Virus record (IMG/VR): IMGVR_UViG_3300021225_000464
Location: 1 to 60,001 of that record
Source: a virus
Direction: 5' to 3' (one strand)
Length of the DNA: 60,001 bases
Shown here: positions 1-60,001 of the stretch, one piece after another
Layout: every line of letters begins with the position of its first letter
How positions within the stretch are numbered: the first letter of the stretch is position 1
Made by a program: the position numbers and the translations under genes
Notes under the pieces: generated by a model
Told to the model about the DNA's origin: nothing
Databases searched by the model: none
What the model saw: the letters and a program-made list of their open reading frames with translations, nothing else

Positions 1-537
1 AAAAAAAAAACAAAAATAAATAAAACAAATAATATAAACAAAGATAATTTAGACGAAGTTATAGGTTGCTCAGGTTATGGTCCGTCAACACCTCAATTTA
101 AATTAGCTAAAGTTATGGCACAGAAAGAGGGATGGAATAAAACTGATAATAATGGAAAAGGTTCAAGAAGTTATAGAAACAATAATCCAGGTAATTTAGA
201 TTATCAGGATGGTTTTAAATCGGTTGATAAAGATGTTACAAAAGAAACTACGTTAGACGGTAAAGTTGGTAGATTTGCAAAATTTAGTTCACCATGTTTA
301 GGTTCAAAGGCTTTAATAGAACAAAAAATCATTAAATGGTCTAAAGGTGAAATGCCGGATTATGGTCAAGCTCCTAATTATAATAAAGGTCAAAAACCAA
401 CTCTTAAGCAATTTATGTATACCTACGCACCACCTACTGAAAATGACACCACAAAATATATAAAATTTATTTTACAAAGTTTAAATAACCCTAAATTTAA
501 TGAAAATACCTTAATGAAGGATATTTTAAAAATATAA
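1..537 (+). CDS. virion lysozyme-like protein (PRD1 P5-type), 5'-partial
   Basis: The reading frame is open from base 1, so the ATG at 115 is probably internal and the gene is cut by the window edge. The visible part carries the motif RNNNPGNLD (from about base 175), then FAKFSS..G..A and, near the C-terminus, YAPPTENDTTKYI. From memory this pattern marks a family of phage virion proteins annotated as structural protein P5 or lysozyme-like peptidoglycan hydrolases, used to open the wall during entry or lysis. The role is family inference. The first 45 or so bases are almost pure A/T and may be poor-quality contig end, so the N-terminal residues there should not be trusted. The next gene follows after 22 bases, with its own TATTTAT promoter motif. 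Confidence 0.7.
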   Translation, partial: KKKTKINKTNNINKDNLDEVIGCSGYGPSTPQFKLAKVMAQKEGWNKTDNNGKGSRSYRNNNPGNLDYQDGFKSVDKDVTKETTLDGKVGRFAKFSSPCLGSKALIEQKIIKWSKGEMPDYGQAPNYNKGQKPTLKQFMYTYAPPTENDTTKYIKFILQSLNNPKFNENTLMKDILKI

Positions 538-547
538 TTTAAGATAC

Positions 548-554
548 TATTTAT
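548..554 (+). promoter_or_regulatory. TATTTAT late-promoter-like motif
   Basis: TATTTAT lies 5 nt before the ATG at 560, with no room for a leader or ribosome binding site. If it acts as a -10 element the transcript would be essentially leaderless. Confidence 0.45.
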
Positions 555-559
555 AAGAT

Positions 560-877
560 ATGAAAAAGTTTATTATTACAGAAAACCAATTAGAATTCAT
601 TGTTAAAAGATACATTAACGAAGATGCGAGATACGTAATGTCTTTTGACGAATTTATGAGACATAAAAACAAAGACCAACAGTATAAATGTGGTTATGAA
701 AACTTATGTTTTGTAATTCATGATGGAAACTACCAAATTGATTTGGATGAAAAGTTTCATGAAAAACACAAAATTCCTAATGGTGTTGGTGGAACAATTT
801 ACCACGATGGTAACAATACTTATTTCTGTCCTGACTTTGGTGATGACAGACCACAGAGAACTATTCAGGTTTATTAA
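560..877 (+). CDS. putative internal head protein with capsid-targeting leader
   Basis: This 105-residue protein is not recognised as a whole. Its N-terminus (MKKFIITENQLEF..KRYINE) is a basic amphipathic helix ending in I-N-E at residue 21, followed by Asp-Ala. That fits the [LI]-x-E cleavage rule of T4 prohead protease and is shared with many other genes in this window. The mature part is acidic and aromatic, rich in His and Asp, with no clear domain. I infer it is packed in the prohead and trimmed there. It overlaps the 3' end of the convergent - strand gene by 4 bases. Confidence 0.65.
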   Translation: MKKFIITENQLEFIVKRYINEDARYVMSFDEFMRHKNKDQQYKCGYENLCFVIHDGNYQIDLDEKFHEKHKIPNGVGGTIYHDGNNTYFCPDFGDDRPQRTIQVY

Positions 878-1569
878 AATTCGAACTGATGTTCGAATTC
901 ATAACCAGTAGCTTCTGTTTCAACATTCATACGAAAATCTAATTCTATTTTTTCTTCGGCGTTATTAATTGTGAACGTTCCTTCCGAACCTTCATTTATT
1001 TCCCATCCACCATGGTTACTTTCAAGAATATTGTATAATTTGTCTTCCCAAACTGCTGGGAGAGTAACTCTTTCATTATTATCATTAGTGTGTCCATAAT
1101 CATCAATATAACCTGAGTCACCCGAACCGCTGAATTCAATTCTAATTTCTGTTTTACCTTCTTCTCTCCATTTAAGCATGTCTTCAAGTAATTCTTTTTC
1201 ATCAATTTCGAACTCTCCTACAGATGATTCAAAGTCCATTGTGAATATGGTTTCCTTAACGGTAAATTTTTTATTAAATGTAAAGTATGTAAATGTTATT
1301 CTACCTCTTTGGTCACCATCTATTTGTGATAAATCAAGAACATTATCTTTTAAAGTTTCAAAAAACTTGTCTAAAAAATCTACCATACTATCAGGTAGTA
1401 CTGGAACAGCATTACCTTTATTAGTGAAAGGACTAAAATAATAATCAACATATCCATCATACCCAAGGTAGATGTCATTTTCAACATATGTCATACCGTT
1501 ACTTAATAAGATGTAATGGAGTAGTTTAAATTTTTTTACAAGTTCTGGATTTTTAAATAATTCTTTCAT
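874..1569 (-). CDS. conserved hypothetical protein (DUF6878-like C-terminus)
   Basis: 231 residues from the ATG at 1569; a TTG 15 bases upstream is a poorer start. The C-terminal half contains EIRIEFSGSGDSGYID, then ED.LY..LE, then HGGWEINEGSEGTF. I associate this pattern with a family resembling DUF6878, found in phages and bacteria with no known function. The protein is strongly acidic and has no signal peptide or membrane segment. It is last in a three-gene - strand operon (2208 to 874), and a TATTTAT motif lies 4 nt before its ATG, inside the end of the preceding gene. Confidence 0.65.
   Translation of the reverse strand: MKELFKNPELVKKFKLLHYILLSNGMTYVENDIYLGYDGYVDYYFSPFTNKGNAVPVLPDSMVDFLDKFFETLKDNVLDLSQIDGDQRGRITFTYFTFNKKFTVKETIFTMDFESSVGEFEIDEKELLEDMLKWREEGKTEIRIEFSGSGDSGYIDDYGHTNDNNERVTLPAVWEDKLYNILESNHGGWEINEGSEGTFTINNAEEKIELDFRMNVETEATGYEFEHQFEF
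878..899. other. perfect 9-bp inverted repeat at convergent gene ends
   Basis: AATTCGAAC, loop TGAT, GTTCGAATT lies just past the stop codon of the + strand gene and inside the 3' end of the - strand gene. No U-run follows on either strand, so a classical terminator is not supported. It may block 3' exonuclease decay. Confidence 0.4.
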
Positions 1570-1573
1570 AGTA

Positions 1574-1580
1574 ATAAATA
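1574..1580 (-). promoter_or_regulatory. TATTTAT late-promoter-like motif
   Basis: On the - strand, TATTTAT ends 4 nt before the ATG at 1569. This is the shortest spacing seen in the window, shared with the gene at 49187. Confidence 0.35.
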
Positions 1581-1934
1581 TCAATCATCAATTTCTAACT
1601 TCATGGTTTTAATCATCCATAAAGGTCTTTGTTTATTTTCTAATGCTAACACCCATTCTTTTGCGGAAGGTATGTATCCGTTACAATCTTCCATTACATG
1701 TTGTTCGCCGACATAACGGGTGTATACCGTTTTTCCGTCACTATTTTTAAATTCAGGACCAAACTTTTGTTCCATTTCAAATATACCTTCTGAATGATGT
1801 CTGAACATTCTGTGTAACGAATGACCATACCAAGCCTTTGTTTCATCTAACCATTCGTGTAGATGGATATAATCTTCCCATTTACCTCCGAATTTTTTTG
1901 CCGATGATTTTGAATGTAGGATTGGATGTGCCAT
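1581..1934 (-). CDS. conserved phage hypothetical protein (MAHPILHSKSSAKKFGG family)
   Basis: 117 residues, rich in His, Trp and Glu, starting MAHPILHSKSSAKKFGG and containing HEWLDETKAW, HSLHRMFRHHSEGIF and the block YVGEQHVMEDCNGYIPS. I recognise this as a widely conserved small family, near-identical across phages and some bacteria, but know no function for it. The clustered His, Asp and Cys residues could bind metal; that is speculation. It is the middle gene of a - strand trio, 4 bases after the preceding gene. Confidence 0.65.
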   Translation of the reverse strand: MAHPILHSKSSAKKFGGKWEDYIHLHEWLDETKAWYGHSLHRMFRHHSEGIFEMEQKFGPEFKNSDGKTVYTRYVGEQHVMEDCNGYIPSAKEWVLALENKQRPLWMIKTMKLEIDD

Positions 1935-1938
1935 AATT

Positions 1939-2208
1939 TTAATGTTCTATTGATGTTGTTAATATATAATCCTCAGGAAGTGAAAGAATTTTGACAGTAT
2001 GTAAGACAAGAATTTCCAAACCTTCTGGAAAAAGTTCAATTGCGTATTCATAATTTGTTGGATATAATTTTATGGATAAAATGTTTCTTTTTTGACTAAT
2101 TGAATGAGAAAACTCCGTAACTTTGATTTCGGAATTTTCACCAAACCATTGGTCAATGTCTTTTTTGTTTGTTTTATTTAGGACTTTTTCAAAAAAACTC
2201 TTTTTCAT
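1939..2208 (-). CDS. hypothetical protein
   Basis: 89 residues, not recognised. The N-terminus is basic (MKKSFFEKVLNKTNKK), and the rest alternates hydrophobic residues as expected for a small beta-rich fold. It is the first gene of the three-gene - strand operon and is divergent from the zincin gene across a 41-base gap. Confidence 0.55.
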   Translation of the reverse strand: MKKSFFEKVLNKTNKKDIDQWFGENSEIKVTEFSHSISQKRNILSIKLYPTNYEYAIELFPEGLEILVLHTVKILSLPEDYILTTSIEH

Positions 2209-2235
2209 AATTATATATACAAAAGAAATATAAGA

Positions 2236-2242
2236 TATTTAT
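2236..2242 (+). promoter_or_regulatory. TATTTAT late-promoter-like motif
   Basis: The motif ends 7 nt before the ATG at 2250 of the zincin gene. Confidence 0.4.
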
Positions 2243-2249
2243 TGTTAAG

Positions 2250-2633
2250 ATGAAAGTAAATTTGTATGATAAATCTAGTGGACTTGGTTCTGAACAGATA
2301 AATGTTATTCAGGACTTCTTGAGATTTTGCCAAAAAAACTCTCCACTCAAGAAAGACGTTGACATTCACCTTCTTGGTGAACGTTTCGGTAAGATGACTA
2401 CAGGTAGTGAAATTACTGGTAAAATTAAAGTTCTTGCCGCTGGTAGAATGTTGATTGACATATTAAGAACTGTCGCTCACGAGTGGGTTCATGAGTTCGC
2501 TCGTCAGAGAAATATTAAGTTGCAAGGTTTCAATACTATATCACAAGAAAACTATGCCAATTCTGAGGCAGGGATTATGATACGTATGTATGAAAAAAGT
2601 AATCCACAACTAACCGCATTGTTGTATAACTAA
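2250..2633 (+). CDS. small HExxH zinc metalloprotease-like protein
   Basis: 127 residues. Residues about 76-82 read AHEWVHEFARQ, a zincin HExxH helix preceded by the usual hydrophobic stretch (ILRTV). The downstream segment NYANSEAGIMI offers a Glu that could be the third zinc ligand, as in gluzincin-type minimal proteases. There is no signal peptide, so it should act in the cytoplasm or be carried in the virion. The substrate is unknown. It is followed closely by two small + strand genes. Minimal zincins of this kind occur in many phages; here the motif is clear but the activity is inferred. Confidence 0.75.
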   Translation: MKVNLYDKSSGLGSEQINVIQDFLRFCQKNSPLKKDVDIHLLGERFGKMTTGSEITGKIKVLAAGRMLIDILRTVAHEWVHEFARQRNIKLQGFNTISQENYANSEAGIMIRMYEKSNPQLTALLYN

Positions 2634-2652
2634 GAAAGATTATGTATATTTG
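2622..2652 (+). promoter_or_regulatory. Bacteroidetes-type promoter (TTG-N20-TATATTTG)
   Basis: TTG (2622-2624), a 20-nt spacer, and TATATTTG (2645-2652) match the host consensus. The box ends 4 nt before the ATG at 2657, which favours that start over the ATG at 2642. Confidence 0.45.
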
Positions 2653-2656
2653 TCCT

Positions 2657-2863
2657 ATGGATAGGGACTTTCAATGGATACGTAAAGTTATTGGTTCAAT
2701 AACTCATTTCGGGCAAATTCAATCTGCGGAAAATCTGGTTGAATTATATGTTAAAAAATATGAAGATTCTGAAGAATTAACACAATATTCTTTGGACTTT
2801 GAATGTAGTATTGTTTCATTGAAAAAACAATTAATTGGTAAGAAAGCAATTCTTGAGTTATGA
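2657..2863 (+). CDS. small conserved phage hypothetical protein
   Basis: 68 residues from the ATG at 2657 (MDRDFQWIRKVIGS); an upstream in-frame ATG at 2642 would place the start inside a host-type promoter box. The protein is helical and acidic. It resembles small phage proteins beginning M-D-R-D-F-x-W-I-R whose role is unknown. Its stop overlaps the ATG of the next gene (ATGA at 2860), suggesting translational coupling. Confidence 0.55.
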   Translation: MDRDFQWIRKVIGSITHFGQIQSAENLVELYVKKYEDSEELTQYSLDFECSIVSLKKQLIGKKAILEL

Positions 2864-3456
2864 TTGAAAAAATAAAAGAACTTTATTGGACTAAAATTGG
2901 TTATAAAGTAAGAGGTTTTTTTACCTCTGTTGGTAATCTGATTAAGTGGTTTCCTGTTATTTGGAAAGACCGTGATTGGGACGACCATTATATTTTTGAG
3001 GTATTCAAGTTCAAGTTAGAAAAACAGGCTAAGTACATTAAAGAAAAAGGATTTCACACTAATTCAGACCTTGATGCTAAAAGAATGATGTTGTGTGTTA
3101 AACTGATGGAAAAAGTTCAGGAAGATTTTTATACCATGGAATACATGGATTATGAGGAAAAAGATTTTTTCTTTGTTCCGACAGGTGAAGGTATTGAAGA
3201 TGGTGAGGGTGGGTATTATATGGAGACACGTTTGAAAAAAGAAAATCTAAATGATTTTTTCAAAAAATATCCATTGGTGTATAAGAAAATTGTTACCAAT
3301 AAAAAGTATCATATTTTTAAAATGGACAACGAGGACTTAACTTCATACGAGGTTAAATCAAGAATTGCTTTGAATATCGGAAGATACAATCACGAAAGGG
3401 CTAGAAAGTTACTTTTCAAAATCTTGAGTGAGAATATTGAACGTTGGTGGAATTAA
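2860..3456 (+). CDS. conserved phage hypothetical protein
   Basis: 198 residues. The N-terminal third has two Trp-rich amphipathic stretches (VGNLIKWFPVIWKDRDWDD), followed by FEVFKFKLEKQAKYIKEKG and LMEKVQEDFY. I associate this W-x-D-R-x-W-D plus K-L-E arrangement with a phage family of unknown role that is common near DNA-metabolism genes. No catalytic motif is visible. It is co-transcribed with the preceding 68-residue gene and ends tail-to-tail with the membrane protein at 3453. Confidence 0.6.
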   Translation: MIEKIKELYWTKIGYKVRGFFTSVGNLIKWFPVIWKDRDWDDHYIFEVFKFKLEKQAKYIKEKGFHTNSDLDAKRMMLCVKLMEKVQEDFYTMEYMDYEEKDFFFVPTGEGIEDGEGGYYMETRLKKENLNDFFKKYPLVYKKIVTNKKYHIFKMDNEDLTSYEVKSRIALNIGRYNHERARKLLFKILSENIERWWN

Positions 3457-3773
3457 TTTGAAGGTGTTTCTTCTTCAGTTGTTTCTTCTATCGGTTCAAT
3501 AATTGTTGTTTCATCAGAATTATCTTTTGATTTTCTATAACCTAAAAGAGTTGCTCCAATACCAACAAGGATGATTGATTGTGTAATAACATCAATATCT
3601 TTGTTTAAAAACATTTTATCTACACATCCCATAAAGAATGTTATCCCACCGATAAAAACGATGTAAAGACCTGCAGTTCCACTTCCTGATGTCTTTCCTG
3701 TGCTATTGGAAGTCATTTCAGCAAAAGAAAACTTTTTGATGTTTCCGATTTGTTTTTTAATATACTCTTTCAT
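3453..3773 (-). CDS. small membrane protein, two predicted transmembrane helices
   Basis: 106 residues. Hydrophobic segments lie at about 36-52 (AGLYIVFIGGITFFMGC) and 64-80 (SIILVGIGATLLGY). Between them is a Lys/Asp loop, and the tail is acidic and Thr/Glu-rich. The basic N-terminus (MKEYIKKQIGNIKKFSF) could be a leader but lacks a clear [LI]-x-E site. Function is unknown; a holin-like or virion-delivered membrane protein are both possible. It lies 3 bases downstream of the small basic protein gene, probably in one operon. Confidence 0.55.
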   Translation of the reverse strand: MKEYIKKQIGNIKKFSFAEMTSNSTGKTSGSGTAGLYIVFIGGITFFMGCVDKMFLNKDIDVITQSIILVGIGATLLGYRKSKDNSDETTIIEPIEETTEEETPSN

Positions 3774-3776
3774 TTT

Positions 3777-3908
3777 TTACCTCCCTTGACCTTTATAAGG
3801 TTTTTTGTAATTCTTACTTGTTTTATTGGATGTAAATTTCTTTGATGATTTACCTGATTTCTTAACTCCGAATGATAACTTCGTTGAACCTGTTGATTTA
3901 GCTGCCAT
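3777..3908 (-). CDS. 43-residue Lys/Ser-rich basic protein
   Basis: A short gene from ATG at 3908 to TAA at 3777. It begins MAAKSTGSTKLSFGVKK and ends KKPYKGQGR. Roughly a third of the residues are Lys or Arg and most others are Ser, Thr or Gly, so it should bind nucleic acid or an acidic scaffold. I have seen very similar small proteins in other phages of this type. It is the upstream partner of the membrane protein gene, and its stop is followed 3 bases later by that ATG, with GGGAGG at the join acting as a possible Shine-Dalgarno sequence. Confidence 0.65.
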   Translation of the reverse strand: MAAKSTGSTKLSFGVKKSGKSSKKFTSNKTSKNYKKPYKGQGR

Positions 3909-3956
3909 TATTTTATTTATTTAGCAATAAGTATGTGATTTTTTTAAAATTGTATG

Positions 3957-3963
3957 TATTTAT
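3957..3963 (+). promoter_or_regulatory. TATTTAT late-promoter-like motif
   Basis: The motif lies 16 nt before the ATG at 3980, within TATTTATAAATA. It would give a leader of about 10 nt. Confidence 0.45.
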
Positions 3964-3979
3964 AAATAAAAATTAAATT

Positions 3980-4618
3980 ATGAAAAAATTATTAGATATT
4001 TCTTCTGAAGAAAGAAACAGAATTTTGGAAATGCATCAAAGTGCTACCAAGAGAAATTATTTGAGTGAACAATCAACTCAACAGGTAGCGGCTGGACCAA
4101 CAGTTAAAGGTGTTACTTATAAACTACAAGGGTTAACTGATAAAAATATTAATGATTTTTTGAATGTTACAAATAATGGTGGTTTGTGTGAATTTTTTGA
4201 CCCTGTTTTTTATGACATTCTTAATCAAACTAGAGATAAAAAAAATATGGTTGGTTGGGTTTCTTATTGCGGTACTCCAGACCCTGGTAATCCATGTTGT
4301 GACATGGTTTCTAATTTGAAAGATTATATAAATGTTTTGGCAAAATCATTTACCACAACTGAACAATTTAAAACATATCCATTTTCAAAATATATGGAAA
4401 CAGCGGCAAAAGGAAAAGTATTTAAAAGTCTTTGGACTCAAAAAATGAAAGACCTATTAGACCGAAGTGGAAATGGTAATTTATATGACGTAGCAAAGGC
4501 TAAACAATTATTAGGTACTAAAGGACAAAATCAAGGACAATCATTTGATAACTTAATTTTTAGTTTCCTTGTTAATCAACAGTTGGAAAAGGCAAAACTT
4601 CCTAAAATGACTGTTTAA
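3980..4618 (+). CDS. putative internal head protein with capsid-targeting leader
   Basis: 212 residues. The leader contains SSEERNRILEMHQSAT followed by YLSE, giving an L-x-E site at residue 30, with Gln-Ser next. A related leader (EE-K..I..-RH) occurs at 9673. The mature part has six Cys (for example YCGTPDPGNPCCDM at about 95) and a helical C-terminal half. It is not a domain I recognise. Given the leader I infer packaging in the head and protease trimming. It ends before a strong terminator shared with the convergent secreted-protein gene. Confidence 0.65.
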   Translation: MKKLLDISSEERNRILEMHQSATKRNYLSEQSTQQVAAGPTVKGVTYKLQGLTDKNINDFLNVTNNGGLCEFFDPVFYDILNQTRDKKNMVGWVSYCGTPDPGNPCCDMVSNLKDYINVLAKSFTTTEQFKTYPFSKYMETAAKGKVFKSLWTQKMKDLLDRSGNGNLYDVAKAKQLLGTKGQNQGQSFDNLIFSFLVNQQLEKAKLPKMTV

Positions 4619-4640
4619 TATAAAAATAATTAGAAATTAA

Positions 4641-4668
4641 AAAGGGAAGACGTGTCTTCCCTTTTTTT
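4641..4668. terminator. bidirectional rho-independent terminator
   Basis: Stem AAAGGGAAGA / TCTTCCCTTT with loop CGTG, followed by T-run; the opposite strand also has a T-rich tail. It separates convergent genes. Confidence 0.85.
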
Positions 4669-5101
4669 ATTTAATGGTGAATGTGACATCATCACCTTTT
4701 GAAAAAGAACCAAAAACTCTATTACCATCTTGGTATTCAGTGATAAACTCAAGAGTATCTTCATTTTCAATTTTACCAAGTGTGAAGTATGTTTTGGTAC
4801 CGTTATCATCAACAATACAATCAAAAACATTTTTTGTTTCAAAAATTTCAGTGATTGGGAAATCAAATTCCCCATTGAAATTAACTAGGTGAACTGTTTT
4901 TTTATTGAAGTCAAATGTGTAAACATTTTTCCCAATCCCATAGTCAGGATACTCTATCAAATCCATATCCATTGCCTGAAATGTTGGGACTAATGAACTG
5001 TGATTAAAATTTTGAAATTTTGTAGTTGTTACTGTAACAATTTGTCCATTAACAACTAAACTTGTTAGGGTAACTACTAAAGAAAGAAATAAGTTTTTCA
5101 T
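4667..5101 (-). CDS. secreted protein, paralog of the gene at 6004
   Basis: 144 residues starting MKNLFLSLVVTLTSLVVNGQ, a textbook Sec signal peptide with cleavage likely after NG-Q (about residue 20). The mature part is beta-rich, acidic and has one Cys. It is homologous to the protein at 6004: the N-termini are almost identical, while the mature parts share only scattered positions (for example TEIF/TEVF, Y-T-F-D/Y-T-I-D). The promoter is a perfect host type, unlike the surrounding late genes, so it may be made early and exported. Exclusion of other phages or surface remodelling would fit, but nothing in the sequence proves this. Confidence 0.75.
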   Translation of the reverse strand: MKNLFLSLVVTLTSLVVNGQIVTVTTTKFQNFNHSSLVPTFQAMDMDLIEYPDYGIGKNVYTFDFNKKTVHLVNFNGEFDFPITEIFETKNVFDCIVDDNGTKTYFTLGKIENEDTLEFITEYQDGNRVFGSFSKGDDVTFTIK

Positions 5102-5127
5102 AGGACTTGATTATTTAATTATTTCTA

Positions 5128-5158
5128 CAAATATACACAAAATATTCGTCCACACAAA
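5128..5158 (-). promoter_or_regulatory. Bacteroidetes-type promoter (TTTG-N19-TATATTTG)
   Basis: On the - strand: TTTG (5158-5155), a 19-nt spacer, TATATTTG (5135-5128), then a leader of about 20 nt to the ATG at 5101. Exact match to the host housekeeping consensus. Confidence 0.8.
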
Positions 5159-5160
5159 CA

Positions 5161-5167
5161 TATTTAT
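5161..5167 (+). promoter_or_regulatory. TATTTAT late-promoter-like motif
   Basis: The motif ends 17 nt before the ATG at 5185, divergent from the host-type promoter of the secreted protein. Confidence 0.45.
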
Positions 5168-5184
5168 TAATAAAATATTTTATT

Positions 5185-5991
5185 ATGAAAAAAGTAATTA
5201 GACTAACTGAAAATGATTTAGTTAGAATTATAAAAAAAGTTATATCTGAACAAGATACAACACAAACTACTGGTACAACACAAACCACCACTCAAAGTCC
5301 TGATTTATCTAATTTAGGTATAAAAACACTTAATGGTGGTATTAAAGTTGTTGAGGTTCCTCAAAAACAAAGTCGTGATATAGAAAAAATTGCTAAACAA
5401 ACTGGCGATAAAGTTTATGGGGTAGGTAAATATGAAACAATAAGTTCAGTGGGTGGAAATTATCAGGGAATGCTTGTAGTTAAAAAAGAGGCGTATCAAA
5501 AATTATTATCAGACAAAGGTATTACTGTTGTGGAAGGGGAACATTGTTCTGAACCAAGATGGACAGGTAAAAAAGATAAAAATAATCCTACCGGTTGGGT
5601 GTACACATGGAAGGTAGGTAATGATTTTTCTAAATACGTTGTCAAACCATTACCATGGGATTTATTTAATAAAATACTTAATGAAAGAGGAACACCAGGA
5701 TGTCCTGACGATAGAGCAAATAGACACATGCATCCTAAACATAAAGGGGATTATTCAGGAGGTAATTTTACAGACCCAAAAGTAAGTCAAACGTCAAAGA
5801 ATTTCTTTAATGACCCAACCTCAAATTCAAATCTTAGAGCTTTTTGTAATAATTTAAAATCCACAAGTTTTTATCGTATTAATGGTTTTCCGGGTATATC
5901 GGCAAAATGTCCTGTATTTGTTGATGGTAGTGACGAAGATATGGAACGTTCATTTTCTACAAATGATTATATAAGGATTCAAGTTATTTAA
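5185..5991 (+). CDS. putative internal head protein with capsid-targeting leader
   Basis: 268 residues. The leader MKKVIRLTENDLVRIIKKV ends in I-S-E at residue 22. It is the clearest example here of the 'I-R-L-T-E-x-D-L' leader that I remember from many Bacteroidetes phage proteins. A Thr/Gln-rich linker follows (residues 24-37), then a globular part with HMHPKHKGD near residue 185 and Cys at about 118, 171, 217 and 233. The His cluster could bind metal, but I do not recognise the fold. I infer the leader targets it to the prohead. Confidence 0.65.
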   Translation: MKKVIRLTENDLVRIIKKVISEQDTTQTTGTTQTTTQSPDLSNLGIKTLNGGIKVVEVPQKQSRDIEKIAKQTGDKVYGVGKYETISSVGGNYQGMLVVKKEAYQKLLSDKGITVVEGEHCSEPRWTGKKDKNNPTGWVYTWKVGNDFSKYVVKPLPWDLFNKILNERGTPGCPDDRANRHMHPKHKGDYSGGNFTDPKVSQTSKNFFNDPTSNSNLRAFCNNLKSTSFYRINGFPGISAKCPVFVDGSDEDMERSFSTNDYIRIQVI

Positions 5992-5994
5992 TTA

Positions 5995-6022
5995 AAAACC
6001 CCTCTAACGAGGGGTTTTCTTT
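5995..6022. terminator. bidirectional rho-independent terminator
   Basis: AAAACCCCTC, loop TAAC, GAGGGGTTTT, then T-rich. The stop codon of the - strand secreted-protein gene lies in the hairpin. Confidence 0.9.
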
Positions 6023-6456
6023 TTACATTTAACATCAAAACACATGTAACCTTCAGTAGTTTCATTATTAATGTCATACTCAACTAACATATTAACTGAT
6101 TTATTATCATTTTTGTAAAGAACTACAACACCTTTAAAACCTTTAGTATCAACACATTCAAAAGAAATTAAAATATCGTTTGATGGATTTTTGAATACCT
6201 CAGTGATAACAAAATTAAATACCACACCCTCGCCATTTTTCATAGTTAAAGATTCATTATCAACATCAATAGTGTAAACAACTTCCCCCTGACCAAGAGT
6301 GGTATATGTGATTAAACCATTTTCCAAAGATGGGATAAAATTAACTTCTTTTGGATGTTGAAATTTTTGGATAGTATCGGTTTTTACAACAAATACTTGA
6401 GAGTTAGCAACTAAACCAACCATCACTAAAACAAGAGAAAGAAATAAATTTTTCAT
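6004..6456 (-). CDS. secreted protein, paralog of the gene at 4667
   Basis: 150 residues starting MKNLFLSLVLVMVGLVANSQ, a Sec signal peptide with cleavage likely after A-N-S. The mature domain is beta-rich and has two Cys near the C-terminus (about residues 108 and 142). It shares its first 8 residues and promoter almost exactly with the gene 1.36 kb upstream, while the mature domains have diverged strongly. This suggests duplication followed by selection on the exported part. Function is unknown. Confidence 0.75.
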   Translation of the reverse strand: MKNLFLSLVLVMVGLVANSQVFVVKTDTIQKFQHPKEVNFIPSLENGLITYTTLGQGEVVYTIDVDNESLTMKNGEGVVFNFVITEVFKNPSNDILISFECVDTKGFKGVVVLYKNDNKSVNMLVEYDINNETTEGYMCFDVKCKKKTPR

Positions 6457-6522
6457 AGGACTTGATTATTTAATTATTTCTACAAATATACACAAAATAT
6501 TCCTCCACACAAATATATTTAT
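6436..6522 (+). repeat. 87-bp direct repeat, copy 2
   Basis: Second copy of the promoter and signal-peptide-start repeat at 5081-5167, offset by exactly 1355 bases. Confidence 0.9.
6483..6513 (-). promoter_or_regulatory. Bacteroidetes-type promoter (TTTG-N19-TATATTTG)
   Basis: Same arrangement as at 5128-5158: TTTG (6513-6510), a 19-nt spacer, TATATTTG (6490-6483). Confidence 0.8.
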
Positions 6523-6570
6523 AAATAAAGTGAACTTTGTTCATAAACTTTAAACCCACGTTAATGGATA

Positions 6571-6774
6571 ATGACGAAAATGAAACGAATTCTAACGGAA
6601 AATGTTGCCACCTATTGCCTTATGCTCGCAATGTTTTTCAATCCACTAGGATTCGACATAATGTTCAAAGCAATTTTAGATTACACAAGTTCCTATTGGA
6701 TTACCACAGGAATTTTCTATTGTATTTCAGCATTATTCTTTGGGTTGTATTTCTTATTACGAAGTAAAAAATGA
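6571..6774 (+). CDS. small membrane protein with short leader-like N-terminus
   Basis: 67 residues. The N-terminus MTKMKRILTEN contains a basic stretch and an L-T-E site at residue 10, like a minimal version of the head-targeting leaders nearby. Two hydrophobic helices follow (about 14-33 and 42-63), ending in RSKK. Its stop overlaps the next ATG (ATGA at 6771), so the two genes are coupled. Holin-like or delivered membrane protein; function not known. A longer overlapping frame starting at 6537 lacks protein-like character. Confidence 0.6.
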   Translation: MTKMKRILTENVATYCLMLAMFFNPLGFDIMFKAILDYTSSYWITTGIFYCISALFFGLYFLLRSKK

Positions 6775-7370
6775 ATATCAAAAAAATCATCAAAAAAGTT
6801 CTTAACGAGTCAGTGGAAAAACCACTTATCTCAGAACACCTTAATTATCATGTAACAAATGATATACCACTAAACGACAACATCTTCAGGTTTGGTTCAG
6901 AGGAGTTCTTCAATGTAATTAACGAAGCTCGTGAATTGTATTTTGAAGGAATGGTTGAATTAAATGAAGATGACGTTGAACTTGTTGAATCTGATTTTGG
7001 AAAACAAGTAAAATTATCAAGTGGAAGAGTTATTTACTTGGATACTCCTATGGAAGAAGAGTTTATTTCTGAAGCTGAGTATAACGGAAAAAAGGTAGAA
7101 CTTGGAAAACCAAGAAGAAACAGTGGTGGTGGGAAGAAATATGTTGTTTATGTAAAGAACCCATCAACAGGTAGAGTTAAGAAGATTTCATTTGGTGACG
7201 TTCATGGTGGGTTGACTGCTAAGGTATCTAACCCTAAAGCTCGTAAATCATTTGCTGCAAGACATCAGTGTTCTAAGAAGAAAGATAGATTAACTGCTGG
7301 TTATTGGGCATGTCGTTTGAACCGTTTTGGTTATTTGTGGGGTGGTAAAACTTATCCTGGATTTTGGTAA
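6771..7370 (+). CDS. putative internal head protein with C-terminal basic Cys/Trp domain
   Basis: 199 residues in three parts. The leader MNIKKIIKKVLNE ends in an L-N-E site at residue 13. An acidic middle follows (residues 20-105). The C-terminal 90-residue basic domain contains KYVVYVKNPSTGRVKKISFG, ARKSFAARHQC, and AGYWACRLNRFG. From memory the last domain (K-F-x-V-Y-V-K... S-F-x-A-R-H-x-C... Y-W-x-C-R) recurs in T4-like marine phages, where its role is unknown. The layout of leader, acidic part and basic Cys domain suggests a packaged nucleic-acid-binding protein. It is coupled to the small membrane protein upstream. Confidence 0.7.
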   Translation: MNIKKIIKKVLNESVEKPLISEHLNYHVTNDIPLNDNIFRFGSEEFFNVINEARELYFEGMVELNEDDVELVESDFGKQVKLSSGRVIYLDTPMEEEFISEAEYNGKKVELGKPRRNSGGGKKYVVYVKNPSTGRVKKISFGDVHGGLTAKVSNPKARKSFAARHQCSKKKDRLTAGYWACRLNRFGYLWGGKTYPGFW

Positions 7371-7371
7371 T

Positions 7372-7638
7372 ATGAAACCGTATAAAGATAAACAACTTAC
7401 AGAAACTTCTAAGATTAGAGTTTTCAAATCAGATGTTGATAGTGGTGAACTACAATGGCATCGTGATAGAGAAGATAGATTGGTTGAAGTGATAGAGGGT
7501 AATGGTTGGAAGTTCCAATTAGACAATCAGTTACCAATCAATTTAAACGAAGGTCAAGTATTGTTAATTCCAAAAGGGACTTATCACAGAATATTCAAAG
7601 GAAAGGATGATTTAAAAATCAAAATTGATTTTATCTAA
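7372..7638 (+). CDS. cupin-like small protein
   Basis: 88 residues from the ATG at 7372, 2 bases after the preceding stop. WHRDREDRLVEVIEG, then KFQLDNQLP, then GQVLLIPKGTYHRIFKG form the two conserved cupin motifs (H-x-D-x-E-D... and P-x-x-x-x-H), so a metal-binding single-domain cupin is likely. The family (MKPYKDKQLTET start) occurs widely in phages and bacteria without a known substrate. It converges with, and overlaps by 8 bases, the - strand membrane protein. Confidence 0.7.
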   Translation: MKPYKDKQLTETSKIRVFKSDVDSGELQWHRDREDRLVEVIEGNGWKFQLDNQLPINLNEGQVLLIPKGTYHRIFKGKDDLKIKIDFI

Positions 7639-8251
7639 GAATTCTTTTAACAACCGTATCAATCAATCTCTTTAAGAAATTACCTGAGATGGTAATAAGA
7701 CCAAATGAAACAAGTGACTTTGTTAACATTTCAGCGTCGTTCATATCCCACACTCCTTCAGCAACAGCATCGTAAATCATAGGAATGATTGGAACAAGAA
7801 ATGCGTAACTCAACATGTTTGATACACTGAAAGTAATTACATTTAAACTTTTTAAGAAATCTGCTAACGCTCCTTTTAATTGGTTTGCTTTCATTGCTCC
7901 TGTTTTAAAAGGTTCTTCCAAACCATGTTCTTTAATTTTTTCAATTAAACTTTTAACAAATGGTTTTTCTTGAAAGAAGATTACCGAAGCAATACCAACG
8001 GCAATTAACGAAGCGTCTTTTTGTGTAATATCAGGGTATTCTCCATTAAGATACTGCATCACAGGACCCATAAATCCTCCGATTGATGCTCCCCATGTTA
8101 ACATCATCTTTAAATTCATAGAAGTGTTTTGTTGAACGTCATGAACAATTTGTTTAGTAAATTCCATTCCGTCTTCCTGAACTTCTTTTACACGTTCATT
8201 AACTTCTTCAAATAAGAGTTTTCTTTGTGATTCAGATATTAAATATTTCAT
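7631..8251 (-). CDS. multi-pass membrane protein with leader-like N-terminus
   Basis: 206 residues. MKYLISESQRKLLFEE resembles the head-targeting leaders and has an I-S-E site at residue 7. Hydrophobic segments lie at about 48-68 (MMLTWGASIGGFMGPVM), 78-92 (ASLIAVGIASVIFF), 133-155 (VITFSVSNMLSYAFLVPIIPMI) and 178-192 (LVSFGLITISGNFL). The last segment ends in KRLIDTVVKRILR. A membrane protein carrying a capsid-packaging leader could be ejected to line a channel or act on the host membrane; a holin role is the main alternative. Only 15 bases separate its ATG from the divergent gene at 8267. Confidence 0.6.
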   Translation of the reverse strand: MKYLISESQRKLLFEEVNERVKEVQEDGMEFTKQIVHDVQQNTSMNLKMMLTWGASIGGFMGPVMQYLNGEYPDITQKDASLIAVGIASVIFFQEKPFVKSLIEKIKEHGLEEPFKTGAMKANQLKGALADFLKSLNVITFSVSNMLSYAFLVPIIPMIYDAVAEGVWDMNDAEMLTKSLVSFGLITISGNFLKRLIDTVVKRILR

Positions 8252-8266
8252 TATATTTATAAATAT
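8252..8266. promoter_or_regulatory. 15-bp divergent intergenic region with two overlapping TATTTAT motifs
   Basis: TATATTTATAAATAT is the whole space between two divergent ATGs. TATTTAT ends 6 nt before the + strand ATG and 7 nt before the - strand ATG. Both transcripts would be essentially leaderless if initiated here. The same layout recurs at 19875-19889. Confidence 0.6.
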
Positions 8267-8869
8267 ATGAAATCAAAATTAAATCCACAATTGAAACCAG
8301 GTGACAGAATTGTCTTGATTGATATGACCGAAGAACCAACATTATCTTTTGGTGATAAAGGAACTTTTACGGGTGTTCATAAAGGTGGTGGATTTAATCA
8401 ATACAAAGTTAAATGGGACAAGGGTGGTTCATTATATATGTTAGATGAAGATAAATGGATGAAGGAAGAGGATTTTAATGAAATGATGGAAAAAAAGAAA
8501 AATAGAAACATCCAAGAAAGTCAGATAAGTGACTTATCTGATGATTCATTTTTATTGAAACATTTTAACATGTTATTCTTAAAAAGATATTTGAATAAAC
8601 TTAGAGAGTCTAGTGTTGTTAATATGTTTGCGGCCGCACCATATCTTTATATGGGTAAAGAAAGATTGGCCCACGAACACAAGTATAGTGATACCAATGA
8701 AGCGTTTGATGAGGTATTGGATATGGCAGACCAAGCTCAAAGAGAAATGGTAAGTGGTGTGATTAGTATTCTTGAAGAAGAAGATAAAGAACTTTCGTCT
8801 GAAAACATTAATTCAAAACTTAAACGTTACTCACCAAAGATAATTAAGTTCTACGCAAAGTATTACTAA
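8267..8869 (+). CDS. hypothetical protein with DUF4314-like N-terminal domain
   Basis: 200 residues. The first 70 (LKPGDRIVLIDMTEEP..F.DKGTFTGV, then YKVKWDKGG) look like a small SH3-like beta barrel of the DUF4314 type. The rest is helical and charged, with FAAAPYLYMGKERL at about 122-135 and EEED acidic runs. An I-Q-E-S sequence near residue 84 could be a protease site but lies far from the N-terminus. Function is unknown. It converges with the small - strand gene at 8866. Confidence 0.6.
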   Translation: MKSKLNPQLKPGDRIVLIDMTEEPTLSFGDKGTFTGVHKGGGFNQYKVKWDKGGSLYMLDEDKWMKEEDFNEMMEKKKNRNIQESQISDLSDDSFLLKHFNMLFLKRYLNKLRESSVVNMFAAAPYLYMGKERLAHEHKYSDTNEAFDEVLDMADQAQREMVSGVISILEEEDKELSSENINSKLKRYSPKIIKFYAKYY

Positions 8870-9102
8870 ATCTGAAACAACGGGTTTCTTTCACCAAAAT
8901 GTCCTCCGACAATATTATAGTAGTAATATTCTAAAGCGTCTTCATAAGACATATCTTTCTGTAATGATTCAAGTATCTTGTCACGGGAATAAAGTATTCT
9001 AACTCCATTACCAAATTCTTCTACGATACCTGTAATACAATCGTCAAATCCGTCTAATAGGATTGCACCTTCTGCTAATTCATCTACTTCTTCTCTTGTC
9101 AT
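8866..9102 (-). CDS. small conserved phage protein (DGFDDCITG family)
   Basis: 78 residues with ILLDGFDDCITGIVEEFG, then RILYSRDKILESL, then YEDALEYYYYNIVGGHFGE. I recognise this as a conserved small phage family, often present as a single copy, with no assigned role. It is translationally coupled to the RmlC-like gene upstream (4-base overlap) and shares its transcript. Confidence 0.65.
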   Translation of the reverse strand: MTREEVDELAEGAILLDGFDDCITGIVEEFGNGVRILYSRDKILESLQKDMSYEDALEYYYYNIVGGHFGERNPLFQI

Positions 9103-9608
9103 TTGTTTTTGTATTGTTCTAATGAAATTCCTTCTGTGTCTTTATCACTAATCTTCATTTTAAAATTAAAACCTCTCATAAATTTTGAGATGATATCTTT
9201 AACTTCTTCTATTGTATCCCACTGAATACAACCTTCGTGTTCTTTTGAATATTCATTATCAACCAAGTAGTTAACAATTGTTCCACTTTGAAGTGTTAGG
9301 AACCCATGAGCATATCCTTTTGGGACATAAACCGCTTCACCTGATGTTAAAACAAATGTTTCTAATTTACCAAAGTCTTCACTTTCTTTATCCAAGTTAA
9401 CAACAAAATCAATTACTTTTCCTTGAATGACCGAAACCAATTTGGTTTGTGCCATTGGTTCTTCTTGATAATGTAATCCACGAAAGACAAAGATATCGTC
9501 GTTTATACTAATGTTTGATTGAACCCACTTGTCAGAAAGTTTGATTGGGGTAAAAGACCCACGATGGTCTTTAAAAACTGGTTGTAATAGTTGATAAGGT
9601 TTTTCCAT
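9099..9608 (-). CDS. rmlC: dTDP-4-dehydrorhamnose 3,5-epimerase-like cupin (RmlC family)
   Basis: 169 residues with the RmlC signature set: F.DHRGSFTPI, Q-S-N-I-S-I-N, RGLHYQEEPMAQTKLVSVIQG, GKV.DFVVNLDKES.DFG, and VPKGYAHGFLTL, then Y-L-V-D-N-E-Y-S. The His in RGLHY and a Tyr after the HGF strand are the family's catalytic residues. It would epimerise a nucleotide-linked 4-keto sugar on the way to rhamnose or a related deoxysugar. It is slightly short for the family (about 180) and far from the sugar cluster at 50-59 kb. Substrate is uncertain because RmlA, B and D are not in the window. Confidence 0.8.
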   Translation of the reverse strand: MEKPYQLLQPVFKDHRGSFTPIKLSDKWVQSNISINDDIFVFRGLHYQEEPMAQTKLVSVIQGKVIDFVVNLDKESEDFGKLETFVLTSGEAVYVPKGYAHGFLTLQSGTIVNYLVDNEYSKEHEGCIQWDTIEEVKDIISKFMRGFNFKMKISDKDTEGISLEQYKNK

Positions 9609-9648
9609 GTGTAAAGTATAATAAATTAATATTATTCAATCAACCATA

Positions 9649-9655
9649 TATTTAT
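9649..9655 (+). promoter_or_regulatory. TATTTAT late-promoter-like motif
   Basis: The motif ends 17 nt before the ATG at 9673. Confidence 0.4.
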
Positions 9656-9672
9656 TTAGAAAACAATTATAT

Positions 9673-10140
9673 ATGAGAAACGCATTTTTTTTGAATATTA
9701 CTAACGAAGAAAAACAATCAATCCAAGATAGACATAGAAGTTTATATGATGGATACTCAACAAATGGAGACACCTCTCCAAAAATGAATCAACTAAAAGT
9801 TGAGAACTTGGCGTTAGATGAAAAAGGAATTACTGTAAGTAATAGAGGTGATGTTAAAGAATATACTAACACAGAAGTTAATAGAAAACTTAAAAGTGTT
9901 TGTGAAGGTTGTGGTGGATTGTATGAAGGTGATATGTGTGAATGTGGTAATGGTAGAATGTATGAAGAAAAAAGTACTTGTAATGAGTGTGGTACTGAAA
10001 TGAAAGAAGGTGAACAATGTGAGTGTGGTACTCGTTATTCTATGGAAGAAATTGAAGAAGGTATTAAAATTAAGTCAAAGGCTTCTTTAGTACAAGAACA
10101 AATCAATGAATCACTTAAGTGGTTCAAGAAAATCATTTAA
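9673..10140 (+). CDS. zinc-ribbon protein, putative head-packaged
   Basis: 155 residues. Residues about 77-120 hold three short C-x-x-C / C-x-C zinc-ribbon-like knuckles (CEGCGG, CECGNG, CNECG, CECGTR). The N-terminus has ITNEEKQSIQDRHRSLYDGY, resembling the leader at 3980 (SSEERNRILEMHQSAT) but with no clean [LI]-x-E site directly after it. The knuckles suggest nucleic-acid or protein binding. It overlaps no gene, and the next starts 5 bases after its stop with AAGGA just before the ATG. Confidence 0.6.
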   Translation: MRNAFFLNITNEEKQSIQDRHRSLYDGYSTNGDTSPKMNQLKVENLALDEKGITVSNRGDVKEYTNTEVNRKLKSVCEGCGGLYEGDMCECGNGRMYEEKSTCNECGTEMKEGEQCECGTRYSMEEIEEGIKIKSKASLVQEQINESLKWFKKII

Positions 10141-10144
10141 GGAA

Positions 10145-10480
10145 ATGAAAATCAAAGAAATCGTTGATTACTACTATAATCCAAAATCTGAAATTATACA
10201 AGTTAGTTTCAGATTAAACGAGGATGGTGACGACGAAATAAGAGAACATGAATTTGAACTAGACTTTGTTGAAAAGTCTGGTTTTTTCATTTTGGAGAAT
10301 TATGATTATGAATCAAGTGATTTTCCAATCATATATGAAGAAGATACTGACGAGTTAATTATTGATGAAGAAGCGTCAGATGAAAAAGAATACGAAGTGG
10401 ATACAAGTGAGTTGAAAGATTTTATGGAAGAATTCTATAAATTAAATCCAAAAAAAATTCCACCTTCGTTTTTATTCTAA
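10145..10480 (+). CDS. acidic hypothetical protein
   Basis: 111 residues from the ATG at 10145; an upstream in-frame ATG at 10106 lies inside the preceding gene. AAGGA just upstream is one of the few Shine-Dalgarno-like sites in the window. The protein is very acidic (runs such as DEEASDEKEYEVD) and Phe/Tyr-rich. No motif is recognised. Probably co-transcribed with the zinc-ribbon gene. Confidence 0.5.
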   Translation: MKIKEIVDYYYNPKSEIIQVSFRLNEDGDDEIREHEFELDFVEKSGFFILENYDYESSDFPIIYEEDTDELIIDEEASDEKEYEVDTSELKDFMEEFYKLNPKKIPPSFLF

Positions 10481-10509
10481 TAACTCCACTTTTTTTATTG
10501 GTCATCTTA

Positions 10510-10516
10510 TATTTAT
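10510..10516 (+). promoter_or_regulatory. TATTTAT late-promoter-like motif
   Basis: The motif ends 6 nt before the ATG at 10523. Confidence 0.4.
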
Positions 10517-10522
10517 GTAATA

Positions 10523-10786
10523 ATGATACATGACGTTGATTACATAATTTCATTGCTTAAAAAATTAACTACTGATAACGAAAGAAGAAGTAGTAAAGAT
10601 GAATTAGGTGAACAAGACGCAGCTCCTGCGGGAGGTGGTGGTGGCGGAACTTCTAATACGAATAAGAGAGGTAGTAATTGGAATGAACTTTATGCGACAG
10701 TTAGAGGACCCGCAAACATGTTAGGTAAAAAGGGAGAGAAGTGGGACTCAGGGATTAAACGTGGTGTTGGTAATCAAGTTTGGTAA
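10523..10786 (+). CDS. small Gly-rich protein, possible internal head protein
   Basis: 87 residues. An N-terminal helix (MIHDVDYIISLLKKL) leads to E-L-G-E at residue 30, an L-x-E site. A glycine run (about 38-43) follows, then a conserved-looking block NWNELYATVRGPANMLGKK and GIKRGVGNQVW. I have the impression of related R-G-x-A-N repeats in virion proteins but cannot name a family. It lies 2 bases before the ATG of the giant protein at 10789 and is likely expressed with it. Confidence 0.55.
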   Translation: MIHDVDYIISLLKKLTTDNERRSSKDELGEQDAAPAGGGGGGTSNTNKRGSNWNELYATVRGPANMLGKKGEKWDSGIKRGVGNQVW

Positions 10787-10788
10787 AA

Positions 10789-13700
10789 ATGAATTCAAAT
10801 CAAAAAGAAATATTGGAAAGAGTTTTATTGATGATGAAATACGATTCATCTAAAACTTTGAATGAAAACATTAGTGAAATTAAAGTAATTAACGAACAAT
10901 CTTATAATTCTGATTGGGATGGGACATACGTTAATGGGACTAATAGTATTTATAATGGATTTGAAAGACCAAATTATATCGGTGATAAGAAAAAAACTGC
11001 AAAAAATTTAAGGGTTGTTGATATCCAACCTGTAAGTTTTGAAAAAATAATGGCTTGTAAAACAAAAACTAAAGGTGTTTTTGGACCAGTCACGGAAGAA
11101 GAGTTTAAAAAAAGATGTCAAAATTTAAGAAATTTTACTAATTCTTATTATGTTGATAGTAACGGTAAAATGATTATTCAAAATGGGTTACCGATTGACC
11201 CAAATACATATGGGGGTTCAGTGGGTCAAATGTTTACAGTGTGGCAATTAGTTAAACCAACTACTGAATTTAGAAATAAGTATAAAGATATTGCAACAGT
11301 AAGCGGGTCAGATAAATTAGTTCAAAATATGTCACTTAAAGAATTAAGTGATTATATATCTTACGGATTTTCAGAGAGTAGTGCGAGATTTGGTTTAACT
11401 AAAGAAATGAAAGACGCAATAATTCGTTTTGCTAAAAAAATTAAAAGTTTAAGTACGGAAGAATTAATTAATTTATCGTACAAATATCCATGTTTATTTG
11501 TTGAATCTAATTCCAAACAAGCGTCAATTAGTACGCCTAATAAAGTATCAAAAGATAAACTTTTATCACAAGGTGTTCAAGCAATGATAATTGATTTTGA
11601 GTTGTATAAAAGATATGATATGGAATATGATGAAAATCCTGAAAAGTTTAATTATCAACCAATAAGATATCCAAATTGGGATAATCTTATCAAATATTAT
11701 GGTTTAGATTTCTTAAAGGATTTTAAAGCTTCTGCGGACAAAGTAGTTGAGAGATTTGAAAAGGGTATAAAGGGTAGGACACAAGAGGGGTATCCTGATT
11801 ATGGAAGTAGATATTTGAATATGCAAGGTGCATTGGCGGATATGGGTTATATGAAGCATTATCAATTAATGAATAAAATAACTGTAACATTTCAAAACGC
11901 ACTTGAAAATTATAATAAAAAAAATGGAACAAGTTATAAAATGCCTTTAGAATGTGGAATGTCACAACAAGAAATTGCAAGAAGGGAAAAGTACAATGAA
12001 ACATGGTCTTATGATAATCCTATTAAAGAATGTGATTTACTTTTATCAGAATTAAGAAAAACTGCTTATCCTGAAATTAATAATTATTCACAAAATGAAA
12101 CATCAGAAAAGGAATCGGAAGAAGAAGCTAAAAAATTCTTAGACGAAAGAATTAAAAAAGAATTTATAAATATTGATATTGATAAAAGAACCTGGGGATA
12201 TCCTGATGAAAATGTAAAAGGACAAAAGGTTAGATTAGGCCCGGCAGTAACTTTTATGAATGAAAGTCAAGTTTCAAAAATAGTTGATTATTTACTGAAA
12301 AATTGTATTGGGCAATCTTATGGACAAGGTATTGAAAGCGGCTCTGAAAATTATTATTCAAAACCTTTATTGGGTATAAGTGTTGACCCATACCAAATTC
12401 CGTATTGTTTAAGATACAATTTAATTAAAGAAGAAGAAAATAATGATACAGAGGAAAGTGAAATTTCAATTTTTAAAGCAATTGTAAAATTAGCTGGAAT
12501 ACAAAAGGAACAAATAAGAATTATGCAAACCACTTATCCTGATAAACCTTACTTATGGCAAGATTACTTTCAGGGTGAACCAGGAACTTACGAGTATTAT
12601 AAGAAAAATTATTATGTTTATAATGCTGTTAGACAACACTTAATTCAAGACGGTAATCCAAATCCAACTGAAAAAGATGTTTTTGAAAAAATAAAATATT
12701 TCACTTACGATTGTATAGGTAGTAGAGATATTCTTAACAAAATTGCAAAAGGTAATTGGTTTTACAATGGTCAAAGAGTTGGTGAATACTATGCTGACAA
12801 TAAAGGTTATACTAAATATAAAATACCTTGTACAAATAAAACTTGGGATAAGTACGGTACGGTGATACAACTTGGAGGTATGATGTTAGTCGCTGCGGCC
12901 ACTTGGGGATTAGGAGCAGGACCGGCACTTGCGTTTTGGGTTAATATATTAACAGACACCGCATTAAATGCCGTTTCATTAAAATACTCAATAGAAGAAC
13001 AAGACCCATCTAAAATAAAAATGGATATCGCATTTTTATTATTACCATTTTTATTTGAAGTTAAACCTGTAAAGCAATTCTTTGAAGCGATGGGTAAAGT
13101 AAAAATAAATCAAGATGCTCTTAATTCTGTTATATCAAAATTTGCAAGTTTAGGTAACAACTTCACACCACAACAAGTTGAAAATTTGATTAAAAATATG
13201 AGTTCAGATGAAAAATTTGTCGTTAATATTATGATGGACGGTACTAACCCTCAAGTTCAAAAATATGTTAGTCAAATTTCAGACGGATTAAAAGCGAGTG
13301 TTAAATCAAGTGCTTCAACAAAAGCAGTATTAAAATCTTTAAAACCTGTCGCATTTCAGTTAGCAATTTTTGCAGTACCTGTAGCAACGTACTTTGGAAA
13401 AAAATTAGGTTTAATAAAAGAAAAATGGAAGTTGGCTACAGGTAAAGAAATAAATGAAAAAGAATTAAAAATTTTAGAACTTTTTTATTCATCATTATCC
13501 ACTGAAGATTCATTAAAAGTTGACAAAGTTTTATCTGAAAAACCTCAATTGATTGTTAATCTTGTACAATCACCTCAAGGTGAAGAATTATATAAGGGAG
13601 TTACAGGTATTAGTAAAATGACACCTGAAGAACAATTAAAAAGTATAAATAACCTTAAACAGATACATCAAAAAACGATTGAAAGATTAAGAAAAATGAA

Positions 13701-13845
13701 AGAACAATATAATCAAAATGTCCAACCTGAAAATCAAATTTCGACATCATCGGATTCGTCAAATTATGGAAACACAAATTTTGATGAAGTAATGAAATGG
13801 TTGGATGAAGATGATAAAGTTGTTATTGACAACCTTCAGAAATAA
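10789..13845 (+). CDS. giant putative internal virion protein (1018 aa)
   Basis: Start chosen at ATG 10789, not the TTG 9 bases upstream. The N-terminal helix is followed by a cluster of possible protease sites (L-N-E at 26, I-S-E at 30, I-N-E at 36). The next 650 residues are charged and Tyr/Lys-rich with no domain I recognise. Hydrophobic segments then appear at about 702-722 (IQLGGMMLVAAATWGLGAG), 747-757 (IAFLLLPFLF) and 862-878 (AFQLAIFAVPVATYF). Long leader-bearing proteins with late membrane segments resemble phage internal ejection proteins in layout; a polymorphic toxin is the alternative. Two similar large genes follow (13893, 15383), all on one strand. Confidence 0.65.
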   Translation: MNSNQKEILERVLLMMKYDSSKTLNENISEIKVINEQSYNSDWDGTYVNGTNSIYNGFERPNYIGDKKKTAKNLRVVDIQPVSFEKIMACKTKTKGVFGPVTEEEFKKRCQNLRNFTNSYYVDSNGKMIIQNGLPIDPNTYGGSVGQMFTVWQLVKPTTEFRNKYKDIATVSGSDKLVQNMSLKELSDYISYGFSESSARFGLTKEMKDAIIRFAKKIKSLSTEELINLSYKYPCLFVESNSKQASISTPNKVSKDKLLSQGVQAMIIDFELYKRYDMEYDENPEKFNYQPIRYPNWDNLIKYYGLDFLKDFKASADKVVERFEKGIKGRTQEGYPDYGSRYLNMQGALADMGYMKHYQLMNKITVTFQNALENYNKKNGTSYKMPLECGMSQQEIARREKYNETWSYDNPIKECDLLLSELRKTAYPEINNYSQNETSEKESEEEAKKFLDERIKKEFINIDIDKRTWGYPDENVKGQKVRLGPAVTFMNESQVSKIVDYLLKNCIGQSYGQGIESGSENYYSKPLLGISVDPYQIPYCLRYNLIKEEENNDTEESEISIFKAIVKLAGIQKEQIRIMQTTYPDKPYLWQDYFQGEPGTYEYYKKNYYVYNAVRQHLIQDGNPNPTEKDVFEKIKYFTYDCIGSRDILNKIAKGNWFYNGQRVGEYYADNKGYTKYKIPCTNKTWDKYGTVIQLGGMMLVAAATWGLGAGPALAFWVNILTDTALNAVSLKYSIEEQDPSKIKMDIAFLLLPFLFEVKPVKQFFEAMGKVKINQDALNSVISKFASLGNNFTPQQVENLIKNMSSDEKFVVNIMMDGTNPQVQKYVSQISDGLKASVKSSASTKAVLKSLKPVAFQLAIFAVPVATYFGKKLGLIKEKWKLATGKEINEKELKILELFYSSLSTEDSLKVDKVLSEKPQLIVNLVQSPQGEELYKGVTGISKMTPEEQLKSINNLKQIHQKTIERLRKMKEQYNQNVQPENQISTSSDSSNYGNTNFDEVMKWLDEDDKVVIDNLQK

Positions 13846-13871
13846 AAAAATAATTTTTTGTAGTTAATAAA

Positions 13872-13878
13872 TATTTAT
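13872..13878 (+). promoter_or_regulatory. TATTTAT late-promoter-like motif
   Basis: The motif ends 14 nt before the ATG at 13893. Confidence 0.4.
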
Positions 13879-13892
13879 AATTAAAAACGACA

Positions 13893-15377
13893 ATGAAAAA
13901 ACAAATATTGGAAGAAATTAATAGGTCTCGTGAAATTATGGGTCTTAAATTAATCACTGAATCTATTGGTGATGAAATAAGTGATATGGTATATGCATTG
14001 ATTAAAAATGTTGATTCTATAGAAGATGATGCAGTTGAAGCTATTGCATCACAAATGAGAAAGGCTGCAGACGCTGATGCGTTGGCTAAAAAAATAGATT
14101 TAGACAAGTATTTGGATGATATGTTAATAACAGGTAAAGTAAGTGACGACATTGCAGAATTACTTAATAAAGCAATTTTAAGTAAAAAAAGTTATACGGA
14201 TGTTGTTCGTAAACTTGTTAAAGATACTGACCCTTTATTAATAAATATAAAAAATACTATTTTAGATAATGACGCACTTGATTTGATTAAGATGTCAAAT
14301 ACTCTTGATGAGTTGAAACAACTTGAGACTGATTTATTAAACAATTTTAAAAATTATACTGACCCACTTGGTAATAATTTATCAGATGAAATGGTTGCTT
14401 TATATAAGAAAGATATTGATGATGCAACAGCTTCACGAAGAGCAGAATTGGAAGCTCCGGGTAAAATCGCTTCAGAAGCCTCAACCCAAGCTGAAAAACA
14501 AGCAATTAAAGATGCTGAAGATTTAATCAAACAAATTAAAAAAGAACTTTCCGGTGAAGGAAAAAAACTTACGAACAATCTTACGGTTGACCAAGTTATG
14601 GGAAAGTTGAAAACTATGACTGAAGAAGAAGTAATAACTTTTTATAAAAAAATGTCATCAAACACTCTGTGGAAATCTTTTTTAACATGGATGTCTAAAA
14701 ATGTTAATCCAAGGATTAAAAACTTTTTGCGAACAATAAAACTTTTAAAACTTGATGATACGGGTAAATTAGTTTTCAGACCTGGTATGTTAGCAGTTTA
14801 CGTATCTGTTATTGGTGGGGCTTATATTTTATTTGACATGTTTAGAACAAGTGAAAGTGAGTGGAAAGAGTTATATGATGACTTATTAAAAGTTTGTCCA
14901 AATGGAAAACTTGAAGATGGTGTGAACACATCGATAGCTGAAGATATTAAAGAAAGTAATACTTTAAGACCTGATTGGGTAATGTCCGTAGTTTACAATG
15001 GTGAAAAAACAGAAGTATTTTATGAAGATGGTCAGTGGTTCTTGAATATTAAAAGCGGAAAACCTGGTGAAGAATACCAAACTTTAAATTGTAACGATGC
15101 AAAATTGGCTGACAAGACGTTTGAAGAAATTGGGACAGACCCTACTATTAAAAAAGACGAAGAATCCAAAAAATTAGAAGCGGATAAAAACGATTTTATT
15201 ACTAAAGCTAATGCTTTTTATGGGGTTACGACTATTGGAAATTTAGTTACTATTGATGGTACTGTAATAAAAATCAAGTCGGATGATGGTACAGTATATA
15301 CGGTTGAAAAAAATGCTGATGGTAAGTTTGCTATAAAAGGTGCTGGAGCTTCTGGTGCTGATGTAATAATACCTTAA
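13893..15377 (+). CDS. putative internal virion protein, helical with one membrane segment
   Basis: 494 residues. The leader MKKQILEEINRSREIMGLKL ends in I-T-E at residue 23, with Ser next. A long helical, Ala/Asp/Lys-rich region spans about 25-270 (for example EASTQAEKQAIKDAEDLIKQ, coiled-coil-like). One hydrophobic segment lies at about 302-318 (MLAVYVSVIGGAYILFDMF). The C-terminal domain is beta-rich, with two internal strands-like repeats (DDGTVYTVEKNADGKFAIKG). It has the same overall layout as the protein at 10789. It is followed after 5 bases by 15383, so the two are probably one operon. Confidence 0.65.
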   Translation: MKKQILEEINRSREIMGLKLITESIGDEISDMVYALIKNVDSIEDDAVEAIASQMRKAADADALAKKIDLDKYLDDMLITGKVSDDIAELLNKAILSKKSYTDVVRKLVKDTDPLLINIKNTILDNDALDLIKMSNTLDELKQLETDLLNNFKNYTDPLGNNLSDEMVALYKKDIDDATASRRAELEAPGKIASEASTQAEKQAIKDAEDLIKQIKKELSGEGKKLTNNLTVDQVMGKLKTMTEEEVITFYKKMSSNTLWKSFLTWMSKNVNPRIKNFLRTIKLLKLDDTGKLVFRPGMLAVYVSVIGGAYILFDMFRTSESEWKELYDDLLKVCPNGKLEDGVNTSIAEDIKESNTLRPDWVMSVVYNGEKTEVFYEDGQWFLNIKSGKPGEEYQTLNCNDAKLADKTFEEIGTDPTIKKDEESKKLEADKNDFITKANAFYGVTTIGNLVTIDGTVIKIKSDDGTVYTVEKNADGKFAIKGAGASGADVIIP

Positions 15378-15382
15378 AAATA

Positions 15383-17308
15383 ATGAATACTAAAAATAAA
15401 AAAATAATAGTTGAACAACCAACATTTGGAAAAAGTTCTTCACCTACGGCATCATTTGGAGGAACTTCAGGGAATTCAGGTGGGGCATCATTTGGGGGGA
15501 CTTCAGCAAAATCAGGTGGGGCATCATTTGGAACAAGCTCAGGAAGTTCAGGTGGAGCATCATTTGGAAAGGGTTCAAATAAAAAAGATGAGAAACCTAA
15601 AGATGATAAGTCATCCGGAAAACATCCAGAAAACCAAGCGGAAGGTGATGCATTTAGAGAATGGATGAGTGTAAATCATTCTGATTTTAGATGTGGTAGT
15701 GACAAACTTGAAAATAAAAAAAATATGTCGTTTACTAATTTTTGTATAAAAGATGCTTGGGGTCAATTTGGTAAATCTTTTAAAGAAAAGTCAGGTACAT
15801 CAACAGGAGGTACTTCAAAACATGGAGAATTTCCAATTAATACTGTTGATTTATCTAATATGTTTAGAGAATGGGTTTATAAATATCGCAATGATTATGC
15901 AAGTAAACATACTGAATTAGAACGAAAAATATCTGACCCCAAAAAAAATGCAGATACCGCTTTAAAACTTGCTTGGGCACGATTTTCACAAGAATATATT
16001 GATTTTTTAAAGACAAGACTTAATGATAAACTATTGATGTCAACAGGTTCAAAATTAGAAAAATCTAATAATGATTGGGAAACTTCTGATTCGGCTTTAG
16101 AAATAGGTACTGAAAGAATATTAAAAGATGAAGAAACAGAATTAAAAAAATGTGAACCTTGGACCAAAGGGAATTCTATTGAAAAAGAGGTAGGTAGAAC
16201 ATCGTTTAGTTCTGTTAAAAACGACATGGCTAAAAGATTTGTTGAATGGATAAATGATGAAGGTATGCTTGACAGATATGTACCTGAAAATTTTTGTAAT
16301 ACTGATACTTTTAATACTGATTGGGTTGAGGAAAAATATACATATAATAATGTTGATAATGAACCGTACCAACACCCTTTACTTAAATTATTAGCAACAG
16401 TCAAAACGACAACTAAAAACACTAAAGGTGAAACAATTCCTGTTAGACTTTTTGAAAAATTTTTAAGAGAATCTGGTAAAGATGTTAATGTAAAAAAAGA
16501 TATTTCTCTTAGAAAAAGTGGGATACCATCTTTAAATTCACCATCAGAAACTTGGGCGGAAACAATAATTACCGCAGGACCAAATAAACCATTTTGTGTT
16601 GGATTAAGAAATTCGTTATCGTTAACATTTGAAAGTGGTAGTGAAATGGTTAAAAAAGCGATTGGTCTATGTAATTCAAAAAACTCTAGTTGGTTAGATA
16701 AAAGTTTAAAAGGAAAAGTTAAAACAAAATTAGGAGTTTTCCAAGAAAATAAAATGATAAAAGAAAGTATTGAAAACAAACTTAAATTAAAAAAAACCGA
16801 AAAAACTTTAATTAGTTTATCGGAAGATTTTAATAAACAAAATTATAAAAAATTCTTTGAAGCGTTAACTAAATTTAAAAAAAATAAAAATATCAACGAA
16901 TCAACAAATACTGAATTTGAAAAATCGTTTGATGTGATTTTTAAAGGAAAAGAAACTGAATTTAAAAATAGAGCAATAGAATATATTTTAAACAAGTTAG
17001 AAGTATCACCAACTTCAGACCTTGGAAAAAATATCAAATCTGAATTAGACAACATACCAGCAAAAGATATGTTTAAAAATGAATATGATGTTCCTGAAGC
17101 TATATCAAAAGCTGTTGAATTATCTTCACAATCAAATACTGAAGAACAAAAAGGCTTAAAAGGTATTGTTTCTAAATCAGTCAAATTTGACGATAAACAA
17201 ATCAAACAAGGTGTTAGACAACATCTTCACGATTATATTGAAGGAGTTAAAGATGATATTAAATCTTTGGAACAAAAATTAAAAAGTTCAATAATGAAAG
17301 ACATTTAA
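15383..17308 (+). CDS. large modular protein with GGASFG repeats and [FR]-x-x-W repeats
   Basis: 641 residues. A very short leader MNTKNKKIIVE gives an I-V-E site at residue 11. Residues 23-65 are 3.5 tandem copies of a 12-residue Gly/Ser unit beginning ASFG. Three related modules follow: EGDAFREWMSVNHSDF, LSNMFREWVYKYRNDYA and AKRFVEWINDEG, each followed by an A-W aromatic position. From memory such 'F-R-x-W-V...DYA...AW..YG' modules resemble peptidoglycan-binding-like phage modules. The C-terminal third is Lys/Glu-rich and helical. Likely a virion protein; exact role unknown. It ends convergently inside the HNH gene. Confidence 0.65.
   Translation: MNTKNKKIIVEQPTFGKSSSPTASFGGTSGNSGGASFGGTSAKSGGASFGTSSGSSGGASFGKGSNKKDEKPKDDKSSGKHPENQAEGDAFREWMSVNHSDFRCGSDKLENKKNMSFTNFCIKDAWGQFGKSFKEKSGTSTGGTSKHGEFPINTVDLSNMFREWVYKYRNDYASKHTELERKISDPKKNADTALKLAWARFSQEYIDFLKTRLNDKLLMSTGSKLEKSNNDWETSDSALEIGTERILKDEETELKKCEPWTKGNSIEKEVGRTSFSSVKNDMAKRFVEWINDEGMLDRYVPENFCNTDTFNTDWVEEKYTYNNVDNEPYQHPLLKLLATVKTTTKNTKGETIPVRLFEKFLRESGKDVNVKKDISLRKSGIPSLNSPSETWAETIITAGPNKPFCVGLRNSLSLTFESGSEMVKKAIGLCNSKNSSWLDKSLKGKVKTKLGVFQENKMIKESIENKLKLKKTEKTLISLSEDFNKQNYKKFFEALTKFKKNKNINESTNTEFEKSFDVIFKGKETEFKNRAIEYILNKLEVSPTSDLGKNIKSELDNIPAKDMFKNEYDVPEAISKAVELSSQSNTEEQKGLKGIVSKSVKFDDKQIKQGVRQHLHDYIEGVKDDIKSLEQKLKSSIMKDI
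15449..15577 (+). repeat. 36-bp tandem coding repeat (Gly/Ser, ASFG units)
   Basis: 3.5 copies of a 36-bp unit encode a 12-residue Gly/Ser unit beginning ASFG. The flexible linker separates the leader from the modules. Confidence 0.85.
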
Positions 17309-17793
17309 AAACTTTTTTGAAAATCAATCCAAATTTTTTGTAAAGACTGACCCACAGAATCCGAAAAAATAGTAGGTTCTGTGGGTTTTTTCATTAACCT
17401 CATATTAGTTTCACTTAATAACTTGTCTCCTTTCTTTGAATTACAGGGCATACAACAAGTAACTAGGTTATCCCATGTATTACCTCCACCTTTTGATTTC
17501 GGGATGATATGGTCTATCGTAAGGTCTTTTTTGTTTCCACAATAAACACAAGCATTATGGTCACGTCTCATGATTCTATGACGATTGACACGAATACGTC
17601 TACGAGTAAATGAAACGTAGTTTAAAAGACGTATAATGAGTGGTCTAACAAAGTTCTTGATACCGCATACTATTGGTTCTTCAGATGATTTAACAACCTC
17701 CGCCTTTCCTTTATAGACTAAATTAAACCCACGATTAAATGAAGTTACATTTAAGGGACTGTAATCTGAATTAAGTACCAATATTCCACTCAT
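17305..17793 (-). CDS. HNH endonuclease
   Basis: 162 residues from the ATG at 17793 (MSGILVLNSDYSPLNVTSF); a GTG two codons upstream is less likely because it would fall on the promoter box. The C-terminal half has a complete HNH domain: ACVYCG, LTIDHIIPKSKGGGNTWDN, then CCMPCNSKKG, with both zinc knuckles. This full-length form with the N-terminal 'L-N-x-x-Y-x-P-L' domain is the stand-alone HNH type found in bacteria and phages. It may act in packaging, DNA repair or as a homing nuclease. It is preceded by a perfect host-type promoter, so it could be an early gene. Confidence 0.88.
   Translation of the reverse strand: MSGILVLNSDYSPLNVTSFNRGFNLVYKGKAEVVKSSEEPIVCGIKNFVRPLIIRLLNYVSFTRRRIRVNRHRIMRRDHNACVYCGNKKDLTIDHIIPKSKGGGNTWDNLVTCCMPCNSKKGDKLLSETNMRLMKKPTEPTIFSDSVGQSLQKIWIDFQKSF
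17350..17401 (+). terminator. terminator embedded in the antisense HNH gene
   Basis: ACCCACAGAA (17350-17359) pairs with TTCTGTGGGT (17387-17396), followed by T-run. The loop is long (27 nt), so strength is uncertain. It would stop transcripts of the 15383 gene and lies in the coding 3' part of the opposite gene. Confidence 0.55.
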
Positions 17794-17798
17794 AATCA

Positions 17799-17830
17799 CA
17801 AATATATTAATAAAAATTTATTGGGACAAA
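17799..17830 (-). promoter_or_regulatory. Bacteroidetes-type promoter (TTTG-N20-TATATTTG)
   Basis: On the - strand: TTTG (17830-17827), a 20-nt spacer, TATATTTG (17806-17799), 5 nt before the ATG of the HNH gene. Transcripts would be leaderless or nearly so. Confidence 0.7.
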
Positions 17831-17868
17831 TTGAATTCTCCAATAAGTATTATTATACTTAAATTGTT

Positions 17869-18120
17869 ATGTCGGAAAACAAAATACAAATATCGGAAAA
17901 ATACAGAGATGATGTTAAAGGATTAACACATGATAAACTTATATTAGTTCCTTTGGAAGTATTGGAAAATTTACATGACTTTTATAACTGGAAAGAATTT
18001 ATTTCAAACTCAAATTATATTGAAGAAAAATCAAAACCGATTATTGAAGAATATAGTAAAGTTAAATTTTCATTTGATGACGAATGGGATAATTTTAGTG
18101 GAACACATTTTGGATATTAA
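17869..18120 (+). CDS. hypothetical protein
   Basis: 83 residues, acidic and aromatic, not recognised. It contains HDKLILVPLEVLENLHDFY and ends FDDEWDNFSGTHFGY. It starts divergently from the HNH gene and is followed after 2 bases by a 58-residue gene, so the two are probably one transcript. Confidence 0.55.
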   Translation: MSENKIQISEKYRDDVKGLTHDKLILVPLEVLENLHDFYNWKEFISNSNYIEEKSKPIIEEYSKVKFSFDDEWDNFSGTHFGY

Positions 18121-18122
18121 TT

Positions 18123-18299
18123 ATGTTTGTAATCGTTAAATTTGTAAAGAACCACAAAGATGTGGAAATGCCGGTAATCATTTTAGACACCAATGATGAA
18201 ATCTTGGAGTTTAATACCTATGAAGAGGCTGAGAAGACTAAAGAATTGTTTGAAAAGAATTCTGATTCAGGTCATAGATATATTGTTAAGGAACTCTGA
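18123..18299 (+). CDS. 58-residue conserved phage protein
   Basis: A short gene from ATG 18123 to TGA 18297-18299, starting MFVIVKFVKNHKDVEMPVI and ending SGHRYIVKEL. The alternating beta pattern and EEAEKTKELFEKN helix are protein-like, and I recall near relatives in other phages, so it is probably real. No function is known. It lies between the 83-residue gene and the tRNA. Confidence 0.65.
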   Translation: MFVIVKFVKNHKDVEMPVIILDTNDEILEFNTYEEAEKTKELFEKNSDSGHRYIVKEL

Positions 18300-18301
18300 T
18301 A

Positions 18302-18332
18302 TTGTCACAAATTTAATCTATATTTGTGACAA
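18302..18332. promoter_or_regulatory. perfect 11-bp inverted repeat overlapping a host-type -7 box
   Basis: TTGTCACAAAT (18302-18312) and ATTTGTGACAA (18322-18332) are exact inverted repeats with a 9-nt spacer. They overlap TATATTTG (18319-18326), a host -7 box about 13 nt before the tRNA. The layout suggests a repressor operator on the tRNA promoter. It could also be a hairpin ending the upstream gene, but no T-run follows. Confidence 0.5.
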
Positions 18333-18338
18333 ATAAAT

Positions 18339-18412
18339 GCCTTCGTAGCTCAGTAGGATAGAGCAACAGATTTCTAATCTGTGGGTCAGGGGTTCGAATC
18401 CCTTCGGGGGTA
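18339..18412 (+). tRNA. tRNA-Arg(UCU)
   Basis: 74 nt with all cloverleaf arms. The acceptor GCCTTCG pairs with CGGGGGT (with wobbles), the anticodon stem ACAGA/TCTGT encloses TTTCTAA (anticodon TCT), and the T-arm loop is TTCGAAT. The discriminator is A and CCA is not encoded. It reads AGA, the dominant Arg codon in these AT-rich genes, so it should support phage translation. Confidence 0.95.
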
Positions 18413-18420
18413 CTATTTAA

Positions 18421-18446
18421 AAAAGGGTAAATTTTTACCCTTTTTT
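18421..18446 (+). terminator. rho-independent terminator after the tRNA
   Basis: AAAAGGGTAA, short loop, TTACCCTTTT, then T-run, starting 9 nt after the tRNA. Confidence 0.85.
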
Positions 18447-18457
18447 ATTTTACAAAC

Positions 18458-18464
18458 TATTTAT
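18458..18464 (+). promoter_or_regulatory. TATTTAT motif
   Basis: The motif lies 36 nt before the GTG at 18501, further than at other genes. Confidence 0.3.
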
Positions 18465-18500
18465 AATTCAGTTATCTATAAATTAAAAAAAACTTGTTAA

Positions 18501-19118
18501 GTGAAGGAGATATTACCAACAATCATTACCTCGGTTACATCAATTGTTATTGCATTAATAACTGCAGGTTTCTTCAATATGATGAAGGAAAAAAGAGCAA
18601 AACAAAGTTCAAGAAATAAACTTTCTCAACAAATAGAAACAGATGAAATTGTTCATTCTACTTTAAGAGAAATTAGAAGAAAATATAATGCGGACAGAAT
18701 ATATGTGATTCAGTTCCATAATGGTGGTAATTTTTATACATCATCAGCAATGCAAAAAGCATCAGTTACATACGAAAGATGCTCTGATGGACTTGAGAGA
18801 ATAACTGAAAAAATTCAAAATGTATTTGTAAGTCATTACAATTGGTTAATAAAACAAACTATGGGTGATGGATTATTTATTCACGATTGTGATGTTATTC
18901 CCGATATTGCAACAAAGGCATTAATTAAAAAGTTTGGAACACAATCAATGGTTTCGTTACCTATTATGGACAGAGAAAATCATTTGATTGCTCTTCTTTG
19001 TATGGATTGGGTATTCAGTGAACACGTTGAAATATATTGTGAAAACGAAGAGTTTACAAAGAATTTCAGAGAAGACTTTAGAAAAGATGCTGAGTCAGTA
19101 AAAAACTTTTTAGTGTAA
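18501..19118 (+). CDS. membrane-anchored GAF-like domain protein
   Basis: 205 residues from a GTG at 18501, which follows an in-frame stop, so no earlier start is possible. One N-terminal membrane helix (about 4-25, LPTIITSVTSIVIALITAGFF) is followed by a basic stretch and a soluble domain beginning RRKYNADRIYVIQFHNGG. That phrase, with VSLPIMDRENHLIALLCMDW later, resembles a GAF-like sensor fold seen in phage inner-membrane proteins. Ligand and role are unknown. It overlaps the convergent zinc-finger gene by 9 bases. Confidence 0.65.
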   Translation: MKEILPTIITSVTSIVIALITAGFFNMMKEKRAKQSSRNKLSQQIETDEIVHSTLREIRRKYNADRIYVIQFHNGGNFYTSSAMQKASVTYERCSDGLERITEKIQNVFVSHYNWLIKQTMGDGLFIHDCDVIPDIATKALIKKFGTQSMVSLPIMDRENHLIALLCMDWVFSEHVEIYCENEEFTKNFREDFRKDAESVKNFLV

Positions 19119-19874
19119 ACTTGTTGAAGGTTTCCTTCCTTTACCATACACTTCACCGTCACCATCTAAACCCATGAAATAAGATACAGTATAATCTTCA
19201 GTTAGTTCAATACGGGTTTCATGAATTTCAACCTGACTATCTATTATGAAAGTTTTATTATTTGTTCGGTAATTTTCAATTTTATCTGATTCAATTTCAT
19301 TAAATCTTTCGAGTTCTGATAATTCAAGTTCAATTTCCTCATCAATACTGAAAAAATAATCAACTGATATTTCGTAAGTATCGTCCTGTTCTATATCGCC
19401 CGTACCATCACAAGTATCACAATTTAAGTGACCATCACCATCACACCATCCACATTCCGTTTTTCCACTACCTTGACAATCATCACAGGCATTACCTTCT
19501 TCATCTTCACCAGTTCCATCACAGTAACTACAATCTTCTTCTCCAGTTCCATCACACTGATTACAATCTTCTTGACCGTCACCACCACATGAACCACAAG
19601 TTTCCCTTACGCTAGAATCAATTACTTCACCCAATGAATAGGTAAACCCTTCATTTTCTACTGTCCATAAGATACTTTCAAATTCTTTCTCTCCCAAATT
19701 AATTCTTGAAATAAGATAGACTAGTTTAACAAAGTCCATTCCTGAAATGACAGAAACCATTTGGTAATAAGGACTATTTTTACTTTGAAGGACATTTGCT
19801 ATTTCATAAACCAAATCAGATTTTAATGACGAACTTAGTTTTTGAGCAATACGAATTAATTTACTGTTTTCCAT
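19110..19874 (-). CDS. DnaJ-type cysteine-rich zinc-finger protein
   Basis: 254 residues. Residues about 89-160 hold six C-x-x-C-x-G-x-G-like repeats (CGSCGGDG, CNQCDGTG, CSYCDGTG, CDDCQGSG, CGWCDGDG, CDTCDGTG), the zinc-binding region of DnaJ. No J-domain HPD is present, so it cannot recruit DnaK in the usual way. The flanking regions are acidic. It may be a stand-alone chaperone-like or protein-disulphide module. It shares a 15-bp intergenic region with the divergent M15 peptidase. Confidence 0.78.
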   Translation of the reverse strand: MENSKLIRIAQKLSSSLKSDLVYEIANVLQSKNSPYYQMVSVISGMDFVKLVYLISRINLGEKEFESILWTVENEGFTYSLGEVIDSSVRETCGSCGGDGQEDCNQCDGTGEEDCSYCDGTGEDEEGNACDDCQGSGKTECGWCDGDGHLNCDTCDGTGDIEQDDTYEISVDYFFSIDEEIELELSELERFNEIESDKIENYRTNNKTFIIDSQVEIHETRIELTEDYTVSYFMGLDGDGEVYGKGRKPSTSLH

Positions 19875-19889
19875 AATATTTATAAATAT
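19875..19889. promoter_or_regulatory. 15-bp divergent intergenic region with two overlapping TATTTAT motifs
   Basis: AATATTTATAAATAT separates two divergent ATGs. TATTTAT ends 6 nt before the + ATG and 7 nt before the - ATG, the same geometry as 8252-8266. Confidence 0.6.
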
Positions 19890-20783
19890 ATGTCATATCA
19901 AATGAATAAAAAAATATTACACGAACAATCTTTACACGAACTACGTAAGTTGGAAAATTTGTTTGAAGAAGAATCAAGTGCACGTCCTGTTGCTTCAAGT
20001 GTTAGAAGTCATCTTGAAGGTTTAGGTTATGAAACTAAAAAGACAATGGACCAAGCTGGTGATTTGACACCTCAATTTGGAGATACGTTAAAAAAAGTTG
20101 CGACTGCATTTAAAGAAAAACTACCTCATTTAAAAATTAGATTTGGTTCAGGTAGAGATTTATTTCACAAAGCGTTTCCTAATAGTAGACACAACAAAGG
20201 TAACGCAATTGACGTAGTATTTAAAGGGATTGATAAAAGTGATGACAGTGAGTTAAATAAAATATCTACATTACTTTGTGCGTTAAGAAAGAAATATCCT
20301 GGTTTTACATTTATTGATGAGTATAGAAGACCAACTAGATTTTCTACAGGTGTCCACTATCATTTATCATATTCTGATAAAAAAACTGATGAAGGTGGTG
20401 GTACATCTGAATTTTGTTCATCATTAAAAAATATTGATAATTTGGACGATATTGATTTTGATTCAGTTGAATTAATTGAAACAAAAGAAACTCAAAAAGA
20501 ACCATCAAAACTTGATAAGTTTTTGGATTATGTTGGTTTAGGTGATTTGAATAGTGCAACTGCAGGTGATAAAGGAAGTCAAAAAACTTTAGTTGATAAA
20601 GCTAAAGAACTTTTTTCAGATGATGATGTTAAAGACACTGATGACGGATTTGAAATCTTTGGATATAGTGTTGATGATATTTTAGATAAAGTTAAAGGTG
20701 TTTTACCTAAGTTTGAATCTGAAGAAAAGAAAAAAAATCTTTTAGAAGATATTGAAAAAATTAAATCAAAAATGATTAAATAA
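19890..20783 (+). CDS. M15-type peptidoglycan peptidase with leader-like N-terminus
   Basis: 297 residues. NSRHNKGNAIDVVFKG (about 94-109) matches the S-x-H-x-x-G-x-A-x-D metal site of M15 D,D/L,D-peptidases, and GVHYHLSY (about 154) supplies the H-x-H. These should cleave peptide cross-links in the wall. The N-terminus MSYQMNKKILHEQS has an L-H-E site at residue 12, and the C-terminal half is an acidic low-complexity tail. A wall hydrolase with a head-targeting leader would be unusual; an endolysin or tail-associated role is the alternative. Confidence 0.75.
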   Translation: MSYQMNKKILHEQSLHELRKLENLFEEESSARPVASSVRSHLEGLGYETKKTMDQAGDLTPQFGDTLKKVATAFKEKLPHLKIRFGSGRDLFHKAFPNSRHNKGNAIDVVFKGIDKSDDSELNKISTLLCALRKKYPGFTFIDEYRRPTRFSTGVHYHLSYSDKKTDEGGGTSEFCSSLKNIDNLDDIDFDSVELIETKETQKEPSKLDKFLDYVGLGDLNSATAGDKGSQKTLVDKAKELFSDDDVKDTDDGFEIFGYSVDDILDKVKGVLPKFESEEKKKNLLEDIEKIKSKMIK

Positions 20784-20784
20784 A

Positions 20785-20809
20785 AAAAGGGACTGAAAAG
20801 TCCCTTTTT
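20785..20809. terminator. bidirectional rho-independent terminator
   Basis: AAAAGGGACT, loop GAAA, AGTCCCTTTT, T-run. It ends the M15 gene and lies just past the 3' end of the - strand tmRNA. Confidence 0.88.
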
Positions 20810-20812
20810 AAT

Positions 20813-21207
20813 TGGTGGAGATGCCGGGGGTCGAACCCGGGTCCAAATATGTCGGACATAAAACACTACACGTTTAGGTCATTGTTTTTCTAAACAATCC
20901 GAAACTTCACAATTCCCTTATTTTATAGTGGTTCGGTTTACTGAGAACTAATCCTCCACTTTGTTTCTTTTCGGATAGAAACCACACCACAGTACAAGCT
21001 TCTGTTGCAAGGTTATATGCTCACCGACCCCGTTGTATACTAATCTTAGATTAGGCTACAGTTACTTCTTCAGTACGGATTAAACCGAGTGTAGAAAGTT
21101 TTGCAATTGTGTTGCCGTTTGTGTTTTAAACCAGTTTTACAGGGTTAGTTTAGCCCCGACGTGCGTTTTATGACAGATTCATACCTGTCAAATCCAAAAA
21201 CATCCCC
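20813..21207 (-). ncRNA. ssrA: transfer-messenger RNA (tmRNA), phage-encoded
   Basis: 395 nt. The 5' end begins GGGGATGTTTTTGGATTTGA and the 3' end has a T-arm GGGTTCGACCCC then GCATCTCCACCA with CCA encoded; the two ends pair as a tRNA-like acceptor. The tag frame runs from a GGC resume codon at 21116 to TAA at 21053-21051. It encodes 21 residues starting GNTIA and ending EEVTVA, followed by the hairpin CTAATC..GATTAG. It tags stalled products for proteolysis. The tag is much longer than the 8-10 residues usual for the group and ends V-A rather than L-A-A. The resume codon is inferred by alignment, so the tag N-terminus is less certain. Confidence 0.93.
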
Positions 21208-21229
21208 ATATCTTCAAAGAACTATGTTA

Positions 21230-21260
21230 CAAAGATATAAATATATTCTTCTTTTACCAA
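21230..21260 (-). promoter_or_regulatory. Bacteroidetes-type promoter of tmRNA (TTG-N20-TATCTTTG)
   Basis: On the - strand: TTG (21260-21258), a 20-nt spacer, TATCTTTG (21237-21230), about 22 nt before the mature 5' end, leaving a short precursor for RNase P. Confidence 0.65.
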
Positions 21261-21261
21261 G

Positions 21262-21268
21262 TATTTAT
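21262..21268 (+). promoter_or_regulatory. TATTTAT late-promoter-like motif
   Basis: The motif ends 13 nt before the ATG at 21282. Confidence 0.4.
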
Positions 21269-21281
21269 AAAAAAAAGTTTA

Positions 21282-22352
21282 ATGAGTGTATTATACGAAA
21301 CATTAGTGGAATTTGTCAATGGAGAGACTACGGCTAATCGTGTTAGTTTTTTTGATTCAGAAGGTATTGTTCGTGTTACAAGGGTAAATGAAAAAAATCT
21401 TGGTAAGTCCTTGGTTTATTTGAATTTTGATTATGAAGATTATATTAAACTTTTCATCCCTGATGATGGGTATAATAATACCTATTTAATTAATGTTGCA
21501 TTTAGCAGTAGTGGTTATTATGGTGGTCATATATTTATTGATTCATATACTGTTGATAATGATTGGGACGAAGGATACGGACTTCAGTTTTTCAGCGACG
21601 AAAATTTGGGTAAGGTTAAAGAGATTTTGACTTTTCTACGACCTGAATTATCTGATACTAATTTAAGAGATGCAAGTGGTGAAAATATTGTTGAAATATC
21701 TAATTTTTTAAGACAAGAGTTTGATGACGAAATAGACGGAATAATTTATGAATATACCGATTATTATGACAGTGCTTTGGTTGAGGGAATGAAACAATAT
21801 GTTAAAGAAAGGTTTTGTGGTAAACTTATAAATTTTGGAATAATTGAAAAAAGGTGTGGGTCAGTTTATATGACAACAGTTTCTACCTTAATTTCATTGT
21901 GGGATAAGTCAGGTGTTGGTGAGGATGGTACTTTAACAGAAGTTCTTAAAACTATTATTGAACAAAATGATTTACAATTTGATGAGGATTTGTTTGAAGA
22001 TTATTATTCATTTTATGATAGTAAAAACTTTGATGATGAAGGATATAACCGTGGGGTGGGTAGGCAGTTAGATAAAATATTAAATAAAATTGAGGAAGGT
22101 GATAATTTTGAAAAATATAAGAAAAATGCTGATTTATATGAAAAATTATCAAAACTAAAATATAACAAATTTAACAGGTGGTATGAGTTTCCAAAACAAA
22201 AATCATTTGGAGAAGAAACAGACGCTAGATTCAAGATAGTTGGTATCAAAGATGGAAAAATACACGTTCAAAGACAGGATGGACCTACCACCAATGAATT
22301 CTTGGATTATGAAAATTTCTTGAACTTTTTATATCATCCTGAATTGTTTTAA
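21282..22352 (+). CDS. hypothetical acidic protein in the tmRNA/Clp block
   Basis: 356 residues, strongly acidic and Tyr/Phe-rich. No motif, membrane segment or leader is visible. A Cys pair lies near residues 178 and 191, and the C-terminal part has VGIKDGKIHVQRQDG. It sits between tmRNA and the M20 peptidase. An adaptor role in substrate delivery to Clp is one idea from context only. Its promoter motif is the phage TATTTAT type, unlike tmRNA and the peptidase. Confidence 0.55.
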   Translation: MSVLYETLVEFVNGETTANRVSFFDSEGIVRVTRVNEKNLGKSLVYLNFDYEDYIKLFIPDDGYNNTYLINVAFSSSGYYGGHIFIDSYTVDNDWDEGYGLQFFSDENLGKVKEILTFLRPELSDTNLRDASGENIVEISNFLRQEFDDEIDGIIYEYTDYYDSALVEGMKQYVKERFCGKLINFGIIEKRCGSVYMTTVSTLISLWDKSGVGEDGTLTEVLKTIIEQNDLQFDEDLFEDYYSFYDSKNFDDEGYNRGVGRQLDKILNKIEEGDNFEKYKKNADLYEKLSKLKYNKFNRWYEFPKQKSFGEETDARFKIVGIKDGKIHVQRQDGPTTNEFLDYENFLNFLYHPELF

Positions 22353-22373
22353 TAAAAAAATAGCTTATCTTTA
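22344..22373 (+). promoter_or_regulatory. near-consensus host-type promoter (TTG-N19-TATCTTTA)
   Basis: TTG (22344-22346), a 19-nt spacer, TATCTTTA (22366-22373), one base off TAnnTTTG, 6 nt before the ATG at 22380. Confidence 0.4.
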
Positions 22374-22379
22374 TGAGCT

Positions 22380-23198
22380 ATGATAGAAAATGTTGATTTC
22401 TTAAAAAAGGTATTATCAATACCTACAAAATCATTCAAAGAAGATTTGATGATTGAATTTTTGGTTGAATATTTAACCGAAAAAAAACACAATTTTAAAG
22501 TTGATGACTTTGGGAATGTCTATGTCACCAAGGGTGTACTTGATGAAGGTGAATCCTACCCTTGTATTGTGGCTCACACCGATACTGTCCATAAAATTGA
22601 CACCATCAATATCCGTGAAGAACAACTTTACGACTCAAAACGTAATCTTAGTTTATCACTAAAGGCATATAATGATTTTGGTGACCCAACAGGTATTGGT
22701 GGGGACGATAAATGTGGTGTATTCGCTTGTCTTCAGTTGTTGGAAGTATTTGACAAAATCAAAGTTGCATTATTCGTTTCAGAAGAAGTAGGTTGTTTGG
22801 GTTCAAAAGAAGCTGACAGAGAATTCTTCAGTAATGTAGGTTACGCCATTCAGTTTGATGCTCCACACGACTACATGGTAACTGAATATTGTTATGGTGT
22901 GAAAGTATTTGAAACGGACTCAGAATTTGAGACAAAGGCTAAGAAAGTTCTGTCTGAAGGTATGTTGTCTGAACCAAAATACATGCAACACCCTTATACT
23001 GATGTTTGGCAGTTACGTAAAAAGTTTGATTTTTCTTGTATCAACTTCTCAATTGGTTATCACAACTATCACACACCAAATGAATATGTTGTTGTTCACG
23101 AAGTTTTCGCTGGAATGAATACAGGTAAAAAAATGATTGAAGAATTGGGTAATAAGAAATACCAATTCATACACAATTCACAAATGTTTAATTTTTGA
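22380..23198 (+). CDS. M20/M28-type zinc aminopeptidase (PepT-like)
   Basis: 272 residues with the di-zinc metallopeptidase set: VAHTDTVHK (65-72), GIGGDDKCGVFA (about 105-116), VSEEVGCLGS (about 132-141), QFDAP (about 159) and YHNYHTPNEYV (about 227-237). It should trim dipeptides or short peptides in the cytoplasm. The dimerisation lid domain is reduced compared with PepT (about 410 residues). It sits between tmRNA and the ClpC-like gene with which it converges. It could recycle peptides released by Clp/ClpP, an inference from position. Confidence 0.85.
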   Translation: MIENVDFLKKVLSIPTKSFKEDLMIEFLVEYLTEKKHNFKVDDFGNVYVTKGVLDEGESYPCIVAHTDTVHKIDTINIREEQLYDSKRNLSLSLKAYNDFGDPTGIGGDDKCGVFACLQLLEVFDKIKVALFVSEEVGCLGSKEADREFFSNVGYAIQFDAPHDYMVTEYCYGVKVFETDSEFETKAKKVLSEGMLSEPKYMQHPYTDVWQLRKKFDFSCINFSIGYHNYHTPNEYVVVHEVFAGMNTGKKMIEELGNKKYQFIHNSQMFNF

Positions 23199-23205
23199 CA
23201 ATAAA

Positions 23206-23230
23206 AAAAAGGGGTTTATTCCCCCTTTTT
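23206..23230. terminator. bidirectional rho-independent terminator
   Basis: A-run then GGGG, a short loop, CCCC and T-run between the convergent peptidase and ClpC-like genes. The ClpC stop lies in it. Confidence 0.75.
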
Positions 23231-25279
23231 CTTTCTAGCTCTTTTTGGTTTTGGTGTTTCATCAGGTTGAGATTCAACTTCTGATATTGACACTTCTTCT
23301 TCATTTATTTCAATGTTGTAGAACTTATCAAGTACAATCTTTTCACGTAGTACTTCGTCAGAAATGTAATCTTCAATTTTTTCTTGAATTGCTCTTTTCA
23401 ATGGACGTGCACCATAGACTTCATCAAATCCAACTTTAGAAACAAAGTCAATTACTGATTGTCCGAAACTAATATTGTATCCCAAATTAGTCAAACGTGA
23501 TTTTAATTTGTTAATCTCAACCAAAACAATTTTTTGAATATCATCATTTTGAAGAGTGTTAAATACGATTACTTCATCTAAACGATTGATGAACTCAGGA
23601 GCAAAGTGGTTCTTCAATTCTTTGTTCAACATTGTCTTCTTCAACTCTTCATTGGCGTAAACGTTGTTGTTACCACTGAATCCGATACCTGCTCCGAACT
23701 CTTGCATCTTTTTTACACCTAAGTTTGAAGTCATGATAATCAAACAGTTTTTGAAATTGATTTTTCTTCCAAAACTATCTGTCATGTAACCTTCATCTAA
23801 TAGTTGGAGTAATGCTGAAAAGATATCTTTGTGTGCTTTCTCTACTTCATCAAATAATACTACAGAGTATGGTTTTGTTTTAACTTGTTCTGTAAGTTGT
23901 CCACCTTCATCATAACCTACATAACCAGGAGGTGAACCAATCAAACGAGATACTGTATGTTTCTCTTGGAATTCAGACATATCTACTCGGATAAGATTTT
24001 CATCACTACCAAAGATTTGTTTCGCCAATTCTTTTGCTAATAATGTCTTACCAACACCTGTTGAACCCAAGAAGATAAATGAACCAATTGGTTTATTTGG
24101 GTCTTTAATACCTAATCTGTTTCTACGGATTGATTTGGCAATCTTTGTGATTGCTTCTTTTTGTCCAACAACACATTTATTCAATTCTTCTTCTAAATTG
24201 ATAAGAGTGTTTTTATCATCCAAACTAAGTTTTGTTAGTGGGATTTTTGTCATCGTTGAAACAACTTCATAAACAAGTTCTTCAGAAATTGACTTTCTAT
24301 TTTCTAACAAAGTTTGTTCAAACTTTTTCTTTTCAATATCAAGTTGTGATAAAACTTTCTTTTCTTTATCTCTTAAGTTTGCGGCTTCCTCGTAGTTCTG
24401 TTTTTTAACTACAAGTAATTTCTGTTGTTTAATCTCTAATGCTTGACGTTTTAATTCGTCAATAATTTCAGGATTTTTAACATCTACCTGAGCTCTTGCT
24501 CCGACCTCATCCAAAATATCAAATGCTTTATCAGGAAACTCACGGTCTGTGATATATCGTTCAGCCAAATCAACACAGATTTGTAGAATTTCATCGGTAT
24601 AATTTACCTTGTGATAATTTTCGTATCTATCCTTAACATTTTTAAGGATTTGTAATGTTTCTTCTTTTGTTGAAGAACTAACAATTACTTTTTGGAAACG
24701 ACGGTCTAACGCTCCGTCTTTTTCAATTTGTTTTTTGTATTCATCCAATGTGGTTGCTCCAATACATTGTATTTCACCTCGTGAGAGAGCTGGTTTTAAG
24801 ATGTTGGACGCATCCATTGAACCTGAAGCATTACCTGCCCCAACAATCGTATGGATTTCATCAATGAAAAGAATAACATTTGGGTTTGCTTGAATTTCTT
24901 CCAAGATAACCTTTAATCTTTCTTCAAATTGTCCACGATACTTTGTTCCTGCGACAACCGAGTTCATCTCTAATGATAGGATACGTTTATCTACAAGATT
25001 TCTTGGACAATCGCCATCAAAAATCTTCATTGCTAATCCTTCTACGATTGCAGTTTTACCACAACCTGGTTCACCAATGATAATTGGGTTATTTTTCTTT
25101 CTTCTTGAAAGAATTTGTGCAATACGTAATATTTCGTCTTCCCTTCCGACAACGGGGTCTAACTTACCTTCTTCGGCAAGTTTAATAAGGTCACGACTAA
25201 AATTGTCTAACACAGGTGTAGAAGAGTTTGATTCTACTTTTTTTGGTGCTTTACCGCTTTCACCTACTGAATCTGTCAT
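23216..25279 (-). CDS. ClpC-like AAA+ unfoldase lacking the Clp-N domain
   Basis: 687 residues from ATG 25279 ([14 protein letters not shown]); a TTG 45 bases upstream is less likely. D1 has GEPGCGKT (69-76), VILFIDEIH (about 135-143) and [13 protein letters not shown]-like linker follows ([14 protein letters not shown], about 307-320). D2 has GSTGVGKT (about 425), the pore loop [20 protein letters not shown], and GARPLKRAI. The roughly 150-residue N-terminal substrate/adaptor domain of ClpC and ClpA is absent. A GIGFSG sequence in D2 fits the IGF-type loop that docks ClpP, so it may use host ClpP. The C-terminus is Lys/Arg-rich. A -7 box TATATTTG lies 49 nt upstream. Confidence 0.92.
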
Positions 25280-25327
25280 AAAATAGTTTTTATTAAAATT
25301 AAATGAATTTGAACTTAAATTCAACTA

Positions 25328-25335
25328 CAAATATA
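25328..25335 (-). promoter_or_regulatory. host-type -7 box upstream of the ClpC-like gene
   Basis: TATATTTG on the - strand; no TTG is found at the expected -33 distance. Confidence 0.35.
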
Positions 25336-25344
25336 AATCAAAAT

Positions 25345-25351
25345 TATTTAT
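25345..25351 (+). promoter_or_regulatory. TATTTAT late-promoter-like motif
   Basis: The motif ends 16 nt before the ATG at 25368. Confidence 0.4.
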
Positions 25352-25367
25352 CATTAAAAAAAAAGTT

Positions 25368-25610
25368 ATGGCAATTACAAAAGAAACAATCAGCGGAACA
25401 AATATTATTTGTGAAATTGAATCATCAAACATCACTAAAACAGATTTCAACACAGAAAGTAAAAAATTAATTGTTGATTTTAAAACGGGTGCTCAATATG
25501 AGTACGAAGGGGTTCCTCATGAAGTTTATACAAGATTTAGAATGGCGGAATCACAAGGAAGTTTTTTCAATAAAAATATCGCAAAAGCGTACAAATACAA
25601 AAGATTATAA
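25368..25610 (+). CDS. KTSC-domain protein
   Basis: 80 residues. SSNITKTDFNTESKKLIVDF, then Y-E-Y-E-G-V-P, then FRMAESQGSFFNKNI match the KTSC domain, a small beta-rich module named for its K-T-S-C positions and often next to RNA-metabolism proteins. The lysyl-tRNA synthetase C-terminal relationship gives it a possible nucleic-acid role. The first 14 residues are polar and not a leader. It starts the + strand packaging block. Confidence 0.82.
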   Translation: MAITKETISGTNIICEIESSNITKTDFNTESKKLIVDFKTGAQYEYEGVPHEVYTRFRMAESQGSFFNKNIAKAYKYKRL

Positions 25611-25618
25611 TTAGTTGA

Positions 25619-25625
25619 TATTTAT
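25619..25625 (+). promoter_or_regulatory. TATTTAT late-promoter-like motif
   Basis: The motif ends 5 nt before the GTG at 25631. Confidence 0.4.
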
Positions 25626-25630
25626 TATTT

Positions 25631-26392
25631 GTGAAAGATAATAATATAATCCAAAGTTTTTTCTCTAAAGATGAACTCAATCCAAAAATTTGGGATGAGA
25701 ATAAACAATTGAGAAAAGAAGTAAGAGAAAAATTACTTCAAACCGCTAATGAATTTATTGATTTTATTGGTGTTCCTATTTTACTTGAGGATGTTATTTT
25801 TACAGGTTCTTTGGCAAATTATAATTGGTCGGAATATTCAGATATTGACCTTCACGTTGTATGTGATTTTATTCAGTTTTCTGACACAGAACTTCCTCTT
25901 TATGAGGAATTATTTAAAGTGAAAAAAACTATTTTTAATACAAATCATGATATTAAAATTTTTGGATATGAAGTTGAGCTTTATGTTCAAAATGCAACTG
26001 AAGCACATTTTAGTTCAGGGGTTTATTCGGTATTATATGATGAATGGGAAGTTGAACCTGAAAAAGAAGATGCTAAACTTGACACTAAATTATTGAAATC
26101 CAAAATTAATCATTGGAAATCACAAATTGATACTGTAATAGATAATGCTAGTGAAAAAGATATTGATGATGCTAGAGAATATATTAAAAAATTCAAAGAA
26201 AAATTAAAAAAATATAGAAGTTCAGGACTTAAAAAAGATGGTGAATTTTCTTATGAAAATTTGGTTTTTAAGTATCTAAGAAGAAGTGATTATCTTGATA
26301 AGTTATTTAATTTAGAAAATCAACTTTTAGATAAAGAACTATCTTTAATGGAACAAAAACTAGATTTTTTACTTAATCTAAAAAAATCCTAA
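25631..26392 (+). CDS. nucleotidyltransferase-fold protein
   Basis: 253 residues from GTG. FTGSLANYNWSEYSDIDLHV (about 56-75) is the G-S-x(n)-D-x-D signature of the polymerase-beta nucleotidyltransferase fold, and the later YEVELYVQ could give the third Asp/Glu. The C-terminal half is a Lys/Glu-rich helical domain. I remember a similar GSLANYNWS-type protein near packaging genes in T4-like cyanophages. Substrate is unknown (tRNA, protein or antibiotic modification). Confidence 0.8.
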   Translation: MKDNNIIQSFFSKDELNPKIWDENKQLRKEVREKLLQTANEFIDFIGVPILLEDVIFTGSLANYNWSEYSDIDLHVVCDFIQFSDTELPLYEELFKVKKTIFNTNHDIKIFGYEVELYVQNATEAHFSSGVYSVLYDEWEVEPEKEDAKLDTKLLKSKINHWKSQIDTVIDNASEKDIDDAREYIKKFKEKLKKYRSSGLKKDGEFSYENLVFKYLRRSDYLDKLFNLENQLLDKELSLMEQKLDFLLNLKKS

Positions 26393-26401
26393 TTTTCTGT
26401 A

Positions 26402-26408
26402 TATTTAT
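26402..26408 (+). promoter_or_regulatory. TATTTAT late-promoter-like motif
   Basis: The motif ends 16 nt before the ATG at 26425. Confidence 0.4.
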
Positions 26409-26424
26409 TAAGAAAACTTAAATT

Positions 26425-26607
26425 ATGGCGCAGTATTCTTCAGGAACATATACATATAAAGTAATTAATGTAGGTACAGGTTCATGTGAAACATGTTTAT
26501 CTACACTACAACCACATCCTACATGGGGTGGAGGAACAAATGGAGGAGATACTGTAGTACAATTAAACGCCGTTACTATAGGTGGATTTAATGGATTAAA
26601 TAGTTAA
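26425..26607 (+). CDS. small Gly/Thr-rich hypothetical protein
   Basis: 60 residues with two Cys (C-E-T-C) and Gly-rich stretches (TWGGGTNGGD, TIGGFNGLN). It looks like a small virion or decoration protein, but nothing identifies it. It lies 13 bases before the acidic gene at 26621. Confidence 0.5.
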   Translation: MAQYSSGTYTYKVINVGTGSCETCLSTLQPHPTWGGGTNGGDTVVQLNAVTIGGFNGLNS

Positions 26608-26620
26608 AAAAAACAAAAAA

Positions 26621-27886
26621 ATGAGTAAACTAAAACCAATTGGTAGTGAGAAACTACAAGGAATTGATAAGTTGCAAAGAATGATGCAAATTGCAACATA
26701 TAAAGAGCATTTACCAAATCCTATAAATGAGACATCCTCAACTGATTATAGAATTACATTGGCTGATGGACATACCTATGAAATTGTTAAAGAAAGATTA
26801 GGGTATATCATTAAAAAACAAGTTAATGAATCTGCCTCAGATTATATTGACCCAATTAAGAATAGAAAACATTTCTCTTCTTATTCTGCAGCAATGAGAA
26901 AATTAAATTTAATGGCTGGTGAAATTAATAGAGTTAATGGTATTGACGAAGGAATATCTTTATTTACTGAAGATAAAAAATATATGTTGAAGACTCCACA
27001 ACCTAAAGTTGAGGCACCAACTGAAGCACCTTCAGATTTACCTCCACCGTCACCTGAACCGGCACCTGAAGACGTGATGCCAACTCCTCCATCAGATGAG
27101 GAATTACCAATGGCACCTGAAGGTGAAGAACCATCTACAGATGATATGCCTGATATGGGTGAAGAACCATCTATAGATGATATGCCTGATATGGGTGAAG
27201 AACCGTCAGAAGGTGCACCTGTTACATTTAAATCAATTCAAAAATTAACAGGTAAATTGGCTCAAAAAATTAGAGATTATTCTGGTGAAGAAGAGTTATC
27301 AAGTAAAGATGTAAAATATGTTATTAATTCAATACTATCTTCTTTAGATTTAAATTCATTAGATGAAGAGGATAAGGAAGAAATTTTAACAAGATTTGAT
27401 AGTGATGAAGAGTCTGACTATGGAATGGAAGATATGGGTTCATCTGAAGAAGGTGATGATATAGAAATTGATTCAGAAGAAGAAGTTTCAACTGAAGAGG
27501 AACCAACACCTGAAGAAATGGGTGAAGGATGGATGGACGAAGGAGAGTTCAATGAGGATAATTATACATCAAAGGTATTAGATACTATATTTAAAGAATC
27601 TACAATTGAAAAAGTTCTTAAAGGTTATGTTGTAATCAATGAAAACGAAAAGAAATTTTTAAAAGATAAAAAGAAAACTCAAAAGACTATTTCTGAATCA
27701 AGAAAAATTAAGTATTCAAAAGAAATTGAAAGATTATCACTTACTGAAGAACAAAAAGAAATATCAAATAGAATTGTTGAGAACTTCCCATTTATAACTT
27801 TTGTAGGTAAAACAAATAAAGGTAATTTAGTATTTGAAAATAATAACAAACAACTTAAGGTATCTCCAAAAGGTAATATCCTATGA
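26621..27886 (+). CDS. acidic, proline-rich putative prohead core protein
   Basis: 421 residues. The N-terminal part ends in P-I-N-E at residue 37 (I-x-E site). Residues about 125-205 are Pro/Glu-rich with two and a bit copies of the 12-residue unit GEEPSIDDMPDM. Further long Glu/Asp runs follow (about 265-310), and a basic C-terminal end. Its composition and location just before terminase resemble scaffold/core proteins processed by the prohead protease. No catalytic motif is seen. It overlaps the next gene by 4 bases. Confidence 0.65.
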   Translation: MSKLKPIGSEKLQGIDKLQRMMQIATYKEHLPNPINETSSTDYRITLADGHTYEIVKERLGYIIKKQVNESASDYIDPIKNRKHFSSYSAAMRKLNLMAGEINRVNGIDEGISLFTEDKKYMLKTPQPKVEAPTEAPSDLPPPSPEPAPEDVMPTPPSDEELPMAPEGEEPSTDDMPDMGEEPSIDDMPDMGEEPSEGAPVTFKSIQKLTGKLAQKIRDYSGEEELSSKDVKYVINSILSSLDLNSLDEEDKEEILTRFDSDEESDYGMEDMGSSEEGDDIEIDSEEEVSTEEEPTPEEMGEGWMDEGEFNEDNYTSKVLDTIFKESTIEKVLKGYVVINENEKKFLKDKKKTQKTISESRKIKYSKEIERLSLTEEQKEISNRIVENFPFITFVGKTNKGNLVFENNNKQLKVSPKGNIL

Positions 27887-28302
27887 GTTATTTAGTTTTT
27901 GTTAACGGACTAGGTGCGAATTATAGAGGAAACAAAACTTACGAGTTTATTTTCTCACAAACAACTGATGTATTTGGTGATGATTGGGACACAGTTCCTG
28001 CAAATGGAAACCCAACACCACCTGATACTGAAGAAATTAAAAAAGTAGGAGTATTGAATAGAGACGGAATAGATATGGAGCTCATTCAAAACTCCGATTT
28101 TTTTTGTATGAAAGATGCGTTAGACAATGTGGTAGCTTTAGCTTGGGAAAAAGATAGTGACAAAGATGAAAGATTAGTTTTTCACTTTGGAATGACTGAA
28201 CAACAAGTGAAAGATAAATTATATGAAAAGGATATAATCCTTGAATTTTATAAAGAATTTGAAGAAGATGGAAATAAAAAAACAAATTCAAAAATTAGTT
28301 GA
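27883..28302 (+). CDS. conserved phage hypothetical protein
   Basis: 139 residues: MSYLVFVNGLGANYRGNKTYEF, GDDWDTVPANGNPTPP, and later VALAWEKDSDKDERLVFHFG. I remember the start of this protein (V-N-G-L-G-x-N-Y-x-G) from T4-like phages, where it sits near packaging genes; no function known. Its coding region overlaps the next gene start by 35 bases. Confidence 0.65.
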   Translation: MSYLVFVNGLGANYRGNKTYEFIFSQTTDVFGDDWDTVPANGNPTPPDTEEIKKVGVLNRDGIDMELIQNSDFFCMKDALDNVVALAWEKDSDKDERLVFHFGMTEQQVKDKLYEKDIILEFYKEFEEDGNKKTNSKIS

Positions 28303-29152
28303 GATAGGTTTTACTAAAGAAAATTTAAGTAAACAATCTCCAAAACAAATTAATACCTTATATGAATCTATGGTAAATGCCCATGGATTTGTTGGTTATG
28401 GTAAAATGAATAAACCTATTGGTATTATGAATTCAAAAGGTGAAACTAAAGAGGCTATTACTCAAACTAAAGATGTTACAACAACAACAAATATACCTTT
28501 ATCGGATATTCAAAATAAAGGAACAATAATTCCAAAATCAAATGACCCTAACAAACCATCAACCGCTAAAGTGGAAAACGGAGTTTTGAAAATATCAACA
28601 GCTGAAGGTGAAATGAAAGAAGGTAAAACAAGAAAAAAGAAAAAAGTTGAAAAAAATCCTTGGGCTATCTGTACATCATCATTAGGATTAGAAGGTAAAA
28701 AGAAAGATGACTATACTAAAGGTGAAGATAAAAAATTTGAAAGATGTGTTCTTGATGTCAAAAAGTCATTAAAAGAAGGTAAAAACCCATATGAAGTAAT
28801 CTTGGAACGAAAAATGAGAGATATCATTGAAGAAAATTTAAGACCTACTATGACTAAAAAAGATTTGATTAAAAGTATTTTAGAATCACAAACTAAAGAA
28901 AAAACTAAAGAAAAGGAAAAGACAAAAACTCCAACTAGAAGAAGTCCGTTCCAACCGGCTCCTAACACAGACCCAAAACCAAAAGGTTCAGGAACTAAAG
29001 AAAAGGAAAAAACTAAAGAGAAGGAAAAAACAACAACTCCAACTAGAAGAAGTCCGTTCCAGCCAGCTCCTAACACAGACCCAAGACCAAAAGGTGAATT
29101 ACCTGATTATTTAAGTTTTGGTAGTATGAATATTAAATTAAAAGGTGAGTAA
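28268..29152 (+). CDS. Lys-rich protein with 28-residue duplication
   Basis: 294 residues from ATG 28268; a TTG at 28241 is weaker. The middle has NPWAICTSSLG ... FERCVLDVKK, a two-Cys motif I associate with several phage virion-associated proteins. The C-terminal part is basic and contains two copies of a unit with TPTRRSPFQPAPNTDP and Lys/Glu runs. The protein ends FGSMNIKLKGE. No leader with a clear site is seen. It is probably a core or DNA-associated protein. Confidence 0.6.
   Translation: MEIKKQIQKLVEIGFTKENLSKQSPKQINTLYESMVNAHGFVGYGKMNKPIGIMNSKGETKEAITQTKDVTTTTNIPLSDIQNKGTIIPKSNDPNKPSTAKVENGVLKISTAEGEMKEGKTRKKKKVEKNPWAICTSSLGLEGKKKDDYTKGEDKKFERCVLDVKKSLKEGKNPYEVILERKMRDIIEENLRPTMTKKDLIKSILESQTKEKTKEKEKTKTPTRRSPFQPAPNTDPKPKGSGTKEKEKTKEKEKTTTPTRRSPFQPAPNTDPRPKGELPDYLSFGSMNIKLKGE
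28904..29095 (+). repeat. two 84-bp direct coding repeats
   Basis: 28904-28987 and 29012-29095 match with about 6 mismatches in 84 bases, encoding TPTRRSPFQPAPNTDP with flanking Lys/Glu runs. Confidence 0.88.
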
Positions 29153-29153
29153 G

Positions 29154-30449
29154 ATGAAAAAAGAACAATTAGTAAGAAGATTGGTTAATCGTATTAATGA
29201 AGCACCTATTGGGTACGAAGGACCTGAGAGAATGGCTCCTGATATCCAATCTAAATTTGAAAAAGGTGAAACACCCCATTCGGGTAGTAAGGCATTTCCT
29301 GAAATTACACCTGAAGGACCAGATAAACCATCTAACTTTGAGCAACTTATTGCATCACAAAGATTTAAAGATGTTATTGGTAGATTAAAAAGATATACAG
29401 GTCTTCAAGATGTTACATCACAGAACTCAATGATGAGACTTCAAATGATGGTAATGAATGCTATGCAAGAAATTGCTCAGATTGAATCTGAAAACAAAGA
29501 ATATTTGGAAGAACTTGCAATTGAATTGGTACAAAAAGAATTTGGTATTCCTGAAGGAGCATTACAATATGATGTAAAGTTGGTTCAACCAAATGATATT
29601 GATTCAAGCAAGTTATCACCTAAAGGTGAGGAACCAAGTGAAGAGGAAATTGAAAATATGTTTGGTTCTGAAGAAGAACAAGAACAACTTGAAGATTTCA
29701 TGGATTCATTTGAAAAATTTGATTTGGAAAAGGCAAAAAGAAGATTTATCAACTCACTTATTCAAGGAGCAGCTAAACAATCTTCTTATATGTTTGAATT
29801 ATTAAACAGAGAGTTAAACGCTATCAACCCAAGATTGTTAAACATGTATGGTGTCTTTATGTCATTCGCAGATTCACTTTATTGGTTAATGCCTGACTCA
29901 ATGGTTCAAGGTATGGCTGGTGGCGGAGAATCTACTTATGGTATGTCAGAATTGGACGCTAAGACTGACCCACCAACAGTAAAAGCACGTGGTGTTAACT
30001 TACCAATCCTTATTCATGAACTTGCTAAAGGTGTTATGGAAATTGCTGGTACATACGGATTACCAAAAGATAAGACAAGACAAGAGGCGGTGATTAACTC
30101 ACAAGATACAGTTGTTGGTGAAATTTGGGACATGAGATTAGGTCCTGTTATTTGGCAAAAGTTCCGTGAGTCTTATCCTGATGAGTTGTTTGACGATGAT
30201 AAGAGAAACTTACAACAATATTTCCTTGTAAAGTTTGCTGAACTTACACCAAACGAATTCTTCAAAATGGCTCGTGAAATTTTATCAGGTTCACCAAAAG
30301 GGAAGAAAATGGTAAAAGACATGGTTGATGAAATCATAGAAGAATTAAAAGGATATGAGTATGAAGATACTATGAAGAAATATGAAGACGATGACGACGA
30401 TGATGATGAGGATTTTGATGATTTTTTAAAAGGATTAGGTATCAACTAA
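29154..30449 (+). CDS. putative head-associated protein with leader and poly-Asp tail
   Basis: 431 residues from ATG 29154, preceded by AAAGGTGAG; a GTG at 29145 overlaps the upstream stop. The leader MKKEQLVRRLVNRINE gives an I-N-E site at 16, followed by Ala-Pro. The middle (about 210-370) is Met/Leu-rich and looks globular and conserved, with LPILIHELAKGVMEIAGTYG and FFKMAREILSG. The last 25 residues include eight consecutive Asp/Glu. Function is unknown. The end is marked by a strong terminator before terminase. Confidence 0.65.
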   Translation: MKKEQLVRRLVNRINEAPIGYEGPERMAPDIQSKFEKGETPHSGSKAFPEITPEGPDKPSNFEQLIASQRFKDVIGRLKRYTGLQDVTSQNSMMRLQMMVMNAMQEIAQIESENKEYLEELAIELVQKEFGIPEGALQYDVKLVQPNDIDSSKLSPKGEEPSEEEIENMFGSEEEQEQLEDFMDSFEKFDLEKAKRRFINSLIQGAAKQSSYMFELLNRELNAINPRLLNMYGVFMSFADSLYWLMPDSMVQGMAGGGESTYGMSELDAKTDPPTVKARGVNLPILIHELAKGVMEIAGTYGLPKDKTRQEAVINSQDTVVGEIWDMRLGPVIWQKFRESYPDELFDDDKRNLQQYFLVKFAELTPNEFFKMAREILSGSPKGKKMVKDMVDEIIEELKGYEYEDTMKKYEDDDDDDDEDFDDFLKGLGIN

Positions 30450-30456
30450 AAACTTT

Positions 30457-30484
30457 AAAACCCTTCAGAGATGAAGGGTTTTCT
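30457..30484 (+). terminator. rho-independent terminator
   Basis: AAAACCCTTC, loop AGAGAT, GAAGGGTTTT and T-rich end; separates the core gene from terminase. Confidence 0.88.
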
Positions 30485-30502
30485 ATTTTATGATAAATTT
30501 TA

Positions 30503-30509
30503 TATTTAT
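30503..30509 (+). promoter_or_regulatory. TATTTAT late-promoter-like motif (terminase)
   Basis: The motif ends 5 nt before the ATG at 30515. Confidence 0.5.
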
Positions 30510-30514
30510 AGTAT

Positions 30515-32260
30515 ATGAGTTTATCTAAAGAAGCCGTTTTAATGGAGTATGCCAAGTGTATGAAATCAACACCATACGCCCTTAAAACTTATTTACAGAC
30601 ATATGACAACACTGTTTCAAAGTATGTCCCGTTAGAGTTATTCCCTGACCAAATTAGTTTGGTTGAGGATTATGAAAATTATAATGAAAATATTGCACTA
30701 AAGTATAGACAAGCTGGTGTATCTACGGTAACCGCCGCTTGGTCATCCAAAAAACTTGTTTTTGCTAAAAAGAATAGTCCTGAAAAGATATTGGTTATTG
30801 CAAACAAGTTGGATACTGCGGTGGAAGTTGCAAATAAAATTAGAGGATTTACTGAACAGTGGCCAAGTTGGGTAGGTGTTGGGTTTTCTGCTGAAAAAAA
30901 TTCACAAAGACATTTTAAGTTAACCAATGGTTGTGAAGTTAAGGCGGTTGCAACATCTAAAGATGCTCTCCGTGGTTACACACCAACTATATTAATATTT
31001 GACGAAGCCGCTTACATTGATGCTGATGGTGATTTTTGGGCGGCCTGTATGGCATCCTTATCCACAGGTGGTAAAGTGATAGTTGTGTCAACACCAAACG
31101 GATATGACCCAATCTACTATGAAATTTATGACCAGGCATTAAAGGGGATGAATGAATTCAAAATTTCCGAAATGGTATGGTGGAAAGACCCAAGATATGC
31201 GAGAGATTTATCATTAATCAATGTTAAAGATGTTATTCATTATTATTTAAATCGTAATGAATATCAAAATGTTGAGATTGTCGAATATAAAGATAAAGAA
31301 AAAAACTTTGATGAAATTAGACAGTTGATTGCTCAAGGATACAAACCAAGTTCTTCTTGGTATGAGTCAATGGTTAAAAAACTTAAGTATGATAAACGTA
31401 AAGTTAATCAAGAGTTAGAATGTGCATTTCTTGGTTCAGGTGATAACGTATTTGATACTGATTTATTGGAAAACTTAAGGATAAATATGGTTAAAGAACC
31501 ACCTACAAAGATGATGGGTGGTGGACTATGGATATGGAAAGAACCTGAAATGGGTAAAAAATATATTATGGGTGTTGATGTATCTCGTGGGGATAGTGAA
31601 GACTTTTCAACATTTCAAATTGTTGATTTTGATTCAAGAGAACAGGTTGCAGAATACGTTGGGAAACTTCCTCCTGATACTTTGGCTGAAATATGTTATA
31701 AGTGGGGTAATATGTATAATGCATTTATTGTTATAGATATTACTGGTGGTATGGGTGTTACAACATCTTTAAGATTAAGAGAGTTGGGTTATAGAAACAT
31801 GTATGTTGATGGTGTTGATGTATCTAATAAATGGAAATACGACCCAAAAGCAACTGAAAAAATACCAGGGATTAATTTTAATGCTAAAAGAGTTCAGATT
31901 ATTGCAACTTTTGAAGAATATCTAAGACATGGATTTAGAATAAATTCATCTCGTTTATTAAATGAAATGAACACATTCATTTATATGAATGGACGACCTG
32001 ACCACCAAAAGGGACAACATGATGACTTAATTATGTCAGTTGCTATGGCACTTTATGTTGGTGAGTCATCATTTACTTCACTTAATAAGGTAACAAATCA
32101 AACAAAGGCTATGATTAATTCATGGACTGTTAATACAAATGATTTTAACAGAAAACAATTTATGGACCCTGTCATGCCACATCAACAAGAAAACATTAAA
32201 CGAGAAGCTACGAAAAGCGACTACGAAAACTATTTATGGTTATTCGGAGGAAGACGATAA
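30515..32260 (+). CDS. terL: terminase large subunit (T4 gp17-like)
   Basis: 581 residues. The ATPase has the variant Walker A KYRQAGVST (about 64-72) and Walker B ILIFDEAAY (about 162-170), then motif III VIVVSTPNG. The RNase H-like nuclease follows: GVDVSRGDSEDFSTF (about 351-365), IVIDITGGMGV (about 405) and QHDDLIMSVAMAL (about 500), giving the acidic triad. This packages DNA into the prohead using ATP and cuts concatemers. Length and order match the T4 family. No small terminase subunit is recognised beside it. Confidence 0.96.
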   Translation: MSLSKEAVLMEYAKCMKSTPYALKTYLQTYDNTVSKYVPLELFPDQISLVEDYENYNENIALKYRQAGVSTVTAAWSSKKLVFAKKNSPEKILVIANKLDTAVEVANKIRGFTEQWPSWVGVGFSAEKNSQRHFKLTNGCEVKAVATSKDALRGYTPTILIFDEAAYIDADGDFWAACMASLSTGGKVIVVSTPNGYDPIYYEIYDQALKGMNEFKISEMVWWKDPRYARDLSLINVKDVIHYYLNRNEYQNVEIVEYKDKEKNFDEIRQLIAQGYKPSSSWYESMVKKLKYDKRKVNQELECAFLGSGDNVFDTDLLENLRINMVKEPPTKMMGGGLWIWKEPEMGKKYIMGVDVSRGDSEDFSTFQIVDFDSREQVAEYVGKLPPDTLAEICYKWGNMYNAFIVIDITGGMGVTTSLRLRELGYRNMYVDGVDVSNKWKYDPKATEKIPGINFNAKRVQIIATFEEYLRHGFRINSSRLLNEMNTFIYMNGRPDHQKGQHDDLIMSVAMALYVGESSFTSLNKVTNQTKAMINSWTVNTNDFNRKQFMDPVMPHQQENIKREATKSDYENYLWLFGGRR

Positions 32261-32264
32261 AATT

Positions 32265-32864
32265 ATGGGATATTTTAAAAGACGAAAATCTAAAACATAT
32301 AACGCTGGTACAAGAATGATTATACCTGGTTTAGGTATTTTAACAGCTAATATACAAAGTGTTGATAAATTACGTATTAAACCAAATCAACCTTTAAATA
32401 ATGTTTTACCAACGCCAACTCCGACACCAAGTAAGACACCTTCACCAAGTACAGCTCCTGCAAATACACCGACACCGACTCCAACACCAAGTAGTACACC
32501 TACAAATGTTTATAATATAACTGTAAGATTGTTAAGTCAAAGCAATTTTAATAACTTTGTTACTATTTACACAAGTACTAATAACGGATTAACTTGGACA
32601 TCACTTTATTACTACTCACTACCAGGATTTCCTGCTAATGGATACTATGGATATAACCTTAATAATTTTAATGCAGGTGAAAGTATATGGATTGGTTTGA
32701 TGTATAATAATACTAATATAAAATATGGTACAGGAAGTTTTTCTGGTGATTTTAATAGTTTATGTGGATTAAGTGAACCATTTAAAATTAATTCACTTAC
32801 AGCTAATACTGATGTATATTTAAATTTAGCAACTATAAATGGTAATGCGTATATTACATGCTAA
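32265..32864 (+). CDS. Pro/Thr-rich surface-type protein
   Basis: 199 residues from ATG 32265, 4 bases after the terminase stop. An N-terminal basic segment (MGYFKRRKSKTYNAG) and a hydrophobic patch (MIIPGLGILT) lead to a roughly 30-residue linker of T-P repeats (about 45-76). A beta-rich domain with many Tyr, Asn and Gly follows. The linker-plus-domain layout is typical of head decoration or fibre proteins. It sits between terminase and portal, where T4 has tail sheath and tube genes. Confidence 0.55.
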   Translation: MGYFKRRKSKTYNAGTRMIIPGLGILTANIQSVDKLRIKPNQPLNNVLPTPTPTPSKTPSPSTAPANTPTPTPTPSSTPTNVYNITVRLLSQSNFNNFVTIYTSTNNGLTWTSLYYYSLPGFPANGYYGYNLNNFNAGESIWIGLMYNNTNIKYGTGSFSGDFNSLCGLSEPFKINSLTANTDVYLNLATINGNAYITC

Positions 32865-32894
32865 TGCCTAATAAACTTTAATTTAATTTAAAAG

Positions 32895-32901
32895 TATTTA
32901 T
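32895..32901 (+). promoter_or_regulatory. TATTTAT late-promoter-like motif (portal)
   Basis: The motif ends 8 nt before the ATG at 32910. Confidence 0.45.
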
Positions 32902-32909
32902 ATTTTAGT

Positions 32910-34748
32910 ATGAGTGAAAATAAACTAACGGTATGGCAGAGGTTATCTCAAACATTTGGACCCAATTCTTTATTGGGGCAAGATTACCCTACCTACAAAT
33001 ATGATAAGAAAGAACTTTTAAAGACAACTTCTAAATCAGAATACGAAAGAGAAAAACTTCAAGCCCAACAAACATATTATTTAGCAAACCAATGGGGTAG
33101 AATTGAAAATAATCTGTATACCCAAGCGGTTTACTATGAACCAACTCGTTTAGCGTCTTTTTATGACTATGAGTCAATGGAATTTACACCTGAAATTGGT
33201 GCAGCTTTAGATATTTACGCTGAAGAATCTACAACAATTAACCAAGATGGTTATATGTTACAAATCTATTCTGAGTCGTCAAGGATTAAATCAATCTTAG
33301 GTGATTTATTTAATAACGCTTTAGACATTAACACCAACTTACCTATGTGGATAAGAAACACTTGTAAGTATGGTGATAACTTTGTTTATTTAAAATTAGA
33401 CCCTGAGAAAGGAATTATTGGTTGTATGCAGCTACCAATCATTGAGATTGAAAGATTGGAAGCAGGTATGGGTTCTCATTCTACAGATTCTACAACAAAC
33501 CCTGAAAAAAAACATTTAAAATTTAAATGGAAACAAAAAGATTTAGAGTTTAACACATGGGAAATTGCTCACTTTAGATTGCTAGGTGATGATAGAAGAT
33601 TACCTTATGGTACTTCAATGTTAGAAAAGGCAAGACGTATTTGGAAACAATTATTATTGTCAGAAGATGCTATGTTGATTTATAGGACATCAAGAGCTCC
33701 TGAAAGACGTGTATTTAAAGTATTCGTTGGTAACATGGATGATGCGGATGTTGAACCATATATCCAAAGATTCGCCAATAAGTTTAAGAGAAGTCAAACT
33801 GTTGACCACAAGACAGGGAATGTTGATATGAGATTTAATCAAATGGCAGTTGACCAAGATTATTTTGTTCCTGTTAGGGATACAACACAAACAATGCCTA
33901 TTGAGACATTACCTGGAGCTGCAAACCTATCAGAGATTGCGGACATTGAATATATCCAAAAGAAATTGTTAACGGCTCTTCGTGTTCCTAAAGCGTTTTT
34001 AGGTTTTGAAGAAACTGTTGGTGATGGTAAGAACTTATCATTACAAGATATTCGTTTTGCAAGAACTATTAACAGAATTCAGAAAAATATGATTTCTGAA
34101 TTAAATAAAATTGCAATCATACATTTATTCATTTTAGGATTTGAAGATGAAATTTCTAATTTCCAATTAAGTTTGACAAATCCATCAACACAGGCGGATT
34201 TAATGAAAATTGATGTATGGAAAGAAAAAATTCTTCTTTATAAAGATTTGGTTGCGGACCCAGGTAGTGGTATTGCGGCAGTTTCACAATCATGGGCTAA
34301 GAAACACATTCTTGGATTTTCTGATGAAGAAATCAAACTTGATTTACAACAACAACGTATTGAAAGAGCTGTTGGTGAAGAACTTAAGAAAACTGCTGAA
34401 GTTATTACTCACACAGGGTTATTTGATAATCTTGATAAGTTATATGGAAAGAAAGAAGGTGAACCAGCAGGAGCACCGTCAGAAGGAGGTGGAGCTCCAC
34501 CATCATCTGATTTAGGCGGTTTTGGAGGAGGTGAAAGCTCACCACCTGAATCACCAGCACCTGCAGAACCAGCACCTGCAGAAGCGGCTCCAACAGTACC
34601 TGAAGGTGATAATAGTCGTAATTCTGAACTTAATATTTTATTAGAAAATTCAGGAATGTTACATGAAGATGAACTAATTGATTTGGGGCGTGTTCAAGAA
34701 TCTTTAGGAGAAATGGGTACTCAATTAGATAAACTACTTAAAGGTTGA
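32910..34748 (+). CDS. portal protein (T4 gp20-like)
   Basis: 612 residues. The core carries T4 portal landmarks: EFTPEIGAALDIYAEE (about 91-106), MWIRNTCKYGDNFVYLKL, RLPYGTSMLEKARRIWKQL, YRTSRAPERRVFKVFVGN (about 256-273), and ETLPGAANLSEIADIEYIQK. It forms the dodecameric ring for DNA passage and nucleates head assembly. The C-terminal 90 residues are a Gly/Pro/Ala/Glu-rich low-complexity tail, longer than in T4, ending in a helix. No [LI]-x-E leader is expected or seen at the N-terminus. Confidence 0.95.
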   Translation: MSENKLTVWQRLSQTFGPNSLLGQDYPTYKYDKKELLKTTSKSEYEREKLQAQQTYYLANQWGRIENNLYTQAVYYEPTRLASFYDYESMEFTPEIGAALDIYAEESTTINQDGYMLQIYSESSRIKSILGDLFNNALDINTNLPMWIRNTCKYGDNFVYLKLDPEKGIIGCMQLPIIEIERLEAGMGSHSTDSTTNPEKKHLKFKWKQKDLEFNTWEIAHFRLLGDDRRLPYGTSMLEKARRIWKQLLLSEDAMLIYRTSRAPERRVFKVFVGNMDDADVEPYIQRFANKFKRSQTVDHKTGNVDMRFNQMAVDQDYFVPVRDTTQTMPIETLPGAANLSEIADIEYIQKKLLTALRVPKAFLGFEETVGDGKNLSLQDIRFARTINRIQKNMISELNKIAIIHLFILGFEDEISNFQLSLTNPSTQADLMKIDVWKEKILLYKDLVADPGSGIAAVSQSWAKKHILGFSDEEIKLDLQQQRIERAVGEELKKTAEVITHTGLFDNLDKLYGKKEGEPAGAPSEGGGAPPSSDLGGFGGGESSPPESPAPAEPAPAEAAPTVPEGDNSRNSELNILLENSGMLHEDELIDLGRVQESLGEMGTQLDKLLKG

Positions 34749-34755
34749 TATTTAT
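34749..34755 (+). promoter_or_regulatory. TATTTAT late-promoter-like motif
   Basis: Directly after the portal stop and 17 nt before the ATG at 34773. Confidence 0.4.
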
Positions 34756-34772
34756 AGTAAAAATATTATAAA

Positions 34773-35483
34773 ATGAAATTCGGAGTAATAAAAACATTAG
34801 TTGAGAATAAATTAATTGAATCGTTTAGACAAGATTCACTTAAATCAGATATGAGTTTGTTTAACAAAAAACTTTTAAAAAATAAAGATTTTTGTAAAAT
34901 GATGTCAATCTATGATAATTTAAATGAGAATAAAGGATTAGATAAGGAAACATCAAGGTACTTAGCTGATGATTTATTTTTTGAATTCAATAAACTTAAA
35001 TTATCTGAACAAACTTTAAGTTTTATAAAAAAATGGACAAAAGATATAATAGTTGAAAACAAATACGAAATTATTGACAATTTATTATATGTTGATTTAT
35101 CAAACCCTGAAAAAAAATCATTGGCTAAAAAAACAATTGTTGAAAGTTTATCTAAAACTAAACCGATTGTTGAAAGTAAAAAAACAAATGTCCCAATTAG
35201 TTCTTTATTAAAAATTGCTAATTCAACGGCTGAAAAATATTTAGATAATTTAAATGAATCTGAAAGAAATTCAGTAAAAGAAATATTAACATCAAAGGAT
35301 GAAAATTTAAAAACAAAATTTACTGAATTAAAAGAAAATGCAATTCAAAAAATTGATGTACTTATTTCTGAATCAGATGAAGAGTTAACAAAAGTTTTAG
35401 CGGAAACAAAAGAAAGATTATCTAATGTTAAACCATCTAAAAAAGAATATATTAAATTATTAAATTTAACTCAAAATTTATAA
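34773..35483 (+). CDS. helical Lys/Glu-rich putative prohead core protein
   Basis: 236 residues, almost all helix-forming, rich in Lys, Glu, Ser and Leu, with no Trp except one. Several L-V-E, L-I-E, I-V-E and V-E-S sites are scattered along it (for example MKFGVIKTLVENKLIES at the start), as expected for a core protein cut to pieces. Position between portal and protease matches T4 gp67/gp68. It is followed by a terminator embedded in the opposite rpsU gene. Confidence 0.6.
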   Translation: MKFGVIKTLVENKLIESFRQDSLKSDMSLFNKKLLKNKDFCKMMSIYDNLNENKGLDKETSRYLADDLFFEFNKLKLSEQTLSFIKKWTKDIIVENKYEIIDNLLYVDLSNPEKKSLAKKTIVESLSKTKPIVESKKTNVPISSLLKIANSTAEKYLDNLNESERNSVKEILTSKDENLKTKFTELKENAIQKIDVLISESDEELTKVLAETKERLSNVKPSKKEYIKLLNLTQNL

Positions 35484-35663
35484 TTCAATATTTTTTGAAT
35501 TTTTATACATCGCATTTTTTAAAATCTGACGTTTTGTGTCAGATTTTTTTTTGTAGTATTTTCCTTCCTGTAGTTTTTTTACTAATTGAGTTTTAACTAC
35601 TTTTTGTTTAAACATTTTGAGGGCTTTTTCTACCTCGTTATTTCTGACAGGGATAATTAACAT
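35478..35663 (-). CDS. rpsU: ribosomal protein bS21
   Basis: 61 residues: MLIIPVRNNEVEKALKMFKQ, T-Q-L-V-K-K-L, YYKKKSDTKRQILKNAMYKN. The start MLIIPV, the A-L-K-x-F-K-x-K helix and the (R/K)-R-x-x-x-x-x-A-x-Y ending are those of bS21. It keeps a C-terminal Tyr (residue 53) but lacks a few host-typical Arg positions. In Bacteroidetes ribosomes, bS21 with bS18 and bS6 hides the anti-Shine-Dalgarno tail, so a phage copy could change which mRNAs initiate. It sits alone on the - strand within the head gene block. A TATTTAT motif lies 36 nt upstream. Confidence 0.9.
   Translation of the reverse strand: MLIIPVRNNEVEKALKMFKQKVVKTQLVKKLQEGKYYKKKSDTKRQILKNAMYKNSKNIEL
35521..35552 (+). terminator. terminator embedded in the antisense bS21 gene
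   Basis: AAAATCTGAC, loop GTTTTGT, GTCAGATTTT with nine T in a row. It would end the 34773 transcript but is also coding sequence (KKSDTKRQILK) of the opposite gene, where it forms the same hairpin followed by TTTT then A-run. Confidence 0.85.
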
Positions 35664-35730
35664 TTTTTTGACAACTTTGTTATTATTGATTATTATTAAA
35701 TAAATAAACGAAGATATGAAAAATTTGTAA

Positions 35731-36195
35731 ATGAAAAAAGGAAAAAGTTGTGTAATGAAAGGTTACAAACAAATTAAGTGCTCGTATGGAACAGTGGATT
35801 CAAAAAGTTTAAAATCAATTTATCTAAATATACAATCTTGGGTTGAACCAAAAGGGTTAGAAATGGATTGGATGAGACCCGTATCAATTCTCAATAAAAA
35901 TATTAAAACAGTTTTAAGTGAAATAATTAACAATAATTTATTTAATGATAAATTTATTGTTGATTTAGATTTAAGAACAAGTGGTATATCTCTAAACAAG
36001 AGGTCTTTTATGAATTTAGAAATAACTTTTTTTGTGAAAAATGACACAGATTTTAAATCAAGTGAATTAAAAAACGAATTAAAAAATATCATATCAACAA
36101 TAGAAAAAGATTGTTTTAAAAATTCAAAATATTTTAAATTTTATCTTACAAAGAAGGATAAATTAAATACTACCGATAAAATGGAAAGTATTTAA
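35731..36195 (+). CDS. hypothetical protein in the head block
   Basis: 154 residues, basic, not recognised. It contains SIYLNIQSWVEPKGLEMDW, FIVDLDLRTSGISLNKRSFM and FFVKND, an alternating strand pattern. It lies between core protein and protease, so a head-assembly role is possible. An alternative ATG eight codons in (MKGYKQIKCSYG) may be the real start. Confidence 0.5.
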   Translation: MKKGKSCVMKGYKQIKCSYGTVDSKSLKSIYLNIQSWVEPKGLEMDWMRPVSILNKNIKTVLSEIINNNLFNDKFIVDLDLRTSGISLNKRSFMNLEITFFVKNDTDFKSSELKNELKNIISTIEKDCFKNSKYFKFYLTKKDKLNTTDKMESI

Positions 36196-36202
36196 TATTT
36201 AT
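36196..36202 (+). promoter_or_regulatory. TATTTAT late-promoter-like motif (protease)
   Basis: Begins right after the preceding stop, 15 nt before the ATG at 36218. AAAGG just before the ATG is a rare Shine-Dalgarno-like site. Confidence 0.4.
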
Positions 36203-36217
36203 CTATAAAAAGGTAAA

Positions 36218-36937
36218 ATGCAAAATTATAAAATATTAGGACCAAGAGAGACAGGAAAAGGTATTTTAATTGAAATGGATGCGGGATATGTTTCCCCAAC
36301 AGAAAAGAATAATCAAACATTTCTACAAGAGAGTAGAGACTTTAAAGATTATTCTAAACCATTTGAATTCTATGCCGTTCTACAAAAATATAACACACCA
36401 AATAGAAACGGTAGAATATATCCTGAAAGAATTCTAAAAAGAGAATCTGAAAATTATATAAAGAACTATATTGGTAAGAAAACTGCATTGTCAGAACTTA
36501 ACCACCCTGAGTCTTCATTAATAGATTTAGATAGAGTATCACACATGATTACAGAGATGTGGTGGGATGGTAATGTTCTATTAGGTAAACTATTACTTCT
36601 GACTTCACCAGGGTTCCATGAAAGAGGTATCGTATCAACAAAGGGTGACCAAGCGGCAAACCTATTAAGATTAGGTGTAACGTTAGGTATATCGTCAAGA
36701 GGGGTAGGTTCACTTAAAAAGGTTGGGGACCAAAACGAAGTACAGGATGATTTTGAATTAATTTGTTTTGACTTAGTGTCTTCACCATCAACACCAGGAG
36801 CTTATTTATTTACTGAACCTGATGGTAGATTTGCGTTTGAAGAAAACTTACAAGAAGAAAATGAAATGAAAGCTGCAAGAACAGTTAACAAATCGCTTGA
36901 TTTAATGGGAAGACTTACCGATTATTTAGGAAAATAA
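36218..36937 (+). CDS. prohead protease (T4 gp21-like)
   Basis: 239 residues. NRNGRIYPERIL (about 63-74), ALSELNHPES (about 89-98) with the catalytic His, and GVTLGISSRGVGSL (about 148-161) with the catalytic Ser are the hallmarks of the T4 gp21 family. This serine-type protease trims capsid, core and internal proteins after [LI]-x-E. An N-terminal stretch with LQES at 37 could be its own activation site. The many [LI]-x-E leaders elsewhere in the window are its likely substrates. It lies directly upstream of a small DUF4494-like gene and the scaffold. Confidence 0.95.
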   Translation: MQNYKILGPRETGKGILIEMDAGYVSPTEKNNQTFLQESRDFKDYSKPFEFYAVLQKYNTPNRNGRIYPERILKRESENYIKNYIGKKTALSELNHPESSLIDLDRVSHMITEMWWDGNVLLGKLLLLTSPGFHERGIVSTKGDQAANLLRLGVTLGISSRGVGSLKKVGDQNEVQDDFELICFDLVSSPSTPGAYLFTEPDGRFAFEENLQEENEMKAARTVNKSLDLMGRLTDYLGK

Positions 36938-36943
36938 ATAATT

Positions 36944-37159
36944 ATGGAAATGGACGAAAAATATTTTGTGGCAAAAATCCAATATGATTTGCCAGATGAA
37001 AACACAGGAAAAATTAAAAAGGTAAGAGAAGAAAAACTTGTAAAAGGTTATTCTGTTACTGATGTTGAAGCTAAAGTTACTGAAGCTTACAAATCATTTA
37101 GTTATGATTGGAGAATTACTTCGGTAAGTGAAAGCAAAATTGACGAAGTGTTTGAGTAA
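36944..37159 (+). CDS. DUF4494-like small protein
   Basis: 71 residues: YFVAKIQYDLPDENTGKIKK, E-K-L-V-K-G-Y-S-V-T-D-V-E-A-K-V and ITSVSESKIDEVF. The pattern resembles DUF4494, a small family I know mainly from Bacteroidetes and their phages. It starts 6 bases after the protease stop. Function unknown; it adds to the host evidence. Confidence 0.65.
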   Translation: MEMDEKYFVAKIQYDLPDENTGKIKKVREEKLVKGYSVTDVEAKVTEAYKSFSYDWRITSVSESKIDEVFE

Positions 37160-37181
37160 ACAAAAAAATTAAAAAAAGATT

Positions 37182-37208
37182 AAAAGGGGACAAAAGTCCC
37201 CTTTTTTT
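37182..37208 (+). terminator. rho-independent terminator
   Basis: AAAAGGGGAC, loop AAAA, GTCCCCTTTT with T-run; separates the protease transcript from the scaffold and capsid genes. Confidence 0.9.
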
Positions 37209-37249
37209 ATTAATAAACTAAAAAAAAATAATTTTTCTAAACATCTACA

Positions 37250-37256
37250 TATTTAT
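37250..37256 (+). promoter_or_regulatory. TATTTAT late-promoter-like motif (scaffold/capsid)
   Basis: The motif ends 19 nt before the ATG at 37276, after a terminator. It is the only promoter-like site ahead of scaffold and capsid genes. Confidence 0.5.
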
Positions 37257-37275
37257 TTAATAAAATAACTACGCA

Positions 37276-38652
37276 ATGGCAGAAAAAAACTTAGTTGAAG
37301 AAGCATTAATCCAAATACAAAATTTGGAAGAAGCTATCAATGAAAACGCAAAAGAAATACTTCATTCTACAATGAAAGAAGAAATTAGCGAATTAGTAAA
37401 AGAGTCTATGAAAAATGAGGCTGAAGAAGAAGATGAATTTGAAGTTGAAGACGAATTTGAATCTGAAGATGAATCAGAAGAAGATGACGAATTTGAATCA
37501 GGTGACGAGTCTGAAGAAGACGAGGAAGAGATTGAATTCGGAACTGAAGATGATGACGATTCTGAAGAAGACGAATTTGACATGTCAAATTTATCTGATA
37601 TGGGTGGTGATGACGAAATTGATTCTATTGAGATTCAAGATTTATCTGACGAACCAATGGAGAAAGTTTTAAAAGCTTTCAAAGAAATGAAACCAACTGA
37701 TTCTTTTGAAATTAAGAAAGAAGGTGATTTTATTCATTTAAAAGATGAAGACGATGAATACCTTATTCAAAATGGTTCTGAAGATGAAGAGGAAGAATTT
37801 GAGTTCTCAGATGAAGAAGACGAATTAGAAGAAGTCGTTTACGAAATTGAAATGAATGAAGAAGCTGAAGAAGAAGAGTACGAACTTGAAGAAAGTTGGT
37901 CTGAAGAAGAGGAAGAAGAATACGAACTTGAAGAAGACGTAGTATTTGAATCTACAAAACCAAAAGTTGGTAAAGGAGCATCAATTGGTAAAGCCAAATT
38001 TGAATATAAAAAATCAAAAGGTGGTTTTAACGAAAAGAAAGCTCACGCTAATCCAACTAAAGGAACAGGTAAACCTAAGTTTGAATTCAAAGAAGGTGAA
38101 ATGTTTGAAATGGATAGTCCAACAGGTTCTGAAAAATTCACAAAAAAAGAAGCTAAAGAAGCCGCTCGTACTTACGGATTTGGTTCTAAAAAAGGACGTG
38201 GATTAAGAAAGGCAGTTACTCCAAACAGAAACTTGACTTTTGAAAGCCGTGAAATTATGGAAGAACTTGAAATGTTAAGAGCGAAAAATGAAGAATACAG
38301 AAAAGCTTTAAATATGTTCAGAGATAAACTAAATGAAGTGGCAGTATTTAATTCAAATTTAGCTTATGCAACAAGATTGTTCACTGAACACTCAACTTCA
38401 AAACAAGAGAAAATCAATGTTTTAAGAAGATTTGATTCAGCAGATACTCTTAAAGAATCTAAAGCACTTTATAAGACAATAAAAGAAGAGTTAAGTGGTA
38501 ACACTACTAAAACTCAAATGACAGAATCTATTGAAAGAGTTGTTGAAAAAACTCCACAGTCAGGTTCAGCAGTTAATCTGATTGAATCTAAGACTTATGA
38601 GAATCCTCAATTCTTAAGAATGAAAGATATCATGTCAAAAATAATAAAATAA
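37276..38652 (+). CDS. prohead scaffold/core protein (T4 gp22-like)
   Basis: 458 residues. Residues about 45-110 and 170-235 are very long runs of Glu, Asp and Ser. A basic middle follows (about 240-320, GKAKFEYKKSKGG). A helical C-terminal domain contains EIMEELEMLRAKNEEYRKAL and KINVLRRFDS. The helical end with L-R-x-F-D resembles the T4 gp22 C-terminus that contacts the capsid protein. Scaffold proteins of this family are degraded by the prohead protease; I-Q-N-L-E-E-A-I-N-E at residues 13-22 gives an N-terminal site. Confidence 0.85.
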   Translation: MAEKNLVEEALIQIQNLEEAINENAKEILHSTMKEEISELVKESMKNEAEEEDEFEVEDEFESEDESEEDDEFESGDESEEDEEEIEFGTEDDDDSEEDEFDMSNLSDMGGDDEIDSIEIQDLSDEPMEKVLKAFKEMKPTDSFEIKKEGDFIHLKDEDDEYLIQNGSEDEEEEFEFSDEEDELEEVVYEIEMNEEAEEEEYELEESWSEEEEEEYELEEDVVFESTKPKVGKGASIGKAKFEYKKSKGGFNEKKAHANPTKGTGKPKFEFKEGEMFEMDSPTGSEKFTKKEAKEAARTYGFGSKKGRGLRKAVTPNRNLTFESREIMEELEMLRAKNEEYRKALNMFRDKLNEVAVFNSNLAYATRLFTEHSTSKQEKINVLRRFDSADTLKESKALYKTIKEELSGNTTKTQMTESIERVVEKTPQSGSAVNLIESKTYENPQFLRMKDIMSKIIK

Positions 38653-38680
38653 ACTAAAAAATAAAAAACCTATAAAATAA

Positions 38681-40543
38681 ATGGGAGCATTATTAGAAAG
38701 TGGATTAGTAGGTAACATCGGTCTTAAGCACTTGAAAGTTATCAAAGAAGACACTATAAACAAATGGGACAAATTAGGGTTCCTTGAAGGTCTTAGAGGC
38801 CACCTAAAAGAAAACGTTGCTCAGTTATATGAAAACCAAGCATCACATTTAATTAACGAAGCTACGACTGACGGAGCATCAGGTTCATTTGAAACTGTTG
38901 TATTCCCAATCATCAGACGTGTATTCTCTAAATTATTAGCTAACGAAATCGTTTCTGTACAAGCTATGAACTTACCAATTGGTAAATTGTTCTACTTTGT
39001 ACCTCAAATCCAAGGTTATACTGGTGCTACATCAACTCCAGGTGGTGTACCAGGTGTTGCTAATCACCAAGCTCCATATGGTTCTCCAAATGGACCATCA
39101 ACTCCAGGTGCTGGATATAATGATTCAAACGCATATCCTAAAAACCTTTATGATGCATTCTACGAAGGAACTGAGCCAGGGTTAAACCCAGGTGGTCTTT
39201 TTGATTATTCAAAAGGTGCATGGTATTGGGTGACAGGTGCAACTAACACTGTTGCTTGGTCAAACGGTACATTAATCTATTCAGCATACGGTGCTGGTGA
39301 ATATAGAAAAGTTCTTATCACTTTATCAGGTTTCACAAACGCTGGTGAGGGTAAATTAATTGCTCCTGATGGACAAGAAATGGATACTGAAACATTCTTA
39401 TCTGATTTAACACTTTTCCCATCACAAGGTTTGGCTAACCAAATCAATACTTCAGGTGGAAATGTTGGACTTTATACTCCACTTTTATATCGTGTTGTGA
39501 CACAAAAATATGGTAAAGGTATTGTACAGTACGGTAGTACTCAATCAACTACTTTCCCTGATATCCCACGTGGTACTGTGTCTTACCCAGGTAACGGTGG
39601 TTCTTATAATAATGTATGTTCTCAAGATGGTAACATCATCTTAGAAATTGACTTACAAGTTCCAGCATGTATTTCTTGTAGTCAATCAACTCCTGATGGA
39701 TACACAGGAACAACTATCTTAGCTGGTTCAGGTGCTACTAACGATTCATTCGTTAAGGCATATTGGAAGCGTTACCAAGAAATGGAATTTGAAGACAGAA
39801 TTGGTGAAGTTTCTTTTGACCTTCAATCAGTAACAGTTTCTGTAACTGAAAGAAAGTTAAGAGCACAATGGTCTCCAGAACTTGCTCAAGACGTTGCGGC
39901 GTTCCACAACATTGATGCTGAAGCTGAATTAACAGCTTTATTATCTGAACAAGTTGCTGCTGAAATTGACCGTGAAATCTTACGTGACTTACGTAAAGGT
40001 GCAGCGTGGACATTACGTTGGGATTACAACGGATGGAAGCGTCTGAATAACCAATCAACTCCTTATACTCAAAAGGACTGGAATCAAACGTTGATTACTG
40101 CAATCAACCAAATTTCAGCTCAAATCCACAAGTCTACTTTAAGAGGTGGAGCAAACTGGATTGTTGTATCTTCTGAAATCAGTGCTATTTTTGATGACTT
40201 GGAATACTTCCACGTATCAAACGCGGCTCCTGAGCAAGACCAATTCAACATGGGTATTGAAAGAGTTGGTACTTTAAGTGGTCGTTACCAAGTATACCGT
40301 GACCCATACTTCCCACCAAACACTGTGTTGATTGGTCACAAAGGTACTTCTTTATTGGATACTGGATATATCTACGCTCCATACGTACCACTACAATTAA
40401 CTCCAACTATGTATAACCCATTCAACTTTACTCCAATCAAGGGTATTATGACACGTTACGCTAAGAAAATGGTTAATAACCGTTTCTACGGACGTATCAT
40501 CGTTGACGGTGTTCGTACATTTGACTTAAACGAATTAAGATAA
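38681..40543 (+). CDS. major capsid protein (T4 gp23-like)
   Basis: 620 residues. The N-terminal propeptide ends ASHLINE at residue 60, with Ala-Thr-Thr next, matching the T4 gp23 processing site (cut after Glu-65). The core has RVFSKLLANEIVSVQAMNLP, LRGGANWIVVSSEISAIF (about 488), YRDPYFPPNTVLIGHKG and YAPYVPLQLTPTM, ending MTRYAKKMVNNRFYG. An insertion of about 60 Gly/Pro/Asn-rich residues (about 110-170) makes it longer than T4 gp23. It follows the scaffold gene by 28 bases and is closed by a strong terminator. Confidence 0.96.
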   Translation: MGALLESGLVGNIGLKHLKVIKEDTINKWDKLGFLEGLRGHLKENVAQLYENQASHLINEATTDGASGSFETVVFPIIRRVFSKLLANEIVSVQAMNLPIGKLFYFVPQIQGYTGATSTPGGVPGVANHQAPYGSPNGPSTPGAGYNDSNAYPKNLYDAFYEGTEPGLNPGGLFDYSKGAWYWVTGATNTVAWSNGTLIYSAYGAGEYRKVLITLSGFTNAGEGKLIAPDGQEMDTETFLSDLTLFPSQGLANQINTSGGNVGLYTPLLYRVVTQKYGKGIVQYGSTQSTTFPDIPRGTVSYPGNGGSYNNVCSQDGNIILEIDLQVPACISCSQSTPDGYTGTTILAGSGATNDSFVKAYWKRYQEMEFEDRIGEVSFDLQSVTVSVTERKLRAQWSPELAQDVAAFHNIDAEAELTALLSEQVAAEIDREILRDLRKGAAWTLRWDYNGWKRLNNQSTPYTQKDWNQTLITAINQISAQIHKSTLRGGANWIVVSSEISAIFDDLEYFHVSNAAPEQDQFNMGIERVGTLSGRYQVYRDPYFPPNTVLIGHKGTSLLDTGYIYAPYVPLQLTPTMYNPFNFTPIKGIMTRYAKKMVNNRFYGRIIVDGVRTFDLNELR

Positions 40544-40563
40544 TCTTATCTTAATGAATAATA

Positions 40564-40594
40564 AAAAGGGACAAGAAATTGTCCCTTTTTTATT
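40564..40594. terminator. bidirectional rho-independent terminator
   Basis: AAAAGGGACAA, loop GAAA, TTGTCCCTTTT between the capsid gene and the convergent gene at 40590. Confidence 0.9.
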
Positions 40595-40829
40595 TGTCTA
40601 ACATTCTTAAAGATTTTGATATTATTTCAGATTCTACTAAGGTAAATGCTCCTCGTTTGTATGCGGCAACTAATGATTGTATAATACAGTTATTAGCATC
40701 TTCTTTAGTTAAATTTAAAATAAAATAATCTAAATCTTCATTTGTATTAAATTCAAAAGTATCAAATAAAACAGTTTTTGGTGATAAATGGTTTATTTGA
40801 TTTTTTATTTCATTAGTTAAATCTTCCAT
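40590..40829 (-). CDS. small hypothetical protein
   Basis: 79 residues, acidic and helical, containing ILNLTKEDANNCIIQSLVAAYKRGAF split over two helices. Not recognised. It lies alone on the - strand between the capsid gene and 40871, and shares the terminator with the capsid gene. Confidence 0.5.
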   Translation of the reverse strand: MEDLTNEIKNQINHLSPKTVLFDTFEFNTNEDLDYFILNLTKEDANNCIIQSLVAAYKRGAFTLVESEIISKSLRMLDK

Positions 40830-40838
40830 AATATTAGA

Positions 40839-40845
40839 TATTTAT
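40839..40845 (+). promoter_or_regulatory. TATTTAT motif
   Basis: The motif lies 25 nt before the ATG at 40871. Confidence 0.3.
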
Positions 40846-40870
40846 ATAATGATACGAAATAATTGTCATT

Positions 40871-41836
40871 ATGAAAAGTAACCATCTGTTAGAAATATTA
40901 AAAAAATTAAAAGAATATGATAACTACATATCTGAAGCAACAACTTCAGGAGGTTCAGGTAGTTTTAGAGTACCTTTAAGACCCGGTTTTAAATTATGGG
41001 ACAAAGATACTTTAGAACCTTTTACTTTATCTTTAAATGGTTATGACAATGCTGAAATATATGTTGATTCTTTAGATGGTAATATTGAAACTAAAGGTGT
41101 TAAAAGAAAAGAAGAAATGTCAGTGGCCATATCAAAATCAGATAAAAGAAATCCTATCTTAAATGATGATGATGGAAGTGATTTAAATGATAATCCACCT
41201 AACAAAAAATTACTTAAAAAAGTTTTTGGTAAGAAAAAAATTAAAGAGGCAACTGATGCCACTGTAAGTTCTGGTGAATATAATGCACCTGCAGAATTTA
41301 AAAAACCCAAATGGGATAAACATGTGTTATCACCATTTTTAATTGATTCTGAACATGAACATAATAAAATTGTAAATAAAAAAGAAATACAAGGAAAAAT
41401 ATCTTTTAAACATGGTTATAACGAAAAAGACCATCCAAATAAAGGTAAATCAAAACATATTATAACACCAACAGAAAATAAAGATGTTGTTAATGAAGAT
41501 TTAGGTGTTTGGTTTGGTAAAAAGAAAAAACCTAAAGGAAGCAAACAACCAAAAGGTCCTTGGGTTAATATATGTAAAAAAGTAGATGGTAAACACCCGC
41601 CTTGTGGTAGACCTGATACTTCTAAAGGAGCTTATCCTAAATGTCGTGCAGCTGGAGTTGCGGGAAAAATGTCTGATTCCGCAAAACGTGCCGCTTGTCA
41701 ACAAAAAAGAAAGGCGGAAAAACAAGATACTCAAACAGGAAAGGGACAAAAACCAATTATGACATCATATAAGCCTAAAAAGAAAAAGACCAACGAATCG
41801 GTCTTAATCAATTTAATTAGAAAGGCTTTAGATTAA
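40871..41836 (+). CDS. putative internal head protein with capsid-protein-like cleavage junction
   Basis: 321 residues. The leader MKSNHLLEILKKLKEYDNY ends in I-S-E at 22, followed by ATTSGGSGSF. The capsid protein has ATTDGASGSF directly after its cleavage Glu, a striking match. The middle is Lys/Asp-rich with low complexity. The C-terminal domain is basic and Cys-rich: PWVNICKKVDGKHPPCGRPD, YPKCRAAGVAGKM and AKRAACQQKRKAE. I recall this last domain in T4-like phage proteins of unknown role. Leader, processing site and basic tail suggest a packaged DNA-associated protein. Confidence 0.72.
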   Translation: MKSNHLLEILKKLKEYDNYISEATTSGGSGSFRVPLRPGFKLWDKDTLEPFTLSLNGYDNAEIYVDSLDGNIETKGVKRKEEMSVAISKSDKRNPILNDDDGSDLNDNPPNKKLLKKVFGKKKIKEATDATVSSGEYNAPAEFKKPKWDKHVLSPFLIDSEHEHNKIVNKKEIQGKISFKHGYNEKDHPNKGKSKHIITPTENKDVVNEDLGVWFGKKKKPKGSKQPKGPWVNICKKVDGKHPPCGRPDTSKGAYPKCRAAGVAGKMSDSAKRAACQQKRKAEKQDTQTGKGQKPIMTSYKPKKKKTNESVLINLIRKALD

Positions 41837-42078
41837 TAGATACTTTTACTAACTCTAATACCTGGTTTAAGAGGTTCGTATTCTCTTTTTGGTCTTGAAT
41901 ATTGACCTGTGCTAAATTCAGAATTTAAGGCTTCTAAAGCACCTCTATATCCACCTGTTTCATCTGACAGTAATCTATCAATAACGTCTTGAATTAAACT
42001 TCTATCAAGTCTTCCGTATTCTGGTTCTTCTGACATCTCTCTTAATGCTTTTTTTATTTGTGTATCTAACTTTGACAT
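41833..42078 (-). CDS. hypothetical protein
   Basis: 81 residues: MSKLDTQIKKALREMSEEPE, then IQDVIDRLLSDETGGYRGAL. Helical and charged; not recognised. It shares an operon with the gene at 42089 (10-base gap) and converges with 40871. Confidence 0.5.
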   Translation of the reverse strand: MSKLDTQIKKALREMSEEPEYGRLDRSLIQDVIDRLLSDETGGYRGALEALNSEFSTGQYSRPKREYEPLKPGIRVSKSIY

Positions 42079-42088
42079 GATTTAAATA

Positions 42089-42493
42089 TTAACAATTTAT
42101 TTTACTATAAATATTATCAAGTGAGTGATTTATTTGAGTTTCAAGTTCTTTTTCAATATTCATTGCTCTTAACTCCATTTCTTTACGAAAATAATTAATA
42201 AGTTTTTCCCACTGAGTACTACTTAATTTGATAAAATAACTGTAGGTATGATTTGTAACCGTAACTTGTCCACCATCCATTGTAATAAAAATACCTAATC
42301 TATCATTTCGGATATATTTTTTATCAGATATAGGGGCAATAATTAGTTCAGAATCTTCTGAATGGATGAGTTTTCTACATATAGTGGAACATTTCCTCAC
42401 GTTTGACATATATATGTCAAATTCGGTGTCCTTTCGGTCTAATTTACGTAAATATAGACGATATTTAACCCACAGTTTTTTAATTATAGTCAT
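42089..42493 (-). CDS. hypothetical protein with host-type promoter
   Basis: 134 residues: basic N-terminus (MTIIKKLWVKYRLYLRKLDR), two Cys (C-S-T-I-C), SELIIAPISDKKYIRNDRLG, and a mixed strand and helix C-terminus. No known family recalled with confidence. It has a perfect host-consensus promoter, unlike its - strand neighbours, so it may be an early gene embedded among late genes. Confidence 0.55.
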   Translation of the reverse strand: MTIIKKLWVKYRLYLRKLDRKDTEFDIYMSNVRKCSTICRKLIHSEDSELIIAPISDKKYIRNDRLGIFITMDGGQVTVTNHTYSYFIKLSSTQWEKLINYFRKEMELRAMNIEKELETQINHSLDNIYSKINC

Positions 42494-42512
42494 GTCATTT
42501 ATGATTTGACTA

Positions 42513-42543
42513 CAAATATACTATGATTTTTTAATAATTCAAA
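42513..42543 (-). promoter_or_regulatory. Bacteroidetes-type promoter (TTTG-N19-TATATTTG)
   Basis: On the - strand: TTTG (42543-42540), a 19-nt spacer, TATATTTG (42520-42513), leader of about 15-20 nt to the ATG at 42493. Confidence 0.75.
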
Positions 42544-42551
42544 ATAATTGA

Positions 42552-43079
42552 TTAACAATATGCCCCTGAACAATGTTTTTTCCCATCTAAACCTGGCATA
42601 CGTCCTTTACAAACTTGTACAGCATAACCATTAGCATAAGCTGAAGGATATACGTCAAATTTTGATTTAGCGGCAGCCTTACCACGAGCACATAATTTAG
42701 TACCTGCCTTTTTACGACCTTCAGTCATAGATGTCATAGATAATCCCAGTGCTTTATTAGGGTCCATTCCATCCGCCTCATCTGCAAGAGCTAAATCATC
42801 AAAATTAATATTTTCAATAACCTCTTCAGATTTCCACATGTCACCACTTTTTGTTTCATTCATTAAGAAATCAAAAACTTGGTCCATATTATTTTTGGCT
42901 TCAGCAATGTGGTCTTGAGCCCAATCGTGCCCATTAGATAGAATTTTTTCAACCATATCATGGTCTAAATCTAATAATAATCCACATTGTCTTTTCATTT
43001 GTTCTAAATTACTGAAAAACATATATCTTTCAGATTCTTCTTTAAGTACTTTTTTAATTATGTTATTTAAATTTTTCAT
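42552..43079 (-). CDS. putative internal head protein with basic Cys domain
   Basis: 175 residues from ATG 43079; a TTG three codons upstream overlaps the preceding gene. The leader MKNLNNIIKKVLKE ends in L-K-E at 14. The acidic middle is followed by a basic Cys-containing C-terminal domain: KLCARGKAAAKSKFDVYPSA, then YAVQVCKGR and HCSGAYC. I recall the G-K-A-A-A-K-x-K-F-x-V-Y-P-S-A-Y-A-N motif from T4-like phages of marine bacteria. Same layout as 6771 and 40871. Confidence 0.72.
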   Translation of the reverse strand: MKNLNNIIKKVLKEESERYMFFSNLEQMKRQCGLLLDLDHDMVEKILSNGHDWAQDHIAEAKNNMDQVFDFLMNETKSGDMWKSEEVIENINFDDLALADEADGMDPNKALGLSMTSMTEGRKKAGTKLCARGKAAAKSKFDVYPSAYANGYAVQVCKGRMPGLDGKKHCSGAYC

Positions 43080-43080
43080 A

Positions 43081-43599
43081 TTACGCAATCATATCATCTT
43101 CTTTTAGGTCATTACAGACAACATCCAAAAACACTTCAATATCGTGTTCTAATCCTTCATAATCTTCAAATACATTAGTCCCTTCGGTTGTGTTTTCAAA
43201 CATACAAGTTTGAAAATTACCTTCTGTATCACAGTAAATTTCACCATAATAATCACTATCATCAACTGTTAGATATCCTGTATGTATTTTTTCATCTTCA
43301 GTATCTTGTGTTGATTCATATCTAAATTTAAACGATGGCATTCCTGGAAATTCAAAAGACCAAAAACCACCAGCTTTTGTCATAAAATCATCTTTAGATG
43401 ATGGTTCATCTTCTATTGATATACCTTTAGTAAATTTCTGAAGAGTTTCTTTTTCTTCAGGTGTGATTGATTCCATACCTGATTGACTAATTTTATCTAA
43501 AATTACATCAATTTTATCCTCACCTGGTTGTAATGCTTCGGATAATACAAATTTCAATAATTTTATATATTCGCCCTCTTTTAATGTTACTTTTTTCAT
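43081..43599 (-). CDS. putative internal head protein with capsid-targeting leader
   Basis: 172 residues. The leader MKKVTLKEGEYIKLLKF ends V-L-S-E at 21, with Ala next, an ideal prohead protease site. The mature part is acidic, with a beta-rich stretch (SFKFRYESTQDTEDEK, TGYLTVDDSDYYGEIY). No family recognised. It sits 1 base upstream of the 42552 gene and overlaps the structural gene at 43596. Confidence 0.65.
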   Translation of the reverse strand: MKKVTLKEGEYIKLLKFVLSEALQPGEDKIDVILDKISQSGMESITPEEKETLQKFTKGISIEDEPSSKDDFMTKAGGFWSFEFPGMPSFKFRYESTQDTEDEKIHTGYLTVDDSDYYGEIYCDTEGNFQTCMFENTTEGTNVFEDYEGLEHDIEVFLDVVCNDLKEDDMIA

Positions 43600-45092
43600 T
43601 TTTTGTTAACTATTTGAAACGTTAGTGTTTTTTTATAAGTATTCACTTCACCTGAAGAATATACTTTTATATCCACATTATATTCATTAGGGATTTTATC
43701 TCTAGTATCAAATACAAAATAATATTCATTTGAACTTCTATTAACTTGTGTCCAAGATTGGACTTCCACTTCTGTAGTACCTTCTTTAACATAAATTCTA
43801 TAATAGGAACTAACAGGTGTTAATATTTGTGAAGCAGTATATGCCTTTTTAATCACAACCCCAACTCTACGAATATCAGTATTTAAAACTTTTTCATCTT
43901 GTTTAATTCCATAAAAGTCAAAACCGTATAATTCAGGTTCTTTACTTTCAGGTGATAATGAGAAACCAAAACTATTAGGTAAAACAGTTAAATCATTAAC
44001 AACATCTGGAAGTGTTACACCGTTATAAATTAAATTAGACCAAGTGTCAGTAAACATACATGGTGTTGTAGCAGTTATGGCACTTGTTGTAATTTCATAA
44101 ACTCCTTGTGTTTTTAAACACGCTGTATAAGTACCAATAGTGTTCCCTATGTTATTTTCTAAAATTACTGTTGGTAAACTATCTAAAGTAATAGGTTGTC
44201 CATTGATGTAAGAGTATAGATAAAGTTTGTTACTATTATGTGAATAAAAAGAATTTCTATCGTCTTGTATTAAATCATTATATGTTGTTTCAAGATAAGG
44301 CTCGTAAAAAGTTTGTGTGTGTCTTGTAAAAAACCCTACAGAATAATTTTCAGTTAATCCTGTTAAATTTTCTAATTCAGGTAAAAACGCAACACCCCAT
44401 CCTGTAAATCCTGATGTTGAACCTGTAAGATATTGATTAATTTCATTTGTCATATCAAATTCAATATCCTCATTCCCAAATTCAAAATGTTGGGTATCAA
44501 CAATTATTAAATCAGAATAATTAACTAAACTATTATTTGTATTATCATATATTCCATTTGTACTCCAACCACTTAATGTAGTTGTTTGATACCAATTTGA
44601 AGGTCTTTGTGAGTAAGCTTTATCTTGAGGTAGGGCAATCGGTGATAATAAACCATTACCTGTGTTTAAAGTTCTTTGAACATCGTAATAATCGTATCCT
44701 ACCCCTTCATCCCACAACTGAGAGTTTCCAGTATTTCCTGATATTAATGGAATTCTAAATAAGATTAAATCAAACGATGTCGCTCTTAATCTTCCTTGAC
44801 TTGTATATTCATTAGATAATACTTCTTTATCAAAAGAAGAAGTATTAGTCATTTTAAGAATATGTGTTATACCTGAAAATCCTGTACACCCTGTTGATAT
44901 TGTTTTATCTTGTATTTTTCCAACAAGTTGTGAAAGGTCTAAATTAAATATAAATCTACTATATCCAGGTGAAGCTATCACAGAATCTGCCGAACCAAAA
45001 TAAAGTTGCGTGTATGGTGACTTTCCAGTATTAACATAACTGTTTGAAAGTATTGTATTGTTTTTACTAAAATATGAACGATGGATTGACAT
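43596..45092 (-). CDS. virion structural protein, beta-rich (tail/baseplate-type)
   Basis: 498 residues, Ser/Thr/Asn/Tyr-rich with long strand-forming stretches and a Trp-rich middle (GWGVAFLPELENL). No charged leader, no enzyme motif. It looks like a fibre, collar or baseplate periphery protein by composition, but I cannot identify the T4 counterpart. It is transcribed with the OB-type gene upstream (45113), with its own TATTTAT motif overlapping that gene's stop. Confidence 0.6.
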   Translation of the reverse strand: MSIHRSYFSKNNTILSNSYVNTGKSPYTQLYFGSADSVIASPGYSRFIFNLDLSQLVGKIQDKTISTGCTGFSGITHILKMTNTSSFDKEVLSNEYTSQGRLRATSFDLILFRIPLISGNTGNSQLWDEGVGYDYYDVQRTLNTGNGLLSPIALPQDKAYSQRPSNWYQTTTLSGWSTNGIYDNTNNSLVNYSDLIIVDTQHFEFGNEDIEFDMTNEINQYLTGSTSGFTGWGVAFLPELENLTGLTENYSVGFFTRHTQTFYEPYLETTYNDLIQDDRNSFYSHNSNKLYLYSYINGQPITLDSLPTVILENNIGNTIGTYTACLKTQGVYEITTSAITATTPCMFTDTWSNLIYNGVTLPDVVNDLTVLPNSFGFSLSPESKEPELYGFDFYGIKQDEKVLNTDIRRVGVVIKKAYTASQILTPVSSYYRIYVKEGTTEVEVQSWTQVNRSSNEYYFVFDTRDKIPNEYNVDIKVYSSGEVNTYKKTLTFQIVNKK

Positions 45093-45105
45093 TTACTCTT
45101 TTTAG

Positions 45106-45112
45106 ATAAATA
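45106..45112 (-). promoter_or_regulatory. TATTTAT late-promoter-like motif
   Basis: On the - strand, the motif ends 13 nt before the ATG at 45092. Confidence 0.4.
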
Positions 45113-46708
45113 TCAATTTATACGAATATTTTGATTTAGAACTTTACTATCAAAAAGTTTCCATTCGGAATCTAATTTTGTTTTAGTTGTTGCAAAAGAA
45201 TTTCCTTCAGCTGTCTCAAATGGAGTACGTCTATGATATTCGTGGATATGGTTTAATAAAAAATCAACCATTAAATTTAATAAATCTCTTAAAGCTTCCC
45301 CTCTAACCATTGAATTTGTTGATTCGTAATAATTACCTGAAAGAGTTGGTTCATTTATTCCATATACTTCGGAACTATTTAATTCTATTTTAGGGTAACC
45401 TGGAATCTGTGAAGAATTTGAAACTATAAATAATTTTTCTGAACCTAATACCGCATACCCAAAATCACCATTTTCAATTTTAACGGGTGTATAACTTACT
45501 TTTTTTGAAATTTGTTGTAATCCATATTTATCTTTTTTAGATATCAAACCCGCTCCTGGATTTTCTAATGGTTTTGATTTTGGGAACTCAACTAAATTTA
45601 ATAATTTATTTACGTTTTCCCATTCATTCCCTATAGGTCCATTGGCAATTTTTTGTGTGGCAATTGATGGCCGGTAATAAAATGGGAATCTTTTATCTGT
45701 AATGTCAAGTGTTTGTCTAGGTGTTGTATAATTTAAATTAATACGTCCATCATTTAATCCTGATATTACTTTATTAATAATTGCTGCAACTTCTTCTATA
45801 GTCCCAATATTTAAAAATTCATGAGTAAAAGAAGTGTAAATATTTCCTGTAATAATAATTTGTGAAGTAAAATTATTAGTTAATGTTTCAGGTCCTTTAC
45901 CTGGTAAATTATAAATGTTTATTATACCAGAAAAAGGTCCGCTACTACCTAAACCATAGGTAATTTGATATTCAACTAATTTTAAAATTTGTTCAGAAAC
46001 CGTATTATTTTGAGTTATTGTTTTTTTAGTTCCTTTAGTTGTTCTTGCATCAAAATTTGATAATTGTAAAAAACTTCTTTTTGTATTAACAATTGGATAA
46101 ACTAATGAATTTAAAATTGGTGTTTTTTTTGAACGTAATAATATTTCAGTATCTTTTAAAATAATATCTGACCTTCCTTTTGAATATAATGCAAAATCTT
46201 CAGGTTCTGCAAATACTCCTTTGGTTAGTGAGTTAAAATAACCTTTAGATGACTTAAGCGGAATTCCTGGTTTAACATTCGCTCCACTCGCTAATGTACT
46301 TCTTGATTGATTTGAATTTTCTTGTGAAAGAGCCATCATTGATGATATTGGACCCTTCAAATAAAATTGGTTTTTTCTACCTGTATTCTCAGACCAATTA
46401 GAATAAATTAAATGTACATAGTCGTTTACCGCAGGAATTATATTAACTTGAACAGGAAGAAATGATAAAAAAACAAAGGGGTCTGAAAATGCTGGTTCAG
46501 TAAATTCTTTATACCAAAATTCTTCTCTTATATCTGTTTCTTGGTCATTTAAAACTGATTTTTCTCCAATTTTAATATCCCTTAAAGATGATACAATTTG
46601 TTGGAATTTTTCCCATTCAGGTTTAACACGAATTCGTTCACGCAAATCAATGTCTGAAATGTCAATGACAGTCCCCCCAAATAAAATTCTATGACTGTCT
46701 TGACTCAT
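45113..46708 (-). CDS. baseplate hub/wedge-like protein
   Basis: 531 residues. VNIIPAVNDYVHLIYSNW, KNQFYLKGPISSM and GRSDIILKDTEILLRS resemble the OB-fold region of T4-like baseplate proteins, in which a 'G-R-x-D-x-I' strand precedes the domain. The C-terminus (LLNLMVDFLLNHIHEYHRRT) is helical. Assignment to hub or wedge is tentative. It overlaps the short coiled-coil gene upstream by 20 bases. Confidence 0.6.
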   Translation of the reverse strand: MSQDSHRILFGGTVIDISDIDLRERIRVKPEWEKFQQIVSSLRDIKIGEKSVLNDQETDIREEFWYKEFTEPAFSDPFVFLSFLPVQVNIIPAVNDYVHLIYSNWSENTGRKNQFYLKGPISSMMALSQENSNQSRSTLASGANVKPGIPLKSSKGYFNSLTKGVFAEPEDFALYSKGRSDIILKDTEILLRSKKTPILNSLVYPIVNTKRSFLQLSNFDARTTKGTKKTITQNNTVSEQILKLVEYQITYGLGSSGPFSGIINIYNLPGKGPETLTNNFTSQIIITGNIYTSFTHEFLNIGTIEEVAAIINKVISGLNDGRINLNYTTPRQTLDITDKRFPFYYRPSIATQKIANGPIGNEWENVNKLLNLVEFPKSKPLENPGAGLISKKDKYGLQQISKKVSYTPVKIENGDFGYAVLGSEKLFIVSNSSQIPGYPKIELNSSEVYGINEPTLSGNYYESTNSMVRGEALRDLLNLMVDFLLNHIHEYHRRTPFETAEGNSFATTKTKLDSEWKLFDSKVLNQNIRIN

Positions 46709-46883
46709 ACTCGTTTAAAATTTTGTTATATGTTGATTCTAATTTATCTAACTTTTTAGTTAATTCAATAACTAATTTTTTTGTGGTATCAAATTCCTTT
46801 GATAAAAAATCCATAGCCAATACTAAATCTTTATTAGATTTAGATTTATGGTCAATTAATATTTCTTTTATTTTTTCTGACAT
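46689..46883 (-). CDS. short coiled-coil protein
   Basis: 64 residues, almost all helix with heptad-like Leu/Ile spacing (KKLVIELTKKLDKLESTYNK). It may be a small assembly or chaperone-like partner of the baseplate proteins on either side. Lies 1 base after the large gene at 46885. Confidence 0.55.
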   Translation of the reverse strand: MSEKIKEILIDHKSKSNKDLVLAMDFLSKEFDTTKKLVIELTKKLDKLESTYNKILNEYESRQS

Positions 46884-46884
46884 A

Positions 46885-48825
46885 TTAAAAATATTTTCCA
46901 GTTACCCTTACATTACCTGTTAATTGTCCTGTTGGTGGTATCGTTTCCGCAACTATAACACCCTCAACTTTACCATTTTTAGCTCTTTCTTTGAAAGATG
47001 ATGTGAAAACTGCTATTTTTTCAATAGTACCGTAATCAGTTGAACCATTTATACCTGGACCTGTTGGGATACCTATTTTTTCCATTTGTAAAATATATTC
47101 AACAACTTCTTTTTGGGGTAAGACACCTGAAAGATATTCTGTTAAATACAAAAATGATGTTGGTAAAATGTATTTTTTAGGTGGTAATGTTAATTTTAGT
47201 AAATTTAAAATTTGATTAACAACTGATTTACAACTTCTAAAATCTTGAATTAAATTAGCAACACCTTTTGCTGTTTTTCCAATGTTATTTAATTCTTCCA
47301 TACTATCTAATATTGATGCAATTGCATATTTTGACATTTTTGATTTTTCAATAATTAAATCTTTTATGGTTCGTTTAACTAATTTTAAAATGTCTTGTTT
47401 TAATTGATTAAATAACGCCTCAATAAATAATGCACTTATTTTTGATGTAACATCAATTATAAATCTTCTATTTGTTTTAGCAAAGGCCATTAAACCTGGT
47501 GATTGAGCTTCAATATCATTAATAATATTGTTATCCAAATTTGATATAGTACTACTTAATGCTTTTGACATTGTAATAAAAGGAAATATTACTTTTGGTG
47601 ATAGAATAGATTGAATTACTCCTGTTACAAAATTATTAATTATATTTTTGTCATATGATACTAAAGGTAATATTGACTGTAATTGCCATCTATTATCATT
47701 GGATAAATTAAAATAAACTTCTTGCATAATTGTATCCATATTACTACCATTATCATTTATTTCACTAATAGTTTCAAAAACATAATTTACATCTGTAATA
47801 GGTAATTGAAGATTATTACAATCAATAAATTCAACATAACCTCTACGGATTATTGAAATTTCATTTTCTATTTGTGATAATTGATTAGGTGTGAATTCAA
47901 AAAAAGTATCAGACACATCATCAAGTTCTGGGTATTTTGAAATACCACTAACATCAATTTCTTGATTATAATCAAAACACATCCCCAAAATTCTTTGTAA
48001 TATTTTAATAAATCTTTTATTATCATTTAGGTTAGAAGGTCCTGGATTAGTATTAGCACTAAGTATATTTAAAACCAAATCAAGAATTTTGGCAACTGCA
48101 TTATTAAAATCAAATAACCTTAAAGTTTTAAAATAGTCAATAATGAAATCGGTAACTCTATTTGGAGCATTTATACGGTCTAAAAGAACTATTTTAAAAT
48201 AATTCCCTTGTGTAACACCATTAAATGTCTCAAATGAAATTCTAAAAAGTTCTTGTCCTGAAGTACCATAATAAGTTTGTTGTATTGATGGAGTTTGAAT
48301 TAAATCGTAAAAAAATCTATTTGTGGCTCTTGGTATTGATGTGGGGTCATATACATTTTTTTCATATATAGACGCACCTATTATAGAGTTAGGGTTTAAT
48401 TTTAATTGTTTAAATAAATCAATATACTCAACATTTATGTATAATTCCTGATTTGTTTGATATACCTCTTCCTGAGAACAACCTAACGCCGATATCATGG
48501 AACTTAATAAAATCTCTTCAATAACACTTGGTAAATTTTGTAATTGATTTTTTAAAATTTTTATAAAAAAATTTGGAGTAGCATTTGTATTTGATTGTGA
48601 GATTAATTCAATTAATTCTTCATAAGAATTTGATGCTCTTTCTTTTATTTTTCTAGCTAAAGTTGCGGAATCTAAATTTATTTGAATACTATCTGATTTT
48701 TTTTGTAATTTATCAGTAGTTGTTTGAATAAAATTATTATAGTCATTTTTTACTTTCGTAAATTTATCAATGGCTTTAACTCTTTCTTTACTTTCTTTAA
48801 ATCCTTCTTTAATATCTTCAGCCAT
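46885..48825 (-). CDS. large virion structural protein (tail/baseplate-associated)
   Basis: 646 residues. The N-terminal 100 are helical and Lys/Gln-rich; the middle has many Ile, Asn and Phe residues with helix-rich stretches; the last 70 (VEYILQMEKIGIPTGPGING and later) are strand-rich. No enzyme motif. Its start ATG overlaps the preceding stop as TAATG, indicating coupling. It is likely a baseplate or tail structural protein; a T4 equivalent is not recognised. Confidence 0.6.
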   Translation of the reverse strand: MAEDIKEGFKESKERVKAIDKFTKVKNDYNNFIQTTTDKLQKKSDSIQINLDSATLARKIKERASNSYEELIELISQSNTNATPNFFIKILKNQLQNLPSVIEEILLSSMISALGCSQEEVYQTNQELYINVEYIDLFKQLKLNPNSIIGASIYEKNVYDPTSIPRATNRFFYDLIQTPSIQQTYYGTSGQELFRISFETFNGVTQGNYFKIVLLDRINAPNRVTDFIIDYFKTLRLFDFNNAVAKILDLVLNILSANTNPGPSNLNDNKRFIKILQRILGMCFDYNQEIDVSGISKYPELDDVSDTFFEFTPNQLSQIENEISIIRRGYVEFIDCNNLQLPITDVNYVFETISEINDNGSNMDTIMQEVYFNLSNDNRWQLQSILPLVSYDKNIINNFVTGVIQSILSPKVIFPFITMSKALSSTISNLDNNIINDIEAQSPGLMAFAKTNRRFIIDVTSKISALFIEALFNQLKQDILKLVKRTIKDLIIEKSKMSKYAIASILDSMEELNNIGKTAKGVANLIQDFRSCKSVVNQILNLLKLTLPPKKYILPTSFLYLTEYLSGVLPQKEVVEYILQMEKIGIPTGPGINGSTDYGTIEKIAVFTSSFKERAKNGKVEGVIVAETIPPTGQLTGNVRVTGKYF

Positions 48826-49187
48826 TATAGATTAAATTTTTGAATGTCAGAGTTAATGTCTTTATCAATTAAACCTTGTAAGATATCATCATCCATTGAT
48901 GTTATATCAAAACTATCTTCTTGATTACTTCTTTTTTCCCATATATTAGATTGAAGCTTAGATAGTGTTAATTTTTTCTCAACACAATCATTAATAATTT
49001 TTTGTTGTTTTTCAATTACAGGACCAATAAGTGTCATATCTTCTGGTTCCTTCATCATTGAAATCATTTTATTTTGAATTCTAATGGCAGTTGAACGTTG
49101 TTCAACCAATTCATTATATATCTCTTGCATAAGAGCTAAAATAGACTCTTGTGTAAAATTTATTTGTTTTTTCTTTGGTTTGGTCAT
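48825..49187 (-). CDS. small helical protein next to the late sigma factor
   Basis: 120 residues, helical, with acidic C-terminus (TSMDDDILQGLIDKDINSDI) ending IQKFNL. Not recognised. Position between sigma factor and baseplate genes, and the short hydrophobic tail, could fit a co-activator like T4 gp33 or a small tail chaperone. Promoter motif TATTTAT lies 4 nt before its ATG. Confidence 0.5.
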   Translation of the reverse strand: MTKPKKKQINFTQESILALMQEIYNELVEQRSTAIRIQNKMISMMKEPEDMTLIGPVIEKQQKIINDCVEKKLTLSKLQSNIWEKRSNQEDSFDITSMDDDILQGLIDKDINSDIQKFNL

Positions 49188-49191
49188 ACCA

Positions 49192-49198
49192 ATAAATA
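49192..49198 (-). promoter_or_regulatory. TATTTAT late-promoter-like motif
   Basis: On the - strand, the motif ends 4 nt before the ATG at 49187. Confidence 0.35.
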
Positions 49199-49214
49199 TT
49201 TTTGGTATTATTTT

Positions 49215-49952
49215 TTAGTCAGGATTTACCTGTATTAATCCAGTATACAATTTTTTGAATTTTTTCATTGAAGCTCTTATTTCTTTTGTTGACATGTTTG
49301 TCATTTCACGTAAAGATAAAAGGATGACATTTTTATTAAATTTATTATTATCAGTTGCTGGAAAAATAGTTTCGTAGTTTTCTAAAATCTCAACTAAAGA
49401 TAATCCTAATTTAAGTTCACTTTCATTTAATTCATTTTCCTCAATGATTTCTTTAATATAATCAATAAGAATTGGTATAAGATTAACTTCCTCAGGTTGC
49501 TCAATATCTAAATAATAAATCATTTGAGGTGCGTTTTCTAAATCACCTGAAATATCTTCATATGATATTTTTCTATTTGTTTCTTTTTGGTCTTTTAATA
49601 TTTGACCCATTAAATAGTTTTTACAAATAGTACCAAAATACGAATAGGCTTTCTTTTCTTTTGAAGGACTAAATTTATCAATTTTAGTCATTAAAAATGA
49701 ATGAGTATCAGTATGAATTTCATAAAAATCCATGTCTTTTCTATATAATTTATATCTTCTAATAATTGAAGATATCATCTTATCTAATGGAAATCTTAAA
49801 AACTCATTATAAATTTTATTTTTTTCCTCAAAAGTAGAAGCAGTCAGGAACATTCTGACTGCGTTCTCTTCTCTTATGTCAAAGTAGTTTTCAGTGCTCT
49901 GTTTTTTCTTTTTAGTAACAGAAATCTCTATTGAGCTTGCGCTTAGTATCAT
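49215..49952 (-). CDS. late sigma factor (T4 gp55-like)
   Basis: 245 residues. FSPSKEKKAYSYFGTICKNY (about 94-113) followed by GQILKDQKETNRKISYED is a sigma-70 region 2 helix pair of the reduced type found in T4 gp55 relatives. No region 4 with a clear -35 binding helix is seen, although the C-terminal 80 residues are helical. It should direct RNA polymerase to phage late promoters, most likely the TATTTAT sites. Its ATG overlaps the preceding stop (TAATG at 49952), so it is coupled to the glycosyltransferase. Confidence 0.75.
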   Translation of the reverse strand: MILSASSIEISVTKKKKQSTENYFDIREENAVRMFLTASTFEEKNKIYNEFLRFPLDKMISSIIRRYKLYRKDMDFYEIHTDTHSFLMTKIDKFSPSKEKKAYSYFGTICKNYLMGQILKDQKETNRKISYEDISGDLENAPQMIYYLDIEQPEEVNLIPILIDYIKEIIEENELNESELKLGLSLVEILENYETIFPATDNNKFNKNVILLSLREMTNMSTKEIRASMKKFKKLYTGLIQVNPD

Positions 49953-50758
49953 TAAGCATTTTCAGCAACATATTTTATGTTTCTATCTTCAGTAAAGAAA
50001 TACTCTTTTCTAGCCGAAGAAACCCAAAACTTAACTTCACTCTCTGATAATTTATCAGAACCATTCTTATATTCCCAAAAAATAGAATCTTCTCTTAAAT
50101 TGGTGTGTTTATAACCAATTTTTGGGATAGTCATTATTTTAGCTGAGTTATATGTTAAACGGAGTAAAAATTCATAAACAAATGTTAATTTTACACTTGG
50201 TTTAAATCCTCCAAAATCCTCAACCAATGATTTTTTGAAAACCATTCCAGATGTTTGGAAATTTTGATATTGTAATAAAGTATCGTTTGTTAAATAACCA
50301 ATTTCTTGTGAGAAATTAGCCGCAAAGGTTGCTTCATTAGTAAATCCTTGAAATGTTAATTTATTATCAACTTCTACAACTATTGGTAAAAACGCATCTA
50401 CATCATTGTAAGATTCAATATATTTTTTAACATTTTTAAACCATATTTTAGAATACTCATCATCAACTTCTAAAATACTTACCCATTTAGTTTTAGTGTT
50501 TAAAATTGCAAAATTTACTTGATTTGCAAAATTTGGTTCATCCTCAAACTCTAAAATAGTTGTAGTTAAATTTTTAAAATCGTAATTTTTTAAATAATCT
50601 GATAAATTTTTATCTTTACCATGAATAATAGTTACGTTTTTAGGTAAAATTTCTTGGTTTTGAATTGACTCAATAGACTTTTGAAAAAAATCTTCAAAAT
50701 CCTTCATCAACATATTTTTAATTGGTAAAATTACACTTAAGTCTAAAATATTTTCCAT
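49952..50758 (-). CDS. family 2-type glycosyltransferase
   Basis: 268 residues. LSVILPIKN at the N-terminus, a Q-N-Q-E-I-L-P motif, and WVSILEVDDEYSKIW with a D-D-E metal site mark a GT-A fold. FQTSGMVFKKSLVEDFGGF is the acceptor-side segment typical of GT2. It would add sugars to a glycan or to phage proteins in the cytoplasm; there is no membrane helix. Follows the GT-B gene by 2 bases. Confidence 0.8.
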   Translation of the reverse strand: MENILDLSVILPIKNMLMKDFEDFFQKSIESIQNQEILPKNVTIIHGKDKNLSDYLKNYDFKNLTTTILEFEDEPNFANQVNFAILNTKTKWVSILEVDDEYSKIWFKNVKKYIESYNDVDAFLPIVVEVDNKLTFQGFTNEATFAANFSQEIGYLTNDTLLQYQNFQTSGMVFKKSLVEDFGGFKPSVKLTFVYEFLLRLTYNSAKIMTIPKIGYKHTNLREDSIFWEYKNGSDKLSESEVKFWVSSARKEYFFTEDRNIKYVAENA

Positions 50759-50760
50759 AA

Positions 50761-51819
50761 TTAATTTTCTATTAGTTGTAGTTTATTTAATTCTTCTTCA
50801 AAAGTTCTTTTCATCGTTTTAAAATAAGTTTCAAATGATGATAAAATTGTTTTTTCAAATTTTGAAACATCTGAATATTTTTCAGCAGTTTCAAACGCAC
50901 TTTCGTAGAGTTTATCGGATACATTATCCTCAAGCCAATTTTGAACAAAATCTGCAACAAAATCTACTAATTTAATTTCGTCTTGTATCCAAATTCCGTT
51001 ATCTTCATTTAACCAACTTGGGATTAACTTTGGAATAACTCCCATAACCGCAACTCCTGATTTCATAGATTCAATTGGAAATGTACCAAAAGAACTTGTT
51101 CTATCATTCCAAACTGATAACATAGATTCTTTAAGTGAATTAGCAAATTCTTCTTGACTTAATCCTCTCATATCTTTAAAAGTAATCCATCTAAATTGTG
51201 GGTATTTTTGATAAAAAGATTTGATGAAATTAATACTATCTCTTTGTTCTCTAAAAACAACTGAAATAATTGGTTTTGATGGTTTTGAAGGTGTTGTAAA
51301 ATTTTCACTAATACAAGGTTCAATTACGTCAATTGCAGTCATCTTCATTAATGAAGCGATATATTTCTTTTGTTCTTCAGATGTTGTTATACATTTGGTA
51401 AATCCAAATTGTTGCCAAGTTTGACCCGGTTGTAATGTCTCAAAAATATAATCGTAAGATTGAGATAATACTATTTTAGTACATGGTAAATTAGTTAATT
51501 GAGTCATTACATACCCAAAAATTTCAGGAATAATAATAAAATCTTCAGGTGCAATTTGTAAATTTTGACCCTCAACCGCTTGATGAGGTAAAACATCATA
51601 CTTTTGACCTAACCAATTTGACACTCCAAAATAGTCTGGTTTTTCATGTAAAATAGTAACATTAAAATCTCCGTTTCGTAATGTTAATGCCATATCGTAA
51701 ATATACTTAATAGACGCTTTGGCGTTACCTTTAGTATCTTGTACAAAAAAATAAATTCTTGATTTTTTTTCAATTAAATTTTTAATTGACTCTTCAATTT
51801 TTTTAATTTTATCTTCCAT
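50761..51819 (-). CDS. GT-B-fold glycosyltransferase (GT4/GT1-like)
   Basis: 352 residues. An N-terminal Rossmann-like part (IYFFVQDTKGNAKASIKYIY) is followed by the DFIIIPEIFG and KIVLSQSYDY strands. A C-terminal domain follows with TSSFGTFPIESMKSGVAVMG, the E-x-x-x-x-G nucleotide-sugar site of GT-B enzymes. Acts in the same cluster as the GT2 enzyme. Acceptor unknown. Confidence 0.75.
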   Translation of the reverse strand: MEDKIKKIEESIKNLIEKKSRIYFFVQDTKGNAKASIKYIYDMALTLRNGDFNVTILHEKPDYFGVSNWLGQKYDVLPHQAVEGQNLQIAPEDFIIIPEIFGYVMTQLTNLPCTKIVLSQSYDYIFETLQPGQTWQQFGFTKCITTSEEQKKYIASLMKMTAIDVIEPCISENFTTPSKPSKPIISVVFREQRDSINFIKSFYQKYPQFRWITFKDMRGLSQEEFANSLKESMLSVWNDRTSSFGTFPIESMKSGVAVMGVIPKLIPSWLNEDNGIWIQDEIKLVDFVADFVQNWLEDNVSDKLYESAFETAEKYSDVSKFEKTILSSFETYFKTMKRTFEEELNKLQLIEN

Positions 51820-51822
51820 AGT

Positions 51823-52086
51823 TTAATATTTTTGAATTATTTTATTATTTAATAATGTATTAAATGCTAATTTAAATGGTATTGACGCTGATGCTTTATC
51901 ACCTAAGGTTTCGTCAACCTCTTCAGTTTCACTTAAAACAACTTCTAACATCATTTTAATTATTTCATATTGAACAACTCCTATTTGTTGTTCTGTAGAC
52001 CCCGATGAATTTGGTGTGTCTATATTAATAATTGATTGAGCGGATTCTAAATCAATGTAATAATGTTCCCCCAGTATTTTTAACAT
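51823..52086 (-). CDS. small hypothetical protein
   Basis: 87 residues; starts MLKILGEHYYIDLESAQSII, acidic and helical afterwards. Overlaps the upstream HAD-like gene by 35 bases in another frame. Not recognised; operon position suggests coexpression with phage assembly and glycan genes. Confidence 0.5.
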   Translation of the reverse strand: MLKILGEHYYIDLESAQSIINIDTPNSSGSTEQQIGVVQYEIIKMMLEVVLSETEEVDETLGDKASASIPFKLAFNTLLNNKIIQKY

Positions 52087-52678
52087 TATCTAAATTTGTA
52101 ATTATTTCGTCTAATTCTTTAATTTTTTCTATTGTTTTAGACGAGTTTATTTTTTCGTTATAAAGTGTTTTATATTTTATAACTTTGTTATTGTAATTAA
52201 TAAGAATATCAGGGTTAGAAGTAACTATTAAATCAAAATCATTCAGAATTTGACTTTTAGTTATTTCATTGTAAAAAATTACTCGTTCAAATTGACAACT
52301 AAATTTTGATAAAAAAAATAGTGTTGCTGGTTTTGATTTTGAAATTTCATCAGAAATAATTGTAAATTCTATTTTATTTCTATGTTTGATATAAATTTCA
52401 TTTAAATCGGCAAATGTCATCATTTCACTTGATGGTGCGTGACCAAAAATTTCCATAGGACAATCCTCAAACATAAATGAAAACATTTCTTCTTTTGAAG
52501 GGAATAGGAAATGATTAAATAAGTCTAAGCTATCAATTGGTTCAACTATTGAATAGTTAAATTTATTTTCATCTTCCTCAATACCATCTGTTGATTGTAC
52601 TAAAAATTTATCATATACAATTTTAAATTTAGCAATGGTATCTCTTAAAACACCATTAATTTCAATTCCTATCTTCAT
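52052..52678 (-). CDS. HAD-superfamily-like protein with altered nucleophile motif
   Basis: 208 residues. GIEINGVLRDT (4-14) aligns with the D-x-D-G-x-L-x-D motif I of HAD 5'-nucleotidases, but the nucleophile Asp is Glu and the second Asp is Asn. FTIISDEISKSKPATLFFLSK (about 104-123) and DFDLIVTSNPDIL match motifs II-IV. The fold is likely conserved but catalysis is doubtful. It may bind nucleotides or sugar-nucleotides. It overlaps phoH by 17 bases. Confidence 0.65.
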   Translation of the reverse strand: MKIGIEINGVLRDTIAKFKIVYDKFLVQSTDGIEEDENKFNYSIVEPIDSLDLFNHFLFPSKEEMFSFMFEDCPMEIFGHAPSSEMMTFADLNEIYIKHRNKIEFTIISDEISKSKPATLFFLSKFSCQFERVIFYNEITKSQILNDFDLIVTSNPDILINYNNKVIKYKTLYNEKINSSKTIEKIKELDEIITNLDNVKNTGGTLLH

Positions 52679-53402
52679 ATCTTTTTAGTATTTCAGTAAT
52701 TAACGGATTTCTTACAACATCTTCATCTCCAAATTCATGAACACCAATTTCAGAAATGTTTTTAAATTTTTCAATAGCATCCCATAATCCTGAATGTTTT
52801 TTATCTTTATATCTATCAGTTTGTTCTAAGTCACCAGATATAAAAAATTTACTATCAGTACCAATACGGGTTAATAATAATTTCATTTGTTTTGGAGTGG
52901 CATTTTGTGCTTCTTCAAATATTAAAATAGAATTATCAATATTCATCCCTCTCATATATGCCAAAGCAAAAACTTCAATAACCTCCATTTGTTTTAATTT
53001 TTCTCTCGCTTCTTTACCAATGATTTTATTCAACAGATAATAAGATGGAAAAATATATGGGTCCAATTTTTCCTCAACATTACCGGGTAATGAACCAAGT
53101 TTTTCTTCAGCTTCAACTGCCGGTCTTACAATAATAATCTTTTCATATGGTGAGGTATGGTCAGCAATTAAATCAACCGCAGCTTTCATTGCGATAAAAC
53201 TTTTACCAACACCTGCCGGACCTGAACAAATTGTAATTTGATTCTTTTTTAATTTATCGTAATACTCTCTTTGACTTTGAGTTAAGAATTTATCCTTACT
53301 CTTTTTAATCATACCACTAATTTGGTCTTTTTTAGACATTTTTGGTTTAGCTTCAGTAGGAATATACTGATTGTCTTTGCTAATTGTTTTTTTTCTTGTC
53401 AT
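52662..53402 (-). CDS. phoH: PhoH-like ATPase
   Basis: 246 residues. GPAGVGKSFIAMKAA (61-75), IIVRPAVEAEEKLGSLPG (about 93-110), and SILIFEEAQNATPKQMKLLL (about 157-176) are the PhoH signature; the Walker B acidic pair is E-E rather than D-E. TRIGTDSKFFISGDLEQTD completes it. PhoH is common in marine phages; its role is thought to lie in RNA or phosphate metabolism. The start overlaps the gmd stop (TAATG). Confidence 0.93.
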   Translation of the reverse strand: MTRKKTISKDNQYIPTEAKPKMSKKDQISGMIKKSKDKFLTQSQREYYDKLKKNQITICSGPAGVGKSFIAMKAAVDLIADHTSPYEKIIIVRPAVEAEEKLGSLPGNVEEKLDPYIFPSYYLLNKIIGKEAREKLKQMEVIEVFALAYMRGMNIDNSILIFEEAQNATPKQMKLLLTRIGTDSKFFISGDLEQTDRYKDKKHSGLWDAIEKFKNISEIGVHEFGDEDVVRNPLITEILKRYEDRN

Positions 53403-54373
53403 TATTTAATTGTATAATAATCCATCCAGTAGTCAATCATTTCATCTAGCATTGTCTCAAATGTATAATCGTGAGACCATCCTGTTGATTTTATTAACTT
53501 TGAAGAATCTCCTTTTAAATCGTGTAATTCTTCAGGTCTTAAAAACTTTTCATCTTGGGTTACGTATTCTTTATAGTCTAAATCTAATGAAGAAAATACA
53601 TAATTACAAAGTTCTCTAACTGAATGAGATATTCCTGTAGAACAGACAAAATCGTCAGGATTTTCTAACTGAAGAATTTCCCACATAGCTCTAACATAAT
53701 CTTTAGCGTGACCCCAATCGCGAGTTGCGTCAAGATTACCCAATTTAAGCTCATTAGATAGTCCTAATTTAATCTTAACGGCTTCTTTACATACTTTATT
53801 AGTGACAAAGTTTGTTCCTCTTCTTGGGGATTCGTGATTGAAAAGAATACCATTAGAAATAAACATACCGTAAGAGTTTCTATAGTTACGACAAATGTTA
53901 TAACTAAACACTTTAGCACACCCATAAGGTGATACTGGATTCATAGGTGTTGTTTCTCTTTGATAACCATCAGAATCAATTGAATTACCAAACATTTCAG
54001 ATGATGACGCTTGATAAATTTTTGTATTAGGTTTAATTAACTTAACTGCCTCAAGAAGATTTAAAGTACCTAATCCTGTCACATTTGCGGTATAAATCGG
54101 TTGGTCAAAAGAAATTCTAACATGTGATTGTGCCGCCAAATTATAAATCTCATCAGGCATAACCTTTTGTATTACATTAATTAATGAAGACATATCTGTT
54201 AAATCCGCATAATGTAGTTTTATTTGTTCATAAACACTATCTAATCTTGCGGTTTGATTTTCAGCAACTGAATTTCTTTTTAATGTTCCGTGAACTTCAT
54301 AACCTTTTTTTAATAAAAATTCGGATAAATATGACCCGTCTTGACCGTTAATTCCTGTAATTAATGCTATCAT
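53402..54373 (-). CDS. gmd: GDP-mannose 4,6-dehydratase
   Basis: 323 residues. TGINGQDGSYLSEFLLKKGY (residues 6-25) is the NAD(P)-binding start; HYADLTD (54), NLAAQSHV (79), SSSEMFG (about 123-129), and SPYGCAKVFSYN (Y-x-x-x-K, about 147) give the catalytic set. NGILFNHESPRRG and DWGHAKDYVRAMW complete the family pattern. It makes GDP-4-keto-6-deoxymannose, precursor of GDP-fucose or GDP-rhamnose. No GDP-fucose synthase is seen here, so the next step may be a host enzyme. The fucosyltransferase-like genes lie upstream in the same operon. Confidence 0.95.
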   Translation of the reverse strand: MIALITGINGQDGSYLSEFLLKKGYEVHGTLKRNSVAENQTARLDSVYEQIKLHYADLTDMSSLINVIQKVMPDEIYNLAAQSHVRISFDQPIYTANVTGLGTLNLLEAVKLIKPNTKIYQASSSEMFGNSIDSDGYQRETTPMNPVSPYGCAKVFSYNICRNYRNSYGMFISNGILFNHESPRRGTNFVTNKVCKEAVKIKLGLSNELKLGNLDATRDWGHAKDYVRAMWEILQLENPDDFVCSTGISHSVRELCNYVFSSLDLDYKEYVTQDEKFLRPEELHDLKGDSSKLIKSTGWSHDYTFETMLDEMIDYWMDYYTIK

Positions 54374-55269
54374 TAAATAAATTTTAATATGTTATTTATT
54401 CTGTTCACAAAAGTATGTTCATTTTTAATATAAATCATTGTTTCTTGAATTTCACTAATTAATTTAGTTTTTTCAGAATCCAATAATTTCTCAAATAAAA
54501 TTTCTAAATTTGAGTCAAATACAACATGGTCACCTAATTTAGTTTTAACATTTTCAGAATTAGTACCGGTTATTCTTCCATAACTTAAATTTTTAAATAT
54601 TCTACAAGGTAAGTATCCACAATCAATGTGAGCAGGACCTCTTAAGTCCAATGACAAATATGAGTCTTGAGTTAAATATTTATTTTGTAAATCACTACCT
54701 GTTCTTGTTACATTAAAAATAACTCCATATTTTTCACATATATTTGTAAACTCATCTATTTGAGGTTCGTTTTCGTGAATAGTCCCCACATAATTTATTA
54801 TTTTATTATTAATGTTGTACTTTGTTGCTTCATCAATATTAATTTCATGTGGAAGTAAATCAGTCGCCCATGGTTGGTAAATTGTTTTTGTTTTTTCATC
54901 CCAATAACAAAAGTTATTAATTTTTTCAACACTATTTTCAGGATGATAAGCTGAAATTAGTTCATCACAAGGTTTTAAATAATTTGCTAAATTAATATAA
55001 TTTAAATCATTATTTTCATATTTTTCTAAATTAGTATGGTGAAGTACATATTTTGAACTTTTATTTATAGGAATATTTTGTTGGTATTGGTCTTCAGTAA
55101 AAAAAATTGAATTATCAAAATTGAAACTACTCAAATCTTCACTACCATCTAACCAATATGATTCAAACCCTAAAAATTTTGCGGCTTTATAATACGAACT
55201 GTGGATATAAAAATGTGTATGAAAATTATTTTTATGACCCCACACAATAAATTTTTTTTTTATGTCCAT
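54373..55269 (-). CDS. glycosyltransferase-like protein
   Basis: 298 residues. The start KFIVWGHKNNFHTHFYIHSS and the segment YYKAAKFLGFESYWLDG form a Rossmann-like N-terminus; IINYVGTIHENEPQIDE and GYLPCRIFKNLSYGRITGTN resemble the C-terminal half of GT-B-type enzymes. I recall related proteins in giant viruses and phages, annotated as glycosyltransferases. Coupled to gmd (TAATG overlap). Confidence 0.65.
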   Translation of the reverse strand: MDIKKKFIVWGHKNNFHTHFYIHSSYYKAAKFLGFESYWLDGSEDLSSFNFDNSIFFTEDQYQQNIPINKSSKYVLHHTNLEKYENNDLNYINLANYLKPCDELISAYHPENSVEKINNFCYWDEKTKTIYQPWATDLLPHEINIDEATKYNINNKIINYVGTIHENEPQIDEFTNICEKYGVIFNVTRTGSDLQNKYLTQDSYLSLDLRGPAHIDCGYLPCRIFKNLSYGRITGTNSENVKTKLGDHVVFDSNLEILFEKLLDSEKTKLISEIQETMIYIKNEHTFVNRINNILKFI

Positions 55270-55322
55270 TAAATGTTTTTTAGTTTAAATAACACAGTAA
55301 TTGTATTACCGTACATATTTTT

Positions 55323-56189
55323 TTATTTTTTAATCATATATGAATATTTGTTAATATTATTAATAATATATTCAGGAAAAGTATCATCAATATTAACTTT
55401 ATCTAATTTACCTCTAAAAAATGGGTCAATATCATTCTCAATGTTATTTTGAATATTTGATATTATATGTTGATTATTGTATTCCTGATGAGAATATGCA
55501 TCTATTTTTATTTTAACTCTATCAGGTCCCCCCATAAAACTAAAATGCCACCCACCATTTTTTATTATATCTGTTGTAAATTTATTTTGTCTAATTAAAT
55601 TAATTGATAAATATTTTAACTTATTCCATACTAAACATTTAGTACCACTCCAATCATATTCTTTTAATAAATTAAAATAATAATAATATGTGGTTTGTTT
55701 AAAATCAAAAATTTCGTTAGTTATATTATTTTTAATATTTTCAATTTCTTTAGGGTTTGGTATTTCATCTAAATCTGAAATTAAAATTATATCATCATCA
55801 GAACATTCTTTAATACCATAAAATATTGCTTCTCTTTGATATGTTTCTCTACCCCATTGTTTTTCATGTCTCCCCCAACCTTCTGATGTTTCTACATAAT
55901 TTAAAATTTTGTTTTTAATTTTATCGTCTTCAGTTATTGGATTAATAACATACGGTAAATTTATAAAATCGTCAGGTGTGTCATCAATAATAACATGAAT
56001 TATTTTATCTTTAAATTTTGTAAATTTATCTTTGTTTTCATTAAAAACTAATGGTTTTTCTTTACCTGAAAATGTTACGGTTGACTCTACAATAACAAAT
56101 TTATCAACAAAATCATTAAGTGTTTCTAATCTCAATTCTAATATTTCTAATTCATTAAAAAATAAAAAACAATCATATATTTTTCTCAT
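55323..56189 (-). CDS. GT17-type N-acetylglucosaminyltransferase-like protein
   Basis: 288 residues. YDCFLFFNELEILELRLETL, DKFVIVESTVTFSGKEKPL, RETYQREAIFYGI, LISDLDEIPNP (D-x-D, about 133-143) and GGWHFSFMGG (about 219-228) are the GT17 landmark motifs. In eukaryotes this family makes the bisecting beta-1,4-GlcNAc; in phages and bacteria the acceptor is unknown. It is separated from the next gene downstream by about 50 bases. Confidence 0.85.
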   Translation of the reverse strand: MRKIYDCFLFFNELEILELRLETLNDFVDKFVIVESTVTFSGKEKPLVFNENKDKFTKFKDKIIHVIIDDTPDDFINLPYVINPITEDDKIKNKILNYVETSEGWGRHEKQWGRETYQREAIFYGIKECSDDDIILISDLDEIPNPKEIENIKNNITNEIFDFKQTTYYYYFNLLKEYDWSGTKCLVWNKLKYLSINLIRQNKFTTDIIKNGGWHFSFMGGPDRVKIKIDAYSHQEYNNQHIISNIQNNIENDIDPFFRGKLDKVNIDDTFPEYIINNINKYSYMIKK

Positions 56190-56193
56190 ATTT

Positions 56194-57105
56194 TTATATT
56201 AAATTTTTTGATTTATAGTATTTTAACGCTTCAGTTTTACATGAATCATAATCACTTAAAATACCATCTCTATCCATATATGTAAACCCACGAGTATAAA
56301 CATCACCAGTCGCCCAATAACCATCACTAACATTATGTCTTGACCAATATTTAGGCGCAATTACTTTTTTTACTTCTTGATTAAGCCACGCTGGCCACCA
56401 ACCAAAAGTAGAATTTGAAATTATTAACCATTTTGATTTTAATATAAGATAAAAATCAAAACCAATTTCATCGTGAATAGTTGGAATTTCAAACGGCATA
56501 TAACTTTTAGCACAATTTGGGTCGTCAGTAACAATTAAAAATTTCATATTTGGATTAATTTTTAACATGTGATTTATTGCATCATTCCAATATTCCCTTC
56601 TTAATATTACATTTGGTATACTTTGATATTCCCCACCTCTAAAATTCAAAACACATAGATTATCATCAAGAACGATAGATAAATCTTTTAATTTATTTTC
56701 ATATTTATTAATATATTCTTCTTTAATCTTAAACCAATTTAAGATATCATTTTTTCGGTCTATTAAATAATCCTCACACTGATAAATTCCACCTAACGCT
56801 CCATTATGACCAATTAATCTTGTGTTATCTTCAATTTCATAAACTCTTTTATCTAACATTGTTATATTAACGCTATCATAGTGTTGATAGGTTATCCATT
56901 TTTCATGAAAATTAACAAAATCACCTAAAACTTCCTGACCAAAATCAACATCCATAAAATACATTTGATTCATTCCATTATGATAATCATGACTTGGTAC
57001 AGGGTTTATTCCCCACTCAAATCCCAATTTTTCAGCAACCGCTCTACAAACGGAGTATTGCCACATATGGTTTCCAAAATTACCAGTTAAATTAGTTGTT
57101 ATCAT
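56194..57105 (-). CDS. GT11-like alpha-1,2-fucosyltransferase
   Basis: 303 residues. GNFGNHMWQYSVCRAVAEKLG (split over two motifs), LCVLNFRGGEY (about 160-170), FLIVTDDPNCAKSYM and ISNSTFGWWPAWLN (about 241-254) match GT11 fucosyltransferase motifs. The neighbour gmd would supply a GDP-deoxysugar precursor. It overlaps the upstream gene end by 14 bases. Confidence 0.85.
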   Translation of the reverse strand: MITTNLTGNFGNHMWQYSVCRAVAEKLGFEWGINPVPSHDYHNGMNQMYFMDVDFGQEVLGDFVNFHEKWITYQHYDSVNITMLDKRVYEIEDNTRLIGHNGALGGIYQCEDYLIDRKNDILNWFKIKEEYINKYENKLKDLSIVLDDNLCVLNFRGGEYQSIPNVILRREYWNDAINHMLKINPNMKFLIVTDDPNCAKSYMPFEIPTIHDEIGFDFYLILKSKWLIISNSTFGWWPAWLNQEVKKVIAPKYWSRHNVSDGYWATGDVYTRGFTYMDRDGILSDYDSCKTEALKYYKSKNLI

Positions 57106-57805
57106 TTTTATATTCTTCTCTAATTGTAAAATTATTATTATATAATGTAAACATAGCTCTTTCTAAAAGATATGCCTCACCTGGTTTAACATTCCAAGAA
57201 ACATAATTTTTCATTGTTTCATAAAAATGTTTGTTATATTTTAACATATCTTTTTTAGGAATTATATAATTGGCACCTGGTGCAAATCTTGTATAATCAG
57301 GAAAAACAGCATCTTCAAAAATACTATTAATCAAATCTTTATAATTAAAAACATATTTTGAAGGGAAAATAAATCTTACGGTATTATCTACCTCAATTGG
57401 ATTTTCATGGTAACCGTCATTTTCATCTACAAAAGAATACGCTCCGGGGTAATAATTACTATGGTCTCTAATATAATTTTCAATTGACGTAAATTCAGTA
57501 TTATTAATAATTTTTTTAAATTTTTCAAATCCACAATGTCTTGGTATTACATTACCTTTACAAAAAATTGTCACTTCAGGTAAATTTTCATAGTTAGTTA
57601 CTATAAAATCAAATATATCGTATATGTTGGCACCAACATTTAGTTGATGTTTAATTTTTTCATTTTCTTCAAATCTATGTGCTCTATCATAGATTAAATA
57701 ATTATCAGTATATTCATTAACCCAAGATTCATTTAAGTTCTCAGGTAAAAAATTAAAATCAGTTATTACTAAAAATGCTCCAGAATTAATAATTTTATTG
57801 TTCAT
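57092..57805 (-). CDS. DUF3431-like putative glycosyltransferase
   Basis: 237 residues from the ATG at 57805, 1 base after the upstream stop; an ATG 51 bases further upstream would overlap the upstream gene. NVGANIYDIFDFIVTNYENL, TIFCKGNVIPRHCGF and the C-terminal RFAPGANYIIPKKDM with AYLLERAMFTLY are like the DUF3431 family, probably a glycosyltransferase-like fold. Acceptor unknown. Confidence 0.6.
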   Translation of the reverse strand: MNNKIINSGAFLVITDFNFLPENLNESWVNEYTDNYLIYDRAHRFEENEKIKHQLNVGANIYDIFDFIVTNYENLPEVTIFCKGNVIPRHCGFEKFKKIINNTEFTSIENYIRDHSNYYPGAYSFVDENDGYHENPIEVDNTVRFIFPSKYVFNYKDLINSIFEDAVFPDYTRFAPGANYIIPKKDMLKYNKHFYETMKNYVSWNVKPGEAYLLERAMFTLYNNNFTIREEYKNDNN

Positions 57806-57806
57806 A

Positions 57807-58694
57807 TTATATAAAGTATTTAAAATTTGTTTTATCGTATTTGGTGTAAAGTCCAAAACATGTCATTTGTCCCCAAAGAGGAATATATACATCTTTTGAT
57901 ATACCAAAAAATAAAGAACTTAATGCAAAATTACTTCTTGATAATATCAAAGTTTCACAATTAGATAATAGAAATAAATCATAACACGGGTCATTATTTG
58001 CAATATATCTATATGGTAATTCAGGTACATACTCACCGGGGTTTGTTACAATAATAACCTCATGATTTGGTTTGTTTTTTAAAACCTCATCTATTATTTT
58101 TTTGACTCTTTCAGGGGGTAATGGTGATTGACTATTATGGTGAGGATATTCGTTTCTAAAATTAGTATCAAAATCAATATCAGGGATAAAACCATTTTCA
58201 ATATGTGTTTTAAAATGATTTGCACAAAAAGAACCATCATAATCAGGCCTACCTTTAACATCCTCAAGTCTGAGATGAACTAAAATTGTTTTTTTAGGGT
58301 CAAATGGTATTTCGTAATTCATTGATTTACCATATTCCATAAATTTATTTCTAAATTCATTAGAATACACATTCTCTTTAAAATAAGTAAAAAAATCAAT
58401 TTTTAAGTCTAATAATGTTTTGGACCATACAGTATAATGAGTTGGTGCTGCTAAATCAATTTTTTGTGTAAAATCTTCTGAAGTTAGTTTGCTATTATGT
58501 AAATCAACAATATCAAATAATGTTTGTAAAAAAATAGTGTAATTATATGATTGGTTATACGAATTATATACTCGTAAATGTGTCCTATGATATTTTACAT
58601 ATATATTATTATTTATTGAATATAAAATTTGAGAAATAATGTCCCCGATATTACCCCCTAATCTGTCACTTGAACCAAATAATTCTGTAAACAT
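57807..58694 (-). CDS. glycosyltransferase-like protein (fucosyltransferase-superfamily)
   Basis: 295 residues. GGNIGDIISQILYSINNNIY near the start, ILVHLRLEDVKGRPDYDG, VIIVTNPGEYV and LFLLSNCETLILSRSNFALS follow the order of motifs in GT11-type and related enzymes (R-x-D/E loop, N-P, S-x-S-x-F). Substrate not predicted. Coexpressed with the other sugar genes. Confidence 0.6.
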   Translation of the reverse strand: MFTELFGSSDRLGGNIGDIISQILYSINNNIYVKYHRTHLRVYNSYNQSYNYTIFLQTLFDIVDLHNSKLTSEDFTQKIDLAAPTHYTVWSKTLLDLKIDFFTYFKENVYSNEFRNKFMEYGKSMNYEIPFDPKKTILVHLRLEDVKGRPDYDGSFCANHFKTHIENGFIPDIDFDTNFRNEYPHHNSQSPLPPERVKKIIDEVLKNKPNHEVIIVTNPGEYVPELPYRYIANNDPCYDLFLLSNCETLILSRSNFALSSLFFGISKDVYIPLWGQMTCFGLYTKYDKTNFKYFI

Positions 58695-58696
58695 AT

Positions 58697-59320
58697 TTAT
58701 ATTTTTTTAAAAATTGCGGTTAAAATGTTAGGGGATAAATTTTTATCAACTCTAATATTATCTTCTAAATTACAATAATTTAACATTTCATAACCTTGAC
58801 GTTTCATAAATCTTTCTAATGATTTTTCGTTAAAATGAAAAATATGTTCATTAGGTTTTCTATGTTTCCAATTAGTGAACCACTCATCATCTAATCCATT
58901 ATGACACCAAGGAAGACTAATTACAACATATTCACATTTTAAATTTTTAACAAATTCAATGTCATGAAAATGTTCTAAACAATCAAAAAATGTTATAACC
59001 TCAACTTTTTTATCTAAAATATTTGATACAAACTCAATACCATCAGGTAATGGGTATGCGGGTTCAATATCATTACCATATAAATTTTTTATTAAATTTT
59101 TAGACGACTCTAAAAAATAACCATTACCGTAACCGACATCCATTAATGAATTTGGTACTTTACCTATTGAACCAATAATATAACCTAATCTAAGATTTTC
59201 TATATTTCTAGTTTGATTAAACATACCATATCTATCACCATATGATTTATCATAAGTGAATTCTTCTTTTATTATTTGTTCAATAACACCATCTTGTGTT
59301 AATCTGTAGTTCTCAATCAT
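58697..59320 (-). CDS. class I SAM-dependent methyltransferase
   Basis: 207 residues. LMDVGYGNGYFLESSKNL (about 57-74) is the SAM-binding motif I, followed by GNDIEPAYP, then VITFFDCLEHFHDIEF, a post-II region with D-x-x-x-H, and VVISLPWCHNG. It probably methylates a sugar or a terminal glycan group, given its neighbours. Confidence 0.85.
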   Translation of the reverse strand: MIENYRLTQDGVIEQIIKEEFTYDKSYGDRYGMFNQTRNIENLRLGYIIGSIGKVPNSLMDVGYGNGYFLESSKNLIKNLYGNDIEPAYPLPDGIEFVSNILDKKVEVITFFDCLEHFHDIEFVKNLKCEYVVISLPWCHNGLDDEWFTNWKHRKPNEHIFHFNEKSLERFMKRQGYEMLNYCNLEDNIRVDKNLSPNILTAIFKKI

Positions 59321-59321
59321 T

Positions 59322-59809
59322 TTAAATCATTATATATTTTATGTTGTCATACCAGTAGTATGATTTATTTGTAACTCCCCAACCTTCAGGACATTTATCG
59401 TCAATTACTTTTTTAAAACACTCAATTTCCAAATTATTTTTATAATAATGTTTTATTGATGATGATAGGATTGAACTTCCTGACCAAACACATATAAATT
59501 TTTTACATGAAAATATTAAATCAACATAATGAAAAATATCTTTAGTAGTAATAAATTCAACGTTTAAATCGGAAAAAAATTCGTCAGAAACTATTAAATT
59601 AGGATAATCATTTGTTAAAATAACTAAAAATTTTTCATCTTTATGTGTTAATAAATGTGATTTTATTTTTTCGTTATCATATTCTTTAACAGATACACTA
59701 TTTAAATCTAAAACTATAAAATCATTTATGTTATCTATTGTAAGGACATAATTACCTGAAGCATTTGTTGTTATATTTTTTATAGGTATAGTTTTATTAT
59801 AAGTTCCTG
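59322..59809 (-). CDS. 5'-truncated CDS cut by the adapter artefact
   Basis: An open frame on the - strand has its stop at 59324-59322, one base before the methyltransferase start, and stays open to 59809, where real sequence ends. Visible residues include LVILTNDYPNLIVSDEFF and FICVWSGSSILSSSIKHYY, the kind of late Rossmann strand and S-x-S-S loop found in the neighbouring fucosyltransferase-type enzymes. About 162 codons are visible. The N-terminus is lost, so a family call is weak; the reading frame itself is convincing by composition and spacing. Confidence 0.7.
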
Positions 59810-59867
59810 AGATCGGAAGAGCGTCGTGTAGGGAAAGAGTGTAGATCTCGGTGGTCGCCGTATCATT
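59810..59867 (+). other. Illumina TruSeq adapter sequence (assembly artefact)
   Basis: 58 bases begin AGATCGGAAGAGCGTCGTGT and end CGCCGTATCATT, as I know the reverse complement of the TruSeq universal adapter. It is followed by 11 A. This is read-through, not biology, and shows the contig end was untrimmed. Confidence 0.98.
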
Positions 59868-60001
59868 AAAAAAAAAAACACAAACAATATGATGAAAAGT
59901 GATCAGTTGACAGTGAAGGTAGTAGCGAACAAGTGTTGCAAGAAATATGCGACGGCGATACTATATAGCATCGTGCATGAGTAGATTAGGCTACAGTAAG
60001 A
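59868..60001. other. post-adapter poly-A and junk sequence
   Basis: Eleven A (59868-59878) are followed by 123 bases with higher GC than the phage and no reading frame. Sequence beyond an adapter is normally meaningless base calls or chimera; do not annotate. Confidence 0.9.

Follow-up and report, generated by a model that had tools for sequence, protein, structure and literature searches.

Organization of the cassette

In the 60,001-nucleotide stretch of viral DNA analyzed here (the window), three plus-strand ORFs follow one another: gene 1 (positions 10789–13845), gene 2 (13893–15377) and gene 3 (15383–17308). They are real ORFs and bear out an earlier note on this DNA, which had described three consecutive products of 1018, 494 and 641 residues. 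The length of the gene 1 product depends on the choice of start: ATG at 10789 gives 1018 amino acids, and TTG at 10780 gives 1021. Gene 3 is composed of a short leader, a low-complexity linker, two FRxW modules (copy 1, about 55 amino acids and of no known family, at 15629–15793; copy 2 at 15839–16012; both plus strand), a middle region and a C-terminal region that is its most conserved part. Upstream of the genes considered in the earlier note, we identified a fourth member, gene 0 (10523–10786, plus strand), which encodes an 87-amino-acid leader-bearing protein with a proposed cleavage site at LGE30|Q (...DELGE|QDAA), followed by a Gly-rich linker. The Glu residue E30 was present in 18/18 aligned rows, and 12 of the 13 tabulated loci had an [ILV]xE motif among the first 42 residues, the remaining locus having MSE|Q. 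Genes 1–3 co-occur in the same order in the tabulated contigs.

Searches for known families and folds

The statement that no family is recognized held for all three proteins: none matched a Pfam family above its cut-off, and no PHROG match was significant. No match was obtained by tblastn of the three proteins against 50,697 phage records, T4 among them, and neither two of the leader peptides nor the FRxW module had relatives in named phage records. Gene 3 had no relatives in 84,980 species genomes, and a PDB sequence search with genes 1 and 3 returned no match of note. A literature search on Bacteroidota or aquatic T4-like phages, covering subscription papers poorly, found no such cassette. 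CENPH for gene 3 (1 of 15 rows, 21.7 bits against a cut-off of 27) and GAL4 for the FRxW module (E 0.017) were taken as chance or compositional matches. Structure prediction, as proposed in the earlier note, was run on genes 1 and 3, and no fold was recognized. The AlphaFold model of the gene 1 protein (pLDDT 46) was unusable and too poor for a structure search. The gene 3 protein gave a partial model (pLDDT 58.9) with no PDB match at E ≤ 0.001; its one viral match, A0A6J5L6E4 (E 2.3e-5, TM 0.13–0.17), was not interpretable.

Leaders resembling capsid-targeting propeptides

Leader-like starts had been claimed for all three proteins, and all three have them, although the gene 3 leader comprises only 11 residues and none contains a hydrophobic secretion core. 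Each leader is a short stretch at the N-terminus whose last residues form the gp21 motif, [I/L/V]-x-E. In gene 1, the leader region (residues 1–37; 10789–10899, plus strand) has two proposed S77 protease sites, TLNE26|N27 and INE36|Q37; the gene 2 leader (residues 1–23; 13893–13961, plus strand) has a proposed site at LITE23|S24; and the gene 3 leader, MNTKNKKIIVE|Q (15383–15415, plus strand), has one at IVE11|Q12. Among tabulated copies, [ILV]xE was found in the first 42 residues in 19/19 for gene 1, 18/18 for gene 2 and 16/17 for gene 3 (the exception, L075, has a gene 3 without such a leader), but the motif is weak, and many proteins that lack such leaders also have it close to their N-terminus.

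The alignment scans for genes 1 and 2 had been searched with patterns lying inside the leaders, which made leader conservation partly circular; therefore, invariant columns were recounted in a set consisting of the window, L002 (obtained via gene-1 body patterns) and contigs found via gene 3. Contigs found by leader patterns only (L055, L058, L060, L069, L074 and L075), repeats of one cassette (e.g., L006, L007, L040, L041, L043 and L047), cut copies (L011 and L050) and gene 1 of L004, which is equal in length and leader to that of L005, were all excluded. In this set, all seven invariant columns of gene 2 (14 rows) fell in the leader, including E23 (P 2.5e-10), as did 8 of the 15 invariant columns of gene 1 (13 rows; P 7.4e-9). 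Every proposed cleavage Glu of the gene 1 and gene 2 leaders was invariant. In gene 1, E26, N27, E36 and Q37 were kept in 13/13 rows; at the first proposed site E-N was thus fully retained, but the P3 residue is Tyr in L042. A conserved leader on differing bodies is a property of genes 1 and 2; in gene 3, the motif is kept across copies and the other leader sequence hardly at all.

We considered whether the leaders might be export signals, the proteins being secreted or displayed on the surface of the infected cell. Their N-terminal position and the hydrophobic segments inside the proteins (see below) would suit such a role. However, the best 11-mer Kyte-Doolittle values within residues 1–35 were 0.97, 1.25 and 0.15 for genes 1, 2 and 3, with no hydrophobic Sec core, against 2.29 and 2.97 for two clear Sec-like signal peptides in the same window, and on hydrophobicity we rejected a Sec signal or lipoprotein leader. 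The leaders are, moreover, closed by a prohead-protease motif that is also found in the capsid protein. Export is therefore very improbable. The leaders of genes 1–3 instead resemble the propeptides by which proteins are targeted to a T4-type head.

A matching protease and capsid protein in the same window

The window encodes a prohead protease of the gp21 class (Peptidase_S77; 36218–36937, plus strand), detected by both Pfam (E 9.4e-27, 94.2 bits, cut-off 27) and PHROG (PHROG 207, E 3.3e-44), which we propose as the processing enzyme. Cleavage by T4 gp21 falls after L/I-X-E (PMC9026906). The major capsid protein Gp23 (38681–40543, plus strand; Pfam Gp23, E 2e-71) has a proposed propeptide of residues 1–60 ending at INE60|A61, and this site aligns with LTE|A of T4 gp23, LRE|S of T4 gp24 and VSE|A of the immuto capsid protein. 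Immuto, a T4-like Flavobacterium phage, ranks among the nearest isolates as judged by capsid protein. An acidic candidate scaffold ORF (37276–38652) adjoins the protease. Gene 3 has a further proposed S77 site inside the protein, INE506|S507 (16892–16900, plus strand), and [IL]-N-E|[AS] is present here in 15/15 aligned rows. Selective depletion of [ILV]xE[QSANG] in the mature bodies was not seen, the observed/expected ratios being 0.74 (gene 1), 1.21 (gene 2) and 1.63 (gene 3).

Divergence of the bodies

The bodies of the cassette proteins are hypervariable or replaced, with median identities of 30–49%, whereas most neighboring genes are 70–95% identical; the flanks are conserved and the cassette is not. 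In forced alignment, the gene-1 body of the window shares only 16–17% identity with those of L005 and L008, whereas the leaders share 49%. A profile of the gene-1 C-terminus listed L008 only at E 0.77, and the L005 type was not listed.

These observations bear on whether the products are scaffold or inner-core proteins, which would enter the prohead by means of their leaders, act in assembly and be fragmented by the protease with no delivery into the host. The conserved internal site of gene 3 and the conservation of its C-terminal region are compatible with such a role, and gp21 is reported to fragment T4 gp22 and other core proteins (PMC9026906). Yet the gene 1 and gene 2 bodies change much more rapidly than the neighboring genes, unlike assembly proteins, the excess of internal sites seen in gene 3 is not clear in genes 1 and 2, and the acidic ORF next to the protease is a separate scaffold candidate. 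We regard a scaffold role as improbable.

Hydrophobic segments

Two of the proteins had been said to carry internal membrane helices. This was upheld for gene 2, which has one convincing segment, a predicted membrane helix at residues 299–317 (14787–14843, plus strand; 19-residue Kyte-Doolittle value 1.82), with segments of at least 1.6 in 8 of 11 rows. It was not upheld for the window copy of gene 1, in which no 19-mer reaches 1.6; the hydrophobic stretches around residues 700–770 (12886–13098, plus strand) are weak here and stronger in most relatives, and a 19-mer of at least 1.6 is present in 10 of the 12 other gene-1 rows. The segments of genes 1 and 2, found in most relatives, fit with membrane insertion as predicted from hydrophobicity.

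Such segments, together with the linkage and fixed order of genes 1–3, raise the possibility of an ejected trans-envelope conduit, a counterpart of the T7 or P22 ejection proteins in which genes 1 and 2 would provide the membrane parts. A weak match of gene 1 to TMP_2 (tape-measure; 2 of 13 rows, E 2.1e-5) points the same way, but we took it as chance or compositional, and it was absent from six gene-1 proteins rechecked individually. The gene 1 model gave no fold support, and T4-like phages, which are contractile-tailed, are not known to require a conduit. A conduit thus appears unlikely; it would be a special case of, and is compatible with, the internal-head-protein explanation set out next.

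A probable cassette of internal head proteins

Taken together, these features make it likely that genes 1–3 encode internal head (ejection) proteins of unusual size in an uncultured T4-like phage and constitute, with gene 0, a hypervariable cassette of internal head proteins. The earlier suggestion of proteins delivered into the host gains indirect support, because the leaders resemble T4 propeptides, a matching protease is encoded and the evolution of the bodies resembles that of cargo that interacts with the host. From these sequence features we infer the packaging, cleavage, ejection and in-cell function of the proteins as follows. The N-terminal propeptide would steer each cassette protein into the prohead core, where the gp21-class S77 protease would cut after [I/L/V]-x-E and free the mature body; the gene 1 leader appears to hold two sites of this kind, and the gene 3 protein a second one at residue 506. 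The mature proteins would remain with the DNA in the head and go into the cell at infection. There, the fast-diverging bodies would meet host-specific targets, either the envelope or first-response defenses, and the hydrophobic segments suggest that genes 1 and 2 contact a membrane. Against this explanation stand the weakness of the [ILV]xE motif, its lack of selective depletion in the mature bodies, a gene 3 without such a leader in L075, the greater length and other sequence of the gene 1 and gene 2 leaders relative to T4, and the failure to recognize a fold.

By analogy, the best reading is that the cassette works like T4 internal proteins (IPs) and Alt and like P1 DarB. IPI, IPII, IPIII and Alt of T4 (Straboviridae) likewise have a short N-terminal propeptide that ends in L/I-x-E and is cut by an S77 protease, and they combine a conserved leader with diverse bodies. 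T4 internal proteins are reported to vary widely and to keep only their capsid-targeting sequence (PMC3012670), and no sequence homology between T4 IPs or Alt and the cassette proteins was seen in the phage-record tblastn. T4 IPs are given as ~8, 10 and 20 kDa (PMC9026906), whereas the proteins described here have 494–1018 amino acids and belong to a fixed gene cassette. T4 ipII and ipIII start with MKTYQEFIAE|A; the gene 1 and gene 2 leaders exceed this 10-residue leader in length (23–37 residues) and differ from it in sequence. DarB of P1, a Dar protein of 250 kDa, is reported to be packaged in the capsid and to have a targeting signal at its N-terminus, the first 30 residues being enough (PMC9024508), and the proposed likeness to the cassette lies in this description: very large, packaged and N-terminally targeted. 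P1, unlike T4, is apparently without a separate scaffold (PMC9024508). DarB has a known antirestriction role, whereas none is known for the cassette proteins. In the giant phages SPN3US and phiKZ, the ejection proteins lie in the inner head and have N-terminal propeptides that the prohead protease cuts, in many cases at more than one site (PMC10052503 and PMC5694885); these propeptides are mostly >100 residues, unlike the cassette leaders, and cleavage follows AXE in SPN3US and, in one phiKZ example, SQE, rather than [ILV]xE. No relation of these proteins to those of the cassette emerged from the phage-record search.

If the internal-head-protein explanation is true, the leaders would make it possible to list, by a sequence rule and without virion purification, the proteins that a poorly known group of large T4-like phages injects, and would flag very large, fast-changing, family-less proteins likely to meet host defenses or the envelope. 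The T4 strategy of a conserved tag on variable cargo would then extend to proteins several times bigger than the T4 internal proteins. A more speculative proposal, which we hold to be doubtful, is that a family of large T4-like phages equips many unrelated proteins with exchangeable tags for capsid import; the virion would then be a modular effector-delivery particle, and the three giant proteins, as the part of its load that varies most, would form a host-specific, membrane-active complex that is ejected before the DNA or together with it.

Leader reuse

The occurrence of leaders on other proteins also supports the internal-head-protein explanation. Comparison of N-terminal 45-mers yielded 30 cross-family pairs of families, versus 1, 0 and 1 for control segments and 1–2 for shuffles, an excess due in part to five families grouped by their Sec-like signal peptides and to a handful of chance-looking pairs. 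In L049, an unrelated M23-peptidase protein carries a copy of the gene-2 leader (E 1.2e-7). The window itself encodes a further leader-bearing protein at 19902–20783 (plus strand), whose 41% identical relative in L049 has both the gene-2 leader and the M23 peptidase domain.

Leader-bearing cassette in a T4-like phage

The 60,001-base virus record is, judged by its sequence, that of a T4-like phage, with a Gp23 major capsid protein (38681-40543; Pfam E 2e-71) and an S77 prohead protease (36218-36937; Pfam E 9.4e-27). Two named isolates are nearest by capsid protein: Microcystis phage Mel-JY01 matches at 42% over 56% of the query, and Flavobacterium phage immuto at 44% over 39%. The three giant ORFs described in the earlier note are present on the same strand and almost abut: gene 1 (10789-13845, 1018 aa), gene 2 (13893-15377, 494 aa) and gene 3 (15383-17308, 641 aa). 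None belongs to a Pfam or PHROG family, and tblastn of all three against 50,697 phage records gave no match. Elsewhere in the window, a series of minus-strand ORFs (49952-59320) was read by eye as resembling glycosyltransferases and sugar-nucleotide enzymes.

Each protein does begin with a leader, and every leader ends in [I/L/V]-x-E. With proposed cleavage points marked by slashes, the N-termini are MNSNQKEILERVLLMMKYDSSKTLNE/NISEIKVINE/Q for gene 1 (two sites), MKKQILEEINRSREIMGLKLITE/S for gene 2 and MNTKNKKIIVE/Q for gene 3; an 87-aa protein encoded upstream of gene 1 carries the same type of ending (KDELGE/QDAA). T4 prohead protease gp21 is described as cutting after L/I-X-E (PMC9026906). 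T4 ipII and ipIII begin MKTYQEFIAE/A, and INE60/A61 of the window's capsid protein aligns on LTE/A and LRE/S of T4 gp23/gp24 and VSE/A of the immuto capsid protein. A secretion-type hydrophobic core is absent from the cassette leaders and present in two minus-strand genes of the window (4667-5101 and 6004-6456), which have similar Sec-like signal peptides (MKNLFLSLV...) on differing bodies; similar ones occur in contig G004.

Conserved leaders on replaced bodies

Scans of viral contigs, in which the three proteins as well as alignments of them served as queries, yielded 33 contigs, some duplicating others. Contigs holding the cassette keep the order small protein, gene 1, gene 2, gene 3, and an HNH gene follows gene 3 wherever the examined stretch extends that far. 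Complete copies of gene 1 range over 553-1018 aa; gene 2 spans 446-826 aa and gene 3 465-662 aa. In a table of 19 loci including the window, [ILV]xE occurs within the first 42 residues of 12/13 small proteins and of 19/19, 18/18 and 16/17 products of genes 1, 2 and 3; the exceptions are the L069 small protein (MSE/Q) and the L075 gene 3, which has no leader. Because [ILV]xE alone is common, its position matters. Leader patterns had been used in part of the search, so that conservation there is partly built in, and invariant columns were therefore recounted using only contigs found without them. All 7 invariant columns of gene 2 (14 rows) lie inside the leader, including E23 (P 2.5e-10), as do 8 of the 15 in gene 1 (13 rows), including E26, N27, E36 and Q37 (P 7.4e-9); the distance between the two gene-1 sites varies among the 13 rows.

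Neighboring genes of the window have median identities of 70-95% across loci at nearly full coverage, except 19110-19874 (47%). This minus-strand gene contains repeated CxxCxGxG motifs, read by eye as DnaJ zinc finger-like. Genes 1, 2 and 3 have median identities of 32%, 30% and 49% at median coverages of 0.30, 0.92 and 0.52. In gene 1 of loci L005 and L008, the leader is 49% identical to that of the window and the body 16-17%; a gene-1 C-terminal profile matched the L008 body only at E 0.77.

Among N-terminal 45-mers of the 262 proteins of the window and G004, 30 cross-family pairs of families were found, against 1, 0 and 1 for residues 46-90, C-termini and middles, and 2, 1 and 1 in three shuffles. 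This excess includes one group made up of Sec-like signal peptides as well as a few apparently accidental pairs. The gene-2 leader also begins a 526-aa protein in locus L049 (E 1.2e-7), as its sole significant match to gene 2; this protein is related to window 19890-20783 (41%) and has a Peptidase_M23 domain (37.7 bits versus a cut-off of 28.7). The leader-bearing cassette is a real, non-random feature.

Anatomy of the bodies and proposed function

The window copy of gene 2 has one predicted membrane helix; that of gene 1 has no segment of at least KD 1.6. Such segments occur in 8/11 rows of gene 2 and in 10/13 of gene 1, the window copy not among them. Gene 3 comprises, in addition to a low-complexity linker, an unnamed FRxW module of about 55 aa in two copies (15629-15793 and 15839-16012), a middle region and a C-terminal region that is strongly conserved. 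Gene 1 of other contigs (L044, L048, L052 and others) has the module too; it was found in 24 segments at E < 0.05 (22 aligned), and the gene 1 and gene 3 products that share it carry one or two copies. Within the C-terminal region, the most conserved, 15/15 rows have an internal site, [IL]-N-E/[AS] (residues 504-506, window 16892-16900), which resembles that of the capsid protein and lies in a low-confidence loop (residues 499-516) of the predicted model. Since the C-terminus of T4 Alt is described as also being processed (PMC9026906), processing of the gene-3 product may likewise take place at both termini. Against the reading given below, depletion of cleavage motifs in the mature bodies was looked for and not seen; structure models of genes 1 and 3 were poor, and fold searches gave no usable result.

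The cassette is best read as a hypervariable set of giant internal head proteins. The most likely course follows the T4 model (PMC3012670, PMC9391042): the leader would bind the prohead core and be removed by the S77 protease, and the body would remain with the DNA, be ejected and act on a host-specific target. IPI of T4 is reported to inhibit a restriction enzyme and IPIII to be required on one E. coli strain (PMC3012670, PMC9391042), and P1 DarB (250 kDa) is an example of packaging of a very large protein via an N-terminal signal (PMC9024508). The earlier note had weighed host-acting effectors against an ejected conduit; a conduit, which would be a special case of the present reading, has a low probability, and a role as scaffold a somewhat lower one. 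At the level of sequence the cassette resembles T4 internal proteins, and its sequence features support a putative membership of their functional class.

Another leader type, MKKIIRLTESDLTRIIKRVIAEQ, is common to several unrelated proteins of G004 (L026-L038, about 222-242 kb) and to window 5185-5991. Reading by eye, we found similar leaders in immuto proteins, for example MKKQILSEQFRRMQKLAGIITE/S and MKKLIRIVE/A. The second starts an 841-aa hypothetical protein that immuto (MW353175) encodes a few genes upstream of terminase (L025:14007-16532); coming from a cultured Flavobacterium phage, this protein is a possible stand-in for experiments.

Follow-up and report, generated by a model that had tools for sequence, protein, structure and literature searches.

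The 3' third of the bS21 gene of this phage, which is carried on the strand opposite to the head gene cluster, appears to serve also, when read on the other strand, as an element resembling an intrinsic terminator for the head genes upstream of it. Taken as a whole, the explanation that we favour, and consider probable, combines a bS21 locus already known from Bacteroidota phages with an antisense terminator inside the gene and a presumed late role of the protein at the ribosome. The gene itself, its location and the idea of ribosome takeover are not new, since they have been published for freshwater Bacteroidetes jumbo phages (PMC9723584). For a terminator embedded in a phage bS21 gene, no earlier report was found in the open-access PMC literature.

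In the window (the whole stretch of DNA analysed here, 60,001 nucleotides), the + strand gene order is TerL, portal, g236, 154-aa gene, head protease, likely scaffold and MCP, with bS21 filling the space between g236 and the 154-aa gene on the opposite strand:

30515 to 32260, + strand: large terminase subunit (TerL; phrog_2, 1.8e-39).
32910 to 34748, + strand: portal protein (phrog_213, 3e-65).
34773 to 35483, + strand: g236, a gene of unknown function (236 aa) with a 6-nt overlap with the 3' end of bS21.
35478 to 35663, - strand: bS21 (rpsU-like) gene, 61 aa, assigned from Pfam, NCBIfam, PHROG and PDB matches and dN/dS.
35731 to 36195, + strand: neighbour gene of unknown function (154 aa), one of two possible 'bS21_CN' of Chen et al. 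2022.
36218 to 36937, + strand: head maturation protease (phrog_207, 3e-44).
38681 to 40543, + strand: major capsid protein (MCP; phrog_138, 6e-66).

Chen et al. 2022 described 47 Bacteroidetes phage genomes with bS21, the complete ones measuring 293-331 kb, and in these freshwater jumbo phages it is encoded on the reverse strand, in the midst of the TerL, portal, protease and MCP genes (PMC9723584). The window shows the same placement, with bS21 within about 5 genes of all four. The original prediction had the gene antisense within the head genes and called this an odd location. Its opposite-strand position between TerL/portal and protease/MCP is indeed as claimed; however, the gene is intergenic rather than nested, overlapping only 6 nt of g236 (4-18 nt in every relative with a readable g236), and the location is not odd in this phage group, in which it is conserved and has been on record since 2022 (PMC9723584). 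What is unusual about it is the embedded head-strand terminator, which the original prediction missed.

The bS21 ORF runs from an ATG start to a TAA stop, and its coding status is certain. PF01165 of Pfam (E=4.1e-10, 39.7 bits against a cut-off of 27) and TIGR00030 of NCBIfam (2.6e-12, 46.4 bits against 28.95) both match above their curated cut-offs over residues 4-57, the full domain, and the PHROG match is phrog_21469, 'ribosomal protein S21'. The closest solved structures are 9i5v chain 9 and 7jil chain z, the latter being the F. johnsoniae ribosome, and the protein resembles Bacteroidota bS21 most. The predicted identity and Bacteroidetes affinity of the protein are thus borne out, as is the emphasis placed on Tyr53: this residue aligns with Tyr54 of F. 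johnsoniae, all 43 distinct phage proteins of the locus have a tyrosine there, and an aromatic residue at the Tyr54 position was reported as conserved in phage bS21 (PMC9723584). Purifying selection is evident from dN/dS values of about 0.08-0.28 against relatives, and the ORF is intact in more than 100 IMG/VR loci. Relatives were taken from IMG/VR; a tblastn search with bS21 against annotated phage records returned no match even at E up to 10.

The embedded element is the following:

35521 to 35547, + strand (head strand): candidate intrinsic terminator hairpin inside bS21 codons 39-48, assessed by fold, synonymous null and covariation.

On the head strand it reads AAAATCTGAC-GTTTTGT-GTCAGATTTT, followed by further T (nine T in total, the T9 run lying at about 35544-35552). 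The stem measures 10-12 bp, the loop 3-7, and the fold reaches -11.8 kcal/mol (z -4.1), so that a stable stem-loop is followed at once by a T-run, as in intrinsic terminators. It begins 38 nt past the g236 stop codon and lies wholly within the bS21 coding sequence; the g236 transcript would end at this candidate terminator. It is the sole strong terminator in the window which is antisense in an ORF and has a full T-run, while the window's other convergent gene pairs have their terminators between the genes. Strong intergenic AAAA-stem-TTTT hairpins occur at 4639-4666, 5994-6019, 23203-23233, 37182-37205 and 40563-40590, several of which can be read as terminators on both strands.

Of the 56 distinct bS21 ORFs in the IMG/VR collection, 50 lie at this head locus; distinct DNA sequences were counted because IMG/VR contigs are overlapping fragments. 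A strict head-strand terminator is present inside 40 of the 56 ORFs and a bulged version in two more (L162 and L222), which together represent 42 of the 50 genes at the head locus. In one gene, L211, a hairpin of unrelated sequence is found at another place in the ORF. No recognisable terminator was found in eight of the 50 genes at the locus, and those of the eight that can be placed form one TerL clade; the arrangement is therefore common, but not obligatory. No antisense terminator of this kind was present in 69 host bS21 genes, an even draw of the host class which replaced an earlier, mostly Bacteroidales set dropped as biased.

As the amino-acid motif (KKSDTKRQI) is itself conserved across these phages, the hairpin might be a by-product of protein conservation and codon bias. 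The data argue strongly against this reading, which we consider highly improbable. When the same proteins were recoded with phage codon usage in 3000 trials, only 4-82 of the 3000 synonymous recodings (0.1-2.7%) yielded such a terminator. Among 41 genes for 61-aa proteins, four stem codons are fixed family-wide wherever the residue occurs (Ser41 TCT, Asp42 GAC, Gln46 CAG and Ile47 ATT), although their synonyms are in use elsewhere, and the ratio of observed to expected silent diversity is 0.25 inside the hairpin versus 0.65 outside it. Covariation across 24 distinct hairpins revealed two compensated pairs, and these compensatory changes alter the protein (SD to SV in L021 and RQIL to RQTL in L157). 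The hairpin of L211 is unrelated to the usual one.

The same inverted repeat could instead act in the bS21 mRNA, through autoregulation, RNA processing or stability, and the bS21 strand does fold the same stem at -11.0 kcal/mol. Three observations nevertheless point to the head strand and make action in the bS21 mRNA improbable. The long T-run follows the stem on the head strand only, a terminator with a T-run on the bS21 strand being found in none of the 56 distinct ORFs. All one-sided hairpin changes that keep a pair do so as G-U in the head-strand RNA, which corresponds to a C-A mismatch in the bS21 mRNA. Finally, a terminator occurs at the same place in phages that have no bS21.

Nine distinct bS21-less loci carry a head-strand hairpin within the gap between g236 and the 154-aa gene, and in nearly all of them the T-run passes directly into TTGAC(A/T), and a -10-like box follows approximately 17 nt further on; by its sequence signals, this arrangement is a putative terminator/promoter relay. 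In phages with bS21 the parts of the relay are split, the stem and T-run lying in the 3' third of bS21 and TTGACA beside its ATG. Distant bS21-less phages keep both neighbour genes at 42-66% identity, and no bS21 was found anywhere in the 223-kb (L132) and 94-kb (L139) records. As both neighbours also occur without bS21, the functional link between bS21 and its neighbours proposed by Chen et al. 2022 is weakened.

Closer to the window, there are phages of 77-84% TerL identity that have no bS21 and phages of 95% identity that have no more than remnants of it, and both neighbour genes are retained in them. Two phages whose TerL is 95% identical to that of the window, L185 (gap near 5379-5513) and L097 (gap near 5134-5250), retain only the first 11-17 bS21 codons and have lost the terminator. 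Since the first codons remain while the rest and the terminator are gone, these represent natural bS21 deletions, and bS21 is therefore dispensable in at least some phages. In L020 the terminator is kept, and the 5' part of bS21 and the promoter are absent, possibly owing to an assembly fault. On a quick TerL tree of the IMG/VR relatives, which has no firm root, the presence and absence of bS21 requires six changes. We infer one old acquisition followed by repeated loss, a direction that is subject to the rooting of this tree; the losses perhaps occurred through slippage between T-runs. The six changes, together with the remnants found in L185 and L097, make repeated insertion at the same site a less likely history than repeated loss.

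Two promoter-like elements lie in the short interval upstream of bS21:

35668 to 35696, + strand: TTGACA-N17-TATTAT promoter-like site, reading into the 154-aa gene.
35699 to 35706, - strand: TATTTATT, candidate late promoter of bS21, 35 nt before its ATG.

The former is the best sigma70-like site of the 28-43 kb region, matching at 11 of 12 positions, and its T-run abuts the bS21 start codon. Its TTGACA is kept in nearly all relatives with bS21 and in those without it. Because a scan for sigma70-like promoters gave no general enrichment (66 found versus 69 expected), only this site, which is conserved among relatives, is cited. A very short frame (ATG AAA AAT TTG TAA; 35717-35731, + strand) stops right where the 154-aa gene begins and is seen again in close relatives; it may encode a leader peptide or be there by chance.

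The second element belongs to a motif, TATTTAT, found 19 times within 20 nt before start codons of the window versus 0.5 expected, an approximately 37-fold excess that is seen likewise in relatives. It is located 3-18 nt before the starts at 30515, 32910, 34773, 36218, 37276 and others, the genes so preceded including TerL, portal, g236, protease and scaffold. On the bS21 strand, TATTTAT(A/T), in some cases TATTTATG, is kept before bS21 in the clades with the hairpin and is missing before bS21 in the clade without it. TATTTAT is thus a candidate phage-specific late promoter element. Two divergent gene pairs have only 15 nt between their genes (8252-8266 and 19875-19889), and these 15 nt form the near-palindrome TATATTTATAAATAT; the layout resembles that of a single bidirectional late promoter for the two genes of a pair, with next to no leader.

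Elsewhere in the window, a phage tmRNA is encoded at 20813-21207 on the - strand (Rfam RF00023, 132 bits), with a predicted tag, AKLSTLGLIRTEEVTVA, that does not end in the usual LAA; a gene for an ATP-dependent protease (phrog_4871) is located near it, at 23216-25279. The GC skew flips at about 42 kb, beyond which (42000-60001) nearly all genes are on the - strand, including sugar-nucleotide and glycosyltransferase genes (53402-54373 and 49952-50758).

T4-type late promoters read TATAAATA. In several genes of the window TATTTAT ends 3-7 nt before the ATG, and the mRNAs would therefore be nearly leaderless if transcription starts where it does in T4 late promoters. The very short leaders of the original prediction are to this extent plausible, as a prediction from sequence. 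Its statement that the phage mRNAs lack Shine-Dalgarno (SD) sequences agrees with our count: over the genes of the window, matches in the SD window equal those in a mock window, and SD enrichment was accordingly rejected. Before phage bS21, an extended SD (9-13 bp) was not found in 25 distinct leaders, the longest match being 3-5 nt, while a match of 9-12 nt is present in 13 of 69 sampled host bS21 genes. As a basis for a preference for phage mRNAs, however, the lack of SD is weak: Bacteroidota host mRNAs are SD-less too (PMC9976891), and its absence therefore cannot separate phage from host messages.

According to McNutt et al. 2023, Bacteroidota ribosomes hide their anti-SD with bS21, bS18 and bS6, and ribosomes lacking bS21 favour the SD-bearing rpsU, which is thereby autoregulated (PMC9976891). 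The same authors note that bS21 is by far the commonest phage-carried ribosomal protein, and their comments on its role in phages are speculation (PMC9976891). On this background we propose that a TATTTAT promoter of the head-gene class drives late transcription of bS21, phage bS21 having been found to be expressed late in lake metatranscriptomes (PMC9723584). The protein would then take up the bS21 position in the host 30S subunit, where its Y53 would stack against the 3' tail of the 16S rRNA, and would keep ribosomes bS21-replete in late infection and hence competent on SD-less messages. Because bS21-replete ribosomes translate the extended-SD rpsU poorly (PMC9976891) and phage bS21 has no SD, synthesis of the host protein should fall and that of the phage protein should be unaffected, so that the autoregulatory loop of the host would work to the advantage of the phage copy; this step is limited to Flavobacteriales-type hosts, since many sampled host bS21 genes lack an extended SD. 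On the opposite strand, a run of lysine codons (A9) would provide the T-run, and S41-D42 and R45-Q46-I47 would spell the arms of the stem, so that the terminator may partly dictate the protein sequence. Both the incorporation of phage bS21 into ribosomes and its benefit are inferred.

Phage bS21 has been hypothesised to replace host bS21 (PMC9723584), and the published view, shared by the original prediction, is that it shifts mRNA choice towards phage messages. The N-terminal half does differ from host bS21 at positions 22, 23, 26 and 32, and in addition to the argument of Chen et al. 2022, a Pelagibacter phage bS21 was incorporated into E. coli ribosomes (as cited in PMC9723584). Since host and phage messages are both SD-less, however, no discriminating mRNA feature is known, and close relatives without bS21 exist; we consider such a shift rather unlikely. 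An extra-ribosomal or virion-associated protein would suit a gene placed among head genes, and packaging into virions was suggested as possible (PMC9723584), but the protein retains Y53 and the core positions of its family, which leaves little probability for a role outside the ribosome.

A further reading, which we put forward tentatively as possible but short of an even chance, is that the bS21 coding sequence and the head-operon terminator form a single co-evolving element. The terminator would have fixed the phage-specific D42, Q46 and I47 in the C-terminal part of the protein, the part which in F. johnsoniae bS21 contacts the 16S tail. Position 42 is V or I in 65 of 67 distinct host proteins versus Asp in 36 of 43 phage proteins, and Ile47 is also phage-specific against the even draw of the host class. 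bS21 would thus sit inside the terminator/promoter relay (stem, T-run and TTGACA), and deletion between the end T-runs may repeatedly remove the gene while saving termination and promoter. Convergent transcription may furthermore make bS21 and the upstream head transcript interfere mutually.

For the presumed benefit of phage bS21, this locus offers sharp tests. The material comprises a putative strand-specific terminator inside a ribosomal-protein gene and natural bS21-deleted sisters of phages that carry the gene, together with the predicted advantage of the phage copy in the host rpsU loop. Caution is warranted with the phage-specific residues 42, 46 and 47, which may owe their identity to antisense termination and not to a function at the ribosome.

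Several known systems can be compared with this locus. T4-type late promoters are likewise AT-only octamers near head-gene starts, and this phage has T4-like TerL and MCP; the motif here is TATTTAT and is not assigned to that class. Host rpsU of Bacteroidia belongs to the same family and has the tyrosine that stacks on A1534 (PMC9976891), whereas the phage gene lacks an SD, encodes a protein one residue shorter near the N-terminus and carries a putative terminator antisense in its ORF. The phages of Chen et al. 2022 (clades a-e) similarly carry a reverse-strand bS21 between two hypothetical genes inside TerL-portal-protease-MCP, with similar GC, an aromatic residue at the Tyr54 position, an SD-less setting and the same proposed function; in that report, however, terminator, hairpin and promoter are unmentioned (PMC9723584), and bS21 was absent only below about 70% TerL similarity, whereas here it is missing at 77-84% identity. 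Finally, as in terminators of convergent genes (e.g. PMC3027695), an intrinsic terminator would separate convergent transcripts, but the phage element is contained entirely within the convergent gene's coding sequence.
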